Positions 1 through 64,000 of a stretch of 64,000 nt of DNA are shown piece by piece. How positions within the stretch are numbered: position 1 is the stretch's first letter; each line of letters opens with the position of its first letter. The notes under the pieces were generated by a model. The model worked only from the letters and a program-made list of their open reading frames with translations. It did not search any database and was not told the origin of the DNA. The DNA lies in the NCBI RefSeq assembly GCF_013283855.1, contig NZ_CP054056.1:992001-1056000 (forward strand). The letters are read 5' to 3'. The stretch comes from Aquiluna borgnonia. GTDB taxonomy: Bacteria; Actinomycetota; Actinomycetes; Actinomycetales; Microbacteriaceae. The translations under genes and the position numbers were made by a program.

Positions 1-1
1 G

Positions 2-430
2 CTTTTAGCCCTTATCCCTGTTCTCACCGGCTGCGCAGCAACCGTGAACCTTGAGCCCGCCGAATATGCGAACGATCCCGGCTGCGCGGAGGTGATGGTC
101 CGCACGCCAAGTGAAATTTCAGAGCTTGGACAGCGCGAAACCAACGCCCAAGCCACCTCGGCCTGGGGAGATCCGAGTGCTATTTTGCTCCGCTGCGGCC
201 TAGAGCCGGTTGAGGCATCCACTCTCCCCTGCGTGAGTGCCGGGGATGTGGACTGGTTGGTGGATGACTCCACGGCGCCAAACTACCGGTTCATCACTTT
301 TGCCAGGACTCCCGCGGTCGAGGTCATTGTTGACTCAACCCTCACCAGCGGAGTGTCGGCCCTTGAGGCGCTGGCTTCAGCCGTCTCAAAACTGCCGGCA
401 ACAAAACGCTGCACCGAAATTAGTGGTTAG
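2..430 (+). CDS. DUF3515-like lipoprotein, 5' end outside window
   Basis: The open frame enters at the left edge, so the start codon lies upstream. The first visible residues form the end of a lipoprotein signal peptide with lipobox LTGC, then a short secreted domain of about 130 residues rich in small and acidic residues. Two later cysteines (in RCGLEP and LPCVSA) may form a disulfide. Position next to ddl and the size match the actinobacterial DUF3515 lipoproteins that commonly accompany ddl. The molecular role of that family is not known to me. The stop overlaps the convergent ddl stop by 4 bp. The internal GTG at 44 is not a real start, because the lipobox lies upstream of it. Confidence 0.75.
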   Translation, partial: LLALIPVLTGCAATVNLEPAEYANDPGCAEVMVRTPSEISELGQRETNAQATSAWGDPSAILLRCGLEPVEASTLPCVSAGDVDWLVDDSTAPNYRFITFARTPAVEVIVDSTLTSGVSALEALASAVSKLPATKRCTEISG

Positions 431-1488
431 CGAGGGGTAGTTCCCTGCCGCAATCCAGTCCGAATCAACTCATCGACGAGCTTCGGATAGCTAAGGCCGG
501 TGGCCTGCCAGAGTGATGGATACATTGAGATCGGTGTGAAGCCTGGCATCGTGTTCACCTCGGTGATGACAAAGCCATCGCTCGTGAGGAAGAAATCGGT
601 GCGTGCAAGGCCCGAGCAACCAAGTGCTCGGAAGGCTCGTTTTGCCAGCTCATGCATTTGCGTCAACTCGGAGTCGCTCAGCGAGGTTGGAACCAGCAGG
701 TCGGCACCCCCGCCGAGATACTTAGCCTCGTAGTCGTAGAACTCCCTGCCCCGAACCACAATTTCACCGGCAAGGGAGACCTCCAGCGCACCGGATTCAA
801 GTTCCAGAACCGCACACTCAACCTCGCGGCCAACGATGCACTGTTCAACCAAAACTGTATTGTCGTGCTGGAACGCGGCTTCAATGGCCGCCCCAAGGGC
901 CTCAAAGCTGTGAACCTTGCTCACACCAACTGAGGAGCCAGAGCGCGAGGGTTTTACAAATAGCGGCAGCTCGAGTCCGGCATGGCAGCGCGCAAGGAAG
1001 TCTGCAGCGTCTCGTTTGAAATCAAGTTCGCCGACAACCAGACCCTTTGCGACGCTGAGTCCGGCCTGGCTAAACAGCGCCTTGGCCTTGGACTTCTCCA
1101 TGGCTACAGCAGAGGCGAGCACGCCGTTACCAACGTAGGGGACGTGGCAAAGCTGCAGGAGCCCCTGCACAGATCCGTCTTCGCCATTGGGGCCGTGCAG
1201 CACTGGAAAGGCGATGTCGATCTTCCCCAAGTCCCTGCCAGAGGCAGTGACCCAGTTTCCCCCGCCGATTGATGGACGAACCTCGTCACTCAACAGCACT
1301 TCGGGGTTCGAAGCGAGGGTCCAAGTTTTATCAATGTCGCAGAGGGTCCACTGCCCGGTCTTGGTGATGCCAATTGGAATCACCTCGTAGCGAGCTGAGT
1401 CAATTGCGCCGGCGACCCCCAGGGCTGTGATGCAGGAGACCGAGTGCTCGGATGACTCTCCTCCGAAAATAAGTGCGACCCTGATCAT
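427..1488 (-). CDS. ddl: D-alanine--D-alanine ligase
   Basis: Cytoplasmic ATP-grasp ligase that makes D-Ala-D-Ala for peptidoglycan precursors. The 353-residue length is normal. The N-terminus carries the family signature GGESSEHSVS (residues 9-18). The middle has the ATP-grasp core with FVKPSRSGSSVGVSK, and the C-terminus has RTDFF and EVNTMPGFTPISMYP, which bind Mg2+ and substrate. It is the last gene of a minus-strand run murA-plsC-gpsA-ddl. Its ATG overlaps the gpsA stop (ATGA), so translational coupling is likely. Confidence 0.97.
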   Translation of the reverse strand: MIRVALIFGGESSEHSVSCITALGVAGAIDSARYEVIPIGITKTGQWTLCDIDKTWTLASNPEVLLSDEVRPSIGGGNWVTASGRDLGKIDIAFPVLHGPNGEDGSVQGLLQLCHVPYVGNGVLASAVAMEKSKAKALFSQAGLSVAKGLVVGELDFKRDAADFLARCHAGLELPLFVKPSRSGSSVGVSKVHSFEALGAAIEAAFQHDNTVLVEQCIVGREVECAVLELESGALEVSLAGEIVVRGREFYDYEAKYLGGGADLLVPTSLSDSELTQMHELAKRAFRALGCSGLARTDFFLTSDGFVITEVNTMPGFTPISMYPSLWQATGLSYPKLVDELIRTGLRQGTTPR

Positions 1489-2486
1489 GACTCGACCTCA
1501 ACGTCATCTGCCAAGTTGAGCTGCCTACCAAAGTCACCGGCACGCATGCGGCCCTCAATCACATCGCTCACCTGAGTGACGATTGGCATCTCAATGCCCT
1601 TTTCCGCTGCAATCTTTAGCACCGGTGCGACCGAACTGAGACCTTCGGCAGTTTGCAGCAGGCGCTTTAGCACCTCTTTTTTGGTGTAGCCGCGACCGAG
1701 CATTTCACCAGCGCGGAAATTTCTGGAGAGCGAAGATTCACTGGTTGCAATCAGGTCACCCAGGCCAGCCAACCCAAACAGTGTGCGACGCCTTGCCCCG
1801 TGAGCCACTGCAAACTTTGTGATTTCTGCAAGTCCCCTGGTCATGATCGAAGCCTTGGTGTTTTGGCCGTAACCAAGGCCGTTCACGATTCCAATTGCGA
1901 CCGCAATCAGGTTCTTCAAGACACCGCCCAGTTCGGTGCCGATGAGGTCGTGATTGGTAAAGACAGTGAAGTAGTCGCTTGAGCAGGTGCGGGCAACCTC
2001 GTTCGCTCGCTCTACATCCGGGCAGGCACAAACTGAAGCAGCCGGTTCCCCCTTGGCAATCTCTAGAGCCAGGTTTGGGCCGGAAACCACCGCCATCTGC
2101 TCGATGGGAAGACCGGTGGCTTCAACCATTACCTGACTCATCCGCAATCCTGAACCCTGCTCCAAGCCCTTGATGAGGCTCACCAGCGTGGCTCCCTTTG
2201 GGATGAACTCCCGCCAAACCTCAAGGTTTTCCCTCAGGGTCTGTGCCGGAACCGCCAGATAAATCTGCTCTGCGCCCTGCAGGGCAGTCGCAACGTCAGA
2301 GGTAGCAAAAAGGCCCGGGGGAAGCTGAATGCCAGGTAGGTAATCGCCGTTGCGGTGAGATTCGTTGATTTCCTGAGCAACTTCCTCTCGGCGCGAGTAC
2401 AGCATGACGTCGCAACCGCCGTCAGCAATAACCTTGGCAATTGTGGTTCCCCAGGAACCTGCACCCATAACTACTACGCGGCTCAA
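1485..2486 (-). CDS. gpsA: NAD(P)-dependent glycerol-3-phosphate dehydrogenase
   Basis: Reduces dihydroxyacetone phosphate to sn-glycerol-3-phosphate for phospholipid synthesis. The 333 residues start with a Rossmann motif GAGSWGTTIA (residues 8-17). The catalytic lysine is K191 in ELGGVLKN, and GLAGLGDLIATSESSLSRN is the C-terminal family signature. It overlaps both neighbours by 4 bp. Directly after plsC, it supplies the substrate pathway that leads to phosphatidic acid. Confidence 0.97.
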   Translation of the reverse strand: MSRVVVMGAGSWGTTIAKVIADGGCDVMLYSRREEVAQEINESHRNGDYLPGIQLPPGLFATSDVATALQGAEQIYLAVPAQTLRENLEVWREFIPKGATLVSLIKGLEQGSGLRMSQVMVEATGLPIEQMAVVSGPNLALEIAKGEPAASVCACPDVERANEVARTCSSDYFTVFTNHDLIGTELGGVLKNLIAVAIGIVNGLGYGQNTKASIMTRGLAEITKFAVAHGARRRTLFGLAGLGDLIATSESSLSRNFRAGEMLGRGYTKKEVLKRLLQTAEGLSSVAPVLKIAAEKGIEMPIVTQVSDVIEGRMRAGDFGRQLNLADDVEVES

Positions 2487-3247
2487 TTTTCTTTCCTAAA
2501 GTTGCCAATCTCACTTTGGCCCTGCTTGGCTGGATCCCAGAGTTCTTCGGGAGGGGTTTCTCCTCTAATCTCCCCCACCAATCCTGCAATTCGCTTCATC
2601 ACCTGGTCGGTTGCCTGGTTCATCTCGGTGGCTGAAATGCCGTCTTTTCTCAGGTGTTCAAAGAACATCGGTTGCCCAATTTTGACCCTGACCACGTGGA
2701 AAGGATTGGGGCGGAACCGCTTCGAGTAGGTTCCAAGAATTTTTTCAATTCCCCAGTGCCCAGCTGGGACGATTGGAAGGCCCAGTTCGATTGCCAACCT
2801 GATGGCACCGGACTTGCCGCGCATCGGCCACTGGTTGGGATCTCTAGTCAGAGTTCCCTCAGGGAAAACCACCACGACCTGGCCAGCCTTTAGAAATTCA
2901 ACCGCAGCCCGAAGTGGCTGCTCGTTCGACTTACCCCCGCGATAAACGGGAATCTGACCGACTTTGGGAAGCAGGGCGCCGATCACTGGGATTCGAAACA
3001 GGGGCTCTTTGGCCAGGTAGTGCGGGGTGCGCTTCATGTGAATGTAGACCGAGTAGGCAAAGGCCAGCGGGTCTAGATAGTTCACGTGGTTGGCGACCAA
3101 GATGTAACCACCCTTGGGGAGATTCTCGATCCCTTCCGTTTTAATTCGGAACATCAGGCGAATCAGCGGTGCCAGAATGGCGGCAACCAAAAAGAAGATC
3201 AGGCTATTTTCCCGCTTGGGGACTTTGGGCAGCTTTGCCTCAGCCAC
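2483..3247 (-). CDS. plsC: 1-acyl-sn-glycerol-3-phosphate acyltransferase
   Basis: PlsC-family membrane-associated acyltransferase that adds the second acyl chain to form phosphatidic acid. A hydrophobic helix at about residues 14-33 is followed by the HX4D motif in NHVNYLD and by FPEGTLTRD, which binds the glycerol phosphate. Length (254) fits the family. The start lies 6 bp from the murA stop, and the 3' end overlaps gpsA by 4 bp. Acyl specificity cannot be told from sequence, so a related acyltransferase acting on another lysolipid is possible. Confidence 0.9.
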   Translation of the reverse strand: MAEAKLPKVPKRENSLIFFLVAAILAPLIRLMFRIKTEGIENLPKGGYILVANHVNYLDPLAFAYSVYIHMKRTPHYLAKEPLFRIPVIGALLPKVGQIPVYRGGKSNEQPLRAAVEFLKAGQVVVVFPEGTLTRDPNQWPMRGKSGAIRLAIELGLPIVPAGHWGIEKILGTYSKRFRPNPFHVVRVKIGQPMFFEHLRKDGISATEMNQATDQVMKRIAGLVGEIRGETPPEELWDPAKQGQSEIGNFRKEN

Positions 3248-3252
3248 GAAGA

Positions 3253-4569
3253 CTAAGCCTCAAACCTAAAGTCGGCGCCCAGTGCGCCCAACTTGTCGAT
3301 AAAACGTTCGTAGCCACGTGAGATCAGCTGCACGTTGGTGACGTTTGAGGTTCCCTCGGCCGCCAGTGCAGCGACCACGTGGCTAAAACCACCGCGCAAG
3401 TCCGGGACTCGGATGTCTGCTCCTCGCAGCGGAGTTGGGCCCGAAATCACGGCGGAGTGATTGAAATTGCGCTGGCCAAAGCGGCAGGGGTTGCCTCCCA
3501 GGCACTCTCGGTAAATCTGAATCTGAGCACCCATTTGCTTGAGCGCATCGGTGAAACCAAATCGGTTTTCGTAAACGGTTTCGTGGACGATTGAAAGTCC
3601 CTGCGCCTGGGTCATGGCAACCACCAGGGGCTGCTGCCAGTCGGTCATAAAACCAGGGTGAACATCGGTTTCAATCACCACTGGTTGAAGTTCGGTGCCC
3701 GGGTGGAAGAAGCGAATGCCGTCCTCTTGAATGTCAAACTGCCCACCAACCTTGCGGAAGACATTCAGGAAAGTCATCATCTCAACCTGGCGAGCGCCAC
3801 CAACAAAAATGTCTCCACCGGTGGCGAGTGCGGCAGCTGCCCAGCTGGCTGCCTCATTGCGATCAAATAGTGCCTGGTGAGTAAAGCCCTTGAGAGATTT
3901 GACACCCTCGATGCGGATCACCCGATCGGTATCAACCGAAATGATGGCACCCATTTTCTGGAGAATAGAAATCAGGTCGATAATTTCCGGCTCAATTGCT
4001 GCCCCGGATAGCTCGGTTAAGCCGCTTGCCGTGGTTGCAGAGAGTAGTACCTGCTCAGTCGCGCCGACCGATGGGTAGGGCAGCGAGATCTTGGCGCCCT
4101 TTAGCCCCTCGGGAGCACTTAGGCGGGTTCCGGTTGGAAGTTTTTCAATTACCGCACCGAAGCTTCTGAGAACATCAAAGTGAAAATCAACCGGCCGGTC
4201 GCCAATCTCACAGCCTCCCAAACCGGGAATGAAGGCCTCACCCAAACGGTGCAGGAGGGGGCCACAAAAAAGAATTGGGATTCTCGAACTGCCAGCGTGA
4301 GCATCGATGTCAACCATGCGAGCCTGCTCGACGTTGGAGGAATCGAGCTTCATGTCTCCCGAAACCGGATCGTGCTCAATGGTCACCCCGTGCAGCTGAA
4401 GCAGCCTGGAGACCACCTCGACATCTGAGATGTGCGGCACGTCTTTTAGAACTGATGGGCTATCCCCCAAAAGCGCCGCAACCATGGCTTTTGTCACCAG
4501 ATTCTTGGCACCTTTTAGGTCAACTCGCCCCTGAAGTGGCTTGCCGCCGTTGATGGTGATCTGGCTCAA
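3253..4569 (-). CDS. murA: UDP-N-acetylglucosamine 1-carboxyvinyltransferase
   Basis: First committed step of peptidoglycan synthesis: transfers enolpyruvate from PEP to UDP-GlcNAc. Catalytic Cys120 lies in GLGGCEIGDRPVDFH, equivalent to Cys115 of the E. coli enzyme and the residue that fosfomycin alkylates. KGAKNLVTKAM at residues 19-29 carries the active-site lysine. The 438 residues are slightly longer than typical. It abuts leuD without a gap (leuD stops at 4570) and is followed by plsC, so cell-wall and lipid genes appear to share the leuCD transcript. Confidence 0.96.
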   Translation of the reverse strand: MSQITINGGKPLQGRVDLKGAKNLVTKAMVAALLGDSPSVLKDVPHISDVEVVSRLLQLHGVTIEHDPVSGDMKLDSSNVEQARMVDIDAHAGSSRIPILFCGPLLHRLGEAFIPGLGGCEIGDRPVDFHFDVLRSFGAVIEKLPTGTRLSAPEGLKGAKISLPYPSVGATEQVLLSATTASGLTELSGAAIEPEIIDLISILQKMGAIISVDTDRVIRIEGVKSLKGFTHQALFDRNEAASWAAAALATGGDIFVGGARQVEMMTFLNVFRKVGGQFDIQEDGIRFFHPGTELQPVVIETDVHPGFMTDWQQPLVVAMTQAQGLSIVHETVYENRFGFTDALKQMGAQIQIYRECLGGNPCRFGQRNFNHSAVISGPTPLRGADIRVPDLRGGFSHVVAALAAEGTSNVTNVQLISRGYERFIDKLGALGADFRFEA

Positions 4570-5175
4570 TCAGACTCCTTTAGCAGGAAGAGTTTTGGGT
4601 CTCCAAGACTCTCGCTTTGCCTCAAACTGGGCAATTGCGGCCTCATTCTGGAGCGTGATGCCAATGTCATCCAGCCCCTCCATGAGACGCCACTTAGTGT
4701 ATTCGTCAATCTCAAAATTAACGCTCACCGCACCGACCGTAAGGAGCTGGTTCGGCAGGTCAACCTTGGCCTCAATGCCCGGATTAGCATCCATCTCAGC
4801 CCAGATTCGCTCGGTGTCAGCCTCGGTAATCACCCCTGTCACCAGGCCCTGCTTGCCAGAATTACCGCGGAAGATGTCTGCGAACTTGGAGCTAAAGACC
4901 GCTTTGAAACCGAAGTCTCGCAGCGCCCAGACGGCGTGCTCACGGGAAGATCCGGTGCCAAAATCTGGCCCGGCTATTAGCACCTGGGCATTTTGGTAGA
5001 TCGGTTGATTTAGAACAAAATCTGGATCCTGCGCGCGCCAGTTTGCAAACAGCCCATCCTCAAAACCGGTCTTGGTGATGCGCTTTAGGTAAACCGCCGG
5101 GATGATCTGATCGGTGTCCACATTGGAGCGCTTCAGCGGAGCGGCAACGCCTTGAAAAACTGAAATCTTCTCCAC
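4570..5175 (-). CDS. leuD: 3-isopropylmalate dehydratase small subunit
   Basis: Swivel-domain subunit of isopropylmalate isomerase in leucine synthesis. It has [14 protein letters not shown] near the N-terminus and the substrate-recognition segment [17 protein letters not shown]. Its 201 residues are the usual length. It directly abuts leuC (stop at 5176, start at 5175) and forms the heterodimer with it. Confidence 0.97.
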
Positions 5176-6591
5176 TTAGGCCTCCAAGTCGGCAGGTGCT
5201 GAAAGGGTTCCTCGGACAGCTGTCGCAGCTGCCACCAGCGGCGAGACCAGGTGGGTTCGAGCGCCCTTGCCCTGCCTTCCCTCAAAGTTTCGGTTCGAGG
5301 TGGAGGCAGCTCTTTCACCGGGGGCCAGCTGGTCGGGATTCATTCCGAGACACATTGAGCAACCTGCGAACCGCCACTCGGCACCAAAGTCCTTGAAGAC
5401 CTTATCCAAGCCCTCCTGCTCGGCCTGGAGGCGAACCTTCTGAGAGCCGGGGACCACCATCATCCTGACCCCATCGGCCTTTTTCTTGCCCTTGATAATT
5501 GCTGCGGCAGCCCGAAGGTCTTCAATACGCGCGTTTGTGCAAGAACCCAAGAACACGGTGTTGACCGAAATCTCTTTCATCGGAGTTCCTGGGGCTAGGT
5601 CCATGTATTCCAGCGCTCGCTCAGCTGCAGCGCGCTCATTCGGATCAGAAATTTCCTCCGGGTTGGGAACACTGTCCAGGAGTGAAACGCCCTGGCCGGG
5701 GTTGGTGCCCCAGGTGACAAAGGGGTCTAGGTTGTCAGCGTCGATGGTGACCTCGGCATCAAATACCGCACCCTCATCGGTGGTTAGGGTCCGCCAATAC
5801 TCCAGGGCTGCGTCCCAGTCTTCACCTTCTGGAGCGTGTGGCCGGCCCTTTAGGTATTCAAAGGTGATCTCATCAGGTGCAACTAGGCCCGCTCGCGCAC
5901 CGGCTTCAATCGACATGTTGCAAATTGTCATGCGGCCCTCCATTGAGAGGGAGCGAATTGCGCTGCCGCGGTATTCCAAGACGTAGCCCTGGCCGCCGCC
6001 GGTTGAGATCTTGGCGATGACGGCAAGGATGATGTCTTTGGCACTCACGCCGGGACGAAGGGTTCCCTCAACGTTGATGGCCATGGTCTTGAAAGGTTGC
6101 AGCGGAAGCGTTTGAGTGGCGAGCACGTGCTCAACCTCACTGGTTCCGATACCCATCGCCAGTGACCCGAAGGCACCGTGGGTTGAGGTGTGAGAGTCGC
6201 CACAAACTATGGTCATTCCGGGCATGGTCAAGCCCAACTGAGGTCCAACTACGTGGACGATGCCCTGGTTTTTATCTCCGAGAGAATGAATGCGAACGCC
6301 AAACTCAGCTGTGTTATCGCGCAGGGCCTGAACCTGAGTCCTTGAGGTGGGATCCGCAATTGGCAGGTGGATGTCAACGGTTGGAGTGTTGTGATCCTCC
6401 GTTGCAATTGTGAGGTCTTTGCGCCTGATGTCGCGACCGGCGAGCCTGAGTCCGTCAAAGGCCTGAGGGCTGGTCACCTCGTGGATCAGGTGGAGGTCAA
6501 TGTAGAGCAAATCTGGAGCACCATTTTCACCCTTGAGGACCAAGTGGTCTCTCCAGAGCTTTTCGGCCAGAGTCAGTGGCTTGTCAGTCAT
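5176..6591 (-). CDS. leuC: 3-isopropylmalate dehydratase large subunit
   Basis: Aconitase-fold subunit of isopropylmalate isomerase (2- to 3-isopropylmalate). The [4Fe-4S] ligands are visible in [11 protein letters not shown] and GCSMCLGMN, and [14 protein letters not shown] is a family signature. I take the ATG at 6591, preceded by GAGGTGAT. A TTG one codon upstream also opens the frame. First gene of the leucine/cell-wall operon and divergent from the MFS gene across about 56 bp. Confidence 0.97.
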
Positions 6592-6647
6592 CAATCACCT
6601 CGCGAACGCGTAGGTAAGAAGTTTAGCCCAAGCGCTAGATTAGGAAG

Positions 6648-7889
6648 GTGTCTCAATACCAACCAGCCCAGCTCCAGCAGATCCAGAAGCGAACGGTGAG
6701 AGTCCTCGCAACCGGCCAAGCCCTGGGAGGTTTTGGACTCGGCGCCACGCTATCCGTCGGCGCCCTGATGGCGGTAGAACTCTCTGGAACCCCGGCATGG
6801 TCCGGCGCAGCCGCGACAATTAGCACCCTGGGAAGCGCGATTAGCGCTATACCGTTGGCTAACCTCGCCTACCGAAAGGGGCGCCGGATCGCCCTCGCAT
6901 TTGGAGCATCGCTGGCCATTGCAGGTGCCAGCGGAATGATTCTGGCTGCAGCGATGCGATCATTTCCCGTTGAAATCTTGGCCCTGTTTCTGCTGGGTGC
7001 CGCAAGCGCGGTCTCGCTCCAGGCAAGATTTGCAGCCGCTGACATTCCAGTCTCCGGCCCACGCGGCAGGGATCTGTCACTGGTTGTTTGGGCAACGACC
7101 CTGGGAGCAGTCATTGGACCTAACCTGATTGCCCCGGGAGAGACAATCGGCTTAGCACTTGGCCTACCTCACCTGGGTGGCCCGTTCCTGTTCACGATTT
7201 TGGCCCAGCTTTCGTCCACGCTGGTGTTCTGGTTTGGTCTAAGACCAGACCCACTGCTAATCGCAAAGGAAATTGCCGGTCTCCCCGATAGGCGCAAGAA
7301 CCCCGGGGTTAGGGCCGCTCTAGAGGTAATTCGCGCGAATCCACTGGCAGGCTACGCGGTGCTGACTATCGCACTGAGCCACATGGTGATGGTTGCGGTA
7401 ATGAGCATGACCCCCGCGCACCTTGATTCACACGGACATTCCCTGGCAGAGGTTGGTCTAACCATCTCGCTCCATGTTGCAGGCATGTATGCATTTGCGC
7501 CAGTGTTCGGAGTCCTCACCGACCGCTTGGGGCCGGTTCGAGTCATCGTCGCAGGACAGCTGATCTACTTTGGCTCGCTTTTGCTGGCTGGGTTAGGACA
7601 AGAAGACTACTGGCTGGTGATGGGCGGGCTGTTTCTGCTCGGACTGGGCTGGTCTGCCTCCACCGTTGCAGCCTCTGCGCTGCTGACTCAAGTATTAGGA
7701 ACCGCGGAAAAGACCAAGGTCCAGGGTTTCAGTGACTCACTCATGAACCTATCGGGTGCATTTGGAGGCGCGGTTTCCGGAAGCATTCTGCTCTGGTTCA
7801 GCTTCGGTGGGCTCAATGCGGCTGCCTTGGCTCCGGTGATTTTTATTGTCATCGCAACCAGCTTCTCAAGGCGCTGGCAGGTTAAATAA
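6648..7889 (+). CDS. MFS transporter
   Basis: Major facilitator superfamily protein of about 413 residues with around 12 hydrophobic helices. LANLAYRKGRRIALAFG follows helix 2 (the MFS motif A loop), and FGVLTDRLGPVRVIVAG is the matching repeat in the second half. Substrate unknown; a drug-efflux-type exporter is the most common annotation for such proteins. GTG 6648 is the first start, but the AGGAAG in front is only about 1 nt away. A GTG some 15 codons later (VRVLATGQAL) or leaderless translation is possible. It runs towards tRNA-Glu. Confidence 0.8.
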   Translation: MSQYQPAQLQQIQKRTVRVLATGQALGGFGLGATLSVGALMAVELSGTPAWSGAAATISTLGSAISAIPLANLAYRKGRRIALAFGASLAIAGASGMILAAAMRSFPVEILALFLLGAASAVSLQARFAAADIPVSGPRGRDLSLVVWATTLGAVIGPNLIAPGETIGLALGLPHLGGPFLFTILAQLSSTLVFWFGLRPDPLLIAKEIAGLPDRRKNPGVRAALEVIRANPLAGYAVLTIALSHMVMVAVMSMTPAHLDSHGHSLAEVGLTISLHVAGMYAFAPVFGVLTDRLGPVRVIVAGQLIYFGSLLLAGLGQEDYWLVMGGLFLLGLGWSASTVAASALLTQVLGTAEKTKVQGFSDSLMNLSGAFGGAVSGSILLWFSFGGLNAAALAPVIFIVIATSFSRRWQVK

Positions 7890-7890
7890 G

Positions 7891-7931
7891 AAATCCGCTC
7901 CCAAGACTTATGGTCGATCGGGAGCGGAATT
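7891..7931 (-). terminator. Terminator downstream of tRNA-Glu
   Basis: Inverted repeat with arms at 7891-7902 and 7920-7931 (one mismatch; core TCCGCTCCC/GGGAGCGGA). Read on the minus strand it is followed by a T-rich run (ATTTCTTATTT), as expected for an intrinsic terminator of the tRNA transcript. On the plus strand no T-run follows, so it would serve the MFS gene poorly. Confidence 0.65.
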
Positions 7932-7933
7932 CG

Positions 7934-8006
7934 TGACTCCAGCGGGATTTGAACCCGCGCTACTGCCGTGAGAGGGCAGCGTCCTAGGCCGCTAAACGAT
8001 GGAGCC
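7934..8006 (-). tRNA. tRNA-Glu (anticodon CTC)
   Basis: 73 nt cloverleaf on the minus strand. Acceptor GGCTCCA pairs with TGGAGTC (one G-T), the anticodon stem is CTGCC/GGCAG with loop CTCTCAC, and the T arm GCGGG/CCCGC holds TTCAAAT. The anticodon 34-36 is CTC, reading GAG (Glu). No CCA is encoded. It is transcribed away from the lipid-kinase promoter side and ends in the hairpin at 7891-7931. Confidence 0.95.
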
Positions 8007-8052
8007 GAAAAGCAACCCGTGAAGTCTGCCACAAATCGCTGGCTTTGGCAAT

Positions 8053-8973
8053 CTATGCGCTGAGCATCGCCAGGGCCAGCGGATGAACTTCAACACTGAA
8101 GGGAGCAGCGCCTGTCAGTTCACCATCGCAGGTCATTGGGAAGCCGGCGTTGGAGATTGAGATGGACTTGGCTTTGAATATCTCAACCTCTGGGTACCTC
8201 AGGTGTTCACCGGAATAAACCTTGGGGAAAATCTGCAGCAGTTTCGCCCTTGAAACCTCATGGAGAATGAACACCTCCAGCTCGCCGTCGGTGATGTCAG
8301 ACTGCGGTGAAATCCTCATTCCGCCGCCAAAGTTCTTTACATTGGCAACGCCGCAGAGCATCGCCCTGACAGAGCGCTTAACGCCGTCAGCTTCGAGTTG
8401 ATACTCAATGGGCTTGAAACTTGGCAGTTCCAGAAAAAGCGCCGCCTTATAGCTGTTTGGACCCTTGGGCCATTTCAATGAGTTAGCCCGCTTGGCGCAA
8501 ATCGCATCAAAACCAGCGGAGATGGAGCCCAGCGACCAGAAATCCCGGTCGGCATTTCGAACCCGCATTACATCCACCCGCCTTGGGTTTTCCAGGCCCA
8601 CAACTATGTTGTCCACCGCGGCCTGCGGGTTGCCCAGCTCAATGTTTAGCTCTCTAGCCTGATCATTTCCACTGCCTGCAGGCACCAAACCAAGGGGCAG
8701 CTGGTTGGGAACGCAGATGTTCACCCCGAGCTGGGCAGTGCCATCGCCACCCACTGCAACAACAGCGGAAAGCTCTTGATTATCGATCAGGCCTTGGGCT
8801 TTGGATTTTGCCTCGGCTGCGGAGCCAGCTGACAAGTCCAAAACTCTAAGCCCTTTGGCTCGAAGGGATTCAAAGACCTCCCTGCCGACATCAGCTCCCC
8901 TGCCTCGATTGGCTTTGGGGTTAACGAGCACTCCGATGGGCTTCAAGTCAGGACCTTTCCTAATTTCATACAA
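8053..8973 (-). CDS. Diacylglycerol/lipid kinase family protein
   Basis: DAGK catalytic domain protein (YegS/DgkB/BmrU group), 306 residues. It has VNPKANRGRG at residues 17-26, the nucleotide-binding GGDGTAQLGVN near residue 80, and the GLVPAGSGND substrate motif. The C-terminal half has the typical beta-sandwich with NFGGGMRISPQSDITDGELEV. Such proteins phosphorylate diacylglycerol or related lipids, or act in undecaprenol and glycolipid turnover. The substrate cannot be assigned. An AAGAAGG ribosome site precedes the start. Confidence 0.88.
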   Translation of the reverse strand: MYEIRKGPDLKPIGVLVNPKANRGRGADVGREVFESLRAKGLRVLDLSAGSAAEAKSKAQGLIDNQELSAVVAVGGDGTAQLGVNICVPNQLPLGLVPAGSGNDQARELNIELGNPQAAVDNIVVGLENPRRVDVMRVRNADRDFWSLGSISAGFDAICAKRANSLKWPKGPNSYKAALFLELPSFKPIEYQLEADGVKRSVRAMLCGVANVKNFGGGMRISPQSDITDGELEVFILHEVSRAKLLQIFPKVYSGEHLRYPEVEIFKAKSISISNAGFPMTCDGELTGAAPFSVEVHPLALAMLSA

Positions 8974-9001
8974 ACTTAGGACCTTCTTCTAGGCTTAGGA
9001 C

Positions 9002-9637
9002 ATGGAAATTCGCAAACATGAGCACGCATTTTTGGTGCTTTCCCAAAATGGGCAAACACTCCTGGTTGATCCAGGGCTCTACAGCGAGGTCCTTCCAGAG
9101 CTGAAAGAAGTTGTCGGGGTGGTCTACACCCACCTGCACGATGACCACAGCTTTTTGCCACACGCGCGGCAAATCGCAGACCTTTTCCCAAATGCCCAGC
9201 TTTTTGGCACCGCCGAGGTCAGGGCGAAGTTCGAGGGGTTGGCAGTCACCGCTGTTCACCACGGGGATCACCACGAGGTCGGCAACTTTCAGCTGGATTT
9301 CTTTGGTGATCTACATCAGGAGATTCATCGCAGCATCCCCCTGGTTCAAAACGTGGGAGTTTTGGTCAACTCGACGCTCTACTACCCCGGAGATAGCTAC
9401 ACCGTTTGTGATTACCCAGTGGAGGTTTTAGCCTGCCCCAGCTCAGCCCCCTGGCTAAAAGTGGGTGACTTGATTGACTTTTTGGAGATTCAAAAACCCA
9501 AACGTGCGTTTCCCACCCACAACGCCCTGCTGAGTGAGGCAGGTCATGCCCTGCAAAATAATCGCATCAGGGAATTCGTGGAAAAGCACGGGGGCGAGTT
9601 CGAGTATCTAACCCCGGGTCAAAGCACAAAGGCTTAG
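9002..9637 (+). CDS. Metallo-beta-lactamase-fold hydrolase
   Basis: 211-residue MBL-fold protein of the UlaG/RomA-like branch. The metal motif is THLHDDH (around residues 38-44), with further candidate ligands in VTAVHHGDHHEVG, YYPGDSY and the C-terminal FPTHNA. Function unknown. Related proteins act on phosphodiester or lactone substrates. No signal peptide, so cytoplasmic. It converges with the small membrane-protein gene (4 bp overlap) and has a divergent start relative to the lipid kinase. Confidence 0.8.
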   Translation: MEIRKHEHAFLVLSQNGQTLLVDPGLYSEVLPELKEVVGVVYTHLHDDHSFLPHARQIADLFPNAQLFGTAEVRAKFEGLAVTAVHHGDHHEVGNFQLDFFGDLHQEIHRSIPLVQNVGVLVNSTLYYPGDSYTVCDYPVEVLACPSSAPWLKVGDLIDFLEIQKPKRAFPTHNALLSEAGHALQNNRIREFVEKHGGEFEYLTPGQSTKA

Positions 9638-10017
9638 AGCGCAACTACAACCGAGGCGGCCAGCATGGCCAAGGTGACCGGGCCCCAGAGTTTTCGCTCC
9701 TTGGAGCTGCGCGAGATGTTGTTCATGAGCGCAGAAAGCGCGCTAAAACCAACCAGGAACCAGTTCACCCAGGTGTTTAGCTCTGTGTCCAATAGCTTTG
9801 GTAGCCATCCCAATTGGCCAACGTAGTGGCCTGAAATTCCCAGGAGAACCAGGGTGGATACCGCGCTGGCAATCCGATACCTCAAAGGGAGCACGCCTGC
9901 ATTTTGCCCTCCGAAGGCATACTCACCTAGCGGTGCACCGAAGAGTATGGCCAACTGAAACAAAGCGCTGGCGAAAAAGGCAAAAACTAAAAATCCGGAG
10001 GCGAATGCTTCAAGCAT
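9634..10017 (-). CDS. Small membrane protein, function unknown
   Basis: 127 residues with about four hydrophobic segments (roughly 5-27, 45-67, 83-98 and 108-126). I do not recognise the family. RYRIASAV and NISRSSKERKLWGP are the conserved-looking loops. The assigned ATG and its GGAGG ribosome site lie inside the terminator hairpin that follows tRNA-Gln (9991-10031). Either translation is controlled by that structure or the true start is an internal TTG. Confidence 0.6.
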   Translation of the reverse strand: MLEAFASGFLVFAFFASALFQLAILFGAPLGEYAFGGQNAGVLPLRYRIASAVSTLVLLGISGHYVGQLGWLPKLLDTELNTWVNWFLVGFSALSALMNNISRSSKERKLWGPVTLAMLAASVVVAL

Positions 10018-10031
10018 TTACGCCTCCGGAT
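9985..10031 (-). terminator. Strong hairpin after tRNA-Gln, overlapping next start codon
   Basis: Arms ATCCGGAGGCG (9993-10003) and CGCCTCCGGAT (10021-10031) pair perfectly, with an inner AATGCT/AGCATT stem. On the minus strand TTTTTAGTTTTT follows. This is a textbook intrinsic terminator for the leuB-ilvE-FAH-gltX-tRNA-Gln transcript. The same bases contain the ribosome site and first codons of the membrane-protein gene at 9634-10017. Confidence 0.8.
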
Positions 10032-10039
10032 CTAAGTTG

Positions 10040-10111
10040 CTGGGATACCTGGACTCGAACCAAGAACAAAGGAACCAGAAACCTTCGTGTTGCCAATTAC
10101 ACCATATCCCA
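10040..10111 (-). tRNA. tRNA-Gln (anticodon CTG)
   Basis: 72 nt cloverleaf. Acceptor TGGGATA/TATCCCA, D arm GTGT/ACAC, anticodon loop TTCTGGT with CTG at 34-36 (reads CAG), and T arm with TTCGAGT. There is a T-T apposition at the top of the anticodon stem. No CCA encoded. It lies 29 bp behind gltX on the same strand and is probably cotranscribed with it. Confidence 0.92.
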
Positions 10112-10140
10112 ATGGGAGGACCGAGGTCCGAGGCTCTATC

Positions 10141-11646
10141 TTAGTGGGCCTTGAGAAAAGCCTCTAGTCGCTTCAGGCTTCTTTCTTTACCCAAGAGCTC
10201 CATGCACTCAAACAGCGGCGGGGTTACCCTGCGGCCCGAAATCGCGGTTCGAACCGGACCAAAGGCATTCCTTGGTTTTTCACCCAAGTCTTCAACCAGA
10301 GCCTGGTTCAGGGCCTGCTGGATAGCTTCGGTTTGCCACTGGGCAAGGCTCTCGAGTGCCGAGTGAGCGGCCTGGATGATGGCAGAGCTGTTCTCGGGCA
10401 ACTGCTCAAGGGCGTCCAGATCAAACTGCAATTCAGCATCATTCACGAACATAAATCCGAGCATGCCGCTGGCCTCAGAAAGCACTGTGATTCGCTCCTG
10501 GATCAACGGTGCGAGCTGGTTCAGCAGTGTCTGGTCGGCATCGGAAACCTCTGCTGGCAGCACCCCGGCAGACTGCAGGTAGGGCAGAATTCGGGCGGCG
10601 AAGTCATCGGGTTTCAAAAGCCGAATGTGAGCGGCGTTGATGGCATCAGCTTTTTTCTGATCGAAGCGAGCTGGATTCGGATTTACGTTCTCAACGTCAA
10701 AGTTCTGGCACAGCTCCTCGAGAGAGAAAATGTCGCGGTCAGCAGCGATTGACCAGCCGAGCAAAGCAAGGTAATTCAGCAGCCCCTCCGGGATGAAGCC
10801 ACGGTCCCGGTGCAAAAATAGGTTGCTCTCCGGGTTGCGCTTCGAAAGCTTCTTGTTGCCCTCGCCCATCACAAAGGGCAGGTGTCCAAATCTCGGAATG
10901 AAGCTGGCGATTCCCGCCTCATACATGGCGTTGTAAAGCGCAATCTGGCGGGGAGTGGAGGAGAGCAGATCCTCACCGCGCAGCACGTGGGTAATTCCCA
11001 TCAGGGCATCGTCGACCGGGTTCACCAGCGTGTACAGCGGCTGACCACCTGGTCTAACGACAACGAAATCCGGGAATGATCCGGCCGGGAAGGTGATTTC
11101 GCCGCGCACCAGGTCCACAAAGCTAATGTCCTGGTCCGGCACTCTCAGGCGGAGAGCGGGTTGGCGGCCTTCGGCCAGATACTGCTGCCGCTGGTCCTCT
11201 GAGAGCTCGCGCTCGGAGTTGTCGTAACCGAGCTGAACCGCTCGTCCGGCGGCGATATTGCGTGCTTCGATCTCCTCGGCAGAGAGAAATGACTCGTAAA
11301 TGTGTCCGGAGGCTTTTAGCTTCTCAACGACCTCGAGGTAAATCTCGCCGCGCTGCGATTGGCGGTAAGGCTCATTAGGTCCTCCGACCTCAACTCCTTC
11401 GTCCCAATCCATGCCCAGCCAGCGCAAGGCATCAATAATCTGGTGGTAACTGTCTTCTGAGTCTCTCGCCGCATCAGTGTCCTCGATACGGAACACAAAC
11501 TTGCCCCCGACTCGGCGGGCATAGGCCCAATTGAACAGTGCGGTGCGGACCAGCCCAACGTGCGGTGTGCCAGTTGGGGATGGGCAAAACCGGACTTTGA
11601 TGTCTTTGCCGGTAGCGGAAGTTGTGGGTGCAGTAATAAGGGTCAT
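10141..11646 (-). CDS. gltX: Glutamyl-tRNA synthetase
   Basis: Class I aminoacyl-tRNA synthetase of 501 residues. HIGH-type motif in [11 protein letters not shown] (residues 21-31), KMSKS-type motif in [10 protein letters not shown], and an alpha-helical anticodon-binding C-terminus. As in most actinobacteria it probably also glutamylates tRNA-Gln for later GatCAB amidation, which fits the tRNA-Gln gene directly downstream. That is inference. It starts 14 bp behind the FAH-family gene in the leuB-ilvE operon. Confidence 0.97.
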
Positions 11647-11660
11647 AACAGCTAGAAAGC

Positions 11661-12413
11661 TTATGCGACAGTGCTGCGCAAAACGCCAATGCCCTCAATC
11701 TCGCACTCGATTGAATCGCCGTGGTCAATACGTGAAATTCCAGCCGGTGAACCAGTCAGAATTACATCTCCGGGAAATAGCGTGACGTTCTGAGACACAT
11801 AGGAAACTAGGGTCTTGGCATCGAAGATCATCTCCGAGGTCATTGAATTTTGGCGTTGCTCGCCGTTGATCTTTGAACCGATGTGCTGCTGGGTTGGGTC
11901 AAAATCCGTCTCAATCCATGGCCCCAGCGGGCAGAAAGTGTCAAAACCCTTCGATCTTGCCCACTGCAAGTCCGTGAACTGCAAGTCTCGGGCTGTGATG
12001 TCGTTACCGATGGTGTATCCCAAAACGTGCTCATCAACCTGCTCAACCGATATGTTTTTGGCCTTCTTGCCAATTACCACGGCCAGCTCGACCTCAATCT
12101 CAACCTGGTTTGACTGCCAAGGGAGCTCAACCACGGCATCTGGGTCAGTCAGTGCATTCAGACCCTTGAAGAACATCAGCGGTTCGTCAGGGACATCCTG
12201 AGAGATTTCAGCAGCGTGAGCGGCGTAGTTCATGCCGATGCAGATGATCTTGCTTGGAGCCACCGGGGCTAACAACTTCAGGCTCGAAAGACTGACCTCT
12301 TGACCGGTGAAACTAATTCCGTCAAAGGGGTGACCCGCAATTAGCTTGACCGTGGAATCCTCGACGACTCCGAACCTGACCTCATTGTCTAGGTTGAACC
12401 TTGCAATTCGCAT
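11661..12413 (-). CDS. Fumarylacetoacetate hydrolase family protein
   Basis: 250-residue FAH-fold enzyme. [34 protein letters not shown] (metal-binding Asp/Glu) and the C-terminal [12 protein letters not shown] are all family signatures. Members hydrate, hydrolyse or decarboxylate acylpyruvates and oxaloacetate. Actinobacterial copies beside gltX or leucine genes are common and often called 2-hydroxyhepta-2,4-diene-1,7-dioate isomerase, which I do not trust here. Housekeeping acylpyruvate or oxaloacetate disposal is as likely. Starts 4 bp after ilvE. Confidence 0.88.
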
Positions 12414-12417
12414 GCGC

Positions 12418-13512
12418 TTAGTCTGCCAGCTTCAGCATCCAGTTATGGCGGTCAGGCCTGATTCCGTATTGAATTCCAGTTAGTTCCATTCGCATCTCAA
12501 CGGTTAGTCGACCGGGTTCATTTCCGCCGATCACAATTTCTTCGACACTTGACTTCAAGGTTCCAACCGGAGTGATAACGGCGGCGGTGCCACAGGCAAA
12601 GACCTCCACGATATCTCCGGTTTTCACGCCCTCACGCACCTCATCGAGCGAAACTTTTCGCTCCTGAACCTCGATACCTCGATCGCGCATCAGAGTTATT
12701 ACGGAGTCCCTGGTGATTCCGTGCAGGATTGTGCCATCGAGCGATGGGGTAGCGACGTGCCCGTCTCTGTAAACAAAAAACAGGTTCATACCGCCAAGTT
12801 CCTCGATGTAGGTCGAAGTCTCGGCATCCAGGAACATCACCTGCGAGCAGCCATTTTCGTAGCCCACCTGCTGAGCAAGCAGCGAGGCTGCGTAGTTCCC
12901 ACCGGTCTTAGCCTCACCGGTGCCATGCTTTCCGGCCCTGGCTGAATCCAGTGCAATCCAGATTGAAACCGGCTTGACGCCGCCGGTGAAGTAAGGTCCA
13001 ACCGGGCTGGCAATTACTCGGTACTCGGCCCGCTGCGCAGCCCTGACTCCAAGGAAGTTTTCCGCCGCAATCTCAAAAGGTCTGAAGTAAAGAGTCTTCT
13101 CGCCCTCGGGAGTAGGCACCCAAGCACCGTCGACCGCAATGAGCTGGCGAAGAGATTCAACGAAAATTTCCGCAGGCAGCTCGGGTAGCGCCATGCGACG
13201 AGCGGAGCGCTGGAGCCTGGCCGCGTTAGCCTCTGGGCGGAAGGTCCAGATGGAACCGTCTTGGTGGCGGTAGGCCTTGATGCCCTCAAAGATTTCTTGC
13301 CCGTAGTGCAGCACCGCTGCCGAGGGGTCCATCATGATCGGGCCGTATGGAATTACCTCGGCCGAATGCCAACCCTTGTCCTTCTCCCAGACCACGACCA
13401 CCTGGTGGTCGGTTAGCTTGGCCCCAAAGACTGGGTTTGCGATGATCTCCTCCCGCTCAGACGCGGGAGTTGGGTTTGGGTTTCGAGTTACTTTGAATTC
13501 CATCTGTGCCAC
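12418..13512 (-). CDS. ilvE: Branched-chain amino acid aminotransferase
   Basis: PLP fold-type IV transaminase that interconverts Leu/Ile/Val and their 2-oxo acids. The 364 residues match the long IlvE type of actinobacteria. The PLP lysine is in GTGEAKTGGNYAASLL, with YFRPFEIA, EELGGMNLFFV and FACGTAAVITPVG as further signatures. Its start abuts the leuB stop (13513), so the two are coupled. Confidence 0.96.
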   Translation of the reverse strand: MAQMEFKVTRNPNPTPASEREEIIANPVFGAKLTDHQVVVVWEKDKGWHSAEVIPYGPIMMDPSAAVLHYGQEIFEGIKAYRHQDGSIWTFRPEANAARLQRSARRMALPELPAEIFVESLRQLIAVDGAWVPTPEGEKTLYFRPFEIAAENFLGVRAAQRAEYRVIASPVGPYFTGGVKPVSIWIALDSARAGKHGTGEAKTGGNYAASLLAQQVGYENGCSQVMFLDAETSTYIEELGGMNLFFVYRDGHVATPSLDGTILHGITRDSVITLMRDRGIEVQERKVSLDEVREGVKTGDIVEVFACGTAAVITPVGTLKSSVEEIVIGGNEPGRLTVEMRMELTGIQYGIRPDRHNWMLKLAD

Positions 13513-14541
13513 CTAAATAAGTTCCAGAATGCTCTGGGCAATCTGATCAGTTGAACGCTTGGTTTCTCCACGGTTAGCCAGGTCGTGCTCAACCGCATTT
13601 TCAATTCGCTCGGCCGCCTCAAGGTAACCCAGGGACTTGGCCAGCAGCGCTGCAGAAAGGATGGCTGCAGTTGGATCAGCGAGATTTTTTCCCGCGATGT
13701 CTGGGGCTGATCCGTGAACGGGTTCGAACATGGATGGGAATGCCCCGGTGGGGTTTAGATTAGCGGATGCCGCCAGCCCAATCCCACCGCAAATAGCTGC
13801 AGCCAGATCGGTGATGATGTCTCCGAACAGGTTGTCGGTCACGATCACGTCAAAGCGCTGGGGTGAATTCACCATGTGGATAGTGGCGGCATCGATGTGC
13901 AGGTAGTCGTGCGTGACATCCGGATACTTGGCCGCAACCTCTTCAACGACCCTCAGCCAAATCTTGCCCGCGTGCACCAGCACGTTGGTTTTGTGGACCA
14001 GGGTGACGTGCTTGCGGTCTCTGGTCGAGGCGAGGTTGAAGGCGAACTCCACCGCTCTGCGAACTCCAAAGGCGGTGTTCACCGAAACTTCGTTGGCAAT
14101 CTCCTGGTCGGTTCCAATCCGCAGTGCACCGCCGTTTCCAACGTAGGGACCTTCGGTACCCTCGCGCACCACGACGAAATCAATGCCGCTGGCATCTCTT
14201 AGTGGCGAGACAGCTCCGGGGAAAAGTCTTGATGGCCTGAGGTTGATGTGGTGATCAAAAGCAAATCTGAGCTTGAGCAGCAAACCCCGCTCGAGAACTC
14301 CGGAGGGCACCCTGGGGTCGCCAATAGCGCCTAGCAAAATGGCATCGTGCTGGCTGAGGGACTGCAGGTCTGATTCTGTTAGAGCCTCGCCGGTGGCAAG
14401 GAAACGGTCTGAACCTAGGTCATAGCTCGTGATGTCTAGTTCAACCGAACCGAGGGCTTTCTCCAGGGCCGCCACGGCCACCGAAGTGACCTCCGGTCCA
14501 ATTCCGTCTCCGGCGATAACGGCAAGGTTAATCGAGTTCAC
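13513..14541 (-). CDS. leuB: 3-isopropylmalate dehydrogenase
   Basis: NAD-dependent oxidative decarboxylase of the leucine pathway, 342 residues. It has GDGIGPEV near the N-terminus, [14 protein letters not shown] (substrate contact), and [15 protein letters not shown] plus [13 protein letters not shown] (Mg2+ and NAD contacts). The start is GTG 14541 with no clear ribosome site. An AAAGCCC/GGGCTTT inverted repeat lies just upstream. First gene of leuB-ilvE-FAH-gltX-tRNA-Gln. Confidence 0.96.
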
Positions 14542-14594
14542 TAAAGCCCCAATGCAGTTTGTTTGTTACAACTTTAGGGCTTTGGTACCGGCTA

Positions 14595-15191
14595 TTACCG
14601 CCTTATAAGCATTGTGAGGTCTATGGCCTGCCGAATTCCCTTATCGGTCTGGACGTCTCGGCCTCGATGCTCGACCCTTCCGGAAATACCGTGCTCCAAA
14701 AGCCATGCCTCAAGTTGACCGGCGGAGGGTAGGACCCGCTCCGACTGCGGACCGCCATAGCCAGAACGAAGGTTTTCTCGCGCGTGCCAAACACCAAAAA
14801 TCACACCCGAGCTCTGCTGATTGAGCGCATTGTCGAGCGCAAGTTTCAACTGCTCCCAGGGAAGCTGAAGATAGGCAATCACAATCAGGTCGGGATCAAA
14901 TGAAAACTTCGCAGACCGAGCATCAGCAAGATTGGCTCGGACTTTGAGCTTTTGGTCAGTGGCTCGCTCCTGAAACTTCTCGAGCGCTACCTTCGAAAAC
15001 TCAACATTCTCAACCTCCCAGCCGCGTGAAGCAAACCAGAGGGCATTGCGCCCCTCACCCCCGGCCAGATCCACCATGGAACCTGCAGGCAGGTCTGAGA
15101 GTTTTTCAACAACAAACTGATTTGGCTCCAAAGACCAAACCGACTGGGAAGCGCGGTAGCGCTCATCCCAGTCGTTCGGTTGCATTTCCAA
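14595..15191 (-). CDS. Class I SAM-dependent methyltransferase
   Basis: 198 residues with a Rossmann methyltransferase core: SMVDLAGGEGRNALWFASRG (SAM motif I), VENVEFSKVALEK (motif II) and DLIVIAYLQLP (motif IV). TehB/ubiE-like small methyltransferase. The acceptor substrate is unknown. It follows the rhodanese lipoprotein gene by 1 bp on the same strand, so it may be cotranscribed from the CstR-type operator at 15578. That makes a link to sulfur, selenium or thiol methylation worth considering. Confidence 0.8.
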   Translation of the reverse strand: MEMQPNDWDERYRASQSVWSLEPNQFVVEKLSDLPAGSMVDLAGGEGRNALWFASRGWEVENVEFSKVALEKFQERATDQKLKVRANLADARSAKFSFDPDLIVIAYLQLPWEQLKLALDNALNQQSSGVIFGVWHARENLRSGYGGPQSERVLPSAGQLEAWLLEHGISGRVEHRGRDVQTDKGIRQAIDLTMLIRR

Positions 15192-15192
15192 A

Positions 15193-15561
15193 CTAATCGG
15201 TGACTATTGCTAGCCCGGTTGCGGCCGAGGCGTTGGCAACTGAACCACCATTGACCAGATTTCCCGTGAAGCCAGCAGACTTCATGTAGTCAATCGCCTG
15301 ACCGGCTCGGTTTCCGGAGCGGCAGTAAATGTAATAGTCGGCAGCCTTGTCTAGGTTTTCCAGCTGTGCAGCAAAGTCAGCGTCAGCCAGTCCGATGCGG
15401 ATTGCGCCCTCGAGGTGACCGGAGTCCCACTCCTCTACGGTGCGGACATCGATGATTGCGGCGTATGAGCTCGGGTCCTGAGCCTCAGGCGCACAGGCGG
15501 AGAGCGAAACCGTTGCAAATACTGCAACAACGGCGGCAACAAGGAGCTTGAAAATCTTCAT
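15193..15561 (-). CDS. Rhodanese-domain lipoprotein
   Basis: About 122 residues. Signal peptide with lipobox SLSAC, then a single rhodanese domain with DVRTVEEWDSGHLEGAIRIG and active-site loop YCRSGNRAGQA (catalytic Cys). Predicted to be anchored outside the membrane, where it would transfer sulfane sulfur. The start at 15561 is chosen because the longer frame has no signal peptide and an AAAGGA site sits just upstream. It is transcribed divergently from the CstR-like gene over a shared operator. Confidence 0.88.
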   Translation of the reverse strand: MKIFKLLVAAVVAVFATVSLSACAPEAQDPSSYAAIIDVRTVEEWDSGHLEGAIRIGLADADFAAQLENLDKAADYYIYCRSGNRAGQAIDYMKSAGFTGNLVNGGSVANASAATGLAIVTD

Positions 15562-15577
15562 GTTTGATCCTTTCCAG

Positions 15578-15593
15578 ATACCCCCTAGGGTAT
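15578..15593. promoter_or_regulatory. CsoR/CstR-type operator
   Basis: ATACCCCCTAGGGTAT has half-sites ATACCC and GGGTAT around a 4-bp spacer. It lies between the rhodanese lipoprotein and the CstR-like repressor and just upstream of a TATAGT -10 candidate at 15598-15603. The half-site form matches operators of CsoR/CstR (DUF156) repressors. The same ATACCC-N4-GGGTAT form recurs at 20061-20076. Confidence 0.8.
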
Positions 15594-15633
15594 GTGTTAT
15601 AGTCATCAGAGTCAAATTAGAAGGCGAGTGTTT

Positions 15634-15891
15634 ATGCAAATTCCTCAGGAAGAACTGGACGCAGTCAGAAAGCGTTTGGCAAGAGCGCAGGGTCAACTCG
15701 GAGGCATCATAAAAATGGTCGAAGAGGGCCGCGAATGCACCGACGTGCTGACCCAGATGGCAGCCGCTCAGGCTGCAATCAACCGTGCAGCGTTTTCGCT
15801 GATAGCCACCGGAATTGCAAACTGCGGGTCAGATGCCGAGGGCATCGCAGACCGGGCCAAACTAGAAAAAGCTTTCTTGGCACTGAGCTAG
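15634..15891 (+). CDS. CstR-like persulfide-sensing repressor (DUF156)
   Basis: 85-residue all-helical CsoR-family repressor. Cysteines C35 (GRECTDVL) and C64 (GIANCGS) match the two reactive cysteines of CstR. The copper-ligand histidine that CsoR carries four residues before the second Cys is a Gly here, so persulfide rather than copper sensing is expected (inference from family knowledge). I prefer ATG 15634 with AGAAGGCGAG in front. The longer frame from 15592 would begin inside the operator. Followed by three sulfurtransferase genes. Confidence 0.88.
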   Translation: MQIPQEELDAVRKRLARAQGQLGGIIKMVEEGRECTDVLTQMAAAQAAINRAAFSLIATGIANCGSDAEGIADRAKLEKAFLALS

Positions 15892-15910
15892 GAAGCAGAA
15901 AGGAACCAAA

Positions 15911-16228
15911 ATGGCACAGGAAGTAACAATCGACGAACTAGAGAGCGCAATCGACAACGGAGCTTTTGTTCTGGATGTCAGGGAGGCCGATGAGTTCCAG
16001 GCCGGCCATGTCCCAAATGCCCGCCACATTGCCCTGAATACTGTTCCTGATCAACTTGCTCTAATCCCTGCGGACAGCAGGATTTGGGTGATTTGCCAGG
16101 CTGGCGGCCGCTCAATGAAGGCCGCAAATTTCCTTGAGGCTCAGGGTTACGACGTGGTTTCCGTTGCTGGAGGAACTGGGCAGTGGATTGCCGCGGGTAA
16201 AAAGGTCTCGTTTGAGGAAAGCGTCTAG
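15911..16228 (+). CDS. Single-domain rhodanese
   Basis: 105-residue cytoplasmic rhodanese. DVREADEFQAGHVPNARHI and the active-site loop CQAGGRS with catalytic Cys are intact. Likely a persulfide carrier or sulfurtransferase in sulfide detoxification. AGAAAGGAACC precedes the ATG. The stop overlaps the GTG of the next rhodanese, so translation is coupled. Confidence 0.9.
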   Translation: MAQEVTIDELESAIDNGAFVLDVREADEFQAGHVPNARHIALNTVPDQLALIPADSRIWVICQAGGRSMKAANFLEAQGYDVVSVAGGTGQWIAAGKKVSFEESV

Positions 16229-16560
16229 TGGGACTGTTCGACTTTTTCAAAAAGAAGTACCAGACCGTCTCCCCGGCTAAGGCCAAAGAGGCTCAGGATG
16301 CGGGCGCCCTTCTAATTGACGTTCGGGAGTCTCATGAGTACCGTTCTGGCCACGCTCCTGGGGCAAAGCACATTTCGGTTCAGGTAATCGAGCGTCGTCT
16401 AGGAGAGATCCCGAAGGAGCGACCCATCTTGGTGATGTGCCAGTCGGGTATGCGCAGTCAGCGGGCCGCTGAGATCCTCAGCCGCAACGGGTACCAAGTA
16501 ATGAACGTCTCGGGTGGAATTGTGAACTGGCAGCGAGCTGGAATGAAGGTAGTGAAGTAA
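16228..16560 (+). CDS. Second rhodanese with basic N-terminal extension
   Basis: 110 residues, start GTG overlapping the previous stop. A short amphipathic lysine-rich N-terminus (LFDFFKKKYQ) precedes the rhodanese domain with DVRESHEYRSGHAPGAKHI and active-site CQSGMRS. It resembles the rhodaneses fused or adjacent to membrane sulfur-import modules. No transmembrane helix is visible here. The stop overlaps the ATG of the reductase (TAATG). Confidence 0.88.
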   Translation: MGLFDFFKKKYQTVSPAKAKEAQDAGALLIDVRESHEYRSGHAPGAKHISVQVIERRLGEIPKERPILVMCQSGMRSQRAAEILSRNGYQVMNVSGGIVNWQRAGMKVVK

Positions 16561-18206
16561 TGAAGGTAGTCATTGTTGGCGGCGTCGCCGGAGGTATGTC
16601 TGCGGCAACCAGGTTGCGTCGACTGAGGGAAGATGCCGAAATCATCATCTTCGAGCAGGGTCCCCACGTCTCATATGCAAACTGCGGGTTGCCCTACCAC
16701 GTAGGAGAGGTAATCCCAGCGGAAAAGGATTTGCTGCTTCAGACTCCGCAGTCCTTGAAGAATCGCTTCAATCTGGACGTCCGGGTCAACTCAAGAGTCA
16801 CCAGCATCAACAAAGAGGCCAAGACCGTAGCAGTCAAGAACCTGCAGACCGGTGAGACTTACACCGAGAGCTATGGCTCCCTGGTGCTCTCCACCGGAGC
16901 AAAACCCCGCATGGTTCCCATTCCGGGCCTAGAGCGCGCGGTGGTGCTGCGCGACGTACCCGATGCCGTAAAAATCAAGGAACTTGTTGACCAGAAGAAG
17001 ATCTCCTCTGCCGTTGTAATTGGTGCTGGGTTCATCGGTGTCGAGCTCGCAGAGAACCTTCAGCACCGCGGGATTCAAACCACGATCGTGGAGTTCCGCG
17101 AGAACATCCTGCCGCAGTTTGACCCCGAGATGATTGAGCCGATGCAGGCCGAACTAGTCAAGCACGGCATCAAACTTGCTCTATCCTCAGAGACAGCTGA
17201 AGTCAGAGAAAAGACTCTCGTCCTAAAAGACGGCCGCGAGTTTGATGCTGACCTCGTTGTAGCCGCCATCGGCGTGGTTGCCGACCACGAGTTGGCAGTA
17301 AACGCAGATCTAAAGATTGGCCCGGCCGGCGGCATCTGGGTGGACGATCAGATGCGCACCAGTGACCCCAACATTTACGCAGTCGGTGACGCAGCTGAAA
17401 AGACGAGTGCTATAACCGGTCAAAACCAAATGATTTGGCTGGCTAACCTCGCGAATCGCCACGGCCGCTTGGTAGCCGATGTGATTGCCGGAGAGAGAGT
17501 CGCTGCACGAGCTTCGATTGGAACCGGAATCATCGGTGCCTACGGCATGGCGGCAGCCCTAACCGGCTTGACTGAAGGCCTTGCTAAGCGCATGGGCATC
17601 CCCCACCAGGTGATTCACCTGCACCCGGGCAGCCACGCTGGCTACTATCCGGGGGCCGAGCGAGTCTCACTGAAGGTGCTGTTCGACCCAGAAAGCGGCA
17701 AGTTGCTTGGCGCCCAAGGTATTGGTAGAGACGGTGTTGACAAGCGAATTGACGTCATCGCCACTGCTATTTACGCAGGTTTGACCATTGACGATCTAAT
17801 GAACCTTGAACTGGCTTACGCTCCTGCTTTTGGAAGCGCCAAGGACGCCATCAACCAGACTGGTTACGTTGGAAATAACGTCCGCGAGGGTAAGACTCCC
17901 AACATTCAGTGGCACGAGGTTGAAGCTGCCCAGCAGGCAGGCGCCGTTGTGGTTGACGTTCGCACCGAGGGTGAACACCAGGCTGGAAATATTCCAAATA
18001 CGGAACTGATTCCAGTTGATTCGCTTCGCAATCATGTTGCTGAACTAATGGGCAAGGACGTGATTGTGACCTGTGAGGTTGGACAGCGCGGTCACACCGC
18101 CACCCAGATTCTCAGAAGTCACGGCATCAAGGTGCGAAACCTCGACGGTGGCTACACCACCTGGCGCTCAGGCATGGATGCTCGCGAAAGAGCGGCTCAA
18201 AAGTAG
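16560..18206 (+). CDS. CoA-disulfide reductase/rhodanese fusion
   Basis: 548-residue flavoprotein. FAD-binding GGVAGGMSAATRLRR at residues 7-21, a single redox cysteine C42 (SYANCGLPYHVG) as in CoA-disulfide reductases and Npsr, and a second nucleotide-binding site GAGFIGVELAENL. The C-terminal rhodanese domain (about 450-548) has loop CEVGQRG. Such CoADR-RHD enzymes reduce CoA persulfide or polysulfide with NAD(P)H. Last gene of the cstR operon, followed by a strong terminator. Confidence 0.93.
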   Translation: MKVVIVGGVAGGMSAATRLRRLREDAEIIIFEQGPHVSYANCGLPYHVGEVIPAEKDLLLQTPQSLKNRFNLDVRVNSRVTSINKEAKTVAVKNLQTGETYTESYGSLVLSTGAKPRMVPIPGLERAVVLRDVPDAVKIKELVDQKKISSAVVIGAGFIGVELAENLQHRGIQTTIVEFRENILPQFDPEMIEPMQAELVKHGIKLALSSETAEVREKTLVLKDGREFDADLVVAAIGVVADHELAVNADLKIGPAGGIWVDDQMRTSDPNIYAVGDAAEKTSAITGQNQMIWLANLANRHGRLVADVIAGERVAARASIGTGIIGAYGMAAALTGLTEGLAKRMGIPHQVIHLHPGSHAGYYPGAERVSLKVLFDPESGKLLGAQGIGRDGVDKRIDVIATAIYAGLTIDDLMNLELAYAPAFGSAKDAINQTGYVGNNVREGKTPNIQWHEVEAAQQAGAVVVDVRTEGEHQAGNIPNTELIPVDSLRNHVAELMGKDVIVTCEVGQRGHTATQILRSHGIKVRNLDGGYTTWRSGMDARERAAQK

Positions 18207-18212
18207 AAAAAG

Positions 18213-18240
18213 AAAAAGGGCCCCAAGGGGCCCTTTTTTT
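18213..18240. terminator. Bidirectional intrinsic terminator
   Basis: Stem AAAAGGGCCCC/GGGGCCCTTTT with an AA loop followed by T residues on both strands. It closes the sulfur operon from the left and serA from the right, which converge here. Confidence 0.92.
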
Positions 18241-18243
18241 CAA

Positions 18244-19845
18244 CTAGTAGCCTTCGGTGAGCGATATGGCCTGCATCACATCGGCCTGAATCTCAACCCG
18301 AAGGGACTCGAGAATCTCACTGGATACCTCGGTGTCAACGGTGATAACGCTCAGTGCTTTTCCGCCTTTTTGCTGCCTGGCGATAGTCATGGCTGCAATG
18401 TTGATGCCTGCCTCGGCAAATGCCTTGCCGTAGACGGCAACGATGCCTGGGCGGTCTTGGTAGATCATGACGACCATGTTCTCGGCCATCGAAAGCTCAA
18501 CATCGTAACCGTTGATGGACACGACCTTCTGGTGGTGTTTGGGGCCAATCACCGTTCCACCGGCTGAAACCACAGAACCGTCGGAGAGCACAGCCTTCAA
18601 GGTGGTTACGTTGCGGTATTCATCGCTCACTGAGTCCTGGGTGAGACGGACCTCAACGCCGCGCTGTTCGGCAAGAAGTGGGGCATTTACGTATGAGACC
18701 TGCTCGGTGACCATGGCCTGGAACAAACCCTTGAGGGCAGCGAGCTTCAGGACGGTGACGTCGTGTGCCGCAATCTCACCCCGAGCCTCAAATTCAACGG
18801 CAACGATCGAGGTGTGGGAAAGTCCCGCCACAATCTGACCCAGCTTCTCGGCCAAGGCAATTCCGGGTTTCACCGATGGATCAATCACGCCACCGGCAAC
18901 GTTCACGGCATCGGGAACTAGGTCTCCGGCCAGAGCCAGGCGAACAGACCTGGCAACCGAGATACCAGCCTTCTCCTGAGCCTCATCGGTAGACGCTCCT
19001 AGGTGAGGGGTGACCAATATGTTTGAAAGCTCCAGTAGCGGTGAATCCTTGGGCGGTTCGTTCACAAACACGTCGAGCCCGGCACCCGCGATTCGGCCAG
19101 ATTTCAAAGCTGCGTAGAGGGCTGCCTCGTCGATGATTCCGCCTCGCGAGCAGTTGACGATGCGAAGGTTTGGCTTTGCGATTGCGAATTGATCCGTTGA
19201 AATCATGCCGGTGGTTTCCGGAGTTTTTGGGATGTGGATTGTGATGTAGTCGGCACGCTTCATCATCTGATCCATGTCGACCAGTTCGACACCAATCTGT
19301 TCGGCACGGGCCTGAGTGACGTAGGGGTCGTAACCGATCAGGCTGACACCAAAACCAGCAAGACGCTGTGCGACGAGTGTTCCAATGCGGCCAAGGCCGA
19401 TGATTCCGATGGTCTTTTCATATAGTTCTACCCCGGTAAATTGGCTGCGCTTCCACTGTCCGGCCTTCAGCGATGCGTTGGCATCGGGAATGTGACGAGA
19501 CAGGGCCATCAGCTGGGCGATAGCTAATTCGGCGGCCGAAATAACGTTTGAGGTTGGTGCGTTTACCACCATGACACCGGCATTAGTCGCAGCCTTGATG
19601 TCCACGTTGTCCAAGCCCACGCCAGCTCTGGCAATGACCTTGAGCCCTGGGGCGGCAGCGATGGCTTCCGCGTCCATCTTGGTGGCAGAGCGAATCAGAA
19701 CCGCGCTTGTTCCCGCTAGTGCTGGAAGCAGCGCCGAGCGGTCTGCCCCGTCTACGTTGCGGATTTCGAAATCTGGTCCGAGCGCCTCGAGTGTGGCGGG
19801 GGACAGCTCTTCAGCAATGAGAACAACGGGCTTAGACAATGGCAA
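18244..19845 (-). CDS. serA: D-3-phosphoglycerate dehydrogenase
   Basis: First step of serine synthesis. 533 residues in the long actinobacterial form: substrate and NAD domains with GLGRIGTLVAQRL, NCSRGGIIDEAAL and TPHLGASTDEAQ (catalytic His), an intervening domain, and a C-terminal ACT domain for feedback by serine (VMIYQDRPGIVAVYG). It starts at TTG 19845 or TTG 19839 (SKPVVLIAEE). Convergent with the sulfur operon. Confidence 0.95.
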   Translation of the reverse strand: MPLSKPVVLIAEELSPATLEALGPDFEIRNVDGADRSALLPALAGTSAVLIRSATKMDAEAIAAAPGLKVIARAGVGLDNVDIKAATNAGVMVVNAPTSNVISAAELAIAQLMALSRHIPDANASLKAGQWKRSQFTGVELYEKTIGIIGLGRIGTLVAQRLAGFGVSLIGYDPYVTQARAEQIGVELVDMDQMMKRADYITIHIPKTPETTGMISTDQFAIAKPNLRIVNCSRGGIIDEAALYAALKSGRIAGAGLDVFVNEPPKDSPLLELSNILVTPHLGASTDEAQEKAGISVARSVRLALAGDLVPDAVNVAGGVIDPSVKPGIALAEKLGQIVAGLSHTSIVAVEFEARGEIAAHDVTVLKLAALKGLFQAMVTEQVSYVNAPLLAEQRGVEVRLTQDSVSDEYRNVTTLKAVLSDGSVVSAGGTVIGPKHHQKVVSINGYDVELSMAENMVVMIYQDRPGIVAVYGKAFAEAGINIAAMTIARQQKGGKALSVITVDTEVSSEILESLRVEIQADVMQAISLTEGY

Positions 19846-19895
19846 ACCTAACGTCAGGACCGACAGCGATGGGGATTGCTAAAGTCTAGCGGCGA

Positions 19896-20018
19896 TTAGT
19901 CCCTGGCGCAGGTGCAGAGCTGGTCGTTCGGTACGCCAGCGAGGGCTTCTTCAACGTGCTGGCCGCAACCCTGCCAGGTGATCTTGCCGCAGTCGTAGCA
20001 CATAGCCTGAGAACACAT
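19896..20018 (-). CDS. 40-residue Cys-rich protein
   Basis: Short frame with ATG 20018 and AAAGGA about 6 nt upstream. It encodes six cysteines in 40 residues. The key segment CYDCGKITWQGCGQH is followed by a helical stretch and a terminal CTC. The pattern suggests a zinc or metal knuckle, or a thiol protein. I recall similar short conserved proteins in other genomes but cannot name a family. A CstR-type operator lies 43 bp upstream of the start, so it may belong to the sulfide regulon of the 15.6-18.2 kb genes. Confidence 0.75.
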   Translation of the reverse strand: MCSQAMCYDCGKITWQGCGQHVEEALAGVPNDQLCTCARD

Positions 20019-20060
20019 AATTCATCCTTTGGTCGAAAAACAAAAATACCCTACTGCAAA

Positions 20061-20076
20061 ATACCCCAGGGGGTAT
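20061..20076. promoter_or_regulatory. Second CsoR/CstR-type operator
   Basis: ATACCCCAGGGGGTAT has the same ATACCC-N4-GGGTAT half-sites as 15578-15593. A further single half-site ATACCC is at 20046-20051. It sits upstream of the 40-residue Cys-rich gene on the minus strand and touches the stop codon of the preceding reductase gene. It probably lets the CstR-like repressor at 15634 act here in trans. Confidence 0.78.
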
Positions 20077-20615
20077 TAGTTTTTCTGCTTTTCTAGGCGC
20101 AATTCAGTCAATCCAGATGCGTAGCTTTTGCTTTGAATCAGATTGAACTGCTCCCTGACCGTCGAACCCTTGAAGAGCCGGATACCTGAGCTGAGGATGT
20201 CCGGGGCAATAAAGAGGCGAAGCTCATCTATCAGCCCCATTACCAACAAGGTGTCAACCAGCATGGCTCCTCCCCCGACAAAGAGGTGCCCGGGGTGTTT
20301 GGCCTTTATCGTTGCAACAACCTCGCGTAAATCACCCGAAATAAAGTGCAGGTTTGGGATCCGCAGTCCATCAAATTTCAAAGGCTGCTCGGTCAAAACG
20401 TAGGTTGGCAGGATTCGATCCAACTCAGGTGTGGTCTGAAGTTCAAACTCAAAAGTCTTGCGGCCCATCAGCACTGAACCGGAGGAGGAAATCAGTTCCA
20501 TCCAGCCAAAGTCCTCATCCTCGGAGAGATACTTTTCGGCCCAGCCCATCTCTCCACCCTCAGCTGCCAGATAGCCGTCGAGGGAAATGACACCGTAAAA
20601 AATGGTTTTGAACAT
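20076..20615 (-). CDS. RibD C-terminal/dihydrofolate reductase-like protein
   Basis: 179 residues of the RibD_C/DHFR-like fold: FYGVISLDGYLA at the N-terminus, SSGSVLMGRKTFE, and the NADPH-binding GHLFVGGGAMLVDTLL. Stand-alone members are NAD(P)H-dependent reductases of unknown substrate, common in actinobacteria. Not a riboflavin-operon member here. It is separated from the ilvC operon by a terminator. Confidence 0.85.
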   Translation of the reverse strand: MFKTIFYGVISLDGYLAAEGGEMGWAEKYLSEDEDFGWMELISSSGSVLMGRKTFEFELQTTPELDRILPTYVLTEQPLKFDGLRIPNLHFISGDLREVVATIKAKHPGHLFVGGGAMLVDTLLVMGLIDELRLFIAPDILSSGIRLFKGSTVREQFNLIQSKSYASGLTELRLEKQKN

Positions 20616-20630
20616 TGGTTCAGGATAGTC

Positions 20631-20658
20631 AAAAGCCCCCGATTGCTCGGGGGCTTTT
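20631..20658 (-). terminator. Terminator of the ilvDBNC operon
   Basis: Perfect stem AAAAGCCCCCGA/TCGGGGGCTTTT with a 4-nt loop directly behind the ilvC stop, followed on the minus strand by TTTTGAC. The plus strand also has TTTTGA, so it could work both ways. Confidence 0.88.
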
Positions 20659-20668
20659 GATGCTGTTC

Positions 20669-21727
<1,059 letters not shown>

Positions 21728-21731
21728 TTAT

Positions 21732-22238
21732 TTAGCGAAGGACTTTTTCGCTCATGGACTTGGAGCCTCGCGAAATTGCAATGGCTCCGGACTGAACGAG
21801 TTCTTTGATGCCGAATGGCTCCAGCACCTTCAGAAACGCTTTGCACTTTGCTGAGTCGCCGGTGACTTCGATTACCACTGAGTCGCTTGAAACATCAATG
21901 ACTCGGGCTCTGAATAGCGTAACGGCTTCGAGGACCTGAGAGCGAGTTGAGGCGTCGGTTTTAACCTTGATCAGCATGTGGTCCCTGGCGATCGATGTGT
22001 CCGGCTCTAGCTCAACAATCTTGAGCAGGTTGATTAGCTTGTTGAGCTGCTTGGTGACCTGCTCTAGGGGCTGGCCATCGAGGTTCACCACGGCGGTGAT
22101 TCTGGAGAGCCCTTCGAGTTCGGTCGCACCTACGGCGAGCGACTCAATGTTGTAGCCGCGCCTTGCGAACAAGGCTGCCACGCGAGTCAAAATTCCTGGT
22201 CGGTCTTCAACCAGTAGGGATAGTACGTGCTGGCTCAT
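21732..22238 (-). CDS. ilvN: Acetolactate synthase small subunit
   Basis: Regulatory subunit, 168 residues. An N-terminal ACT domain (LSLLVEDRPGILTRVAALFARRG) for valine feedback is followed by a second ACT-like domain. It begins 2 bp after ilvB, whose activity it regulates. Confidence 0.96.
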   Translation of the reverse strand: MSQHVLSLLVEDRPGILTRVAALFARRGYNIESLAVGATELEGLSRITAVVNLDGQPLEQVTKQLNKLINLLKIVELEPDTSIARDHMLIKVKTDASTRSQVLEAVTLFRARVIDVSSDSVVIEVTGDSAKCKAFLKVLEPFGIKELVQSGAIAISRGSKSMSEKVLR

Positions 22239-22240
22239 TT

Positions 22241-23995
22241 TTACTCCTCACCGTCCCAGATCGGGGCCGCATCTCGGGCGTACTGCACGGCGTCGTTTGA
22301 GACACCGGCTGGAACCATTGGCCACACCATGGCGTCTTTACCAACGATGAAGTCGATAACTACGGGGCGGTCGTTGGTCTCCATCGCGAGCTTGATGGCA
22401 GCGTCGATTTCATCCTCGCGCTCAACACGGATTGCCAGGCAACCGTAAGCATCGGCAAGCTTCACAAAGTCCGGCACCATTAGCGAGTCAGTTCCGGTGT
22501 GCAGGTCGGTGTTTGAGTAGCGCTCGTTGTAAAACAGCGTCTGCCACTGCCGAACCATGCCCAGCGAAGAGTTGTTGATAATGGCGACCTTGATTGGAAT
22601 GTTGTTGATGGTGCAGGTGGCCAGCTCCTGGTTGGTCATCTGGAAGCAGCCATCGCCATCGATTGACCAAACCAGGCGGTCTGGCATCGCAACCTTGGCG
22701 CCCATGGCAGCGGGAACCGAGTAGCCCATGGTTCCAGCACCGCCTGAGTTGATCCAGGTGTTGGGTTTTTCGTACTTGATGAACTGGGCAGACCACATTT
22801 GGTGCTGGCCTACTCCCGCACAGTAGATGGCGTCTGGGCCACTTAGCTCACCGATTCGCTTGATGACGGTCTGCGGCGCGAGCTTGCCATCGTCCAGATC
22901 CACATACCCGAGCGGGTAGCGCTCCTTGAGGCCGTTGATGAACTGCCACCAGGCTTCGTAGTTTGGCCTCATGCCGCCAAGCTGCTTCTCAATTTCCGCA
23001 GTCAACATGGCAATTACCACTTTGGCATCGCCCACAATCGGAACATCCGCATGGCGAATCTTTCCAATTTCGGCTGGGTCAATGTCAACGTGAATCACCT
23101 TGGCTCCGGGTGCGAAGCTCTTGACATCGCCGGTGACCCGGTCATCAAATCGAGCCCCCAGGGTAATGAGCAAATCCGCCTTCTGCAGGCCGGTGACCGC
23201 GGGCACGGTACCGTGCATGCCGGGCATGCCGAGGTGGTTTGGGTGAGAATCAGGGAAAGCACCTCTGGCCATCAAAGTTGTGGTCACTGGAGCGCCAACC
23301 AACTCCACCAGCCTTGCCAGCTCGGCGTGAGCCTGGGCACGGATTACGCCGCCGCCAACGTAGAAGATTGGCTTTTGGCTCGAGAGAATCAGCTCGGCAG
23401 CGGCCTGCACCTGCTTACCGTGCGGGTCACTGACCGGCTTGTAGCCCGGCAGGTCAACTTTAGGTGGCCAGGAGAATTCAAACTTCTTGTTTTGCGCATC
23501 TTTGGCAACGTCCACCAGCACCGGACCGGGCCGGCCGGTGGTGGCAAGCTCGTAGGCTGCCGCAATGACGCCGGGGATGTCCTCGGGGTCGGTTACCAAG
23601 AAGCTGTGCTTGGTAATTGGCATGGTGATTCCGACAATGTCTGCCTCTTGGAAAGCGTCAGTGCCGATGGCGTGCGAGTTGACCTGTCCGGTAATTGCCA
23701 ATAGCGGAACCGAGTCCATCATGGCGTCCATGATCGGGGTGACGAGGTTGGTCGCTCCCGGCCCGCTGGTTGCAATGCAGACACCCAGCTTGTTGCTGGC
23801 AGCAGCGTAACCCTCAGCCGCGTGGCCAGCACCCTGCTCGTGACGCACCAGAATGTGGCGAATCTTTTTGGAGTCCATCAGCGGGTCGTAGGTTGGCAGA
23901 ATGGCGCCGCCAGGCAGACCAAACACAGTGTCAACGCCCAGCAGTTCAAGCGAGCGAATGATGGCCTGTGCTCCGGTGAGCATTTCCTTAGACAT
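22241..23995 (-). CDS. ilvB: Acetolactate synthase large subunit
   Basis: ThDP-dependent enzyme of 584 residues. [15 protein letters not shown] and the catalytic Glu in [14 protein letters not shown] lie at the N-terminus, a FAD-binding middle domain follows, and [15 protein letters not shown] binds ThDP/Mg2+. Forms acetolactate or acetohydroxybutyrate for Val/Leu/Ile. It lies between ilvD (27 bp gap) and ilvN. Confidence 0.97.
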
Positions 23996-24022
23996 CTAGT
24001 CCTTCTTTGTTCTTATGGCGAC

Positions 24023-25714
24023 TTAGCCGCAGTATGCACCTTCTGCGGCGGAGTGCACGAGCTTTGAGTACTTTGCAAGAACACCGCGGGTGTAGCGCGG
24101 TGGCAACGGCTGCCATTCAGTTTTGCGGCGAGCCAACTCAGCTTCGTCGACCAGTAAGTCAAGCGAACGAGCTGCGATGTCGACACGAATAATGTCTCCA
24201 TCGCGAACCAGAGCAATTGGTCCACCGTCGGTGGCCTCTGGAGCAATGTGTCCGATGCACAGGCCGGTTGTGCCGCCTGAGAATCTTCCGTCCGTCAATA
24301 GTAGGACATCCTTGCCCAATCCCGCACCCTTAATCGCTCCGGTGATGGCAAGCATCTCGCGCATGCCCGGGCCGCCCTTTGGCCCCTCGTAGCGAATGAC
24401 AACCACGTCTCCGGCCTTGATCTCACCGCGCGACAGTGCCTCCATGGCACCAGCCTCCCGCTCGAAGACTCGAGCTGGACCCTCGAATGAGGCCAGGTCG
24501 AATCCGGCAGTCTTAACGACTGCGCCATCTGGGGCAATAGTGCCGTGCAGCACGTTGATGCCACCATTGACGTGGATTGGGTTGTCCATGGCCCTGATGA
24601 TTTTGCCGTCTGGATCAGGTGGATTGATGTCAGCCAAGTTCTCCGCAACCGTTTTGCCTGTCACCGTCAGGGCATCACCGTGGATCAACCCGGCATCTAG
24701 CAGCGCCTTCATCAGCACTGGAACGCCACCAACCCGATCGACATCGTTCATTACAAACTGGCCAAATGGCTTCAGGTCACCCAGGTGGGGCACCTTGTCG
24801 GCAATTCGGTTGAAGTCAGAAAGCTGCAGATCAACCTCGGCCTCGCGAGCAATTGCCAACAGGTGAAGCACTGCGTTGGTGGAACCTCCGAAGGCCATGG
24901 TCACCGCAATAGCGTTCTCGAACGCCTTCTTGGTCATGATCTGCCGGGCGGTGATGCCCTTTGCAATCAGGTTCACAACCGCCTCGCCAGAGCGGTGAGC
25001 CCAGGCGTCACGGCGACGGTCGGCCGATGGTGGCGATGCTGAGCCTGGAAGGCTCATGCCCAGAGCCTCACCAACGGAAGCCATGGTGTTTGCGGTGTAC
25101 ATACCACCGCAGGCTCCCTCGCCAGGGCAAATGGCTCGCTCGATACGATCGACATCCTCTTGGCTCATCTTGCCGGCCTTGCAGGCTCCGACGGCCTCAA
25201 ACGCGTCGATGATGGTGACCTGCTTCTCGGTGCCGTCGGTCAGCTTCACCCAGCCCGGAGCAATTGAGCCGGCGTAGAGGAAAACCGAAGCCAAATCCAA
25301 GCGCGCAGCCGCCATGAGCATCCCCGGCAGTGACTTATCGCAACCGGCAAGCAAAACCGAGCCGTCTAGACGCTCTGCCTGCATCACGGTCTCAACCGAG
25401 TCGGCAATTACCTCTCGGGAAACCAGCGAAAAGTGCATGCCCTCGTGGCCCATCGAAATGCCGTCGGAGACAGAAATAGTTCCAAATTCCAGCGGGTAAC
25501 CCTTAGCCGCGTGCACGCCCATCTTGGCAGCGTCTGCGAGGCGATCAAGGGAAAGGTTGCAGGGAGTCACCTCGTTCCATGAGGAAGCGACACCGATCTG
25601 GGGTTTCTCCCAGTCTTCGTCTCCCATACCAACGGCGCGGAGCATGCCGCGGGCGGCAGCGCGCTCAAGTCCGTCGGTTACGGCAAATGACCTTGGTTTC
25701 ATCGAGTTAGGCAT
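24023..25714 (-). CDS. ilvD: Dihydroxy-acid dehydratase
   Basis: Fe-S dehydratase that makes the branched 2-oxo acids. Cysteine ligands lie in [10 protein letters not shown] and [14 protein letters not shown]. The C-terminal swivel has [21 protein letters not shown] place the start at ATG 25714 ([10 protein letters not shown]). The open frame extends upstream into the crtB promoter but has no family similarity there. First gene of the ilv operon and divergent from crtB with about 39 bp between starts. Confidence 0.96.
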
Positions 25715-25753
25715 GTTTTCAATCCTATCCCCCGCAGCTAGTAGCCTTAGAGC

Positions 25754-26647
25754 GTGGAAAGCCAAGACACGACCAAGGTCCCGACTGGGCTGCACCTTTA
25801 CAACCTCGCTGCTCATCAAGCCAGCAGAGAGGTTATTTATAGCTATTCGACCTCGTTTGGACTTGCAACCAGGTTGCTGGATAGCTCAATTAGACACCAC
25901 GTCGAGAACATCTACGCCATGGTCCGAGTGGCCGATGAAATAGTTGACGGATCCGCCGCCGAGGCAGCCTTGCGGGAACCCAGCATCAACCCTTCGGTCG
26001 AGCTGGACAGCTTTGAGGCTGAGACCTACCGGGCAATGGAGCTTGGCTACAGCACCAACTTGGTGTGTCACGCGTTTGGGCAGAGTGCTCGTGAGGTCGG
26101 TATCGGCAAGGACATTGTTGAGCCCTTTTTCTATTCAATGCGTCAGGACCTAACTGAGTCAGAGCACGACCAAGCATCTTTTGATCGATACGTTTACGGA
26201 TCGGCAGAGGTAGTTGGACTGATGTGCCTGGCGGCCTTTGTACATGGTAGTAAGTTCAGCACCGAGGAAAAGGTGACCCTGGTCAAAGGTGCTCGCGCTT
26301 TGGGGGCCGCTTTCCAAAAGGTCAACTTTCTGCGGGATTTGGCAGCTGACTTCAAGCGCTTGGGGCGCTCCTACTTCCCAGATGTAAATGTCAATAATTT
26401 CGATGAGCAAACCAAGGCCAGACTGGTTGCTGACATTGAACAGGATCTCAAGACCTCTGCCGCCTCACTACCGCTGCTTCCCGGCTCAGCAAAGAGAGCA
26501 GTGACCGCGGCGCAGCTGCTGTTTGGGGAACTGAACCAGAAGATTTCCAAAACCCCGGCCGAGGAGCTAATCAATCAGAGAATCAGCGTGGGAACGCTTT
26601 CCAAGCTGTGGTTGTTGGCAAAGGCACTACTAGGAGTGAAACCATGA
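25754..26647 (+). CDS. crtB: Phytoene synthase
   Basis: Squalene/phytoene synthase family, 297 residues. Condenses two GGPP to phytoene. Both Asp-rich motifs are present: DEIVD near residue 59 and the RDLAAD segment near residue 196 in [20 protein letters not shown] start at 25754. Overlaps crtI by 4 bp (ATGA). First gene of the carotenoid operon; a GGPP synthase (crtE) is not in the window. Confidence 0.95.
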
Positions 26648-28206
26648 GTCAAAAAACCGCAATTGTGATCGGTGGTGGCATTGCCGGCCTTTCCACCGCA
26701 GCCCTGCTGGCTAAAGCCGGCATGAAGGTAAAGCTGTTTGAGGCTCGCGAGGGGCTGGGCGGTCGCGCCCAGATGTGGGAGAAGGATGGCTTCCGCTTCG
26801 ACATGGGGCCGAGCTGGTACTTGATGCCGGATGCTTTCGAGCAGTTTTTCAACCTGATGGGCACAACTGCCGCCAAGGAGCTCAACCTCACAAGGCTTTC
26901 CCCCGCCTACCAGACCTTTGAGGAGGGCAACCCAGAGCCACTGGTGCTCTCAAACAAGCTCGAAGAGGTTAAGGCCCTATTCGAATCCCAGGAGCCAGGC
27001 AGCTCTAAGCGGCTTCAGGACTACCTGGACAGCGCCCAGGAGGCTTACGAACTCTCCGTGAAGCACTTTCTCTATACGAACTTCAAAGACCTGAGAAGCT
27101 TTCTGCACCCCGAGGTCTTGGCAAAGCTCGGCAAGTTCGTGAAACTTCTGCTGACCTCGCTCTATAAGTTCTCCTCCCAGTACGTCAGCAATCCCACGCT
27201 CCTGAAGGTGCTGAACTTCCCGGCGGTATTTCTAGGTGCTTCGCCCTACAACACCCCGAGCATGTACCACCTCATGAGCCACGTGGACATGAATCAAGGT
27301 GTGTTTTACCCGCAGGGAGGCCTGCACACCGTCATTGAGGCCACCGCAAGGTTAGCCAAGCAGCACGGCGTCGAGATCCACACCTCATCCCCGGTAGCAA
27401 AGATCTTGACTTCAGCGGGCAAGGCGGTTGGAGTCAGGGTTGGTGCCGCTGACTACCTCGCCGACGTCGTGGTCGCGAGCGCCGATCTGCAGTTTGTTGA
27501 GACTCAGCTGCTGGAACCCAGTGAGCAGTCATTCCCGCAGAGCTGGTGGAACAAGCGTCAACCAGGACCCTCCGCACTGCTGCTCTACTTAGGAGTGAAA
27601 GGCAAGATCCCTCAGCTGCAGCACCACACCCTGCTGAACACCGCAGACTGGGACAAGAATTTTGACGCCGTGTTCCGCAAGGCCGACGGCAAGTCGATCA
27701 TTCCATCTCCTGCCTCCCTCTACATCTGCATGCCCTCCAAAACTGACCCGAGCGTGGCGCCCGAGGGTATGGAGAACATCTTTGTGCTGGTGCCTATTGC
27801 CGCAGACCCCGCCATCGGAGGTGCCGGAGACGAGCGCTTTGAAGCCGCAGCGGACCAGGTGATTGATCAAATTGCAACCTGGTGCCAGATTCCTGATTTC
27901 AAGGAGCGCATTGTCCTTCGCCGCAGCTTTGGTCCGAGGGACTTCAAGGCTGAGCTCAACGCCTGGAGTGGCACCGCCCTTGGAATGGCTCACACCCTCG
28001 GACAGAGCGCATTCTTCAGGCCCAAGAACTACTCAAAGAAGCTCAAGAATCTGTTCTACGTTGGCCACAACACCATTCCGGGCATAGGTTTGCCAATGTG
28101 CCTAATCGGTGCCGAGTTGGTTTACAAGCATCTGACCGATGATCGCAGCGCAGGGCCAATTAAGGGTGAACTCAAGCCGGTGAAGGTCTTCAAAGGCCTA
28201 GCTTGA
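26644..28206 (+). CDS. crtI: Phytoene desaturase (lycopene-forming type)
   Basis: FAD-dependent CrtI family. GGGIAGLSTAALLAKAG lies at the N-terminus, followed by GGRAQMWEKDGFRFDMGPSWYLMP, and the C-terminal signature is YVGHNTIPGIGLPMCLIGAEL. About 520 residues. I start at ATG 26644, overlapping crtB. The open frame upstream is part of crtB. Likely makes lycopene by four desaturations (inferred from the cyclase and elongase genes that follow). Confidence 0.95.
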   Translation: MSQKTAIVIGGGIAGLSTAALLAKAGMKVKLFEAREGLGGRAQMWEKDGFRFDMGPSWYLMPDAFEQFFNLMGTTAAKELNLTRLSPAYQTFEEGNPEPLVLSNKLEEVKALFESQEPGSSKRLQDYLDSAQEAYELSVKHFLYTNFKDLRSFLHPEVLAKLGKFVKLLLTSLYKFSSQYVSNPTLLKVLNFPAVFLGASPYNTPSMYHLMSHVDMNQGVFYPQGGLHTVIEATARLAKQHGVEIHTSSPVAKILTSAGKAVGVRVGAADYLADVVVASADLQFVETQLLEPSEQSFPQSWWNKRQPGPSALLLYLGVKGKIPQLQHHTLLNTADWDKNFDAVFRKADGKSIIPSPASLYICMPSKTDPSVAPEGMENIFVLVPIAADPAIGGAGDERFEAAADQVIDQIATWCQIPDFKERIVLRRSFGPRDFKAELNAWSGTALGMAHTLGQSAFFRPKNYSKKLKNLFYVGHNTIPGIGLPMCLIGAELVYKHLTDDRSAGPIKGELKPVKVFKGLA

Positions 28207-28514
28207 ACCTGATTTACCTCAGCGCCCTTCTGGTCTCAATTCTCGGGTTGGGGCTGATTGACCTTCGTCAGCGACTAGCTCTCCCAGTCGCTCCCCTGCG
28301 CACTGTCGTCACCATTGGGTTTGCCGTTGGGATTTTTCTGGTTTGGGATTTGGTGGGCATCGCCCTGGGTATCTTTTTTCGCGGCCCAACTGAGTTTCTT
28401 ACCGGAATAACTCTGGCAAATGAGCTTCCGCTCGAAGAGCTGTTCTTTTTGATTTTGCTGAGCTACACGATTCTGCTGGCCTACCTTGGAGCTAAAAAGT
28501 GGCTTCGGAGCTGA
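28203..28514 (+). CDS. crtYe: Lycopene cyclase subunit, CrtYe-like
   Basis: 103-residue membrane protein with three hydrophobic helices, one half of a heterodimeric lycopene cyclase. The family motif LPLEELFFL sits in the last third, preceded by VWDLVGIALGIFF. It resembles CrtYe of the corynebacterial decaprenoxanthin cluster more than CrtYc (judged by eye). TTG start overlapping the crtI stop. Partner: crtYf next door. Confidence 0.85.
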   Translation: MNLIYLSALLVSILGLGLIDLRQRLALPVAPLRTVVTIGFAVGIFLVWDLVGIALGIFFRGPTEFLTGITLANELPLEELFFLILLSYTILLAYLGAKKWLRS

Positions 28515-28798
28515 GCTACCTCGCAATTGCCATGCCACCGGTACTGGTGATGCTGGTACTGGGCCTGGTGCTGAGAAGTAAATTGCAGCTGAGAGCCCTG
28601 GTGGTAGCTGCTGTGGTTGTGCTTGCGATGACCGCGGTGTTTGACAATCTGATCATTTGGGCAGGGATCGTCGCCTATGACCAGACGCTGATTTCAGGGG
28701 TAAAGCTTGCACTTGCCCCGATAGAGGACTTCTCCTACTCACTGGTTGGTCTAATACTTATCCCACTGGTTTGGGAGCTTTGGGAAAGAAGAAAATGA
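28499..28798 (+). CDS. crtYf: Lycopene cyclase subunit, CrtYf-like
   Basis: 99-residue second half of the cyclase. Three hydrophobic helices and the motif LAPIEDFSYSLVGL. It starts at GTG within the last codons of crtYe (16 bp overlap). With CrtYe and CrtEb it should cyclise C50 flavuxanthin-type precursors to epsilon ends, as in decaprenoxanthin synthesis. This is inferred from gene order. Confidence 0.83.
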   Translation: MASELSYLAIAMPPVLVMLVLGLVLRSKLQLRALVVAAVVVLAMTAVFDNLIIWAGIVAYDQTLISGVKLALAPIEDFSYSLVGLILIPLVWELWERRK

Positions 28799-29646
28799 AG
28801 CTGCTGGGGAAATTGTTCTGGTCATCCAGGCCGATCTCCTGGGTCAACACTGCATTTCCGTTTGCCGCCGCATACTTCTTCACCACCGGAAAAATCGACT
28901 GGGTTTTGATCCTCGGGTCAATCTTTTTCCTCATCCCATACAACCTGCTGATGTATGGGGTGAACGACGTCTTTGACTACGAGAGTGATTTACGAAACCC
29001 GAGAAAAGGCGGCATCGAGGGTGCGCTGCTGGATCCAAAATTTCACCGACCAACACTGATTGCAAGCTTTGGCATGGCGTTGCCCCCTGCCATGGCCCTG
29101 AGTTTTGTGAACCCAACCGCCACGGCAATTCTGTGGTTTGTGCTTTTTATGGTTGTCGCTTACAGCCTGAAAGGTTTGCGGTTCAAAGAAATACCTTTTC
29201 TAGACTCCCTCACTAGCGCCATTCACTTCGTGGGTCCGGCGGCGGTTGGCCTTGCGATGGCGGAGGCAGAGCTGGAGGGTGAGATTACCCTGGCCATGGT
29301 GGCCTTTTTGATCTGGGGCATGGCCTCTCACGCTTTCGGTGCGGTGCAGGATGTCCGGGCAGATCGAGAAGCTGGCATCAAATCAATTGCCACTGCCATT
29401 GGAGCTCGCGCCACCACCAGGTTGGCATTTATTGGCTACCTGGTGGCCGCCGCCCTTACCCTCACCCTCCCCGATAGATTTGCTTTCTCAGCCCTGGCAG
29501 CCGTTCCCTATTTATTTGTGACCCTCAGGGAGTGGAACATTGAGGACTCAAACTGCGAGCGGGCCAACCGCGGTTGGAAACTGTTCATCGGTCTGAATTT
29601 CCTAGCCGGAGCCATAATCAGCTCACTGCTAATTGGGCCTAGCTGA
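28795..29646 (+). CDS. crtEb: UbiA-type prenyltransferase, lycopene elongase
   Basis: About 283 residues and eight to nine helices. The first Asp-rich motif is GVNDVFDYESD, the second is VQDVRADREAGI. Placed after crtYe/crtYf exactly as crtEb in corynebacteria, where it adds two C5 units to lycopene. ATG 28795 overlaps the crtYf stop (ATGA). An upstream start at 28771 is less likely. Its 3' end overlaps the convergent SprT-like gene by 8 bp. Confidence 0.88.
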   Translation: MKLLGKLFWSSRPISWVNTAFPFAAAYFFTTGKIDWVLILGSIFFLIPYNLLMYGVNDVFDYESDLRNPRKGGIEGALLDPKFHRPTLIASFGMALPPAMALSFVNPTATAILWFVLFMVVAYSLKGLRFKEIPFLDSLTSAIHFVGPAAVGLAMAEAELEGEITLAMVAFLIWGMASHAFGAVQDVRADREAGIKSIATAIGARATTRLAFIGYLVAAALTLTLPDRFAFSALAAVPYLFVTLREWNIEDSNCERANRGWKLFIGLNFLAGAIISSLLIGPS

Positions 29647-30082
29647 TTTCCTGCCAGCTGATCAGGTAGCGCCTTGAGAAAACTGGAGCGCAACCCTTGC
29701 AAGACAGAGCTCGACTTGGCCTTCGGGAACGAAAATGCTCGTGCCCCTGGGGACACAACCCCCGGTACTTTGCCGAACTCTTCGCTATGGCATTGCCATC
29801 GATTCGTTGGTGCAGGTAACCCAGCTCGGTTGCCTTAGCTCTCCAAATTGGTCCGTGGCCAGCCTGCTGCCCACAGAGTGCGTGGGCAATTTCATGCAGT
29901 AAGACCTGCTCAATTTGATGAATTTCGGAGACTTGAACCAGATGCCTTGAGATCGTGATGCGGCGCTTGGAGTAGTTACACAATCCCGCTCTGCGCACCG
30001 CTCGATCGAAGCCAAACGAGTAGTTGATCAGGCCATGCCGCTGGAAAAGCTGATCGGCCAACTCACTTACTTCACTAAACAC
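29639..30082 (-). CDS. SprT-like zinc metalloprotease
   Basis: 147 residues. The zinc-protease motif LLHEIAHAL places H63, E64 and H67, with a third ligand likely in AGHGPIW. A C-terminal zinc-ribbon-like segment has CPQGH and SCKGC. This is the SprT/Spartan-like domain layout; the bacterial members have no firmly known role. No signal peptide. Starts near metZ, divergent over about 38 bp. Confidence 0.82.
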   Translation of the reverse strand: MFSEVSELADQLFQRHGLINYSFGFDRAVRRAGLCNYSKRRITISRHLVQVSEIHQIEQVLLHEIAHALCGQQAGHGPIWRAKATELGYLHQRIDGNAIAKSSAKYRGLCPQGHEHFRSRRPSRALSCKGCAPVFSRRYLISWQEIS

Positions 30083-30120
30083 CCGCCAAGAGTAACGCCG
30101 AGCGAGTATCTTTTTGGGTT

Positions 30121-31341
30121 ATGACTAAGCGCGAGAAACCCTGGGGGCACAATGAACCCATCCACAAGGCAACCACTCGCGCTCTGCACCCAGACACTAT
30201 CGCCATTCGAGGTGCGCTGAACCGCTCCGGTTTTGGCGAAACTTCAGAGGCGCTTTACCTAACTTCGGGCTTTACCTATGACTCGGCCCAGCAGGCCGAG
30301 CAAGCCTTCATGGAGAATGAGGAGCACTACCTCTACTCGCGTTTTGCCAACCCCACAGTTGCCATGTTTGAGGAGCGCCTGGCTTTGATTGAAGGAGCTG
30401 AGGCAGCCCTAGCGACCGGCAGTGGAATGTCCGCCATGTTTGCTTCAGTCGCTGCGCTGGTATCTCAGGGTGACCGAGTTGTTGCATCACCAGCCATGTT
30501 CTCCTCCTGCTACGTGGTGCTAACCGAGATTCTCCCGAAGTGGGGGGTACTCGTGGACGTGGTTGCTGAAAACACCGAGGAGCAGTGGCGCGCTGCGCTC
30601 AAAACCCCCGCCAAGGCTGTTTTTATCGAGACTCCCAGTAATCCACTAATGGAAATCGTGGACATTGCGTTGGTTGCCGAGCTCACCCATGCGGCCGGCG
30701 GCATTTTGATAGTCGATAACGTAATGGCCTCCCCAGTGCTACAGCGTCCGTTGGATCTCGGGGCTGACGTGGTGATGTATTCGGCGACCAAACACATGGA
30801 TGGGCAGGGCAGAGTGCTCGGCGGAGCCGTGCTGGGCAGCAGACACTACATCGACAATGTCCTCAAGCCATTTACTCGCCACACCGGACCTTCCCTCTCA
30901 CCATTCAATGCCTGGGTGCTGACTAAGTCCTTAGAGACCATGAGCATGCGGGTCAACAGGATGGCAGATTCCGCACTTGAAATAGCAACCGCACTAGAAG
31001 CCCTGCCGGAAATCAGCAAGGTGGTTTATCCATTCTTGGATTCGCATCCCGACAGTTCTCTGGCCAGAAGGCAAATGATCAAAGGTGGCACCACCCTCGC
31101 CCTTGAGTTGAAGGGTGGGAAGAGCCAGGTCTTTGACTTTATGAATCGCCTTGAGGTGATTGATATCTCCAACAACCTGGGAGACTCAAGATCGCTCATA
31201 ACGCACCCAGCGTCTTCCACACACCGCAGACTTGACGCAGCTACTCAGGCGAAAATGGGAATCACCGAATCTACGCTTCGGCTTTCGGTTGGCCTAGAGG
31301 ATCCCAAGGACCTGATAACCGATCTGAAGCTAGCCCTCTAG
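30121..31341 (+). CDS. metZ: O-succinylhomoserine sulfhydrylase-like enzyme
   Basis: 406-residue PLP-dependent enzyme of the Cys/Met metabolism family. YLYSRFANPTVAMFEERLA is near the N-terminus and the PLP lysine is in YSATKHMDGQGR. The long N-terminal HKATTRALHPDT and MSMRVNRMADSALEIA resemble MetZ more than MetB or MetY. Direct sulfhydrylation to homocysteine is the likely role. The 3' end overlaps the convergent aminotransferase-fold gene by 12 bp. Confidence 0.88.
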   Translation: MTKREKPWGHNEPIHKATTRALHPDTIAIRGALNRSGFGETSEALYLTSGFTYDSAQQAEQAFMENEEHYLYSRFANPTVAMFEERLALIEGAEAALATGSGMSAMFASVAALVSQGDRVVASPAMFSSCYVVLTEILPKWGVLVDVVAENTEEQWRAALKTPAKAVFIETPSNPLMEIVDIALVAELTHAAGGILIVDNVMASPVLQRPLDLGADVVMYSATKHMDGQGRVLGGAVLGSRHYIDNVLKPFTRHTGPSLSPFNAWVLTKSLETMSMRVNRMADSALEIATALEALPEISKVVYPFLDSHPDSSLARRQMIKGGTTLALELKGGKSQVFDFMNRLEVIDISNNLGDSRSLITHPASSTHRRLDAATQAKMGITESTLRLSVGLEDPKDLITDLKLAL

Positions 31342-32472
31342 CACCCTTGCCATTCGCTGCACGGCCTCGAGAATTCGAGCCTGTGAGCTTGCGATGTTGA
31401 ACCTAACGAATTCGCCATAGGAATTATCCGGCGCATGATCGCTACCTGGGACCAGGGCAACTTTCCCCTCCGATAGCAGCAGGGCCTGAGGGTTTGCGGT
31501 TCGGTAACCAGACAGGTCGACCCAAACCAGGTATGTGGACTCCATGCTGAACAGCCTGGCCTTCGGTAGTTGGGTCTGAACCAGGTGGCGGAAAAATGTC
31601 AGGTTCTCCTGAATCTGCAGGTTGGTCCGATCCAGCCAGTCACCCGAATCACTAAAAGCACTCGCCATTGCAAAAGCGCCGATCAAAGAAGTTCGCCAGT
31701 GCATGGCGTCGGGCAGCGCCCTCAAGCGCTGGCGCATTTGCTCGTGCTGGGTAATTAGAAAGGCAGCCTTCAAGCCCGCAACGTTCCAAGCTTTTGAACT
31801 GGAAGTGATGGTGACACCAGTTTTGTGGGCGGCCTCACCAAGGGCAAGGTAGGGAGTGAATGGAACCCAGCTCAGTGGGGCGTGAATCTCGTCGGACACC
31901 ACGGTAACGGAGTACTCCTGAGCCAGCTCGGACAACTCGGTTAGCTCCTTTGCGGTGTGGACTCTACCCACCGGGTTTTGCGGAGAGCACAGCATGTGAA
32001 CTTTTACACCGGAGCGGTAGGCCTTTTCAATACCGACCAGATCTAGCACCCAGTCATCGCCGACCAGCTTGAGCGGTGCATCCAGGACTTCAGCCCCAAC
32101 CTCTTCAATCCAGTGGTAAAAGCTGGAGTAAACCGGAGAGTTCACTAAAACCTGATCCCCGGGCTTAGTCAAAACCCGAAGAATTTCCACTGCCGCGACA
32201 CCCACATCGGTTGCTAGCTTCAACTGAGACTTGTCAATCTGCCAACCCCAGCGATCGCTGGCAAAACTTGCAAAGGCCTCTGCAACTTCCGGCACCGGAC
32301 CGGTGTAACCGAGATCCGAACGATTGGTCATCTCGGTGATTTTTTCCCGAATTGGCTGAGCGACCTCAAAGTCCATCTCAGCCACGTGCATTGGGAGCAC
32401 ATCCTCTGGGAAGCGACGCCACTTAGAGCTGGATCGGTTGGCAAAATTGCCAAAGCTGTCAGGATCAAACAT
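31330..32472 (-). CDS. MalY/PatB-type C-S lyase (aminotransferase fold)
   Basis: PLP fold type I protein of about 380 residues. N-terminal VLPMHVAEMDFEVAQPI, LCSPQNPVGRVHTAKEL, DEIHAPL and the PLP lysine in SSSKAWNVAGLK match MalY/PatB cystathionine beta-lyases. Likely cleaves cystathionine or other cysteine conjugates. I start at ATG 32472 (MFDPDSF). A TTG at 32493 would overlap the upstream gene. It follows the VOC gene closely and converges on metZ. Confidence 0.87.
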   Translation of the reverse strand: MFDPDSFGNFANRSSSKWRRFPEDVLPMHVAEMDFEVAQPIREKITEMTNRSDLGYTGPVPEVAEAFASFASDRWGWQIDKSQLKLATDVGVAAVEILRVLTKPGDQVLVNSPVYSSFYHWIEEVGAEVLDAPLKLVGDDWVLDLVGIEKAYRSGVKVHMLCSPQNPVGRVHTAKELTELSELAQEYSVTVVSDEIHAPLSWVPFTPYLALGEAAHKTGVTITSSSKAWNVAGLKAAFLITQHEQMRQRLRALPDAMHWRTSLIGAFAMASAFSDSGDWLDRTNLQIQENLTFFRHLVQTQLPKARLFSMESTYLVWVDLSGYRTANPQALLLSEGKVALVPGSDHAPDNSYGEFVRFNIASSQARILEAVQRMARVLEG

Positions 32473-32479
32473 GGGTTGA

Positions 32480-33316
32480 TTATGCCTGAACAATAACTCG
32501 ATTACCCCACGGGTCGTTCAACTTAAGCCCGGCGCCATCATCCTGAAAAGACCATGAGTGAAATTTGGCACGGTCCTTCAAGGCTATAAGCGCCTCTTCG
32601 TTGCCAAGTTTCAAAGTCAGGTCACCAAGCCCCAGAACCTGCTGACGCACACCCGCTCCCCTAGAGCGCCAGATATTCATCGCCATGTGGTGGTGATACC
32701 CACCCGCGGAGACAAATAGGGCGGTGTTGGCCCAATTCACAGTGGTCTCAAACCCCAGGACGCCGACGTAAAAATTGTTGGCCTGCGCTATGTCTCCGAC
32801 GCTCAGGTGAACGTGCCCGACAGAGCTGGCAGAACTTGCCTCCATGCTCAGATTCTCGGCAAGGAACCTGTTCGGATCCAGAGGAAGTGTTGCCATTTGC
32901 AATTGGCCGGATTCATAAACCCACTCTGAACGAGGTAAATCAAAATAAAGCTCGACACCATTTTGCTCAGGGTCGTTGAAATAAAAAGCTTCGGAAACCA
33001 GATGGTTAGCACTTCCAGTGAAGGCCCTAGGAAAGTTATTCGCCACATTAGAGACCGCCAGAGCCAAGTCGGCGCGCGTGGCAAATAAAAGCGCCGTGTG
33101 GAACAGGCCGGCCTCGCCAGAGGAGGCATGCTTCAAACTGGGTTGGTGCTCCAGGACAATAGATGCCTGAGGGCCATGACCTAGTACGTAGCCGCCTGGC
33201 AAACTCTCTAAAACCTCGAGGCCCACACCCCTGGTGTAGAAATCTAGGGTGGCCTCAACATTCGCGACCCTTAGAGAGACCGCACCCATTGAAAGAGTGC
33301 TTGGCAGAATATTCAC
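32480..33316 (-). CDS. VOC family protein (two-domain glyoxalase/extradiol-like)
   Basis: 278 residues with two tandem VOC modules: VSLRVANVEATLDFYTRGVGLEVL at the start (about 13-36) and HVHLSVGDIAQANNFYVGVLGFE in the second half (from about 169). The metal ligands H170 and, in YHHHMAMN, a second His are retained in the second module. It resembles the CatE group of catechol 2,3-dioxygenase-like proteins. Real substrate unknown. GTG start. Confidence 0.82.
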   Translation of the reverse strand: MNILPSTLSMGAVSLRVANVEATLDFYTRGVGLEVLESLPGGYVLGHGPQASIVLEHQPSLKHASSGEAGLFHTALLFATRADLALAVSNVANNFPRAFTGSANHLVSEAFYFNDPEQNGVELYFDLPRSEWVYESGQLQMATLPLDPNRFLAENLSMEASSASSVGHVHLSVGDIAQANNFYVGVLGFETTVNWANTALFVSAGGYHHHMAMNIWRSRGAGVRQQVLGLGDLTLKLGNEEALIALKDRAKFHSWSFQDDGAGLKLNDPWGNRVIVQA

Positions 33317-33347
33317 AAACTAAGTCTAGTACCCCTAGACAAAGTAT

Positions 33348-33944
33348 CTAGAGGCCAAATAGCAGAGTCCCCGCAATTGCAAACATGACTAGGGCGATGA
33401 ACCCGTCAAGGATCTTCCAGAATCGGGGGCTCGAAACAAATCTAGAAAGCAGCTGAGCCCCAAAACCAAGCGAGAAGAACCAAACAAAACTTCCAGCGGA
33501 GGCACCGAGGGCGAATAGCCACTGCTCGGGAGTGAACTGGTTTCCAATTGAACCCAAGAGAATGACGGTGTCAAGGTAAACGTGAGGATTGAGCCAGGTC
33601 AGTGCGGCCATCGTGCCAAGAGTCTTGAGCAGGCTGGCGCTTTCCCCACCTGCCTCCAGACTCTGATCTGTTCCGATTCTCCTGAGGGCCGAGATACCGA
33701 ACCAAATCAAGTAGGCAGATCCGGCGTATCTGAAAATTTCCAGCAGAATTGGGAGCTGCTCAATAACTGCCCCAAGGCCCGCCACGCCTGCAACGATCAG
33801 CAGTGCATCGGAAATTGCACAAAACAGCACCACCGCCAACACGTGTTGCTTTTTTAGCCCCAACCTCAGCACGAAGGCGTTCTGGGCTCCAATCGCGATA
33901 ATCAGAGAGAGTCCCGTGAAAAATCCAGTTAGGGCGGCAATCAT
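33348..33944 (-). CDS. LysE/ArgO-type amino acid exporter
   Basis: 198 residues, about six hydrophobic helices. The N-terminal GLSLIIAIGAQNAFVLRLGL is the LysE/ArgO signature, and TWLNPHVYLDTVILLGSIG is the second. Likely exports basic amino acids. It overlaps blh by 4 bp, so it is probably on the same transcript although the functions are unrelated. Confidence 0.9.
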   Translation of the reverse strand: MIAALTGFFTGLSLIIAIGAQNAFVLRLGLKKQHVLAVVLFCAISDALLIVAGVAGLGAVIEQLPILLEIFRYAGSAYLIWFGISALRRIGTDQSLEAGGESASLLKTLGTMAALTWLNPHVYLDTVILLGSIGNQFTPEQWLFALGASAGSFVWFFSLGFGAQLLSRFVSSPRFWKILDGFIALVMFAIAGTLLFGL

Positions 33945-34894
33945 GGCTTGCTCACTAACGCCCTGAAGTCAAGCCTGGCGGTTAGGGCCATGTGGGGAAT
34001 TGTGAGCGCCCAGATAACCACGAGCAGCAACCAAAGCGCAGCGGTCCCCAAATCAAATCCAGTCATCACTCCCAAAACCACGGTGAACACTAAAACCAGC
34101 GCAAGAGCTGGCAATCCCGCGTTGAACGCTTTCCAAAAGGCCCCGCTTGAATTACCAGCTGCGGACTGCTGCCTGGATGACTCAAATTCCAAAGCCAGGC
34201 GGCCGGTGTGCCGAAGGGCATGCCAACCACCAAAGTAAAGCGCAAAGGCCACCAGGGGCGGGGCAATCAGGCTTAGGGCCAGTAAGAGCCCCAGGTCAAT
34301 AACCTCCGGCCAACTGCGCCGAAGCGCCATGACCAACATGGCTACCAGGTTCAGCGCAATAACCCCTACCAGCAGCGAAGTTTCCAAACCTCCGGCCCAC
34401 GGGATCAAAACTGGATTGACCGCAGCCAGGGCCTCAGTTGAACCTTGAACCAGCAGGGGAATGAAGACCGGAGTGAAGCCCATTGCAACCGCGTAAAGCG
34501 CGCGGTTGCGAAGTTCAGCATTCCGACGGCTGGCAATCTCGGAGCCAAACGAAGCATCCCCAAGGCCAAAGTGAATCGCACTCACCAGAACAATTAGCTG
34601 GAAACCCAAAAGATTGTTCTGCAGCAGGAACCAAATTCCCAATCCCGTTACCGCGAGGTAACCGGCGATAAATCCTGCCATGCGCCAGAGCTGCATTTTT
34701 GGGACCGACACCAGGTGATCGACTGCACCGTGGGGAATCCCAATCGAGAGTGCTAACAGCGCCATAACAATTTGCCATTCCAGCTGTCCCGGGAAGAAAA
34801 CGGCGAGCGGAATTGAAATAAAAGTGCCACCCAAAATGATGTATCTGGAGATGGTTCGAAGTTGAACCAACAGTCTCAATTCGACTTGCTGCAC
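33941..34894 (-). CDS. blh: Brp/Blh beta-carotene 15,15'-dioxygenase
   Basis: 317-residue polytopic membrane enzyme that cleaves beta-carotene to two retinal. The iron-ligand histidines typical of the family are visible: IPHGAVDHL (H55, H60), IHFGLGD (H108), GGWHALRHT (around 220-230) and IPHMALTAR near the C-terminus. GTG start at 34894. It is divergent from the beta-type lycopene cyclase pair that would supply its substrate. Retinal implies a rhodopsin elsewhere in the genome, as in actinorhodopsin carriers (inference). Confidence 0.92.
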   Translation of the reverse strand: MQQVELRLLVQLRTISRYIILGGTFISIPLAVFFPGQLEWQIVMALLALSIGIPHGAVDHLVSVPKMQLWRMAGFIAGYLAVTGLGIWFLLQNNLLGFQLIVLVSAIHFGLGDASFGSEIASRRNAELRNRALYAVAMGFTPVFIPLLVQGSTEALAAVNPVLIPWAGGLETSLLVGVIALNLVAMLVMALRRSWPEVIDLGLLLALSLIAPPLVAFALYFGGWHALRHTGRLALEFESSRQQSAAGNSSGAFWKAFNAGLPALALVLVFTVVLGVMTGFDLGTAALWLLLVVIWALTIPHMALTARLDFRALVSKP

Positions 34895-34921
34895 GTTTTG
34901 AGTCTAGCGTCAGGAGTAGGC

Positions 34922-35275
34922 ATGTTCGGCCAGTGGTCTTACCTAGCAATGATTGTCTTTGTAGCCGTCGGCTCGGGCTGGCTAGAGTGGGCATTCAAGC
35001 TCCGGGTACTGCGCAAACCCACCAGGGCAATCCTCACAATCCTCACGGTCTCTCCATGGTTTTTAATCTGGGATGCCTACGCGATTGCTCAGGGACATTG
35101 GTTCTTCGACCGAAACCTCATCACCGGAATCTACGGCCCCATGGACATTCCGCTCGAGGAGTACCTGTTCTTTATTGTGGTGCCGCTAGCGGCGATTCTC
35201 ACCCTGGAGGGATCCACCGCGGCACTGAAGCTTCTGAAGAACTTTCACCTGACCCGAGAGCGAGTTTTGAAGTGA
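34922..35275 (+). CDS. crtYc: Lycopene beta-cyclase subunit, CrtYc-like
   Basis: 117 residues, three helices. WDAYAIAQGHWFFD and IPLEEYLFFI are the classic CrtYc signatures. I start at ATG 34922, preceded by AGGAGT. The longer frame would overlap the divergent blh start. It ends in a GTGA overlap with crtYd. Together they should make beta-carotene for Blh. Confidence 0.88.
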   Translation: MFGQWSYLAMIVFVAVGSGWLEWAFKLRVLRKPTRAILTILTVSPWFLIWDAYAIAQGHWFFDRNLITGIYGPMDIPLEEYLFFIVVPLAAILTLEGSTAALKLLKNFHLTRERVLK

Positions 35276-35598
35276 CCTACACTGCCCTCGCCATCGCTTC
35301 CGTCATCACCACACTGGTAATCGAACTGGTTTTCCTGAGAACCGGATTGTTCCGAATGCCAAGGTTCTACCTGAGCTACCTGATCGTTATCGGATTCCAG
35401 CTGCTAACGAACGGATATCTCACCGGCACGGGAATCGTGGGCTATTCCCCCGAGGCAATTCTGGGTTTCAGAATTGCAAACGCTCCGGTAGAGGACCTGC
35501 TGTTTGGTTTCAGCCTTGTTGTGCTAACCATGGCGGTTTGGACCAAGCTCTCCAGTCTCGAAACTCAAAACTCCCCCGCTACGACGAAAGGTAAATGA
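35272..35598 (+). CDS. crtYd: Lycopene beta-cyclase subunit, CrtYd-like
   Basis: 108 residues, GTG start in a GTGA overlap with crtYc. Three helices and the motif NAPVEDLLFGFSLV with YLTGTGIVGYSPEAILG upstream, as in CrtYd. It ends against the start of the peroxiredoxin gene, so the three genes may be cotranscribed. Confidence 0.87.
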   Translation: MTYTALAIASVITTLVIELVFLRTGLFRMPRFYLSYLIVIGFQLLTNGYLTGTGIVGYSPEAILGFRIANAPVEDLLFGFSLVVLTMAVWTKLSSLETQNSPATTKGK

Positions 35599-35600
35599 TC

Positions 35601-36062
35601 ATGGCCCTAGAGGTTTCTCAGCCTGCTCCCCAGTTCACCCTAAAAAACCAGGACGGCAAAGACGTGTCGCTTGCCGAGCACGCTGGCTCAAAAGTGATCG
35701 TTTACTTCTACCCAGCCGCCAGCACCCCGGGCTGCACCACCCAGGCATGTGACTTCAGAGACAACATCAACTCATTGAAGTCAGCCGGATACACCGTGTT
35801 GGGAATATCCCCAGATGCGCCCGCCAAGCTATTGAAGTTCAAAGAGAAAGAACAGCTGAACTTTGATCTCCTGAGTGATCCAGACAATGCGGTTCAGCAG
35901 GCCTACGGCGCCTATGGCGAGAAGAGCATGTACGGAAAGACCTACCTCGGCACCATTCGTTCAACTTTTGCCGTTGACGAATCCGGGAAACTCACCCACG
36001 CGCTCTACAACGTCAAGGCCAAGGGTCACATCGACATGCTGCGAAAGCAGCTGGGTATCTAG
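35601..36062 (+). CDS. bcp: Thioredoxin-dependent peroxiredoxin, BCP type
   Basis: About 153 residues. Peroxidatic Cys45 and resolving Cys50 are in STPGCTTQACDF, the alpha2-type atypical 2-Cys BCP pattern. Reduces H2O2 and organic peroxides using thioredoxin. GAAAGG fits ATG 35601 better than the ATG two codons upstream. Linked to the beta-carotene genes. Its stop overlaps a convergent exporter gene by 4 bp. Confidence 0.93.
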   Translation: MALEVSQPAPQFTLKNQDGKDVSLAEHAGSKVIVYFYPAASTPGCTTQACDFRDNINSLKSAGYTVLGISPDAPAKLLKFKEKEQLNFDLLSDPDNAVQQAYGAYGEKSMYGKTYLGTIRSTFAVDESGKLTHALYNVKAKGHIDMLRKQLGI

Positions 36063-36667
36063 CGAAGCGGCAGCAATACGCCGATTGCCATAAACACCGA
36101 GCCGAAGACTCGGTTGAAATTCTTGCCGGCTTTTTTCAGAACCGGTTGAATACGATCGGCTAACCCCGCCACCACTAGCTCGTACCAAAACTCAACGAAA
36201 ACAAAGGTCGCGGCCATGACCGCGAACTGAGTCAGGAGCGAAACCTCGGGGTCAATAAACTGAGGCAGAAATGCCACAAAGAATAAAATCCCCTTCGGGT
36301 TTGTAACGGCCGAGAGTAGTCCCTGAGAAAAGCGCTTCAGATTCGTGGAGCCCGAGTCAGCATTCCCCTCGGAGACCCCGATAGGGCTAGAGCGCCAAAC
36401 CTGAATCCCGAGCCAAACCAGGTAGGCGCCACCGACCCACTTCAAAACTGTCAGCAGCTCTAAGGAAGCTTGCAAAAGGGTACCAATGCCAAACATGCTC
36501 ATGGCAATAACTATGGCGAAACCGAGCAGGCCTCCCAAAATGGTCGAGATCGTGCTGCGCACCCCATAGAGAGCTCCGTGAGTTAGAGCCAATAAACCAT
36601 TTGGTCCCGGGGTCAGCGAAAGCCCGACCGCTGCCAGGGCGTAGACCAGCCAGTTGGAAAATTCCAT
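36059..36667 (-). CDS. LysE/RhtB family exporter
   Basis: 202 residues, six helices. AVGLSLTPGPNGLLALTHGALYG is the RhtB-branch signature, and NPKGILFFVAFLPQF is the second. Probably exports homoserine, threonine or another neutral amino acid. Only about 20% alike by eye to the LysE-type copy at 33348. TAATG overlap with the upstream 2-hydroxyacid dehydrogenase. Confidence 0.88.
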   Translation of the reverse strand: MEFSNWLVYALAAVGLSLTPGPNGLLALTHGALYGVRSTISTILGGLLGFAIVIAMSMFGIGTLLQASLELLTVLKWVGGAYLVWLGIQVWRSSPIGVSEGNADSGSTNLKRFSQGLLSAVTNPKGILFFVAFLPQFIDPEVSLLTQFAVMAATFVFVEFWYELVVAGLADRIQPVLKKAGKNFNRVFGSVFMAIGVLLPLR

Positions 36668-37587
36668 TAGTAACCCAGGGTCGGATCAACTTGACCCACC
36701 AGAGGATCTCCAGAGAGCCACGCTGAAACATTTTCTCTCAGGCGCGTTGCAAAAAGCCTGGTGACCATGGGTTTGGTGTCAGCGGTGTGAGGAGTGATGA
36801 TGAGGTTTTCCTGACGCCACATCGGATGGCCCTCGGGCAGTGGCTCGGGGTAGGTGACGTCTGTGGCCGCACCCGCTAGCTTTCCCACCTCAAGGGCCTC
36901 AACCAAAGCCTCCTGATCAACCACCTCACCGCGTGCCACATTCACCAGGTAGGCATCGGGGTTCAAAAGACTGAACCGCCTTGAATCAAATAGAAATCTG
37001 GTCTCATCTGTCAAAGCGCAGGCTAGGACAACAAATTGAGCTTTTGGGAGAAGCTCATCAAGCCTGTTGAAACCGTGGATTACAACATTCGAGTTCCCCG
37101 AGAAATCTTGATCGGGCCGCTTACGAATGATGGTCACCTTCGATCTGTAAGGCACAAGTAGATCGACCAGCTGCTGGGCAATTCCGCCTCCACCAACAAT
37201 CAAAACCTCAGCGTCAAAGAGCGAAACCGCAAACTTTTTGCCCCAGCTCTTAGCCCGAATTCGCTCTGGGATTGCTCGGCCAAGAGCCATGCAGAGCATT
37301 AGGGCGTGCTCAGCCACCGGCTCAGAGTAGGAGCGCTTGGCGGAGGTGAACCTAACTGGTAGCTGAAGGATTTCTTCAAAGGCGTCGACGCCTGCGAAAG
37401 GCAATTGAACCCACTCCAACTGAGGGTTCTCCTGGATAGCTCTTGTTAGACCATCAGGATCTGAGTAGTCGGTCCAGACCAAGGCCCTCACCTCACCCGT
37501 CAATGGGGCAACCGTCCCACCGGCAGATTCAATGGCATCAACGTAAGCCGGAAATTGTTTTGGTTCTAGGCTGACGAGATTATTCAA
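36667..37587 (-). CDS. D-isomer-specific 2-hydroxyacid dehydrogenase family protein
   Basis: 306 residues. NAD-binding VGGGGIAQQLVDLL, VNVARGEVVDQEALVEAL with the Arg, PEPLPEGHPMW and the catalytic His in IITPHTADT. These are the family residues, so activity is likely. Substrate unknown, perhaps glyoxylate/hydroxypyruvate or another 2-oxo acid. TTG start overlapping the isochorismatase-fold gene (TTGA). Confidence 0.85.
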   Translation of the reverse strand: MNNLVSLEPKQFPAYVDAIESAGGTVAPLTGEVRALVWTDYSDPDGLTRAIQENPQLEWVQLPFAGVDAFEEILQLPVRFTSAKRSYSEPVAEHALMLCMALGRAIPERIRAKSWGKKFAVSLFDAEVLIVGGGGIAQQLVDLLVPYRSKVTIIRKRPDQDFSGNSNVVIHGFNRLDELLPKAQFVVLACALTDETRFLFDSRRFSLLNPDAYLVNVARGEVVDQEALVEALEVGKLAGAATDVTYPEPLPEGHPMWRQENLIITPHTADTKPMVTRLFATRLRENVSAWLSGDPLVGQVDPTLGY

Positions 37588-38087
37588 CCCAAGGCCTCCA
37601 GTTCAATTTGAACGCGGTCTGAAATGAGTTTTGCCGGAGTTGGATCTTCGCTCCCGGGAAAACCTCCATCGTAGGTGGCGTGCATGTCACGCTTTACAAG
37701 AATTTTGAAGCCGCTCGCCACGGCCCCGCGAGCGCTCGAAACAAGACATAGGTCGGACTGGACACCAACCAGTTCGATTTCAGTAACGCCAAGTTCCAGT
37801 AGTTTCCCAGCCAGGTCCGGGTTAGATTCGAAGACGTTTTGCGTGGATTTACGAACTACCAATTCATTTGATTTGGCATGCAGGACAAGTTCCCACCAGG
37901 GTTCACCTGGAGCATCCATTTCATCGGCCGGACCATCGTTCTGAACGTGGATTACCAATTCACTCTCGAGCCTTGCCTGGTTTAGGCGCTCGCCAATTCT
38001 TCGAAGCAGGTCGTTTGCCTCGGGCAGTGCCCAGCGGCCCCAAAACATGCTTGCCTGCACGTCCACAATCATCAAGGCCTTGGTCAT
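37584..38087 (-). CDS. Isochorismatase-family cysteine hydrolase
   Basis: About 167 residues. The catalytic triad of the family is visible: Asp in ALMIVDVQ, Lys in LVVRKSTQNVF, and Cys in VGVQSDLCLVSSA. Hydrolyses an amide or ester of unknown identity. Start ATG 38087 has AAGGACG upstream. Overlaps the dehydrogenase gene and probably shares its pathway. Confidence 0.86.
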   Translation of the reverse strand: MTKALMIVDVQASMFWGRWALPEANDLLRRIGERLNQARLESELVIHVQNDGPADEMDAPGEPWWELVLHAKSNELVVRKSTQNVFESNPDLAGKLLELGVTEIELVGVQSDLCLVSSARGAVASGFKILVKRDMHATYDGGFPGSEDPTPAKLISDRVQIELEALG

Positions 38088-38145
38088 CTTCGTCCTTACT
38101 CTCAGGCTCAAGTATTTCGCAATTCAGGGCCCTGCGGGAGAAAAG

Positions 38146-39330
38146 CTAGGCCTCTATCCCGCGCCTCCAAGCACTGAAAGAACCGATGGATTTAGCGTGC
38201 GGGGCTTTTAGCCAGGGGAAAGGGTAAAGCGCAGCGGGTTGGGAAAATTTCTTGAAACTGGGAACCGGCACGTAGGTGAGAGCCACTCGGTGCTGACTTG
38301 CAAACTCGTAAGTGTCACCTAGGTAAACGCGAACCTCGCGACGCTGCGCCAAATCCTCGAGAGTTTCAAGGTAGAAAAAGATTCGCTTGGCACTGAGTTG
38401 GAGCTTTGCGAGCGCCGGGCGGTTGAAGACAAATGCCACCGGTAGGTCAGGATTTGCCGCCAGGGCCGGATCGGCATCCCCCATGGAATCAACCGTTAGC
38501 AGCACCATTTCCGGCTGCTGGCTGATAACGGGTTTGGTCGGTCCCGTGGTAGCCGGGAGGTTATCGTCAAATCTCAACTGGCCCCAAGGCTCCAGCTCAA
38601 TGAGCTGCTTTTCCTCGGGGAACTCCTGAATGGGGCAGTTCTGATTCAGTGGACACCTAGCGCAAAGTCCCGGAGCACGTTTTTCAACTTGCCAGCGGGC
38701 GAAGCCGTATGGCTTTCCCGCCGATCCCACCGTCCACTGCCACCCGAGAAGATTGGCGGCCCGAGAGCCGTCAATAAGCTCTCGATACATTCGCTCTTGG
38801 CCTAAGACCCAGCCTCGGCCGTTGCGGACGGTCCAGTGCGAGGCTAGCCACATTCTGGTTTGGTTCACCAGCCAGCCATCGGACTCAAGCTCTGACACCA
38901 CGGTGTCAATACACATAAGCTCTGTGTTCCAGCCATCGCCGGGCTGGTTCCAAACCTGATCAAACTTTAGGTTTTGAAAAAACTCTTCGCCGATTCTGGC
39001 GTAGAGGTGACGGGCATACTCCTGCCAAAGCAGTTCGTCGCGAAATTTCTCTCGGTCGTCATACTTGGCTCCGCCCACGGCATCCCAAACCTGCTTGAGG
39101 CCCAACAGGTTGTGGCGAATGTAGGGGGAAAGCACGCTCGCTCCGCGAGCGCTTTTGGGAAGAACCTGGGATCTTTTGGCTGCGTAACCAGAAATGTTGA
39201 GCTGCTCTAGGGCGCGATTGGCTGCAGATTGACCGCCCCTGATGTAACTTCGGGGACCCCCAGAGTGCAGGCCGATAAATTCCTCCCGCACCAACTCTTC
39301 AAGACCACGGGACAGGTTCAGCTCTAGCAC
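38146..39330 (-). CDS. Photolyase/cryptochrome-like protein, swapped domain order
   Basis: 394 residues. Residues 1-240 are a FAD-binding photolyase domain: FRDELLWQEYARHLY, DTVVSELESDGWLVNQTRMW, and ANLLGWQWTVGSAGKPYGFAR. Residues about 275-345 look like the N-terminal antenna (alpha/beta) domain of photolyases: ADPALAANPDLPVAFVFN and RIFFYLETLEDL. So the domain order is reversed relative to the usual proteins. C140, C222, C225 and C232 could ligate an Fe-S cluster. DNA repair or light sensing is likely, but the exact class is uncertain. Confidence 0.75.
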   Translation of the reverse strand: MLELNLSRGLEELVREEFIGLHSGGPRSYIRGGQSAANRALEQLNISGYAAKRSQVLPKSARGASVLSPYIRHNLLGLKQVWDAVGGAKYDDREKFRDELLWQEYARHLYARIGEEFFQNLKFDQVWNQPGDGWNTELMCIDTVVSELESDGWLVNQTRMWLASHWTVRNGRGWVLGQERMYRELIDGSRAANLLGWQWTVGSAGKPYGFARWQVEKRAPGLCARCPLNQNCPIQEFPEEKQLIELEPWGQLRFDDNLPATTGPTKPVISQQPEMVLLTVDSMGDADPALAANPDLPVAFVFNRPALAKLQLSAKRIFFYLETLEDLAQRREVRVYLGDTYEFASQHRVALTYVPVPSFKKFSQPAALYPFPWLKAPHAKSIGSFSAWRRGIEA

Positions 39331-39366
39331 TCTGGAGTCAACTGAGAGCGAGAATCAGCCATTCCC

Positions 39367-39783
39367 CTAAAGCAAACTGAAATCAGCGTTTAGAGCTTGA
39401 AGGTGAAATACGATAACCTCACGCTCCTCTCCCCTTTGATCTGGAGCTTGGCAAAGCTCAAACGGCGGATCAGCTAAAGCAACCTCACCGACATAAATCC
39501 AACTCTTCGCATCGACTCGAGCAAACAACCTGAGATCCCCGGAAAGCATCGCCTTGTTTCCTCGGACAAACTGCTGGTTTGAGCTTCGTCCCTCTCCGGT
39601 GTAGCGGTAGATGCCAGAGACCACTTCGTCGTGGATGTCATAGCCAAAGGGCGCTCCCGATGCTGGGTCCGAGAAAACCAAAACCATGCCAGATTTGGTG
39701 GGGCAAATACCCGCCCTGGGATTTCCACCGAAACGCTGGTGTAGTTCTGAGCGAAGGTAGACCTCGCCAACCCTCAAATCCAC
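39367..39783 (-). CDS. SRA/ScoMcrA-N-like modified-DNA-binding domain protein
   Basis: 138 residues. FVFSDPASGAPFGYD-type core (here VLVFSDPASGAPFGYDIH), then GIYRYTGEGRSSNQQFVRGNKAML. This pattern resembles the N-terminal recognition domain of ScoMcrA-type restriction enzymes that read phosphorothioate or methylated DNA. No HNH nuclease domain is attached and none is adjacent. Role unknown. It overlaps the next (upstream) lipoprotein gene by one base. Confidence 0.55.
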   Translation of the reverse strand: MDLRVGEVYLRSELHQRFGGNPRAGICPTKSGMVLVFSDPASGAPFGYDIHDEVVSGIYRYTGEGRSSNQQFVRGNKAMLSGDLRLFARVDAKSWIYVGEVALADPPFELCQAPDQRGEEREVIVFHLQALNADFSLL

Positions 39784-40367
39784 TAGCCCAATGGTCCAAG
39801 CAGGAAGCTCTTCAAAACACTGCTCGGGGAGCCTGAACGTCCGTGCTGCCCGTAAAACTGAGAGGTGGCATCGGTTCCGCAGAGCGAAGAAATTGCACCT
39901 GAACCACCCGGGTGCTGCGATATCCAGTTGGTTAGGTCATACACATTTTTATCCACCACGGCCCAGCAGCTCGATGCTGAATTGTTGGATTTCACCTGCT
40001 CCATTGTGAAACCGGCTGCAGCCGTTGCTGAGGGCGATGGGGTTGCCGTTGGAGTTTGACCTGGGGTCTTCGACTCACTCGCCGTTGGAGAAGGCTTGGC
40101 CGAGGCCTTGGCATCGGTGACTGTGGCCGAAGGTTTTGGTGCGGCGCTCGGAGCTTCCTCAGACTCCTCTAGTTCAGCTTCCGAAGGTTCTGATTCTTCC
40201 GGCTCTGCCGCTAGTTCCCCTGTTGCATCGGCATCTTCGGCCTCCTGAGTTTGGCTTTGGGTGGGCTCGGCCACTTGAGATGAGGTAGCCGACACAGGTT
40301 CGATTGGTTGGGTCGGCGAGGCGCACCCAGCGAGCAATCCGATCATCACCAAAGCTATAAATCTCAT
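39783..40367 (-). CDS. Lipoprotein with cytochrome b5-like domain
   Basis: 194 residues: signal peptide with lipobox LLAGC (Cys15), a long Ser/Glu/Pro/Ala-rich linker (about 16-115), and a C-terminal cytochrome b5-like heme/steroid-binding domain. This starts at FTMEQVKSNNSASSCWAVV and has the ISQHPGG heme motif. FYGQHGRSGS may give the second axial His. An extracellular heme or ligand protein is likely; the function is unknown. Confidence 0.8.
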   Translation of the reverse strand: MRFIALVMIGLLAGCASPTQPIEPVSATSSQVAEPTQSQTQEAEDADATGELAAEPEESEPSEAELEESEEAPSAAPKPSATVTDAKASAKPSPTASESKTPGQTPTATPSPSATAAAGFTMEQVKSNNSASSCWAVVDKNVYDLTNWISQHPGGSGAISSLCGTDATSQFYGQHGRSGSPSSVLKSFLLGPLG

Positions 40368-40465
40368 TGAAATTAGAACCAGGTCTTGAGGCAGTTGCTT
40401 CCAAGCAATCGTTGATCTTGGTTGCCGGCAGGTGAAATTTCGATTGGAACTAGAAATACTTAGCT

Positions 40466-40750
40466 GTGCTGATTTTTGAAGTGTCCGGAGTAGTAGTTGA
40501 GTGGCGCGGTCCAGCGCCTTTTTACTTCCTGCCCACCGATGAAAAAACCTCGCAGGAAATCTCTGAAGTCAGATCTGAACTCAGCTATGGCTGGGGCGTG
40601 ATTCCGGCGCGGGTCACCATTGGCTCCGTAACGGTCACAACATCTCTTATTCCCAGAGCCGGATCTTTTTACATCCCGCTCAAAAATGACATACGCATCC
40701 CAAACAAAATCTCAGCGGGTGATGAGGTAAACCTCACTCTGGAGCTTTAG
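40466..40750 (+). CDS. DUF1905-like protein
   Basis: 94 residues, GTG start. A beta-rich small domain with VVEWRGPAPFYFLPTDE, GWGVIPARVTIGSVTVTTSLIPR and FYIPLKNDIR, the pattern of DUF1905 (function unknown). Its end overlaps the convergent DUF2087 gene by 17 bp. Confidence 0.8.
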   Translation: MLIFEVSGVVVEWRGPAPFYFLPTDEKTSQEISEVRSELSYGWGVIPARVTIGSVTVTTSLIPRAGSFYIPLKNDIRIPNKISAGDEVNLTLEL

Positions 40751-41012
40751 CAACGCGCCGATAGGAATGGCCGTAACGGTCCCTGGACATCAGGTCGAGG
40801 TCAATCAATGTTCTGCGGATAAAGGCAAAATCCAAAACGTAGTCGGCCAGGAGATCATTGACCTCAGGCTCAGCGTATGAACGATCGGACTCAAAAACGT
40901 TTACCAGCAGGCGGGCCAACTCAAGTCGCTTGGAGAGCTTTGCAGGCAGGCGCTCAATCACACCTTCGGAATTTTGAAACGCCCTAAAGGCACTTAGGTC
41001 TGGTGGGTTCAA
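40734..41012 (-). CDS. DUF2087-domain protein
   Basis: 92 residues. LPAKLSKRLELARLLVNVFE, SYAEPEVNDLLADY and FAFIRRTLIDLDLMSRD give the winged-helix-like DUF2087 pattern. It is sometimes attached to transcription regulators but stands alone here. It lies just downstream of tRNA-Lys. Confidence 0.78.
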   Translation of the reverse strand: MNPPDLSAFRAFQNSEGVIERLPAKLSKRLELARLLVNVFESDRSYAEPEVNDLLADYVLDFAFIRRTLIDLDLMSRDRYGHSYRRVAKAPE

Positions 41013-41054
41013 TGTCTACCGCCCGTCCAAAATGGACTTCCTGCGAGAAAAAAA

Positions 41055-41130
41055 TGGTGCGCCCCCTGGGACTTGAACCCAGAACCCACTGATTAAGAGT
41101 CAGTTGCTCTGCCGATTGAGCTAGAGGCGC
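41055..41130 (-). tRNA. tRNA-Lys (anticodon CTT)
   Basis: 73 nt cloverleaf plus encoded CCA (41055-41057). Acceptor GCGCCTC/GGGGCGC, D arm GCTC/GAGC, anticodon stem ACTGA/TCAGT with loop CTCTTAA, T arm CTGGG/CCCAG with TTCAAGT. The anticodon CTT reads AAG (Lys). Unlike the Glu and Gln genes here, CCA is encoded. Confidence 0.96.
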
Positions 41131-41232
41131 AACAGCCGAAAAGAATACCACCTTGCGAAGGACTCTGGCTAGTGAATCTTGCCGAAACCTTTGGCTCACT
41201 GACGTTTTATCTGGATTTCTTGCGCCCTTAGC

Positions 41233-41255
41233 GCTGAATACATCAGGTATTCAGC
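41233..41255. repeat. Inverted repeat upstream of small acidic gene
   Basis: GCTGAATAC and GTATTCAGC pair perfectly over 9 bp with a 5-nt loop. No T-run follows, so an operator or mRNA hairpin is likelier than a terminator. It lies about 57 bp before the small acidic gene. Confidence 0.5.
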
Positions 41256-41311
41256 TTCAAATCCAAGTCTTTGGCTACCGAGCCCAGACTCGGGACAACC
41301 CGGAGGAAAAA

Positions 41312-41473
41312 ATGGAAAACACACAGATCGAACTTACCGAGTCCCAGATGCTCGCCGACATCCACAACATGCTCAGCGACATCCACGAGGCCATGTTTGC
41401 GGAAGATGACGAGCTAGCCGAAGAGGAGTCTGAAGAGGAGTCTGAGGACGAGGACGACGCCGACAGCAACTAG
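41312..41473 (+). CDS. Small acidic protein
   Basis: 53 residues, start ATG 41312 with a good GGAGG 5 nt upstream. The N-terminal half forms an amphipathic helix (TESQMLADIHNMLSDIHEAM). The C-terminal half is nearly all Asp/Glu with some Ser. I do not recognise it. The longer frame starting at 41153 has no ribosome site and reads as noncoding. It may be a DNA-mimic or partner-binding peptide; no function can be assigned. Confidence 0.6.
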   Translation: MENTQIELTESQMLADIHNMLSDIHEAMFAEDDELAEEESEEESEDEDDADSN

Positions 41474-41515
41474 TCTCCGCGGCGACATCCCGCGGTAACG
41501 CTATTGGCGAACTAG

Positions 41516-42046
41516 ATGAAAAATTCAGCCGCCGAAACCCTAGTCTTGGGACTACTGGATAGGTGGTGGAATTTGGACGGCGAAGAGCACCGTTTGAGCC
41601 CTGGGGATAAAGCCCCCGCTTTTTCGCTTGCCGATCAAAACAACCAGGTTTTTGACTCATCTTTTCTCGAGGGAAAAAAGACCGTCCTTTACTTCTACCC
41701 CGCAGCTGGTTCCCCAGGCTGCTCAAAAGAAGCCGCGGACTTTCAAGAGCGAATCGAAGATTTCATCAGGCTCGGCTATCAGGTAATCGGCGTCTCACCA
41801 GACAGCGTCGAGAAAATCAAAGATTTTGAGGATAGCCAGCAGCTGACTTTCACCCTACTGAGTGATCCAGAGTTTGAGGCCCACAAAGCCTACGGAGCAT
41901 TTGGGCTGAAGACCCTGTACGGTCGCACCTACCGCGGAGTGCTGCGCTCAACCGTAATCGTGAATCCCGACCTGACCGTGAAGAACGCGTTTTACAGCGT
42001 CAAGGCAACCGGACACATCAGCATGCTGCTGAAGGAAATTTCCTAG
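41516..42046 (+). CDS. Second BCP-type peroxiredoxin, resolving Cys absent
   Basis: 176 residues. The thioredoxin-fold peroxiredoxin core has AAGSPGCSKEAADF. Peroxidatic Cys69 is present, but the +5 position that holds the resolving Cys in the 35.6 kb copy is Ala74, so this is a 1-Cys type or uses an external thiol. An N-terminal extension of about 28 residues is unusual. A start further in is possible because no clear ribosome site precedes 41516. Overlaps the next convergent gene by 4 bp. Confidence 0.85.
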   Translation: MKNSAAETLVLGLLDRWWNLDGEEHRLSPGDKAPAFSLADQNNQVFDSSFLEGKKTVLYFYPAAGSPGCSKEAADFQERIEDFIRLGYQVIGVSPDSVEKIKDFEDSQQLTFTLLSDPEFEAHKAYGAFGLKTLYGRTYRGVLRSTVIVNPDLTVKNAFYSVKATGHISMLLKEIS

Positions 42047-42423
42047 GCCCTGCCAAATTCTGAGCGGACCGGCTTGGAAAAAAGAAAGTAAAAACTCAAA
42101 CCGGCAGGCAACAGCAGTATCGCCCCGATCAGCGCATTCCCAAACTCACCGGCAAAACTCGCGACTCCAATTGAGGCAACCAAAAGCTGCAAAATCATGG
42201 CTGGGGTGTGGGCCCATGGCTTACGACCAAAGAGCCCGATGACTATGTTTGAACTCCACAATCCAGCTGCGAGCAACATGCCAATCAGAAAAAGCGCAGA
42301 GACCAAAGACTGAGGTTCCGCTGTTAGCAGAAGGAAGCCGCTCCAAATCGCCAAACCCCACAAACTCAAGGATTGCAGGGCAATCACCGCTGCGCTGGCA
42401 GTGAGTCTTGGGTTGCTGGTGAA
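42043..42423 (-). CDS. Four-helix membrane protein, function unknown
   Basis: About 126 residues from ATG 42423 with four hydrophobic segments. The C-terminus ends in FSKPVRSEFGRA. I do not recognise a family. The frame runs on upstream to 42516 without a good start. Divergent from the WhiB gene. Confidence 0.6.
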   Translation of the reverse strand, partial: FTSNPRLTASAAVIALQSLSLWGLAIWSGFLLLTAEPQSLVSALFLIGMLLAAGLWSSNIVIGLFGRKPWAHTPAMILQLLVASIGVASFAGEFGNALIGAILLLPAGLSFYFLFSKPVRSEFGRA

Positions 42424-42486
42424 CATTTTGGGTCTTGATTTCTCTTGGCTGCTGTGAAACCATTTTCGGGTTGCACAAATGACTTT

Positions 42487-42505
42487 ACCTGCTGAATAAG
42501 CAGGT
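42487..42505. promoter_or_regulatory. Inverted repeat in whiB promoter
   Basis: ACCTGCT-GAATA-AGCAGGT, perfect 7-bp arms, about 33 bp upstream of the WhiB start and also upstream of the divergent membrane-protein gene. A candidate operator for one or both. Regulator unknown. Confidence 0.5.
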
Positions 42506-42537
42506 CTCCTGTTCAAACTTAGGAATAACAGAACACT

Positions 42538-42792
42538 ATGGATATGACTTGGCTAAACCAGGCCCGCTGCCTCAATGAAGACCCTGAGCTTTTCTTCCCT
42601 GTAGGAAACACCGGCCCAGCTCTTGAGCAAATTGAGCAGGCGAAGTCAATTTGCCGTCAGTGCAACGTAGCGGCCAACTGCCTCGAATACGCCATCAAGG
42701 AAAATCAGGACACCGGTGTTTGGGGTGGTCTGTCCGAGGACGAGCGCCGCTCGCTAAAGCGTCGCTACGCCAGAGCTCGCCGAGCTAGCTAG
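42538..42792 (+). CDS. WhiB-family Fe-S regulator
   Basis: 84 residues. Cysteines C11, C39, C42 and C48 have the Wbl spacing (C-X2-C-X5-C) for a [4Fe-4S] cluster. GVWGGLSEDERRSLKRR supplies the turn motif and basic C-terminus. Its size and layout are like WhiB1/WhiB2 types, but I do not assign the subclass. A redox- or NO-responsive partner of the primary sigma factor is the known role of the family. The last 39 bp overlap the 3' end of the opposing mutarotase gene. Confidence 0.93.
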   Translation: MDMTWLNQARCLNEDPELFFPVGNTGPALEQIEQAKSICRQCNVAANCLEYAIKENQDTGVWGGLSEDERRSLKRRYARARRAS

Positions 42793-43644
42793 TTCAACTT
42801 CAAAACTGAATTTCTTTTTCTCCCCCGGCGCCAAAATTGCAGGGTCGACATCTGTATTGAACTGGTTTGCCTGAATCGATTGCGGCTCGATGGCAACGCA
42901 GGTTCCCCCAGACTTCAAAATCGAATTTGAGGGCCGGTAAACCATTAGGTTTTCAAGGTTTTCCAGAGCACGAATCGTAACCTCAGAATCAGCCTGGATT
43001 ATGGTCGCGACCGGCTTCACCCCTTCAAACCCATCGTCAAGTTTTAGACCCTGGGTCAACTCGACTTGAAAACCGCTGACCTCTTCACTCGAAACCGGAA
43101 TCATTTTCTCGTTGGTAAGAAGGTGGCGTTCAACCTCAAGGTTCAGCCTCGCGGGTTCGCGAGTCACAAAATAAGGGTGAAAACCAATTCCAAAGGGTGC
43201 CGGGGAAACTGAAGTATTGGTTGCAGTTGCACTAACCAACAGGCTCTGCCCTTGAAGTTTGTATTGGACCTCAAGTAGCACCGCATATGGGTAACCCGGG
43301 TCCGCTCCGAACTGATAGCTCAGCCTTAACTCATCGTCAGAGATGCTGACGAGATCAAAATCTCTCTCCAGAACTAGACCGTGAATGGCATTACCCATTT
43401 CGTCCACTTCGAGCTGGTGAACCTTGCCCTGGAATTCAAAGGAACCGCCAGCAATTCGATTTGGCCAGGGGGCCAAGACTGAGCCGTAAATGAACTGAGC
43501 GGGGTTGTCGGCGGAGGTGCTGGAGATTACCTCCTGACCATTCAGGACCAACTCAACGAGACTGGCGCCCTGAGCCAAAACTTTTGCGGATGAGAACGAT
43601 TTTGTATCTTTTTGTCGCAAAATGTACGAATGTGTGCCACTCAT
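42754..43644 (-). CDS. galM: Aldose 1-epimerase (galactose mutarotase-like)
   Basis: 296 residues of the GalM fold. VLAPWPNRIAGGSFEFQG at about 63-80, HGLVLERDFDL with a catalytic His, GIGFHPYFV with the second His, and the C-terminal AIEPQSIQANQFNTD with the catalytic Glu region. Divergent from galT-galK with about 34 bp between starts, so the galactose genes appear to be controlled together. Confidence 0.88.
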   Translation of the reverse strand: MSGTHSYILRQKDTKSFSSAKVLAQGASLVELVLNGQEVISSTSADNPAQFIYGSVLAPWPNRIAGGSFEFQGKVHQLEVDEMGNAIHGLVLERDFDLVSISDDELRLSYQFGADPGYPYAVLLEVQYKLQGQSLLVSATATNTSVSPAPFGIGFHPYFVTREPARLNLEVERHLLTNEKMIPVSSEEVSGFQVELTQGLKLDDGFEGVKPVATIIQADSEVTIRALENLENLMVYRPSNSILKSGGTCVAIEPQSIQANQFNTDVDPAILAPGEKKKFSFEVELASSASSGVATL

Positions 43645-43678
43645 GGGTTTACTCTTATCAACGATGGAAAAGGCATCA

Positions 43679-44755
43679 ATGCAGGGTAACAGGTTGACCG
43701 CACACTTGTTTGACGGTCGCGAATTATTCTATTTTGACGATTTTGAAAGCTCCTTGCCAGCTGAGAGAAAGCGTGATTCCCGCCCCAGTGATACTAGGCC
43801 CCAAACGGCTGACCTTCGGTTTGATCCACTCAGTTCCGAGTTCATAGCGGTTGCCAGCCACCGTCAGACCAGGGCATTCCTGCCCCCGGCTCACAGCTGC
43901 CCGCTTTGCCCGACCACAGAAGATAATCTTTCTGAACTACCCGATGTGTTTGACGTTGCAGTTTTTGAAAACAAAGGTCCAGCCTTCGGTCCGGACAGCG
44001 GGTTCATATCCCCGGCAGGGCTTGATGTTTTTGGGCATTCAACCCTGGCATTCGGTCGCTGCGAGGTCGTGGTCTTTAGCCCTGAGCATGAGGGCAGCCT
44101 TGGTTCGATGCCGGTCTCTAGAATCCGCACGGTAATCTCCGCCTGGATGGACCGCACGCGCGAACTCTACGAAATTCCAGGCGTGGTGCAGGTCTTTCCA
44201 TTTGAAAACCGCGGCGAGGAAATTGGCGTCACGCTGCACCACCCGCACGGGCAGATTTACTCCTATCCGTTTGTTACCCCTAGGACCCAGCGGCTGCAGG
44301 AGGCAATTGCCAACTTCGGCCCGGGCTTTTTTGAGGAGCTTTTTAGATTCGAATCCGGCGGTCCGAGAGTGGTCTTGGAGAGCGAGCACTTCCTTGCATT
44401 TGTGCCGTTTGCCGCACGCTGGCCAATTGAAATCCACGCCCTACCCAAGCGTCATATCCAGGACCTTTCGCAGCTCACGGATGCCGAAGCAGATGACCTA
44501 GCGATTTTCTACAAGAAGCTGCTTCAGGGAGTTGATTCGCTCTACAGCACCCCCACCCCCTACATCTCTGCGTGGCACCAGGCTCCGGCGGTTGCAAACC
44601 GAGAGGACTTCCGATTGATGTTGCAAATCACCTCCCCTCGCAGAGCTGAGGACAAGCTCAAATTCCTCGCCGGATCAGAGGCGGCGATGGGGGCTTGGGT
44701 TGGAGATGTCACTCCGGAGTCGCAGGCGGAGCGCTTGCGCGAGGTGCTGCGGTGA
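43679..44755 (+). CDS. galT: Galactose-1-phosphate uridylyltransferase
   Basis: Leloir pathway enzyme. Zinc cysteines CPLCP, and the active-site HHPHGQIYSYP with the nucleophilic His. The C-terminal half has EIHALPKRHIQD. I start at ATG 43679 with GGAAAAGG upstream; ATG 43664 is an alternative, and 43622 would overlap galM. GTGA overlap with galK. Confidence 0.93.
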   Translation: MQGNRLTAHLFDGRELFYFDDFESSLPAERKRDSRPSDTRPQTADLRFDPLSSEFIAVASHRQTRAFLPPAHSCPLCPTTEDNLSELPDVFDVAVFENKGPAFGPDSGFISPAGLDVFGHSTLAFGRCEVVVFSPEHEGSLGSMPVSRIRTVISAWMDRTRELYEIPGVVQVFPFENRGEEIGVTLHHPHGQIYSYPFVTPRTQRLQEAIANFGPGFFEELFRFESGGPRVVLESEHFLAFVPFAARWPIEIHALPKRHIQDLSQLTDAEADDLAIFYKKLLQGVDSLYSTPTPYISAWHQAPAVANREDFRLMLQITSPRRAEDKLKFLAGSEAAMGAWVGDVTPESQAERLREVLR

Positions 44756-45891
44756 GCCTTGCCGCTTCTGCCGTTGCAGGTTTTGAGAAGACATACGGAT
44801 ACGCCCCGACTGGAGTTTGGTCAGCTCCGGGCCGGGCAAATCTAATCGGTGAGCACACCGATTACAACGCCGGATTTGTGCTTCCCTTTGGCATCAATAA
44901 CCGCACCTACGCAGCCATCTCCCTTCGACAGGATAGGAAATGCAACGTAAGTTCTGATCTTGATGGAAGATCATTTAGCTACGAACTTTCAGAAGAAATG
45001 CCAAAGGGCCTTGACTGGGCTCTTTACCCCCTCGGGGTGGCATGGGTTATGGCCAGTGCAAAGGACCAAGGCTTTGACTGCTTCATTACCTCCGATGTTC
45101 CCGTTGGGGCAGGGCTTTCATCCTCAGCGGCAGTAGAAAGCGCAATGGCCATTGCGCTAAATGAACTGTGGGAATGCGGAAAAACCAAGCAGGAGCTAGC
45201 ACTGATTGGTCAGCGCGCTGAGAACCACGTGGTGGGGGCTCCAACCGGCATCATGGATCAAACGGCTTCCATGCTTGCTCAGGCGGACGCCGCCGTTTTG
45301 ATTGACTGCCAAAGCCTAGAAATAAAGTTGGTGGACCTGGGACTCAGCGAGCGAGGCCTAGTGGTGGCTGTAATCGACACCCAGGTATCGCACTCGCACG
45401 CCTACGGCGGCTACGGATCAAGACGCAAATCTTGTGAGGACGGTGCGGCAGCACTTGGCGTTGAGACCCTACGAGAGCTGTCACTATCAGATCTCCCCCG
45501 AGCTAAGTCGCAACTTGACGATGTCACCTATCGCCGCGTGAAGCACGTAATCACGGAAAACCAGCGAGTCCTTGACACGGTTGATGCCCTGGGTCGCGGA
45601 AATCTGCAGGCGCTTGGAAGGCTACTTCAGGAATCCCACGCCTCAATGCGAGATGACTTTGAAATATCAGTCCCCGAACTGGACCTAGCCGTCGAAACGG
45701 CCATGAGAGTTGGCGCCGTAGGGAGCAGAATGACCGGTGGTGGATTTGGCGGGGCAGCGATTGCAATCATCGCTGCGGAACGGCTCCAAGAATTAGAGCG
45801 TGCGGCAATGGATGCCTTTTCAGCCGCTGGATTCAAGGCCCCGAGGGTCTTTTCGGTGGTGCCGTCCACGGGTGCAAAAAGAGAGATCTAA
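44752..45891 (+). CDS. galK: Galactokinase
   Basis: GHMP kinase of about 379 residues. The N-terminal signature is GRANLIGEHTDYNAGFVLP, the ATP loop GAGLSSSAAVE, and motif 3 GGGFGGAAIAI. GTG start overlapping the galT stop. It overlaps the convergent nicotinamidase by 4 bp. UDP-glucose 4-epimerase (galE) is not in the window. Confidence 0.95.
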   Translation: MSLAASAVAGFEKTYGYAPTGVWSAPGRANLIGEHTDYNAGFVLPFGINNRTYAAISLRQDRKCNVSSDLDGRSFSYELSEEMPKGLDWALYPLGVAWVMASAKDQGFDCFITSDVPVGAGLSSSAAVESAMAIALNELWECGKTKQELALIGQRAENHVVGAPTGIMDQTASMLAQADAAVLIDCQSLEIKLVDLGLSERGLVVAVIDTQVSHSHAYGGYGSRRKSCEDGAAALGVETLRELSLSDLPRAKSQLDDVTYRRVKHVITENQRVLDTVDALGRGNLQALGRLLQESHASMRDDFEISVPELDLAVETAMRVGAVGSRMTGGGFGGAAIAIIAAERLQELERAAMDAFSAAGFKAPRVFSVVPSTGAKREI

Positions 45892-46472
45892 GCCGTAGCC
45901 GAAACCTTTACACCGGCATCAACCAACTCATCAATCGAGCGCTCAATGCTCTGAGCTGCAACACCAGCGGTGAGTGAGGTGATTACCCTGACCTCAAATC
46001 CAGCCTGTTTGGCATCCAGCGCACTGGCTCTGACGCAGTAGTCGGTTGCAATGCCAACCACATCAACCCGATTAACTTCGAGTCGGGCGAGCAGTTCGGA
46101 AAGGGTTTCGCCGGCATCGGTGGTGCCGTCAAAAATTGAATAGCCGTGCGAACCCTGACCCTTTTTGATGTGGAAATCAATCAGTGAGGAATCTAGGTTT
46201 GGGTGATACTCGGCTCCCTGTTCACCTGCGATGCAGTGAAGTGGCCAATGATTCACGAAATCCGGCTCTACACCCGACTCTGGAAAATGGCCCCCGTTGA
46301 GTGAATTTGGGGTGTGCCAATCCCGAGATGCGATCACAAAGTTATAGGCCGCAGGGTTTGCTCTGAGGTATTCGGTGATTGCGGCCGCCACCGCAGCACC
46401 GCCCTGGCAAGCGAGCGCCCCACCCTCACAAAAATCGTTCTGAACATCAATTACGAAAAGTGCATTCGCCAT
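45888..46472 (-). CDS. pncA: Nicotinamidase
   Basis: 194 residues, deamidates nicotinamide to nicotinate for NAD salvage. Catalytic Asp in VIDVQNDFCEGGAL, zinc-binding SRDWHTPNSLNGGHFPE, Lys in IKKGQ, and nucleophilic Cys in IATDYCVRASALD. It starts directly next to the PBP4 gene stop. Confidence 0.94.
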   Translation of the reverse strand: MANALFVIDVQNDFCEGGALACQGGAAVAAAITEYLRANPAAYNFVIASRDWHTPNSLNGGHFPESGVEPDFVNHWPLHCIAGEQGAEYHPNLDSSLIDFHIKKGQGSHGYSIFDGTTDAGETLSELLARLEVNRVDVVGIATDYCVRASALDAKQAGFEVRVITSLTAGVAAQSIERSIDELVDAGVKVSATA

Positions 46473-47837
46473 TTAGTCGTTCCCCAAACTGCCACCGCAC
46501 TCATAGATGGCAAGGGCAAGGCTGTCCATCGCCTCACGGTTTGCCTCGCTGACATCCCCAAGGTTGTAGATGGTGAAAATCAAACGGGAGGAGTCGGGAG
46601 TGTCCATGAATCCTGCGAGAGTGTAGCCGGATTGAATCCAACCGGTCTTGGCGGCAATTTTGCCCGCGGCTGATTCCAGGCGGTAGGAAAGAGAGCCCGG
46701 AGTCCCAGCAACCGGCAGACCATCGGAGATGACGGCAAAATCTCCATAGCCCTCGTTCACTAGCCCAAGCAGCGAGTTGATCAGGGCTGGGCTAGCGGCG
46801 TTGTAATCGGAGAGTCCAGAGCCATCTTCAATTTTCAGAGTCGAGAGGTCAAGGCCGGTTCGGCTCAGAGCCTTCTTGTATGCGGTGTCTAGGGTTGCGA
46901 AGTTGCCCGAGTAACCGGCATCCAGCGCGATCAATCTGGCCAGCGCCTCTGCAAGGGTATTGTCCGAGACTAAGAGCATGTAGTTGATCCACTCGCTGAT
47001 TGGCCTGGAGCTAACCTTGGCCACCTCGATGGCATCTGCCGGTGCGACTCCAGCTTTGACCTTTGCTCCAATCGCATTGGCACCGATAGCTTCTTTGAAC
47101 CACTTGCCGGCCCTCGCCACCGGGTCAGACCCGCGGGTTGAATCCTTGGCTGCCGGATCATTTCGGTCGCCGTCAATTTGCAGGGCGGAAACCCTGGACA
47201 TGTAGCCCTCTTTGAGTCCCTTTAGGTCCCAGTCAGATTTCCAGTCTCCCTTGGCCTCACCGTAAAGCGAGCTGTCCAGAACTATTTGGCTGAAGGTCTG
47301 TCCTGGAAGTGCCTTTGTGATTTGCTTCACCAGGGTCGCTAGCTTTGGAGCGTTTCGATAGACCGAATCCTGATTCACTCCCGTGCGAGAGAGCGTCACA
47401 TCCCCGGCTCCAACCAGGTAAATCACGCTAGGGTCGACGGCGTCCACGTAAACCCTGGTGGTGACCGTGTAGTCGGGACCCAGGGTCTCCAGGGCTGCTG
47501 CCGCGGTCACCAACTTCAGTACTGAGGCCGTTCTGGATGCCAAATTGGCGTTGCGCTCAAAGAGCACCTGAGAAGTGCTGGCATTTAGAACCTGAGCCTG
47601 AAGTTGAAGAATCCCCTCGGCGCCCTCGGCTGCGGCAACACTGCAACTGATGCTGACCGTTTCACTAACCGTTGCGCTTTCGGAAATTACCTGTGACTGA
47701 GTCATGGGAGCGGAAGTGGTAGCACTTGCAACCGGAGTCTGGGCTGTCCTTGGAGCTAGCGGCCCCAGAAACATCACCGCAAGGAAGGTTAGGCCTGCGA
47801 CTAGTCCGCCTGCGATGCCGATTAGAGCTTGCTTCAT
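46473..47837 (-). CDS. dacB: D-alanyl-D-alanine carboxypeptidase/endopeptidase (PBP4)
   Basis: 454-residue S13 peptidase. N-terminal signal anchor (about 7-27), active-site SVLK in TASVLKLVTAA, SDN in LVSDNTLAEALA and KTG in AAKTGWIQSG. Trims peptidoglycan peptides outside the membrane. It is divergent from the CopC-like gene with 22 bp between starts. Confidence 0.93.
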   Translation of the reverse strand: MKQALIGIAGGLVAGLTFLAVMFLGPLAPRTAQTPVASATTSAPMTQSQVISESATVSETVSISCSVAAAEGAEGILQLQAQVLNASTSQVLFERNANLASRTASVLKLVTAAAALETLGPDYTVTTRVYVDAVDPSVIYLVGAGDVTLSRTGVNQDSVYRNAPKLATLVKQITKALPGQTFSQIVLDSSLYGEAKGDWKSDWDLKGLKEGYMSRVSALQIDGDRNDPAAKDSTRGSDPVARAGKWFKEAIGANAIGAKVKAGVAPADAIEVAKVSSRPISEWINYMLLVSDNTLAEALARLIALDAGYSGNFATLDTAYKKALSRTGLDLSTLKIEDGSGLSDYNAASPALINSLLGLVNEGYGDFAVISDGLPVAGTPGSLSYRLESAAGKIAAKTGWIQSGYTLAGFMDTPDSSRLIFTIYNLGDVSEANREAMDSLALAIYECGGSLGND

Positions 47838-47859
47838 GATCCTGCCTTACGCTTTACCC

Positions 47860-48369
47860 ATGAAGTTTAATTGGATTGCTGCGGCATTGCTTCCGGCGGT
47901 GCTGCTTGGACCCGCCGCCGTTGCTCACGATGAGTTGGTTGGCACCTCACCGGCTGCCGGTTCTGTGGTTGAAGCTGGTCAGCTCCCTATCGAGCTTGAA
48001 TTCTCCAATGAGCTTCTGGATCTTGGTAGCGGCGCAGAAATTGTGATCACTGACCCCAGCTCAAAGCTGGTCCCCAGCCAGTGCGCCATCATAGACGGAA
48101 CTTTTGCGAGAACCCTGATCGATGTCGATTTAGCGGGAGAGTATCAAGTTGCCTGGCGGGCAGTCTCTGGCGATGGTCACCCCATCGAGGGCAGTTTTAG
48201 CTTCCAGGTGACTAACACCTCGGGATACCAGGCCACTGGCGTTGCCGAGCCCTGCCTGATAAGCGCTGCTGCTGAAGAGCCAGCGCAGTTCAACTACTGG
48301 CTGCTGTTTGGTTCCCTGACCCTGGTTGCAATTGGATTATTTTTCTACCTCAGGCCGAGAAAGAAGTAG
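47860..48369 (+). CDS. CopC-domain protein with C-terminal membrane anchor
   Basis: 169 residues: signal peptide ending AVAHDE (mature N-terminal His as in copper-binding CopC), then a CopC beta-sandwich with LVGTSPAAGSVVEAG and SGDGHPIEGSFSFQV, and one C-terminal helix with RPRKK. Mature His1, Asp and the GDGHP His are the usual Cu(II) ligands. ATG 47860 is chosen to begin the signal peptide. Copper handling at the cell surface is probable. No copD is visible. Confidence 0.88.
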   Translation: MKFNWIAAALLPAVLLGPAAVAHDELVGTSPAAGSVVEAGQLPIELEFSNELLDLGSGAEIVITDPSSKLVPSQCAIIDGTFARTLIDVDLAGEYQVAWRAVSGDGHPIEGSFSFQVTNTSGYQATGVAEPCLISAAAEEPAQFNYWLLFGSLTLVAIGLFFYLRPRKK

Positions 48370-48705
48370 TCGAGCGAGAACGCCGACCAAAAGAATCAAA
48401 GCCCCACTGATTGCAACCTCGAGCGGCAGGATGAAGCGCATCCCAGCCGGGGTCGCAAGCAGCGAGTAGATCACATCTAGCCCCTGGCTGAATAAAAACC
48501 CGAGCACTGCCGAAACCAAAAGCAGCGCGGCGATGGCTTTTCCTCCAGACCCTAGCCTCGGGGCACTCCAGGTAACCGTGAGCATAAGAACCAAAAGGGC
48601 CAATGAGCCACTCAGTATGGAATCCAGGGTTGGGTGATAGAGATACTGGCTAACGCCCACGGTCGCGAGAAGCGAAAATGCAAAAACCGGGATCCTGAAC
48701 TTCAC
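48337..48705 (-). CDS. Small membrane protein, function unknown
   Basis: 122 residues with four hydrophobic helices. No recognised motif. Its 3' end overlaps the CopC-like gene by 33 bp, and its start overlaps the DUF1801 gene by 4 bp. Confidence 0.65.
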   Translation of the reverse strand: MKFRIPVFAFSLLATVGVSQYLYHPTLDSILSGSLALLVLMLTVTWSAPRLGSGGKAIAALLLVSAVLGFLFSQGLDVIYSLLATPAGMRFILPLEVAISGALILLVGVLARLLLSRPEVEK

Positions 48706-49172
48706 TTTTTTACCTTCATTCTTCGGGCGCTTCCTCTGACCTCCAGGTAGCGCTCAACATATTGCTCCATTGAGATTTGACCCATGGCCCAGGTGATTAC
48801 TTCAATCGGGAGCTTTGACAGCGCCTTGAATCTTATGCAGGATTTCCCGATGTTCATCGGAAGACCAGACTCTCGGTAGCGGGACTCAAAATCTTCCCGA
48901 AGCCCATCCCATGCATAAACCGACATCAGATAGAGGGAAATGTACTGCTTCTGGTTTGCGATTGCGGCATAAACCAGGGGCTGGCCATTGTAGGTCTCAC
49001 CAACTATTTGCTCTGGAACCTGATAGACGATCATTCCAAAGTTCATGGCCTCTTGAAGACCCGCGGGTAAATGCTGTTGAGCGAGTTTGCGCAACTCAAT
49101 AACATCTGCTTTTCGTTCCAGCGGAAGTTCAGCTAGGTACTGCTCAATGGTTGTAGCGCTGGATGAAACCAT
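48702..49172 (-). CDS. DUF1801 domain protein
   Basis: 156 residues. EAMNFGMIVYQVP, VYAAIANQKQYISLYLM and NIGKSCIRFKALSKLPIE are the DUF1801/YdhG-like pattern. Role of the family unknown (fold related to iron chaperone frataxin-like/YdhG proteins). Overlaps ktrA by 1 bp. Confidence 0.82.
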   Translation of the reverse strand: MVSSSATTIEQYLAELPLERKADVIELRKLAQQHLPAGLQEAMNFGMIVYQVPEQIVGETYNGQPLVYAAIANQKQYISLYLMSVYAWDGLREDFESRYRESGLPMNIGKSCIRFKALSKLPIEVITWAMGQISMEQYVERYLEVRGSARRMKVKK

Positions 49173-49858
49173 TAGTCCAGCTGGCAGAAATCATCCAGCG
49201 GGCCCTTCGGGCCAGCGATAACGATGGTGTCCCCTTCGTAGAGCACAGTCTCGGGGAAAGCTGGCTTGTAGCCCTGCTCCTGGTGATTTACGGCCACAAC
49301 GGTGACGCCGAAGGTGGCACGGATTTTTGCCTCTGAAAGCGGCTTGCCCTGGAAAATCTCCGGGACCATGGTCTTCACCATTACGAAGTCCTCGTCGATG
49401 TGGACGTAGTCAAGTGATTCACCGGATACCTGGTGAGCGACTCGTCGACCCATTTCATACTCGGGGAAAATAACGTGGTGGACACCGATCTGGGTAAGGA
49501 TTCTGCCGTGCGAAGCAGAGTTAGCCTTGGCCCAAACCTGCTTGACCCCTAGCTGCAGCAGCAGTGAAGCGGTCAAGATCGAGGACTCGAGGTCTGCACC
49601 GATGGCCACGACAGCGCTATCCATGTCGGTTAGGCCCAGCTCCCTGAGGGTTTCCTCATCGGTGGTGTCCGCCGTGACCACGTGAGTGAGAACCGGGGCC
49701 AGGTTTTGCACAATCTTTTCGTCAGTGTCAATACCCAGTACCTGGTGACCAGAGGCCACCAGCTCATTGGCTAGAGCCGTGCCGAAGCGCCCCAGCCCAA
49801 TGATCGCAACGTTGGCGGAGTGAAACCTGCGCTTGATTTTTGGTTTTTCGGATGACAT
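49172..49858 (-). CDS. ktrA: Potassium uptake regulator, RCK domain (KtrA/TrkA family)
   Basis: 228 residues. RCK_N Rossmann domain GLGRFGTALANELVASG at about 20-36, acidic residue after the second strand (GIDTDEKIV), and a C-terminal RCK_C domain. Cytoplasmic gating ring of the transporter encoded 9 bp upstream. Binds nucleotides (ATP/ADP or NAD). Confidence 0.92.
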   Translation of the reverse strand: MSSEKPKIKRRFHSANVAIIGLGRFGTALANELVASGHQVLGIDTDEKIVQNLAPVLTHVVTADTTDEETLRELGLTDMDSAVVAIGADLESSILTASLLLQLGVKQVWAKANSASHGRILTQIGVHHVIFPEYEMGRRVAHQVSGESLDYVHIDEDFVMVKTMVPEIFQGKPLSEAKIRATFGVTVVAVNHQEQGYKPAFPETVLYEGDTIVIAGPKGPLDDFCQLD

Positions 49859-49867
49859 TGCCTTTTC

Positions 49868-51250
49868 CTAACCGATCAGGGGTCGTTCTCTTGGGTATTC
49901 GAAGTGTCGCTTAATCTTGCGGAGTGCGAGTGCGGTGGCCATCGATACTGGGCCAACACGGCCAACAAACATCAGAATCGAGAACATCACCTCGCTCCAA
50001 TCTGGCATGTCCATCGTCACGCCGGTCGAAAGTCCAACGGTGCAGACTGCCGAAAGAACATCAAAGATGATTTTGTCCAGTGAGTACTGAGTGGTCCAGC
50101 GCAAAATCAAGATCGCAACGGCCGCCAGGGTCGCGGTCAGTCCGACAATGGTTAGCGCCTGGCGCTGGATCGAACGTGGAAGTCTGCGATTTCCAATGTT
50201 GACTGCGGTCTCGCCACGAATCTCAGTGAAAACGATGTAGGCCAAAACGACTGCCGTGCCAATTTTGATACCACCGGCCGTGGACGCCGAGCCGCCTCCG
50301 ATAAACATCAGCAGGTCCATTCCCAACCAGGTGGAGGGGTGCATGGCGGTAATGTCCTGAGCGTTGAAGCCCGCGGTGCGGGGCATAATCGCCGCAAAGA
50401 TGGAGTCCAGCAGCTTGTTCAGCGGATCCAGGGGTCCAAGGGTCTTGGGGTTATTCCACTCCAGAAGTCCGACGTAAACAGTGCCGAGCACAACTAAAAC
50501 CAACGAGCTCCAGAGAATGATGCGTGAGTTCAGGCTCCACTGCATTGGCATGAAACCGACGTTTCGGCCAAAAAGCAGTCTGGTTTTGTGCTTGATGCGG
50601 TCCCACGCTTCTGAGAGAACTGGGAAGCCAAGGGAGCCCATAAAAGCACCGACAAAAATCGGAACAATAATCCAGCCGTCCCGAGCGAAACTCATCAGGC
50701 TGTCCGAGTAGAGGGCAAAGCCGGCGTTATTGAAGGCGGAAATAGCGTGAAAGGCGCCGTGCCCGAGAGATTTAGTGAGCGAATAGTCGTACTCCACCAT
50801 GAAGCGCACAAAAAGAAACACGAAGAGTAGCAGTTCAAAAAACAGCGTCATCTTTACGATGCTGAGGATCAGTCTCTTGACGTCCACTCCACCGGCAGCC
50901 GAAGCTTCGGTAGTCGCAGAGAGTCGGTTGTGGACCGAAACGCGACCATCTATCAGGTAACCGAGCAGAGTTGCAAAACCTACGATTCCAAATCCGCCAA
51001 TTTGAATTAAAAGGGCAATTACCCAGTGGCCGTAAACGTTCCAGTGGGTCTGGGTGTCTAAGGTTGCCAGTCCGGTAACCGTCACCGCACTGGTCGCGGT
51101 AAACAGGGCATCCGAGAACGAAGTGGGTTTTCCGTCCGCAACTACAAACGGCATTGAAAGAAGTGCCGTTCCAATCGCTACCACTCCCAAAAAGGCCAAA
51201 ACCACTAGGCGAGAGGGGTGAATTTTTCGTTTCATACCGGTACTTGTCAC
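49868..51250 (-). CDS. ktrB: Ktr/Trk potassium transporter membrane subunit
   Basis: 460 residues, TrkH superfamily with four M1-P-M2 repeats. The filter regions are TSAVTVTGLATLD, NAGFALYSD, IMPRTAGFNAQD and AVCTVGLSTGVT. The key glycine is kept in each. ATG at 51250 or at 51235 (MKRKIHPSR). Forms K+ channel-like transporter with KtrA. Confidence 0.94.
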   Translation of the reverse strand: MTSTGMKRKIHPSRLVVLAFLGVVAIGTALLSMPFVVADGKPTSFSDALFTATSAVTVTGLATLDTQTHWNVYGHWVIALLIQIGGFGIVGFATLLGYLIDGRVSVHNRLSATTEASAAGGVDVKRLILSIVKMTLFFELLLFVFLFVRFMVEYDYSLTKSLGHGAFHAISAFNNAGFALYSDSLMSFARDGWIIVPIFVGAFMGSLGFPVLSEAWDRIKHKTRLLFGRNVGFMPMQWSLNSRIILWSSLVLVVLGTVYVGLLEWNNPKTLGPLDPLNKLLDSIFAAIMPRTAGFNAQDITAMHPSTWLGMDLLMFIGGGSASTAGGIKIGTAVVLAYIVFTEIRGETAVNIGNRRLPRSIQRQALTIVGLTATLAAVAILILRWTTQYSLDKIIFDVLSAVCTVGLSTGVTMDMPDWSEVMFSILMFVGRVGPVSMATALALRKIKRHFEYPRERPLIG

Positions 51251-51320
51251 GGTTAGAGCTCACCTCGGAAGGTGGTGGACTCAGACGAAATCACCATAGA
51301 ACTTTACGCCTATTTCAGGC

Positions 51321-52313
51321 TCAGGACTCGAAATTCTTTCGGGTATTCCAAAGGTATGTGATCCCTGCAACTGAGGCTAGGGAAAGTATCAGAGAGGGGA
51401 AGAAGATAAAGAGATCCGCCAGAACCCCAATCCTTGGATCCCCGGGAGCTAATGCTCGAAGCTCTAGTATTCCCAGCATCGAAGCTGCCGCCCAGATCAA
51501 TGACTCCATCGATGGAGGTCTGATACCCAGGGCCATCTGAGAGGTCACCCAAACCAGAGCCAGGGTCGCAATCAAGATAAATGAGTAGACGAAGATGGCA
51601 ATCGCCTTGACTGCAAAGGACCTTTCGATAAACGCGTAGAACGAGATCTTCCCGTCGGCACGCTCAGCAGCGATTCGGAACGGGTCAGATGACTCGGATT
51701 CAGCGGGATAGGCACTCTCAAAGGCGGCTAGGCGCTGGTAGGTGACGTCAAACCCGGGAACGGGGGATGTATAGAAGTAGTCGAAGGTTTGAATGGTCGA
51801 ATATTCTTGCAACTCAGATTCTCGTGTTTCAACCCTGGCGTATGAATCGAGCACGTACTGGTCAAAGGGGTAGAGCGAATCCGATGCCAAATCAGGGAAG
51901 TCAGTGGAAAGTACATCGGCAACAACCTCAACTCCACCGACCTGATCCCCTGCGGAGAACTCCGTGAGCTCAGCATCTTGGCTATCCACAAAAAGTCTGA
52001 TGTCTTTTTCAGTCAGTACTGAAGAGCTAAATTGCTTGGCCAGATCATCAGTTGGCCACGGGTAAAACGCAAGTTCTGCGCGCTCCGTTTCAGGATCAAA
52101 ACCCAGCATTTGCACGTAGACCGCGACTGAGTTCTCTTCAAAGTCGGTCGAGGATTCGCCAAAGATTCCCTGTTCATTGACCTGCACGCCTGAGGGAGCG
52201 TAAGCATCAGAAATCAATGCCAGCAAGGGAAATATAAGGGCAAGAGCTATTGCTCCCACCACGAATACCAGCCGGGCTTTCTTGCCCTCTGCTCTAGTTA
52301 CCCCCACTGCCAC
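51321..52313 (-). CDS. DUF4436-like membrane protein
   Basis: 330 residues. One N-terminal helix (about 17-39), a large outside domain (about 40-225), and three C-terminal helices. The layout, plus YPFDQYVLDSYARVE and WVTSQMALGIRPPS, resembles DUF4436 proteins found in actinobacteria. Function unknown. It follows the 590-residue secreted protein gene by 24 bp and is likely in the same operon, so its partner may be that secreted family. Confidence 0.7.
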   Translation of the reverse strand: MAVGVTRAEGKKARLVFVVGAIALALIFPLLALISDAYAPSGVQVNEQGIFGESSTDFEENSVAVYVQMLGFDPETERAELAFYPWPTDDLAKQFSSSVLTEKDIRLFVDSQDAELTEFSAGDQVGGVEVVADVLSTDFPDLASDSLYPFDQYVLDSYARVETRESELQEYSTIQTFDYFYTSPVPGFDVTYQRLAAFESAYPAESESSDPFRIAAERADGKISFYAFIERSFAVKAIAIFVYSFILIATLALVWVTSQMALGIRPPSMESLIWAAASMLGILELRALAPGDPRIGVLADLFIFFPSLILSLASVAGITYLWNTRKNFES

Positions 52314-52337
52314 CCCCGCCAGCCAAAGTTAGCAGCA

Positions 52338-54110
52338 CTACTTGGAAGCGACAATCACCATGGCATCAAATGTTTTTGAAGATGTCTTTTTCGCAGTTGC
52401 TACGAAGGAGTGGTTCGGATCCCAGGTTTTGATGAAGTTGCAGACCTCTTGGGCTCTAGAAAGAGCCAGTGCCTTGGACTTTGGGTTGAAGTAAGTGGCG
52501 GTGCAGGCAAAGGTTTCGTTGTTTTTTCCCTTGGCGATTACCTGATAGATCTCTTGCTTTTGCCCATCGGAAAGCGTCTTTTTAGAACCCGTGAATTTTG
52601 TCAGTGTCTTGCTAAAAGGTTGGCTGAGCTTGACCTGTATTTCTTTTTCGGAGAAAGTGAACCCGTAGGCAGCAAGTTTCAACCAGCCGTCTTTCTCGGA
52701 AACGATGGTCGAGGCCACTTTTTCCTCTCCTGATGCACCAATCACGGCGACAGTTGCAGAGACTGGGGCGTTTGTAAACCCGTATAAACAGCGTGCCACT
52801 TCACTACTCATAACTAGGTCATAGGTTCCCAAACTCAGGGAGCCGTCAGGGAGAAAGTGCAATCCAGCGACATCGTAGGAGAGATAACCGTCGTTGAATG
52901 CGGGAATGATTCCGTTATAAAGGGTTGCGTTGGTGGAAACCATGCCAAGGATGGCGCCTTGATTTGATAGGCACCTATTGTTTGAGCGCGAGTCAATTGT
53001 GCTGAAATTCCAGAGAGTTGTTGTGCCAATAGCGCGATCGTCAGCTAGGTCACGGAACATTTCAAGCCATTTGAACTCACCCCAGTTTGAGAACGGATAG
53101 ACAACTCCTCCGCCTCGAAATTGTCGACCATTTCCTCCGTGAGCAACAATGGCTTGGCGTTCCTGTTCAGTTGTGTTTGAACTGTTGGCAACGGCATAAA
53201 ATCTTGCTACCTCAACCGGGGCGGCCTCAACAGTAAGTTTCAAATTGGTGTCAGAGTGTGGCTCAATTTTGATGTCGGGACCGCTCATTCGACCCCTGAA
53301 CCAACCGACGATTTCTTTTGAAACCCGCGAACTCAACTTGATTCGGAAATCAGTAGGTAGGGCAGCCTCGATTCCACATGCCCCTTCTTCCACCCAAGTA
53401 CATTCCTTCGGCGCGTTTGGGGCCCAAGATTCGAAATTTCCGTTCGGAGAGCTCCACTTCGTTAAGGTTGGGAGCTTGATGTTTGAATCTCTGCGCTCGG
53501 AGTAGGCATAAACAGATACATCGATTGTTGAGGTCCTAAATTTCTTTGACCTTGCAGCGTCAAAATCTTGAACGGTGAAGAAATTGACCGCATAGGTATT
53601 CGTACCGGCGCCATTCACGGCGCCGTCAACTTCGAACAGAGACACCGCGCTGCCAGCGTACAAACCCTGGTCTGGTATCGCTGGCATTTGAATTCCAGCG
53701 ACTGTTCGCAAAAATTTGGCTGGCAGTACCTCTCCATTTTTACCCGTAAAGCTCAGTGCCTCAACGCAGTTCTCCTGGAGCGTTGACTCGCAAAAAGGAA
53801 GTATCGTTTTCGCAGAAGCGCGAAGCCCTGGTTTCTCGAGATCACACTTTTCATCGCCCGGGATGTTGCCCTCTAGGCAAATCCAGCTATCAAAGACTCC
53901 GGAGCTTTTCACGTTGGCGTAAACACCAATGAATGAGTTGTTTTCGAAACCACCGTACTCGTAGATAGAAACCGCCTCCGACCCGGCTGCCACTGGGGGC
54001 TCGCTCCCCTGAATCCAATTCCGACTGTAGGAAGTTTCCGCATTCGCGCTAGCACTAAAGGCTAGAAAGGCCGCAATTATGAGCGCAGTAATTCTCTTCA
54101 ACGATCTCAC
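52338..54110 (-). CDS. Secreted paralogue family member A, function unknown
   Basis: 590 residues with an N-terminal signal peptide (cleavage after about residue 24) and no membrane anchor. Shared family features in order: paired Cys segments (WICLEGN..CD, CESTLQENC), CTWVEEGACGIE, IVGWFRGRMSGP, NNRCLSNQGAILGMVSTNA, DGYLSYDVAGLHFLPDG, ARCLYGFTNAPVSA, then KDGWLKLAAYGFTFSE, and a basic C-terminal module with CTATYF and RAQEVCNF. The C-terminal tail is OmpA-like only in length and pattern. GTG start. Not a known enzyme. Part of the 613-590-DUF4436 operon. Confidence 0.8.
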   Translation of the reverse strand: MRSLKRITALIIAAFLAFSASANAETSYSRNWIQGSEPPVAAGSEAVSIYEYGGFENNSFIGVYANVKSSGVFDSWICLEGNIPGDEKCDLEKPGLRASAKTILPFCESTLQENCVEALSFTGKNGEVLPAKFLRTVAGIQMPAIPDQGLYAGSAVSLFEVDGAVNGAGTNTYAVNFFTVQDFDAARSKKFRTSTIDVSVYAYSERRDSNIKLPTLTKWSSPNGNFESWAPNAPKECTWVEEGACGIEAALPTDFRIKLSSRVSKEIVGWFRGRMSGPDIKIEPHSDTNLKLTVEAAPVEVARFYAVANSSNTTEQERQAIVAHGGNGRQFRGGGVVYPFSNWGEFKWLEMFRDLADDRAIGTTTLWNFSTIDSRSNNRCLSNQGAILGMVSTNATLYNGIIPAFNDGYLSYDVAGLHFLPDGSLSLGTYDLVMSSEVARCLYGFTNAPVSATVAVIGASGEEKVASTIVSEKDGWLKLAAYGFTFSEKEIQVKLSQPFSKTLTKFTGSKKTLSDGQKQEIYQVIAKGKNNETFACTATYFNPKSKALALSRAQEVCNFIKTWDPNHSFVATAKKTSSKTFDAMVIVASK

Positions 54111-54136
54111 CGGAAATTCAATATTGAGGAGCTTGG

Positions 54137-55978
54137 TCAGCTCTCGTTCTTCATGGTGACCATGACCTTGCCAACGTAGCCGGCAGAGCTGGACGGCTTT
54201 GCTTCTGCGAAGTAGCTGAGGGTCTTGTCAAGACTCTTGGCGTAATTGCAAACTGCATCGGCACGCTTTTTGGCTAGGGTCATCTCAGCAGCGCTTGCAC
54301 CCTGCTTATAGACACCTGTGCAAACGAACTTGTTTGCCTCAATGAACCCCTTGAGGTAACCAGAAACGTTCTTTTTGATGGTCGCGTTTACCGAGCTAGC
54401 CGAGCCGGCAAATTTGTCAGTCACAAAGTTCTGAACTGGCTTTTCAGGAGCCTTCGGGCAACCGTAAGCATCGTTGAAGGTCACGGTCTTCTTGGTGACC
54501 GGGTCAACACACTTGATGGTCTTGGCCTTCACGAATCCCTTGAAGTTCCCAGCCTTTTTTATCTGAATCTTTGGCTTGGAGAAGTTGAAGCCCGTGACGT
54601 CGATGATGATGTTGCCGTGCAGGTAGGCAATCTTGCTCACTGCAACGGCCGGTCCACCGTTTTCGTTGACAACCGAAATAGTCAGCGCGGTAACGGCCTT
54701 CTTAGGGTCTGCTAGACCCCAAAGCAGCAGGGCATCGTTGGCGGGAATCACGGCCTTGTAGAAGCCCTTGTTTGGAGTTACCCCGTCTGGCTCGAAGTGA
54801 GGAGCACCTGCCTGCCACTGCAGAGTCTCAGTCTCGTCATTCCAAACCGGAGTGGAGATGCCACACGAGGCACCGTTGGAGGCAACCGAGAGTCTTCCCG
54901 ATAGACCGTCCACACCAAATCCCATGTCATCGTTCTCGACCACTACAAAGCCCTGCATGGTGTTCACAACAGCTGTTGCGGTTGAGGTTTCACCTTCGCA
55001 CTGCTTCATGTTGGTGATCTGGGGAACTGGAACCGGGGTGCCGGAGATGGTCAGTGACCCACCAACCTCGGCGGTGCCGGCGACGGCCTCAAACTTTAGG
55101 CTGTTGGCAATACCAATCGACACGCCTGTGATGATTTCACCGGTTCGGACCTTGATCGTGATTCGGTCGTCCATGTTGAGGTTTGCTGCCATCTGCAAGT
55201 TGCTCTGTCGAGCGGCCAAGAAAGTCTTGTTGGTTTCATCTGCAACCACTGGGTATGCAGTGAAGAACAGGTGGTTGGTGAAAGCGTTAGCAGCCGAAAG
55301 GTCGATCTTCAGGCCGTCGTATCCATAGGCATCGAGACCGTAAGTATCCCACTTGGGGTGAGTCCAACGACCAGCTAGTGCCTTGCCCGGGGCGACAGGG
55401 TCGATGCCAGTACCGACCTCGCTTGGCGAACCAACCTGGTAAGACTTCAGCGCGATGCGCTCAGGGGCTCCAAACTTCCCATCGCCATCGGCATCAACGA
55501 AAACTGCAATCGCCCCTGGACCCTGATCGGTGGCGGCAGTGGCAACTGAGAAGTTCAATGCGGTTGCTCCTGCGGCTCCCTTGGTGTCTCCGGACAAAAC
55601 TCCGACACCATTGACGGTCACACTCAACGCCTGCTTAGGAGCTGCCGCTGGCAAAGTAAAGGAGAATGTTGCAGTCTCACCCGGGGTAATAACTTCTGGA
55701 CCTGTCACTAACTCTTCACCTGGGATGCTCACCGGCTCCTCTGCAACCACCTCGGGTGCGGTGCCAGAGTCATACCACTTCAGTTCAAGGGCGGTTTTGG
55801 AGCCCAGTGGCTGAATGGAGACCGACTCGATGCAGAAATCCACCCGGAAGTCATCGCATACCGGCCAAGCGGTTTTCGGGACTGCTAATTCGGCATTGGC
55901 TGGAGCTGGCGTTAGAACCAGAGCGGCAAGCGCACTGACTGCAGCAATTGAACGAAACTTGGTCCATACAGACGACAT
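54137..55978 (-). CDS. Diverged secreted paralogue B, function unknown
   Basis: 613 residues, signal peptide with cleavage after NAEL region (about residue 28). It matches the family layout loosely: N-terminal VCDDFRVDFCIESVSIQ, middle beta-rich domain with GLDAYGYDGLKIDLS, ALLLWGLADPKKAVTALT, IIDVTGFNFSKPKIQIKK, and a C-terminal module with VCTGVYKQGASAAEM and KRADAVCNYAKSLDKTLSYFAEA. It has insertions and lacks the KDGWLKL segment of the other four. It starts with GGGGGAA in front of ATG and faces paralogue C over a 149 bp divergent gap. Confidence 0.75.
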   Translation of the reverse strand: MSSVWTKFRSIAAVSALAALVLTPAPANAELAVPKTAWPVCDDFRVDFCIESVSIQPLGSKTALELKWYDSGTAPEVVAEEPVSIPGEELVTGPEVITPGETATFSFTLPAAAPKQALSVTVNGVGVLSGDTKGAAGATALNFSVATAATDQGPGAIAVFVDADGDGKFGAPERIALKSYQVGSPSEVGTGIDPVAPGKALAGRWTHPKWDTYGLDAYGYDGLKIDLSAANAFTNHLFFTAYPVVADETNKTFLAARQSNLQMAANLNMDDRITIKVRTGEIITGVSIGIANSLKFEAVAGTAEVGGSLTISGTPVPVPQITNMKQCEGETSTATAVVNTMQGFVVVENDDMGFGVDGLSGRLSVASNGASCGISTPVWNDETETLQWQAGAPHFEPDGVTPNKGFYKAVIPANDALLLWGLADPKKAVTALTISVVNENGGPAVAVSKIAYLHGNIIIDVTGFNFSKPKIQIKKAGNFKGFVKAKTIKCVDPVTKKTVTFNDAYGCPKAPEKPVQNFVTDKFAGSASSVNATIKKNVSGYLKGFIEANKFVCTGVYKQGASAAEMTLAKKRADAVCNYAKSLDKTLSYFAEAKPSSSAGYVGKVMVTMKNES

Positions 55979-56127
55979 AGTGTTCCCCCTAAGAAATCTT
56001 CTTCCACCTGTTTACTCGCTTTTAAAAGCTCAGGTCAACTCCAACGGACCGTTCCGCTGTCCCCTTTTCGGAAATTGAACGAGCAGGGTTGTTGAGGTAT
56101 GTTCAAATTTAGATTTTCGGGGGAAAT
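55979..56127. promoter_or_regulatory. Divergent promoter between paralogues B and C
   Basis: 149 bp gap between two divergent secreted-protein genes. Each side ends in a G-rich ribosome site (GGGGGAA). No perfect operator is seen. A -10-like TTTAGATTTT lies near 56108. Probably holds both promoters. Confidence 0.5.
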
Positions 56128-57810
56128 ATGAAACGCAGATCATTTGCAATGATTATGGCGGCACTCATCGCCAGCGCATCAGCGATGCCGTCTATGGCGG
56201 CTGCTGAGGACTACCTGAGTGGCATCACTCTGCAAGGTGATGAATGGCTAGTGATGTCGTCCGAACAATCGCGTGACGGGGTCCATTCAATGCTCGCACT
56301 GCAACCTGGAGGGGTTGGAATCGGTGAGACTAGGGGAGACTGGATTTCTTGCACCGGAATCGACGACCCAACCTGCTCAAACCCGGTTGCGAAGAAAACT
56401 ATTCTTGCATGGGCCTTGCTCACCGATTGCACGATTACAGATCAAGAATTTTGTATTGAATCACTCAAGCTCTCGGTCGGTGGGCAAGTCCTTGAGGAGG
56501 CCAAACTCATTGGCTCGGGGGACCCAAGAAACAATTTCGAGGGAAATCCAAAGCAAAATTTGCTTCCGGGAAACAGCGTCCCAATCTACTCAACACAGAC
56601 TGCTCTAAACGAGGCCGGGAACGGCAATTTTGCGGTCATGATACGACCTTCGCAGTTTTGGGATTCCGCGAAGGGGTCCTTTGTCACTGGTGACCTTGAG
56701 GCTGCGATTCTCCCTTATTTCCTGAATGGTGAGGAGGGCAGTGGAGCCTGTCTATTTACAGTTGGAGGGGTTTGCGCCAGGTCTACGGATTTCCTGGCCG
56801 GGACAAAAATTGAGTTGACATTTAGAATTCCCAAAAGTCTGGGCGGGTGGTTTAGCGGTCGCATGAAGGACCCCACCATATCCATTGCCCCACTGAGCGC
56901 TCAGGCGAATCGAATTCAAATCACTTCTGAACCTGTCGAAGTTGCTGCCCTGGGTCTTGTGAAGTCCAAAGCAGCCTTCACTGACGTTGAAAATATGTGG
57001 CAGCAGAACAATGGAAAATGGTTTGCCAACGGAGGTTGGGCAACCGGTGCAAACAGTTGGCAGCCGAATATTTTTCCGTTCATCGAAAACTACCGACCAC
57101 AGGTGAATGACACCGCCATCGGCACCAACCTGGTATGGAAAATGCGAACCATCGGCTCGGGAGGTGGCTCCAACTGCCTCGCGGATAAATCCAGGGTTCT
57201 AGGCATCGTGACAACTAATGCCTTGGGCTACGACATAGGGTCCCCCGAGTTCAGGGACGGGTTCTTGGAATACAAGGTCGCCGGTCTTCACTACATGCCA
57301 AATGGCAAGGATTTGGTAATCGGAACCTATGACCTGATCATTGAATCGGAAACCGCTCGCTGCCTCTACGGATTCACAAATGCTCCAGTATCCGCAACGG
57401 TAACGGTGGTTGGAACCGGCGATCAGAATGTCGCATCGACTGTCGTTTCTGAAAAGGATGGCTGGCTAAAACTTGCCGCCTACGGGTTTACCTTCTCCGA
57501 AAAGGAAATCAAGGTGAAGCTTTCGCAGCCACTGACTAAGTCGCTCAGTGAGTTCTCTGGCTCTTCAAAGACTCTCAGTGCAAAACAGAAAAATGAAGTC
57601 TCGGCCTTGATGAAAAAGGTTTCTTCGAACCCTAAGTTCATCTGCACCGGCACCTACGTGAAACCTTCGGACAAGGCAATCGCACTCTCAAGAGCCAAAG
57701 CAGTTTGCAACTATGCCAAAGGGCTTGACAAGAACCACAGCTTCTTCGCCCAGGCCAAGCAAACCAAAGCTGCTAGTTATGACGGGAAAGTCATGGTGTC
57801 GAGCAAATGA
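56128..57810 (+). CDS. Secreted paralogue family member C, function unknown
   Basis: 560 residues, signal peptide (about 1-26, ending MAAAEDY). Family features in order: WISCTGIDDPTCS, DCTITDQEFCIESLKL, ACLFTVGGVCARS, LGGWFSGRMKDPTISI, NCLADKSRVLGIVTTNA, DGFLEYKVAGLHYMPNG, ARCLYGFTNAPVSATV, KDGWLKLAAYGFTFSE. The C-terminal module has CTGTY and RAKAVCNYAKGLDKNHSFFA. Six or more invariant Cys suggest extracellular disulfides. ATGA overlap with member D, and near-identical 3' end with it. Confidence 0.82.
   Translation: MKRRSFAMIMAALIASASAMPSMAAAEDYLSGITLQGDEWLVMSSEQSRDGVHSMLALQPGGVGIGETRGDWISCTGIDDPTCSNPVAKKTILAWALLTDCTITDQEFCIESLKLSVGGQVLEEAKLIGSGDPRNNFEGNPKQNLLPGNSVPIYSTQTALNEAGNGNFAVMIRPSQFWDSAKGSFVTGDLEAAILPYFLNGEEGSGACLFTVGGVCARSTDFLAGTKIELTFRIPKSLGGWFSGRMKDPTISIAPLSAQANRIQITSEPVEVAALGLVKSKAAFTDVENMWQQNNGKWFANGGWATGANSWQPNIFPFIENYRPQVNDTAIGTNLVWKMRTIGSGGGSNCLADKSRVLGIVTTNALGYDIGSPEFRDGFLEYKVAGLHYMPNGKDLVIGTYDLIIESETARCLYGFTNAPVSATVTVVGTGDQNVASTVVSEKDGWLKLAAYGFTFSEKEIKVKLSQPLTKSLSEFSGSSKTLSAKQKNEVSALMKKVSSNPKFICTGTYVKPSDKAIALSRAKAVCNYAKGLDKNHSFFAQAKQTKAASYDGKVMVSSK
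57508..57659 (+). repeat. Duplicated 3' segment, copy 1
   Basis: 152 bp read by eye as identical to 59196-59347, 1688 bp further on. Similarity with few changes extends from about 57345 to the stop. Encodes the end of the KDGWLKL repeat region and the start of the C-terminal module. Confidence 0.9.
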
Positions 57811-59498
57811 AACTTAGCATACTTCTCACTCTTTCAATTTTGATCTTGCAGGGCCCTGGGGTGGCAATCGGGTCCCCCGTTGCTCCAAACCAGATTCCCG
57901 TTGGAAACGATGAGGCCCTTGTTTACATCAGTGAGCAAGAGGATGTGCGAATCTGGGGCTCACAACTCACACTCGCACCAGGTAAGCCCGATGAAAATCT
58001 CGTGCGTGATCCTTGGATTGAATGCGAATCTGTCAAAGATCCAGTCTGTGATTTTGCAAAGCCCAACTACAACCCAAGCGCGTCTATAAATCTGGGCAAG
58101 TGCGAGAACGGCGCCTCCGAAAACTGCCTGGTTGGTCTCAGGGTCAAGCGTGACGGAGTCCTCTTGCCCGCAGAATTTATCTCAGCGGTTCCCGGAACAA
58201 AGACATTTCCCGCAGTTCCAGAGTTAGGGCTTTTTGACACTGGTGCAGCATCGCTTTTTGACGTGCCGGGCGCACCCCATAGTGGCGGAACTCTTTACTT
58301 GGCTGGGGCAAGAGTCACGTCAAATTACGATGCCAAGACAAAACGGTTCGTGCACACAGACATGTATGTGACCATCTATCCCGTTGCGCTTCAGGGTCAA
58401 AACTTGAGCCGCCCGGGAGCGAACAGCTGTCTTTGGAATTACGAAAATCAATGCTGGGAGGCTGTTCCATTCCCCAAGGGCCTCACATTTGGCGTTGAGC
58501 TTCGGGTCGTGAATGAATTGGGTGGCTGGTTTTTGGGAAGATTCCAGTCCCCCAACATCCAGGTAGCTAAGTTCTCCAACACCAATAACCAAATGGTCGT
58601 TGACGCAGAGCCGGTTGAGGTTCCCAGGTTTGCCTATCTCACAAAGAAGAGCGAGCTAACCGCGGCCGACAAGATTGCTGTTGGGAATGTTGGCGGAACA
58701 AATGCTCTCTTCGAAGACCGTCCCGCAAGGCTTGGGAATGACGGTTTTGACACCAGCGTTTTTGGAATGCTGGCCCACTTCAAGGACCGGGTATCAGATA
58801 CTGCGACCGCCACCACTTCTCACTGGCGCATGCGCACAACTTCCAGAAATGGCGGCAATAAGTGTCTTACCCAATACGACAAAGTGTTGGGAATCGTCTC
58901 GACAAATGCGACCGCTTATGACGGATTTGCCCCGCAATTCAAGGATGGTTACCTCGACTACAAGGTTGCTGGTCTTCATTATTCTCCTGATGGAAAAACC
59001 CTTAATGTTGGCACATACGATTTAGTGATTAGCTCCGAAACCGCCCGCTGCCTCTACGGATTCACAAATGCTCCAGTATCCGCAACGGTAACGGTGGTTG
59101 GAACCGGGGATCAGAATGTTGCATCGACTGTCGTTTCTGAAAAGGATGGCTGGCTAAAACTTGCTGCTTACGGATTTACCTTCTCTGAAAAAGAGATCAA
59201 GGTGAAGCTTTCGCAGCCACTGACTAAGTCGCTCAGTGAGTTCTCTGGCTCTTCAAAGACTCTCAGTGCAAAACAGAAAAATGAAGTCTCGGCCTTGATG
59301 AAAAAGGTTTCTTCGAACCCTAAGTTCATCTGCACCGGCACCTACGTCAAACCAGCCGACAAAGCAATCGCACTCTCTAGAGCCAAAGCAGTTTGCAACT
59401 ATGCCAAGGGGATCGACAAGAACCACAGCTTCTTTGCGCAGGCCAAGCAAACCAAAGCTGCTAGTTATGACGGCAAGGTCTTGATTTCCTCAAAGTAG
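57807..59498 (+). CDS. Secreted paralogue family member D, function unknown
   Basis: 563 residues with signal peptide (about 1-22). Features in order: WIECESVKDPVCD, GKCENGASENCLVGLRV, NSCLWNYENQCWE, LGGWFLGRFQSPNIQV, NKCLTQYDKVLGIVSTNA, DGYLDYKVAGLHYSPDG, ARCLYGFTNAPVSATV, KDGWLKLAAYGFTFSE, CTGTYVKPADKAIALS. Its last roughly 155 residues match member C almost exactly, while the rest is much more diverged. ATG overlaps the member C stop (ATGA), so the two are translationally coupled. Confidence 0.82.
   Translation: MKLSILLTLSILILQGPGVAIGSPVAPNQIPVGNDEALVYISEQEDVRIWGSQLTLAPGKPDENLVRDPWIECESVKDPVCDFAKPNYNPSASINLGKCENGASENCLVGLRVKRDGVLLPAEFISAVPGTKTFPAVPELGLFDTGAASLFDVPGAPHSGGTLYLAGARVTSNYDAKTKRFVHTDMYVTIYPVALQGQNLSRPGANSCLWNYENQCWEAVPFPKGLTFGVELRVVNELGGWFLGRFQSPNIQVAKFSNTNNQMVVDAEPVEVPRFAYLTKKSELTAADKIAVGNVGGTNALFEDRPARLGNDGFDTSVFGMLAHFKDRVSDTATATTSHWRMRTTSRNGGNKCLTQYDKVLGIVSTNATAYDGFAPQFKDGYLDYKVAGLHYSPDGKTLNVGTYDLVISSETARCLYGFTNAPVSATVTVVGTGDQNVASTVVSEKDGWLKLAAYGFTFSEKEIKVKLSQPLTKSLSEFSGSSKTLSAKQKNEVSALMKKVSSNPKFICTGTYVKPADKAIALSRAKAVCNYAKGIDKNHSFFAQAKQTKAASYDGKVLISSK
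59196..59347 (+). repeat. Duplicated 3' segment, copy 2
   Basis: Second copy of the 57508-57659 segment, no differences seen by eye. The flanking parts of the C-terminal region differ at scattered, mostly silent, positions. Confidence 0.9.
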
Positions 59499-59531
59499 GA
59501 ATTCACACCTTCGAATGAGGTTGAGCTAGCT

Positions 59532-59888
59532 ATGGTTTTGGTATTTGATGGCGATTGCAGTTTCTGCTCATCTAGTGCGCGGTTGTTTCAAAAGCTAACC
59601 AAGGGTCGAGTTGACATTGAGCCCTATCAATTTGCCAATCTCGAGGTTCTTGGGCTCAGGGCTGAGGACTGCGAAAGAGCAGTTCAGTTTGTGTCGGAGG
59701 GCCAGCGCTTCGAGGGCCACCTAGCGATCGCGCAGGCTCTGAAGGCTTCAAAAACTGGATGGGCGATTGCTGGCTACCTGCTTACCCTACCGGTGATAAC
59801 GAGCGCTGCATTCGTGGTTTACGCCTGGGTCTCAAATAACCGCCACAAGCTCCCCGGGGGCACTCCCGCATGCGCTGTAAATAAGTGA
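59532..59888 (+). CDS. DCC-family thiol protein (DUF393)
   Basis: 118 residues. The DxxCxxC motif VFDGDCSFCSSSARLFQ at the start is the DCC1 signature. A hydrophobic segment (about 85-100) follows. Proposed disulfide or redox role in the family is not proven. The nearby Cys-rich secreted proteins make a thiol-related task plausible, but this is only inferred from position. Confidence 0.85.
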   Translation: MVLVFDGDCSFCSSSARLFQKLTKGRVDIEPYQFANLEVLGLRAEDCERAVQFVSEGQRFEGHLAIAQALKASKTGWAIAGYLLTLPVITSAAFVVYAWVSNNRHKLPGGTPACAVNK

Positions 59889-59899
59889 TAACAACTTCC

Positions 59900-59911
59900 G
59901 CAAACGCTTGC
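59900..59911. promoter_or_regulatory. LacI-type operator, distal
   Basis: GCAAACGCTTGC is a near-palindrome around a central CG, in the LacI/GalR-family style. It lies about 44 bp upstream of the second such site (59955-59968). Confidence 0.55.
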
Positions 59912-59954
59912 TGACAGAAGCTAGCGGGCTACTACGATTAGCTGAACTAGCAAC

Positions 59955-59968
59955 TGCAATCGTTTACA
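59955..59968. promoter_or_regulatory. LacI-type operator, proximal
   Basis: TGCAATCGTTTACA fits the LacI-family consensus TGNAANCGNTTNCA with central CG. It ends at the ribosome site of the GH13 gene (GGGAGG at 59969-59974), so a bound repressor would block the start region. The repressor gene is not in the window. Confidence 0.7.
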
Positions 59969-59980
59969 GGGAGGTGGCTC

Positions 59981-61447
59981 GTGTCTGGAGCCAGCATCTT
60001 GGTCTACGCCGAAAGAGTCGGCGGATCACTTGGTGAAATTGAGAAACTACTCAAGGGGCCACTGGCAGATTTCTCAGGCATTCACGTGCTTCCCTTTTTT
60101 CACCCCTACGACGGTGATGATGCCGGCTTTGACCCGATAGACCACACCATCGTTGACCCACGGCTCGGAAACTGGTCTGACTTCAAGCGCATCTCTGAGA
60201 CTCACGAACTGACCGCTGACCTAATTGTTAACCACGCCTCCTACCTCTCCCCTGAGTTCATCGACTGGCAGGAAAAAGGCGATGCCTCAGAGTTTGCGGG
60301 GATGTTCCTGACTTTTGACACGGTCTTCCCAAACGGTGGAAATGAGGAGGGAATCACCTCTTTTTACCGCCCCAGACCTGGCTTCCCTTTCACCGCATAC
60401 AACGTAGCCGGCAAGCGCAGGCTGGTGTGGACCACCTTCATGCCCAGCCAGGTCGACATCGACATCGAGCACCCTGCGGGACAGGCTTACCTGGATCGCA
60501 TCCTGGTTGCCCTAAAATCTGGCGGCGTCAAGGTGGTGCGCCTGGATGCTGTGGGCTACGCGGTGAAAACTCCGGGAACCGACTCCTTCATGACCAAAGA
60601 AACCCTGGAGTTCGTGAAGGAAATCACCGAAAAGATTCACTCCTACGGGATGAGAGTTTTGGTTGAGGTTCACGCCCACTACACCCAGCAGCTTGACATC
60701 GCTCCGCTGGTGGACCTGATTTACGACTTCCAAACCGCTCCTCTGCTCCTGCACTCGTTTTTCACGGGAACCGTTGACCGACTGGACAACTGGTTCAAAA
60801 TTCGCCCGGACAACTGTCTGAACGTGCTGGACACGCACGATGGCTACGGCGTGATTGACGGCGGCCCAATTGGGGGCCGCCCAGGCTTAGTCACGCAAGA
60901 GGAAATGGCACACATTTTTGCCGTGGCGGAGAAAAACACCGGTGGCCACTCAAAACTTGCCTCGGTAATCCCACAGTGGTTTGAGCTGCCCCACCAGATC
61001 AACGCCACGTTGCCGAACATCCTGGCCGATGACACCGCTTACGTAATCTCAAGAATGGTTCAGTTCTTACTTCCAGGGGAGCCTCAGGTTTACTACGTGG
61101 GCCTTTTCAACGGAATGGACGACCAGAAGCTGTTTGCGGAGTCAGGTCAGGGTCGCGACGTAAACCGCCACCACTACACCCCGGCCGAGATCTCCAAGGC
61201 TCTGGAATCTGAAGTCACTCAGGCCATCATCGCGATGGCCAGAATCCGCAGATCTTCGGCTTTTGAGGGAACCTTCTCCTGGAGGGTGACTGGTTCGGAC
61301 AGCATGAACCTGAGTTGGTCCGGTGCCGCTGAAGAACTGAGTTTTGACTTCTCGACAAAAATGGGATCGCCTCACTTCAAGCTTGAAGTGAGGGGCGATG
61401 GAGGAATCCGAAACTTTTCCTCCGTAGCTGAACTCGCCAGCTATTGA
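59981..61447 (+). CDS. GH13 sucrose phosphorylase-like enzyme
   Basis: 488 residues. N-terminal GVHVLPFFHPYDGDDAGFDP-type segment (here IHVLPFFHPYDGDDAGFDPID), catalytic nucleophile Asp in VVRLDAVGYAVK, acid/base Glu in VLVEVHAHY, and LDTHDGYG with the transition-state Asp. This is the GH13_18 (sucrose phosphorylase) group, whose members also include glucosylglycerate, sucrose-6-phosphate and glucosylglycerol phosphorylases, so exact substrate is open. Cytoplasmic, no signal. GTG start with GGGAGGTGG upstream. LacI-type operators precede it. Confidence 0.88.
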   Translation: MSGASILVYAERVGGSLGEIEKLLKGPLADFSGIHVLPFFHPYDGDDAGFDPIDHTIVDPRLGNWSDFKRISETHELTADLIVNHASYLSPEFIDWQEKGDASEFAGMFLTFDTVFPNGGNEEGITSFYRPRPGFPFTAYNVAGKRRLVWTTFMPSQVDIDIEHPAGQAYLDRILVALKSGGVKVVRLDAVGYAVKTPGTDSFMTKETLEFVKEITEKIHSYGMRVLVEVHAHYTQQLDIAPLVDLIYDFQTAPLLLHSFFTGTVDRLDNWFKIRPDNCLNVLDTHDGYGVIDGGPIGGRPGLVTQEEMAHIFAVAEKNTGGHSKLASVIPQWFELPHQINATLPNILADDTAYVISRMVQFLLPGEPQVYYVGLFNGMDDQKLFAESGQGRDVNRHHYTPAEISKALESEVTQAIIAMARIRRSSAFEGTFSWRVTGSDSMNLSWSGAAEELSFDFSTKMGSPHFKLEVRGDGGIRNFSSVAELASY

Positions 61448-61453
61448 ACCGGC

Positions 61454-61546
61454 CTAATCGTCATCTCGCGAAGGGCCGCCCGCCAGAAAAATAACGGCCA
61501 GCAGCGCCGTTAGGCTCAGCACCAGCGGATGTGAGACTAACTCCAT
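61454..61546 (-). CDS. 30-residue predicted membrane peptide
   Basis: ATG 61546 overlaps the stop of paralogue E (TGATG), which implies translational coupling. The peptide has a central hydrophobic helix (about residues 7-23) and an acidic end (PSRDDD). No known family. It could be a small partner of the secreted protein or a chance frame. Confidence 0.4.
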   Translation of the reverse strand: MELVSHPLVLSLTALLAVIFLAGGPSRDDD

Positions 61547-63315
61547 CACTTTGTAGTGACTGTCACTTTGGCGTCCGAGAGGCTAGAGGTAACGGGTACG
61601 GCCGCTATTTCGTAGGTTCGTTGGGGGTCAACTTTTTTGGCCAAAGCACAGGTCGCCTTCGCCCTGGCAAGTGCCAGTTGCCGATCGCTTAATTTGCGGA
61701 ATGCTCCAGAGCAGGTGACCGACTTATTTGCATTCGTAGTCGCCAAGAGCGTCCTGACTTCCCCCTGCTGTTTAGAGGTCAGTGTCGTTGTTCTGCCAAT
61801 GAATTTTGCGAGCACCTTTGCTTTGGGCTGCGAGAGTCTGACTTGAATTTTGTTTTCTGAAAATGTAAATCCGTAGGCTGCCAGCTTGAGCCAGCCGTCC
61901 TTCTCAGAGACAACGGTTGAAGCCACCTTCTGCTCACCGGATGTTCCCACGACAGTGACGTTGGCCGATACCGGGGCATTGCTGTAGCGGTAGAGACATC
62001 TAGCGACCTCGCTCTTGAGCAGCAGATCGTAAGTGCCCTCGAACTCCGTCTTCCCGTCCGGCAGGTAGTGCATTCCAGCCACCTTGTAGTTCAGGAAGCC
62101 ATCTTTGAATTGGGGGGGTGCCATTCCCTCAAAAGTCGTGGCGTTGGTGAAAACCATTCCCGCCACTCCATAGTCCTGGTAGCAGGGGTTGCCTAAATCA
62201 GAACCAATGGCTGCCACTCGCCAAAATGTATTTTGGCCGCTCGCGGCGTCACCCGTGTGTTCACGAAGCACGTCAAGACTCTTGAGGGCCGGCTCGTAGT
62301 AGGGCTTGGTCATGTGAAATTGGGTGCCCTCCCTGGTGAAACCGAGCTTCTCGCGTAGCCCTGAGGCGTTGTCGAAAACCACGGCAACCTGCGGGACGGA
62401 GATTGGGTTCGCATCCAGCTCCAGCACTGTTGCAGAACCATCCTTGGTGACGTTGAGGGCAGGGTCTGAGACTCGACCGTTGAAAAACTTTCCGATGGGG
62501 GGTTTACTTCTGATGGTCAAACCGATGCGAAGTCCCTCAGGGTGGTCGATTTTGACACCGCAACCCTGTTTGTCTTCCCACACGCAGGGCCTAAAGGGCC
62601 GATACCAATTACCAACGCCCGGCGAGGTTGAGAGGGGCGTAAAGCCTAGAGGCGGCACTCTCCTCCCAGGATCGCCTTCCACGTAAGGCTCCACCTGCAT
62701 GGCAAATTCGTAGGCCAGGTAGTTCTTGCCCCTGCTTGGTGCTTGAGAGCTTGGCCGGTCCACCTCGAGATTTCTAAATTCCGCAGAACCAAAAACTGCG
62801 ACCTTGAGCCCCTCAAATCCCGACCCGGGGCCGGCTTCCCAAAGTGACGTCGTGCCACCCTCAGGAACTCCGTGAGATTCAACAGCCGGCGTAGTGTTCC
62901 CCTCAACTGAACGAATTAATTTGGCTGAAACCTTTTGTTCTCCGACCCGGTAGAGACGAACGTCCGAAATGCACCAGTCGCTGGCGTCCGTCTCGCAGAC
63001 TGGCATAGCCAGGCTAAAGCGCAGGACCTCGAAACCATTGGGCTGCTCAGAGCGCGGCGTGGAGGCATCAAGCAAAGATTCAAAGCAAGGATCTACCCCG
63101 AGGGCACGGCAATCCGCGGAGTGCGTCCCATACTCAGTCTTGGTCTCGAGATTCACAACCGATGGTGAGCCAAAGTTGTAGTCCTCCCGGATTTCAAAGA
63201 CGGTCTTAGCCTGCTGGTAGACGTTGCCTGGCTCAAAAACCCAAGGTTCGGCCGAGGCACTCTGCCCCATAACTAAAAGTGATAGTCCTGCCGACAAGGC
63301 CCAGGTTGATTTTTT
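61546..63315 (-). CDS. Secreted paralogue family member E, function unknown
   Basis: About 589 residues with signal peptide from ATG 63315 (KKSTWALSAGLSLLVMGQSASA, split here as KKSTWALSAG and GQSASA). GGGGGCAA precedes it. Features in order: paired Cys segments (DCRALGVDPC, VCETDASDWC), PCVWEDKQGCGVK, IGKFFNGRVSDP, PCYQDYGVAGMVFTNA, DGFLNYKVAGMHYLPDG, ARCLYRYSNAPVSANV, KDGWLKLAAYGFTFSE, CSGAFRKLSDRQLALA. The most diverged of the four clear paralogues except B. Opposite strand to C and D. Confidence 0.8.
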   Translation of the reverse strand, partial: KKSTWALSAGLSLLVMGQSASAEPWVFEPGNVYQQAKTVFEIREDYNFGSPSVVNLETKTEYGTHSADCRALGVDPCFESLLDASTPRSEQPNGFEVLRFSLAMPVCETDASDWCISDVRLYRVGEQKVSAKLIRSVEGNTTPAVESHGVPEGGTTSLWEAGPGSGFEGLKVAVFGSAEFRNLEVDRPSSQAPSRGKNYLAYEFAMQVEPYVEGDPGRRVPPLGFTPLSTSPGVGNWYRPFRPCVWEDKQGCGVKIDHPEGLRIGLTIRSKPPIGKFFNGRVSDPALNVTKDGSATVLELDANPISVPQVAVVFDNASGLREKLGFTREGTQFHMTKPYYEPALKSLDVLREHTGDAASGQNTFWRVAAIGSDLGNPCYQDYGVAGMVFTNATTFEGMAPPQFKDGFLNYKVAGMHYLPDGKTEFEGTYDLLLKSEVARCLYRYSNAPVSANVTVVGTSGEQKVASTVVSEKDGWLKLAAYGFTFSENKIQVRLSQPKAKVLAKFIGRTTTLTSKQQGEVRTLLATTNANKSVTCSGAFRKLSDRQLALARAKATCALAKKVDPQRTYEIAAVPVTSSLSDAKVTVTTK

Positions 63316-63435
63316 CATTTGCCCCCAAGTGAAGTACTCGGACAAAGGTTAGCCAGTTGGTTAGTAAACGAGCTGAATCGACCTGAAGTTTTGACCGATA
63401 ATTGACCTATTAGTTTGTGCACGAAGGGGCGGCTT

Positions 63436-64000
63436 TTGTCGGAAAAAACAACGGTCTCCGACCTGATGGTTAAAGGCGCCTTTCGTTCCCTAATCGAGTC
63501 TGAAACGGCCGATGAATTTTGCCGAGCGATGGCCCTCAATGTTTTTCAACCGCTGGGGGTTTTGGCCACCTATCTGGCACGCCTGGACTCGGATAATCGA
63601 ATTTCCATGCTTGGTTCATTCGGTTACTCTCAGCAGCGAGTGACAAATACGGGTAGGCCGTCAATTTGGGAGCCCATGGCCATTACCGACACCATCCGAA
63701 GCGGCAAGGTGACAATTTTTGAATCCTGGGATCTCTATGTCGATCGCTATCCGGACAAGGCCCACCTTGCTTCACCCGGCGAGGCATTCCTGTGTCTTCC
63801 TCTTCGCTTCAGAGGCTCAGTAGCGGGAGGGTTTGGAGTCACATTTGACCGGGCTCTGACCGGTGTCAATCTTGATTTGGGTCTGTGGGAGACCCTCGCT
63901 CTGGCGGGGGAAGTATTTTTTGCCTATCGGTGGTCTCAAGAGATGGAGCGCAACCCTATCCCGCTAAGCGATTATGGTGAGGATGTGAAGTTTGCGTTCG
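63436..64000 (+). CDS. GAF-like regulatory protein, 3' end outside window
   Basis: Open to the right edge, so the true end is unknown. Probable start TTG 63436 with GAAGGGG 6 nt upstream, or ATG 63466. The first part (about residues 11-170) looks like a small-ligand GAF domain: ALNVFQPLGVLATYLARLD, IWEPMAITDTIRSGKV and FLCLPLRFRGSVAGGFGVTFD. In actinobacteria such proteins often continue into a LuxR-type HTH or other output domain, which cannot be seen here. Divergent from paralogue E. Confidence 0.65.
   Translation, partial: MSEKTTVSDLMVKGAFRSLIESETADEFCRAMALNVFQPLGVLATYLARLDSDNRISMLGSFGYSQQRVTNTGRPSIWEPMAITDTIRSGKVTIFESWDLYVDRYPDKAHLASPGEAFLCLPLRFRGSVAGGFGVTFDRALTGVNLDLGLWETLALAGEVFFAYRWSQEMERNPIPLSDYGEDVKFAF

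Follow-up and report, generated by a model that had tools for sequence, protein, structure and literature searches.

Genes of the cluster

Five large genes, designated C, B, D, A and E, lie towards the right end of the window (the whole stretch of 64,000 nucleotides that was analysed), and all five open reading frames are found at the positions that the earlier note gave. They lie with a DUF4436 gene and a DCC1-like gene, and the features are as follows.

51321-52313, minus strand: DUF4436 (PF14494) membrane protein, 330 aa, downstream of C
52338-54110, minus strand: A-type gene C, 590 aa, following B on the same strand
52620-52910, minus strand: shared C-terminal module of C
54137-55978, minus strand: B-type gene B, 613 aa, a sister subfamily member
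54149-54418, minus strand: tail of B, a homologue of A's OmpA-like tail (fold by homology; coordinates from protein positions)
54554-54853, minus strand: shared C-terminal module of B
55979-56127, no strand: 149 nt head-to-head intergenic region between B (minus) and D (plus)
56128-57810, plus strand: A-type gene D, 560 aa, with a 4-nt overlap with the start of A
57368-57787, plus strand: D copy of a gene-conversion tract of about 420 nt (partner tract in A, 59056-59475)
57807-59498, plus strand: A-type gene A, 563 aa, with a signal peptide (by eye), a mostly beta Cys-rich core, the shared C-terminal module and an OmpA-like tail
58926-59216, plus strand: shared C-terminal module of A, about 97 aa
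59229-59495, plus strand: OmpA-like tail of A, with Cys509/Cys530 and the Arg of the RA helix (coordinates from protein positions)
59532-59888, plus strand: DCC1-like (PF04134) thiol-disulfide oxidoreductase, 118 aa
61546-63345, minus strand: A-type gene E, 599 aa as the listed frame
61828-62121, minus strand: shared C-terminal module of E

Genes C, D and E end in equivalents of the OmpA-like tail of A, and translation of E probably starts at MKKST, nine codons into the frame as listed.

The homology of C, D, A and E that the earlier note proposed is borne out. Full-length identity to A is 50% for D, 43% for C and 36% for E (27% for B), and a search of the genome with A returns D (E = 1.8e-157), C (2.3e-121) and E (2.1e-81) far beyond chance, together with a sixth copy elsewhere, at about 99.6-101.3 kb of the genome. 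Each of the four proteins has exactly ten cysteines at matching positions; the pairs in A are 73/81, 99/107, 208/216, 353/415 and 509/530, and four conserved pairs are in the core and one in the tail. Signal peptides of the window proteins were judged by eye, and an N-terminal hydrophobic peak is at threshold in A, C, D and B, with a weaker stretch under threshold in E. Identity is 20-22% in the N-terminal regions versus 57-65% at the module end. Among the near-invariant polar residues N367 is invariant and R245, T366, H391, R414 and E445 are present in at least 90%; most of these conserved residues fall within the shared module or close to it, and B also has part of that module. Homogenisation is seen at the 3' end, where 400 of 420 nt are identical in D and A, and these two genes share a recent gene-conversion tract.

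Core, tail and the B type

The core is mostly beta in the predicted structure of A. No Pfam or NCBIfam family over cut-off covers it, and the A profile has no sequence match in the PDB. The earlier note had named assignment of the fold to a known enzyme family as the result that would speak against it; no credible match of this or any other kind was seen for the core of A among the best 50 of 655 Foldseek matches to the PDB, and since these are dominated by the tail this is not a strong negative. Foldseek likewise gave no credible core match for B, whose structure model is weak (pLDDT 61, and poor in the tail region), or for A against viral structures, where the two best matches are also OmpA-like, with low TM. 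Among the matches listed, those outside the tail have a TM by query of at most 0.16 (A against the PDB, B, and A against viral structures), and several of the weak core matches are carbohydrate-active enzymes.

The shared module has a weak profile similarity to PP2 (PF14299), with matches at E<=0.1 in 45 of 72 A-type sequences (best E 3.9e-5). The scores fall below the curated cut-off of 25 bits wherever they are printed, which is not so for most other members (18.8 bits for A and 22.6 for the module of A alone), only part of the profile is matched, and there is no fold support; membership of the PP2 lectins was accordingly rejected. The module profile also has a sub-threshold PDB match to bulb lectins (best E 0.006), plus other weak matches. 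Bulb lectins have a different fold from PP2.

The tail, described in the earlier note as basic and Cys-containing, is both of these, and by its predicted fold is actually an OmpA-like domain (shown for A, with the others assigned by homology). Among the matches listed, the A tail aligns with SiiA, Pal, OmpA, OprF and MotB at a Foldseek probability of 1.00 and E of 0.002-0.1, with a TM by target of 0.46-0.73 for the single-domain chains. The best match among the best 50 of 655 is 6qvp_B (TM by target up to 0.73, E 0.0019 at best), and in this set no OmpA match reaches E 0.001; a Pfam search by sequence gave no OmpA match for the window proteins. In OmpA and Pal an Asp binds diaminopimelate (DAP), paired with an Arg. 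The Arg of the RA helix is present in 34 of 37 aligned tails (counted by eye), as in the OmpA-like domain. With the 37 aligned by sequence and not by structure, an acidic residue occurs within three positions after the Cys turn in 0 and within five positions in 12, none of which is one of the window's five; in the same alignment these five have no evident counterpart of the DAP-binding Asp. The window tails further differ from the OmpA-like domain proteins in carrying a Cys pair and in belonging to secreted actinobacterial proteins, not to an outer- or inner-membrane protein.

Other lineages replace the OmpA-like tail with a short Cys-basic tail of the PKCPxGYKKK type, which is found in 79 of the 89 A- and B-type ORFs with a complete 3' end in loci L043-L085 (five further ORFs there lack a 3' end and are outside the 89); the A-type genes of G585 have a Lys-rich end only. 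The short tails have a charge of +5 to +12 (median +9, n=79) and the window's five tails +8 to +12, on cores of -7 to -14. This replacement points to a swappable basic end on an acidic core. Ten genus proteins with the OmpA-like module were scanned, of which two are trypsin-like and one has an fn3 domain, all over cut-off, as is expected of a general attachment part.

Gene B had been taken for a diverged fifth member, and it is indeed related to the A type, but it belongs to a sister subfamily of its own and is not a mere fifth copy. The A-type profile matches B in three stretches only (residues 33-60, 327-474 and 521-610). With nine B-like genes elsewhere B shares 34-50% identity, and with a tenth, an outlier, 20%. 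A C-terminal module of about 100 residues is common to both types. B carries both tails, a short Cys/basic stretch that resembles the ends of B genes in other lineages and then the tail homologous to the OmpA-like one. B-type genes lie beside A-type genes in 11 other loci, and B adjoins an A-type gene in all 12 loci measured, which were chosen because both types are present; the head-to-head layout of the window (149 nt) recurs in four other loci, with gaps of 85-185 nt.

Distribution, neighbours and selection

The family is present in at least 43 named loci, all titled actinobacteria; this is a lower bound from a scan by exact short peptide patterns, and some MAG titles look wrong ('Bifidobacterium breve', 'Streptomycetaceae'). 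In the order holding the acI strain IMCC26103 the shared module is found in 38 of 151 genomes with 1-20 matches each (median 10), counts that take A and B types together, ignore kinship and include seven genomes already known through the locus scan. As many as 20 matches occur in a genome of about 1.5 Mb, and the complete chromosome of IMCC26103 has 13; according to PMC5301498, this strain was overgrown by others when it was revived. Full-length copies are present in three of 22 genus genomes, including that of the window, several of the 22 being incomplete (50-85%). The copy number, whose conservation in relatives the earlier note had named as support, differs among these three and, as module matches, across the 38 positive genomes. 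The gene set recurs as a neighbourhood in other actinobacteria, and many lone A-type copies are also seen (L048, L053, L058, L062, L072, L074, L076, L078 and L083). No description of the family was found in the portions consulted of the open-licence papers searched, including PMC11039613, PMC5301498 and PMC12422013. A defence system was rejected (PADLOC, 0 of 6 proteins), as was a phage origin (PHROGs, 0 of 4; four viral stretches matched a pattern, none encoding a relative).

In a quick tree a large number of array members cluster with copies from other genomes, and a recent lineage-specific expansion is therefore unlikely as the main story. How often a nearest relative falls in the same array is lowered by near-identical genomes (e.g. 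L060 and L071). Purifying selection on these genes is strong in relatives, with dN/dS of 0.01-0.17 in all three core regions in the 12 of 15 relative pairs that have finite values; the pairs exclude the window's own genes, in three of them dS is saturated in one region or another, and of the finite dS values a few are above 1. Between close orthologues the N-terminal region has a dN/dS of 0.02-0.17, often above that of the module and far under 1.

The window's DUF4436 protein scores 31.4 bits against the PF14494 cut-off of 23.2 (73.8-80.9 bits for those of L054, L056 and L064) and has three hydrophobic peaks (16-34, 238-256 and 295-313). A DUF4436 gene is beside the array in 8 of the 14 loci with at least two A-type genes (the window, L044, L054, L055, L056, L061, L063 and L064), and none is seen in the other six, some of which are cut by contig ends. 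By genome, DUF4436 is found in 18 of 38 with the module versus 3 of 113 without it (Fisher p 3e-10, not corrected for phylogeny), leaving 20 of the 38 with no match; in G006 it is far from the arrays and in G020 (85% complete) there is none. The earlier note had counted three further genes into the system. DUF4436 does accompany arrays in other lineages; the DCC gene also follows the array in one relative, G006, and its product is an unproven candidate member only; and no GH13-like gene was recognised by eye among the listed neighbours of other loci, which leaves no sign that it is part of the system.

In five loci a sigma-factor gene lies upstream of B, as tested with Pfam for L060 and L064 and judged by eye for L054, L061 and L071, and a gene of 215-223 aa, likewise upstream of B, is, as a guess from position, a putative anti-sigma gene, whose products in L060, L061 and L064 have a single hydrophobic peak each. 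In L060 map and rpsM flank the inserted gene set. Around the cluster in the window, inspection by eye showed no sigma-factor gene.

A possible surface complex and its alternatives

The absence of a curated core family, the signal peptides seen by eye, the OmpA-like fold of the tail and the recurrent neighbourhood uphold the view of the earlier note that this is an undescribed surface or extracellular system, once B as a fifth copy, the constant copy number and the GH13 role are set aside. We propose, at a probability of about one half, that the A- and B-type proteins are secreted subunits of a multi-component surface complex, of which the window holds one copy. Attachment of the proteins to the cell surface is the likely part of this proposal; that they assemble into a multi-subunit complex has a little less than an even chance, and a carbohydrate ligand is doubtful. 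The proteins would be exported by Sec and their disulfides formed outside the cell, where the tail would hold each subunit non-covalently on the wall, by the OmpA-like groove, by charge or by both. The conserved module may serve all the subunits for assembly or docking, the diverged first two thirds of the chain could direct each paralogue to a separate partner or ligand (perhaps a carbohydrate), and DUF4436 would link the complex to the membrane. Expression as one unit might come from the shared divergent B/A promoter in Microbacteriaceae and from the neighbouring ECF-type sigma factor in acI-type loci.

The OmpA-like fold and the exchangeable basic tails on acidic cores argue for such a complex, as do the adjacency of B to A-type genes, the DUF4436 partnership, the sigma gene before B, the purifying selection and the grouping of many array members with copies from other genomes. 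Against it stand the tails in which no DAP Asp is evident in the sequence alignment, the lack of an OmpA match below E 0.001 and the lone A-type copies, and against the DUF4436 partnership the 20 of 38 genomes with no match, the three without the module that have one, and G006 and G020. The core, moreover, has among the matches listed no fold match that would separate binding from catalysis, and this too counts against a surface complex.

Catalysis is what would be expected if the proteins were wall-held or released extracellular enzymes of an unrecognised family, for instance glycan- or peptide-cleaving, with one substrate per paralogue. The low dN/dS in relatives and the near-invariant polar residues would suit an enzyme, as would the two trypsin-like genus proteins with the same tail and the carbohydrate-active enzymes among the weak core matches listed; this is nevertheless improbable, given that no enzyme family in Pfam or NCBIfam is over cut-off, that the PDB has no sequence match, that the listed non-tail Foldseek matches stay at or below 0.16 and that most of the conserved polar residues are in or near a module partly present in B. 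A little less probable still is a fast-changing set of lectins or adhesins, with variable N-termini on a constant, PP2-like C-terminal part, serving to bind particles or algae or to block grazers or phages. Such a set would account for the contrast in identity between N-terminal regions and module end, the gene conversion at the 3' end of D and A and the weak PP2 matches, but these last are under cut-off wherever scored and the bulb-lectin matches are sub-threshold, while the N-terminal purifying selection between close orthologues and the cross-genome grouping give no sign of an arms race, making an arms-race adhesin unlikely by dN/dS. We give a similarly small chance to envelope-stress or wall-maintenance proteins that have no external ligand and whose expression is switched on by the ECF-type sigma factor beside them. 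The sigma-factor and putative anti-sigma genes upstream of B, the location between map and rpsM in L060 and the strong purifying selection are consistent with this, but 113 of the 151 genomes sampled from the order lack the module and 19 of 22 genus genomes (several incomplete) have no full-length copy, so this is not a basic wall function.

The proposed surface complex has a counterpart in the Csc/WxL clusters of low-GC Gram-positives, which, in the sections consulted of PMC1534035 and PMC10599100, are of restricted distribution and encode Sec-secreted cell-surface proteins, some with a conserved wall-binding C-terminal domain and differing N-terminal parts, and a membrane-tethered partner. 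The window cluster is similar to what those sections describe in having co-located genes for secreted proteins (by eye, with a presumed surface location), but its hosts are actinobacteria, its tails are OmpA-like or short and Cys-basic, its A and B types have in common a module without a curated family, and its membrane partner is DUF4436. The Pfam matches of the 72 A-type sequences (E<=0.1) and those of B include no WxL family, and there is no DUF916 or DUF3324 match, the membrane partner being PF14494. By analogy, the complex would most likely work as the Csc/WxL clusters do, from unrelated parts.

Implications for freshwater actinobacteria

A bolder picture, which we regard as rather unlikely, is that streamlined freshwater actinobacteria have a dedicated heteromeric extracellular assembly of a B subunit, several old specialised A-type paralogues and DUF4436, with its own ECF-type sigma switch in some lineages, even inside a ribosomal-protein operon. 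Its subunits would dock to one another by a new module and be held by interchangeable basic tails on a wall perhaps without diaminopimelate, and the assembly would be a convergent counterpart of Csc/WxL and, for some of the most numerous bacteria in lakes, a main surface organelle. PMC5301498 describes the acI Actinobacteria as more abundant than any other bacterial group in most freshwater lakes. Of the 151 genomes sampled from the order of IMCC26103, 38 have the module, which is under strong purifying selection in close relatives yet covered by no Pfam or NCBIfam family over cut-off. The link of DUF4436 with A/B arrays is new here and, with that to sigma factors, begins to place this domain of unknown function in a functional context. 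Several freshwater actinobacterial groups keep this large, still unnamed family in gene clusters, with IMCC26103 as a named reference genome, and its proteins most likely form a wall-held coat or complex. If this is a wall-bound surface complex, it would provide a defined handle on how the cells meet substrates, grazers or phages.

The A-type family and the sister B subfamily

On re-reading of the window the five open reading frames fall at the same places as in the earlier note. Four of them (C, D, A and E, the A-type genes) are homologous over their whole length by sequence comparison, and a search of the organism's own genome, a single contig of 1.36 Mb, with A as query returns D (E=1.8e-157), C (2.3e-121), E (2.1e-81) and a sixth, distant A-type copy at G000:C1 ~99.6-101.3 kb (E=8.4e-51). 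Each of the four has exactly ten cysteines at matching positions, which we read as five pairs. Signal peptides were judged by eye, and E has the weakest hydrophobic stretch. None of the five proteins matches any Pfam family above its cut-off; NCBIfam gives nothing for A and, for B, a sole implausible match far under cut-off, and a PDB sequence search with a 72-sequence A profile has no match up to E 1. The view that this is an undescribed system is upheld within the libraries searched, and the portions of the literature consulted contain no description of the family.

The suggestion that B is a diverged fifth member stands as to partial homology, since the A-type profile matches it over residues 33-60, 327-474 and 521-610, which correspond to the Cys pair near the N-terminus, the part with a shared C-terminal module of about 100 residues (by alignment), and the basic tail. 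B is not, however, a mere fifth copy, and has B-like kin of its own: nine B-like genes in other array loci are 34-50% identical to it, and an outlying tenth sequence 20%. Layout was measured in 12 loci selected for holding both types: B and an A-type gene are head to head with a gap of 85-185 nt in five (the window, its congeners G006 and G020, G585 from another genus of the family, and locus L044), and B is ahead of an A-type gene in the same direction, with a gap of 85-151 nt, in the other seven.

Compared by nucleotides, D and A are at first 28-58% identical, then 95-97% over some 120 codons near the 3' end, and 85% in the final comparison window. This near-identity is limited to a 3' tract of ~420 nt (400 identical), which, judged on sequence, is a recent gene conversion. 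Among 72 A-type sequences the N-terminal region has 22% identity within arrays and 20.5% between loci, as against 65% and 57% at the module's end; the nearest relative lies in the same array for 6 of 49 members by the N-terminal region and for 20 of 49 by the module end. In a tree of 77 rows, built by a short search with SH-aLRT as its sole support measure and with many forks left open, many array members cluster with copies from other genomes. Close orthologues from relatives, a set without the window's own genes, give dN/dS of 0.01-0.17 in all regions for the 12 pairs of 15 whose values are finite. By these comparisons most array members look old, specialised and conserved, and their 3' ends homogenised in part.

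Distribution and gene neighbourhoods

A scan of 84,980 species, one genome each, yields 43 loci, every record title being that of an actinobacterium. Full-length A-type proteins are present in 3 of 22 genomes of the genus (own included; several incomplete) and in none of 37 other genomes in the sample of relatives, the tally of 16/59 in that sample being mostly the tail alone. The module occurs in 3/299 family genomes and 5/396 phylum genomes, own included in each and the other four of the phylum weak; of 151 genomes from the order to which G727 (the carrier of locus L054) belongs, 38 have it, with 1-20 matches each (median 10). IMCC26103, within this sample and described as an acI-A4 strain (PMC5301498), has 13 matches. 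The module is thus patchy in distribution, but abundant in its carriers.

Downstream of C lies a DUF4436 gene (PF14494, by Pfam), and DUF4436 genes stand next to arrays, or to the regulators of arrays, in L044 (two), L054, L055, L056, L061, L063 and L064, the pieces in L061 and L063 being cut by contig ends. It is found at 8 of the 14 loci that have at least two A-type genes, the window counted, and in 18/38 module-containing genomes of the 151 versus 3/113 lacking the module (Fisher p 3e-10, with no correction for relatedness). Within the genus it is present in two of three carriers and none of 19 others, and the G006 copy is distant from its arrays.

Further neighbouring features
L060:229-14472: sigma factor, putative anti-sigma, B and three A-type genes inside a ribosomal-protein operon
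Window 63415-64197 (past the window end), + strand: regulator facing E; weak GAF match, LuxR-type C-terminus by eye
Window 59532-59888, + strand: DCC1-like thiol-disulfide oxidoreductase after the array; also in G006 (L037:6498-6860)

A sigma-factor gene (by Pfam in L060 and L064, by eye in L061, L071 and L054) and a 215-223 aa gene lie upstream of B in these five loci. We take the latter as a putative anti-sigma because of its position and a single hydrophobic peak, tested in L060, L061, L064 and the like gene of L045; Pfam gives it no match over noise. The whole L060 set lies between map and rpsM, downstream of L6, SecY and Adk. In the genome of L064 (L064:3-1812) the array is away from the ribosomal operon, with the gene order Clp-ATPase-like gene (by eye), DUF4436, sigma factor, B, A-type genes. 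The G585 array is followed by a gene of 501 aa that carries sigma-70 regions 2 and 4. Inspection by eye of the surroundings of the window's cluster showed no sigma gene; there the LuxR-type GAF regulator is separated from E by a 69-nt gap. A similar regulator near the G585 array (L134:15312-16001) is LuxR-type by Pfam, its likeness to the window's gene being judged by eye. The DCC1-like oxidoreductase could have a part in forming the disulfides of the Cys-rich proteins.

A second site of A-type genes lies downstream of a DUF3048 gene (L005:3-2511, L036:519-7043, L134:1884-10874), with one copy in the window's genome and three in G006; in G585, 2-3.5 kb separate DUF3048 from the B gene and array downstream. 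G585 has its third A-type gene divided between two frames (L134:9388-10146 and 10143-10874), through decay or sequencing error, and downstream of the array and sigma-like gene an 831-aa protein (L134:12746-15241; signal peptide by eye, no Pfam match) looks like a surface-layer type. The window also contains genes resembling a carotenoid pathway by eye (26608-29646) and a possible retinal-forming dioxygenase (33941-34894).

Predicted structure and the tail

The AlphaFold model of A (72 sequences; pLDDT 86, pTM 0.81) is mainly beta with a few short helices up to residue 470, and less certain at 421-440, inside the module, and in the linker 471-480 (block means 56-67). Foldseek against the PDB matches the tail to OmpA-like peptidoglycan-binding domains with probability 1.00 and E from 0.0019 up (SiiA 6qvp, Pal 4g4w, OmpA 3td3, OprF, MotB); these come from the best 50 of 655 matches, and since many of those 50 are OmpA-like, weaker matches to the core may lie further down. 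Ams1 has the two best E-values, but in full-length alignments with TM 0.13-0.14 and rmsd 21, and was disregarded. The B model is poor (pLDDT 61, pTM 0.56), and Foldseek finds nothing for it at E≤0.001.

The Arg of the RA helix is present in 34 of 37 tails (counted by eye). In OmpA and Pal an Asp binds diaminopimelate, and its counterpart is not evident here: an acid follows the Cys turn within three positions in 0/37 tails and within five in 12/37, with none in the window's five. Such tails would accord with cell walls that lack diaminopimelate, as those of many Microbacteriaceae do.

A short Cys/basic tail (TITCxKGKxxKKVTxxxPKCPxGYKKK type) ends 79 of the 89 family ORFs in L043-L085 whose 3' end is complete; the other ten comprise three near variants outside the pattern, three with lysines after the module, one OmpA-like end (L076) and three ending otherwise (L081). 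Within the genus the short tail is seen in G020 and the OmpA-like tail in the window and G006; the window's B has both kinds consecutively, and the G585 A-type genes have a Lys-rich end only. Net charge is +5 to +12 in short tails (median +9; n=79, last 30 residues), and in the window's five +8 to +12 for tails and -7 to -14 for cores. As far as sequence can tell, the tail is a swappable end of one core kind, and the occurrence of different basic ends on that core suggests a common job, anchorage of the protein to an anionic wall.

The ten scanned among other genus proteins with the OmpA-like module include two trypsin-like and one fn3 match over cut-off, three weak metalloprotease matches and four without match. 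At L041:1869-5073 and L042:1281-4494 (relatives G012 and G018) a trypsin-like protease has as its neighbour another protein, which in L041 weakly resembles a metalloprotease, and each of the two carries the OmpA-like module. ORFs at L049:10769-11800, L072:14209-14985 and L082:1888-2964 are unmatched by the A-type profile, yet have the short KCPxGYK-type tail, which may be a general module.

A proposed surface system

In its working the array system would most resemble the Csc/WxL clusters, described as surface-protein gene groups in which WxL domains bind the wall and a DUF916-DUF3324 partner is tethered to the membrane (PMC1534035, PMC10599100). Both are gene groups for surface proteins, the surface location here being a predicted one; however, Pfam matches to WxL, DUF916 and DUF3324 are absent, ruling out membership.

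A less likely reading makes the A-type proteins enzymes, with which the strong purifying selection and the conservation of polar residues would agree. The best reading is that the A and B proteins are wall-held surface subunits with a common docking module and specialised N-terminal regions, in which the B type would be a partner of the A-type subunits and DUF4436 often the membrane partner. We infer all four steps, namely secretion, wall attachment, docking and membrane coupling.
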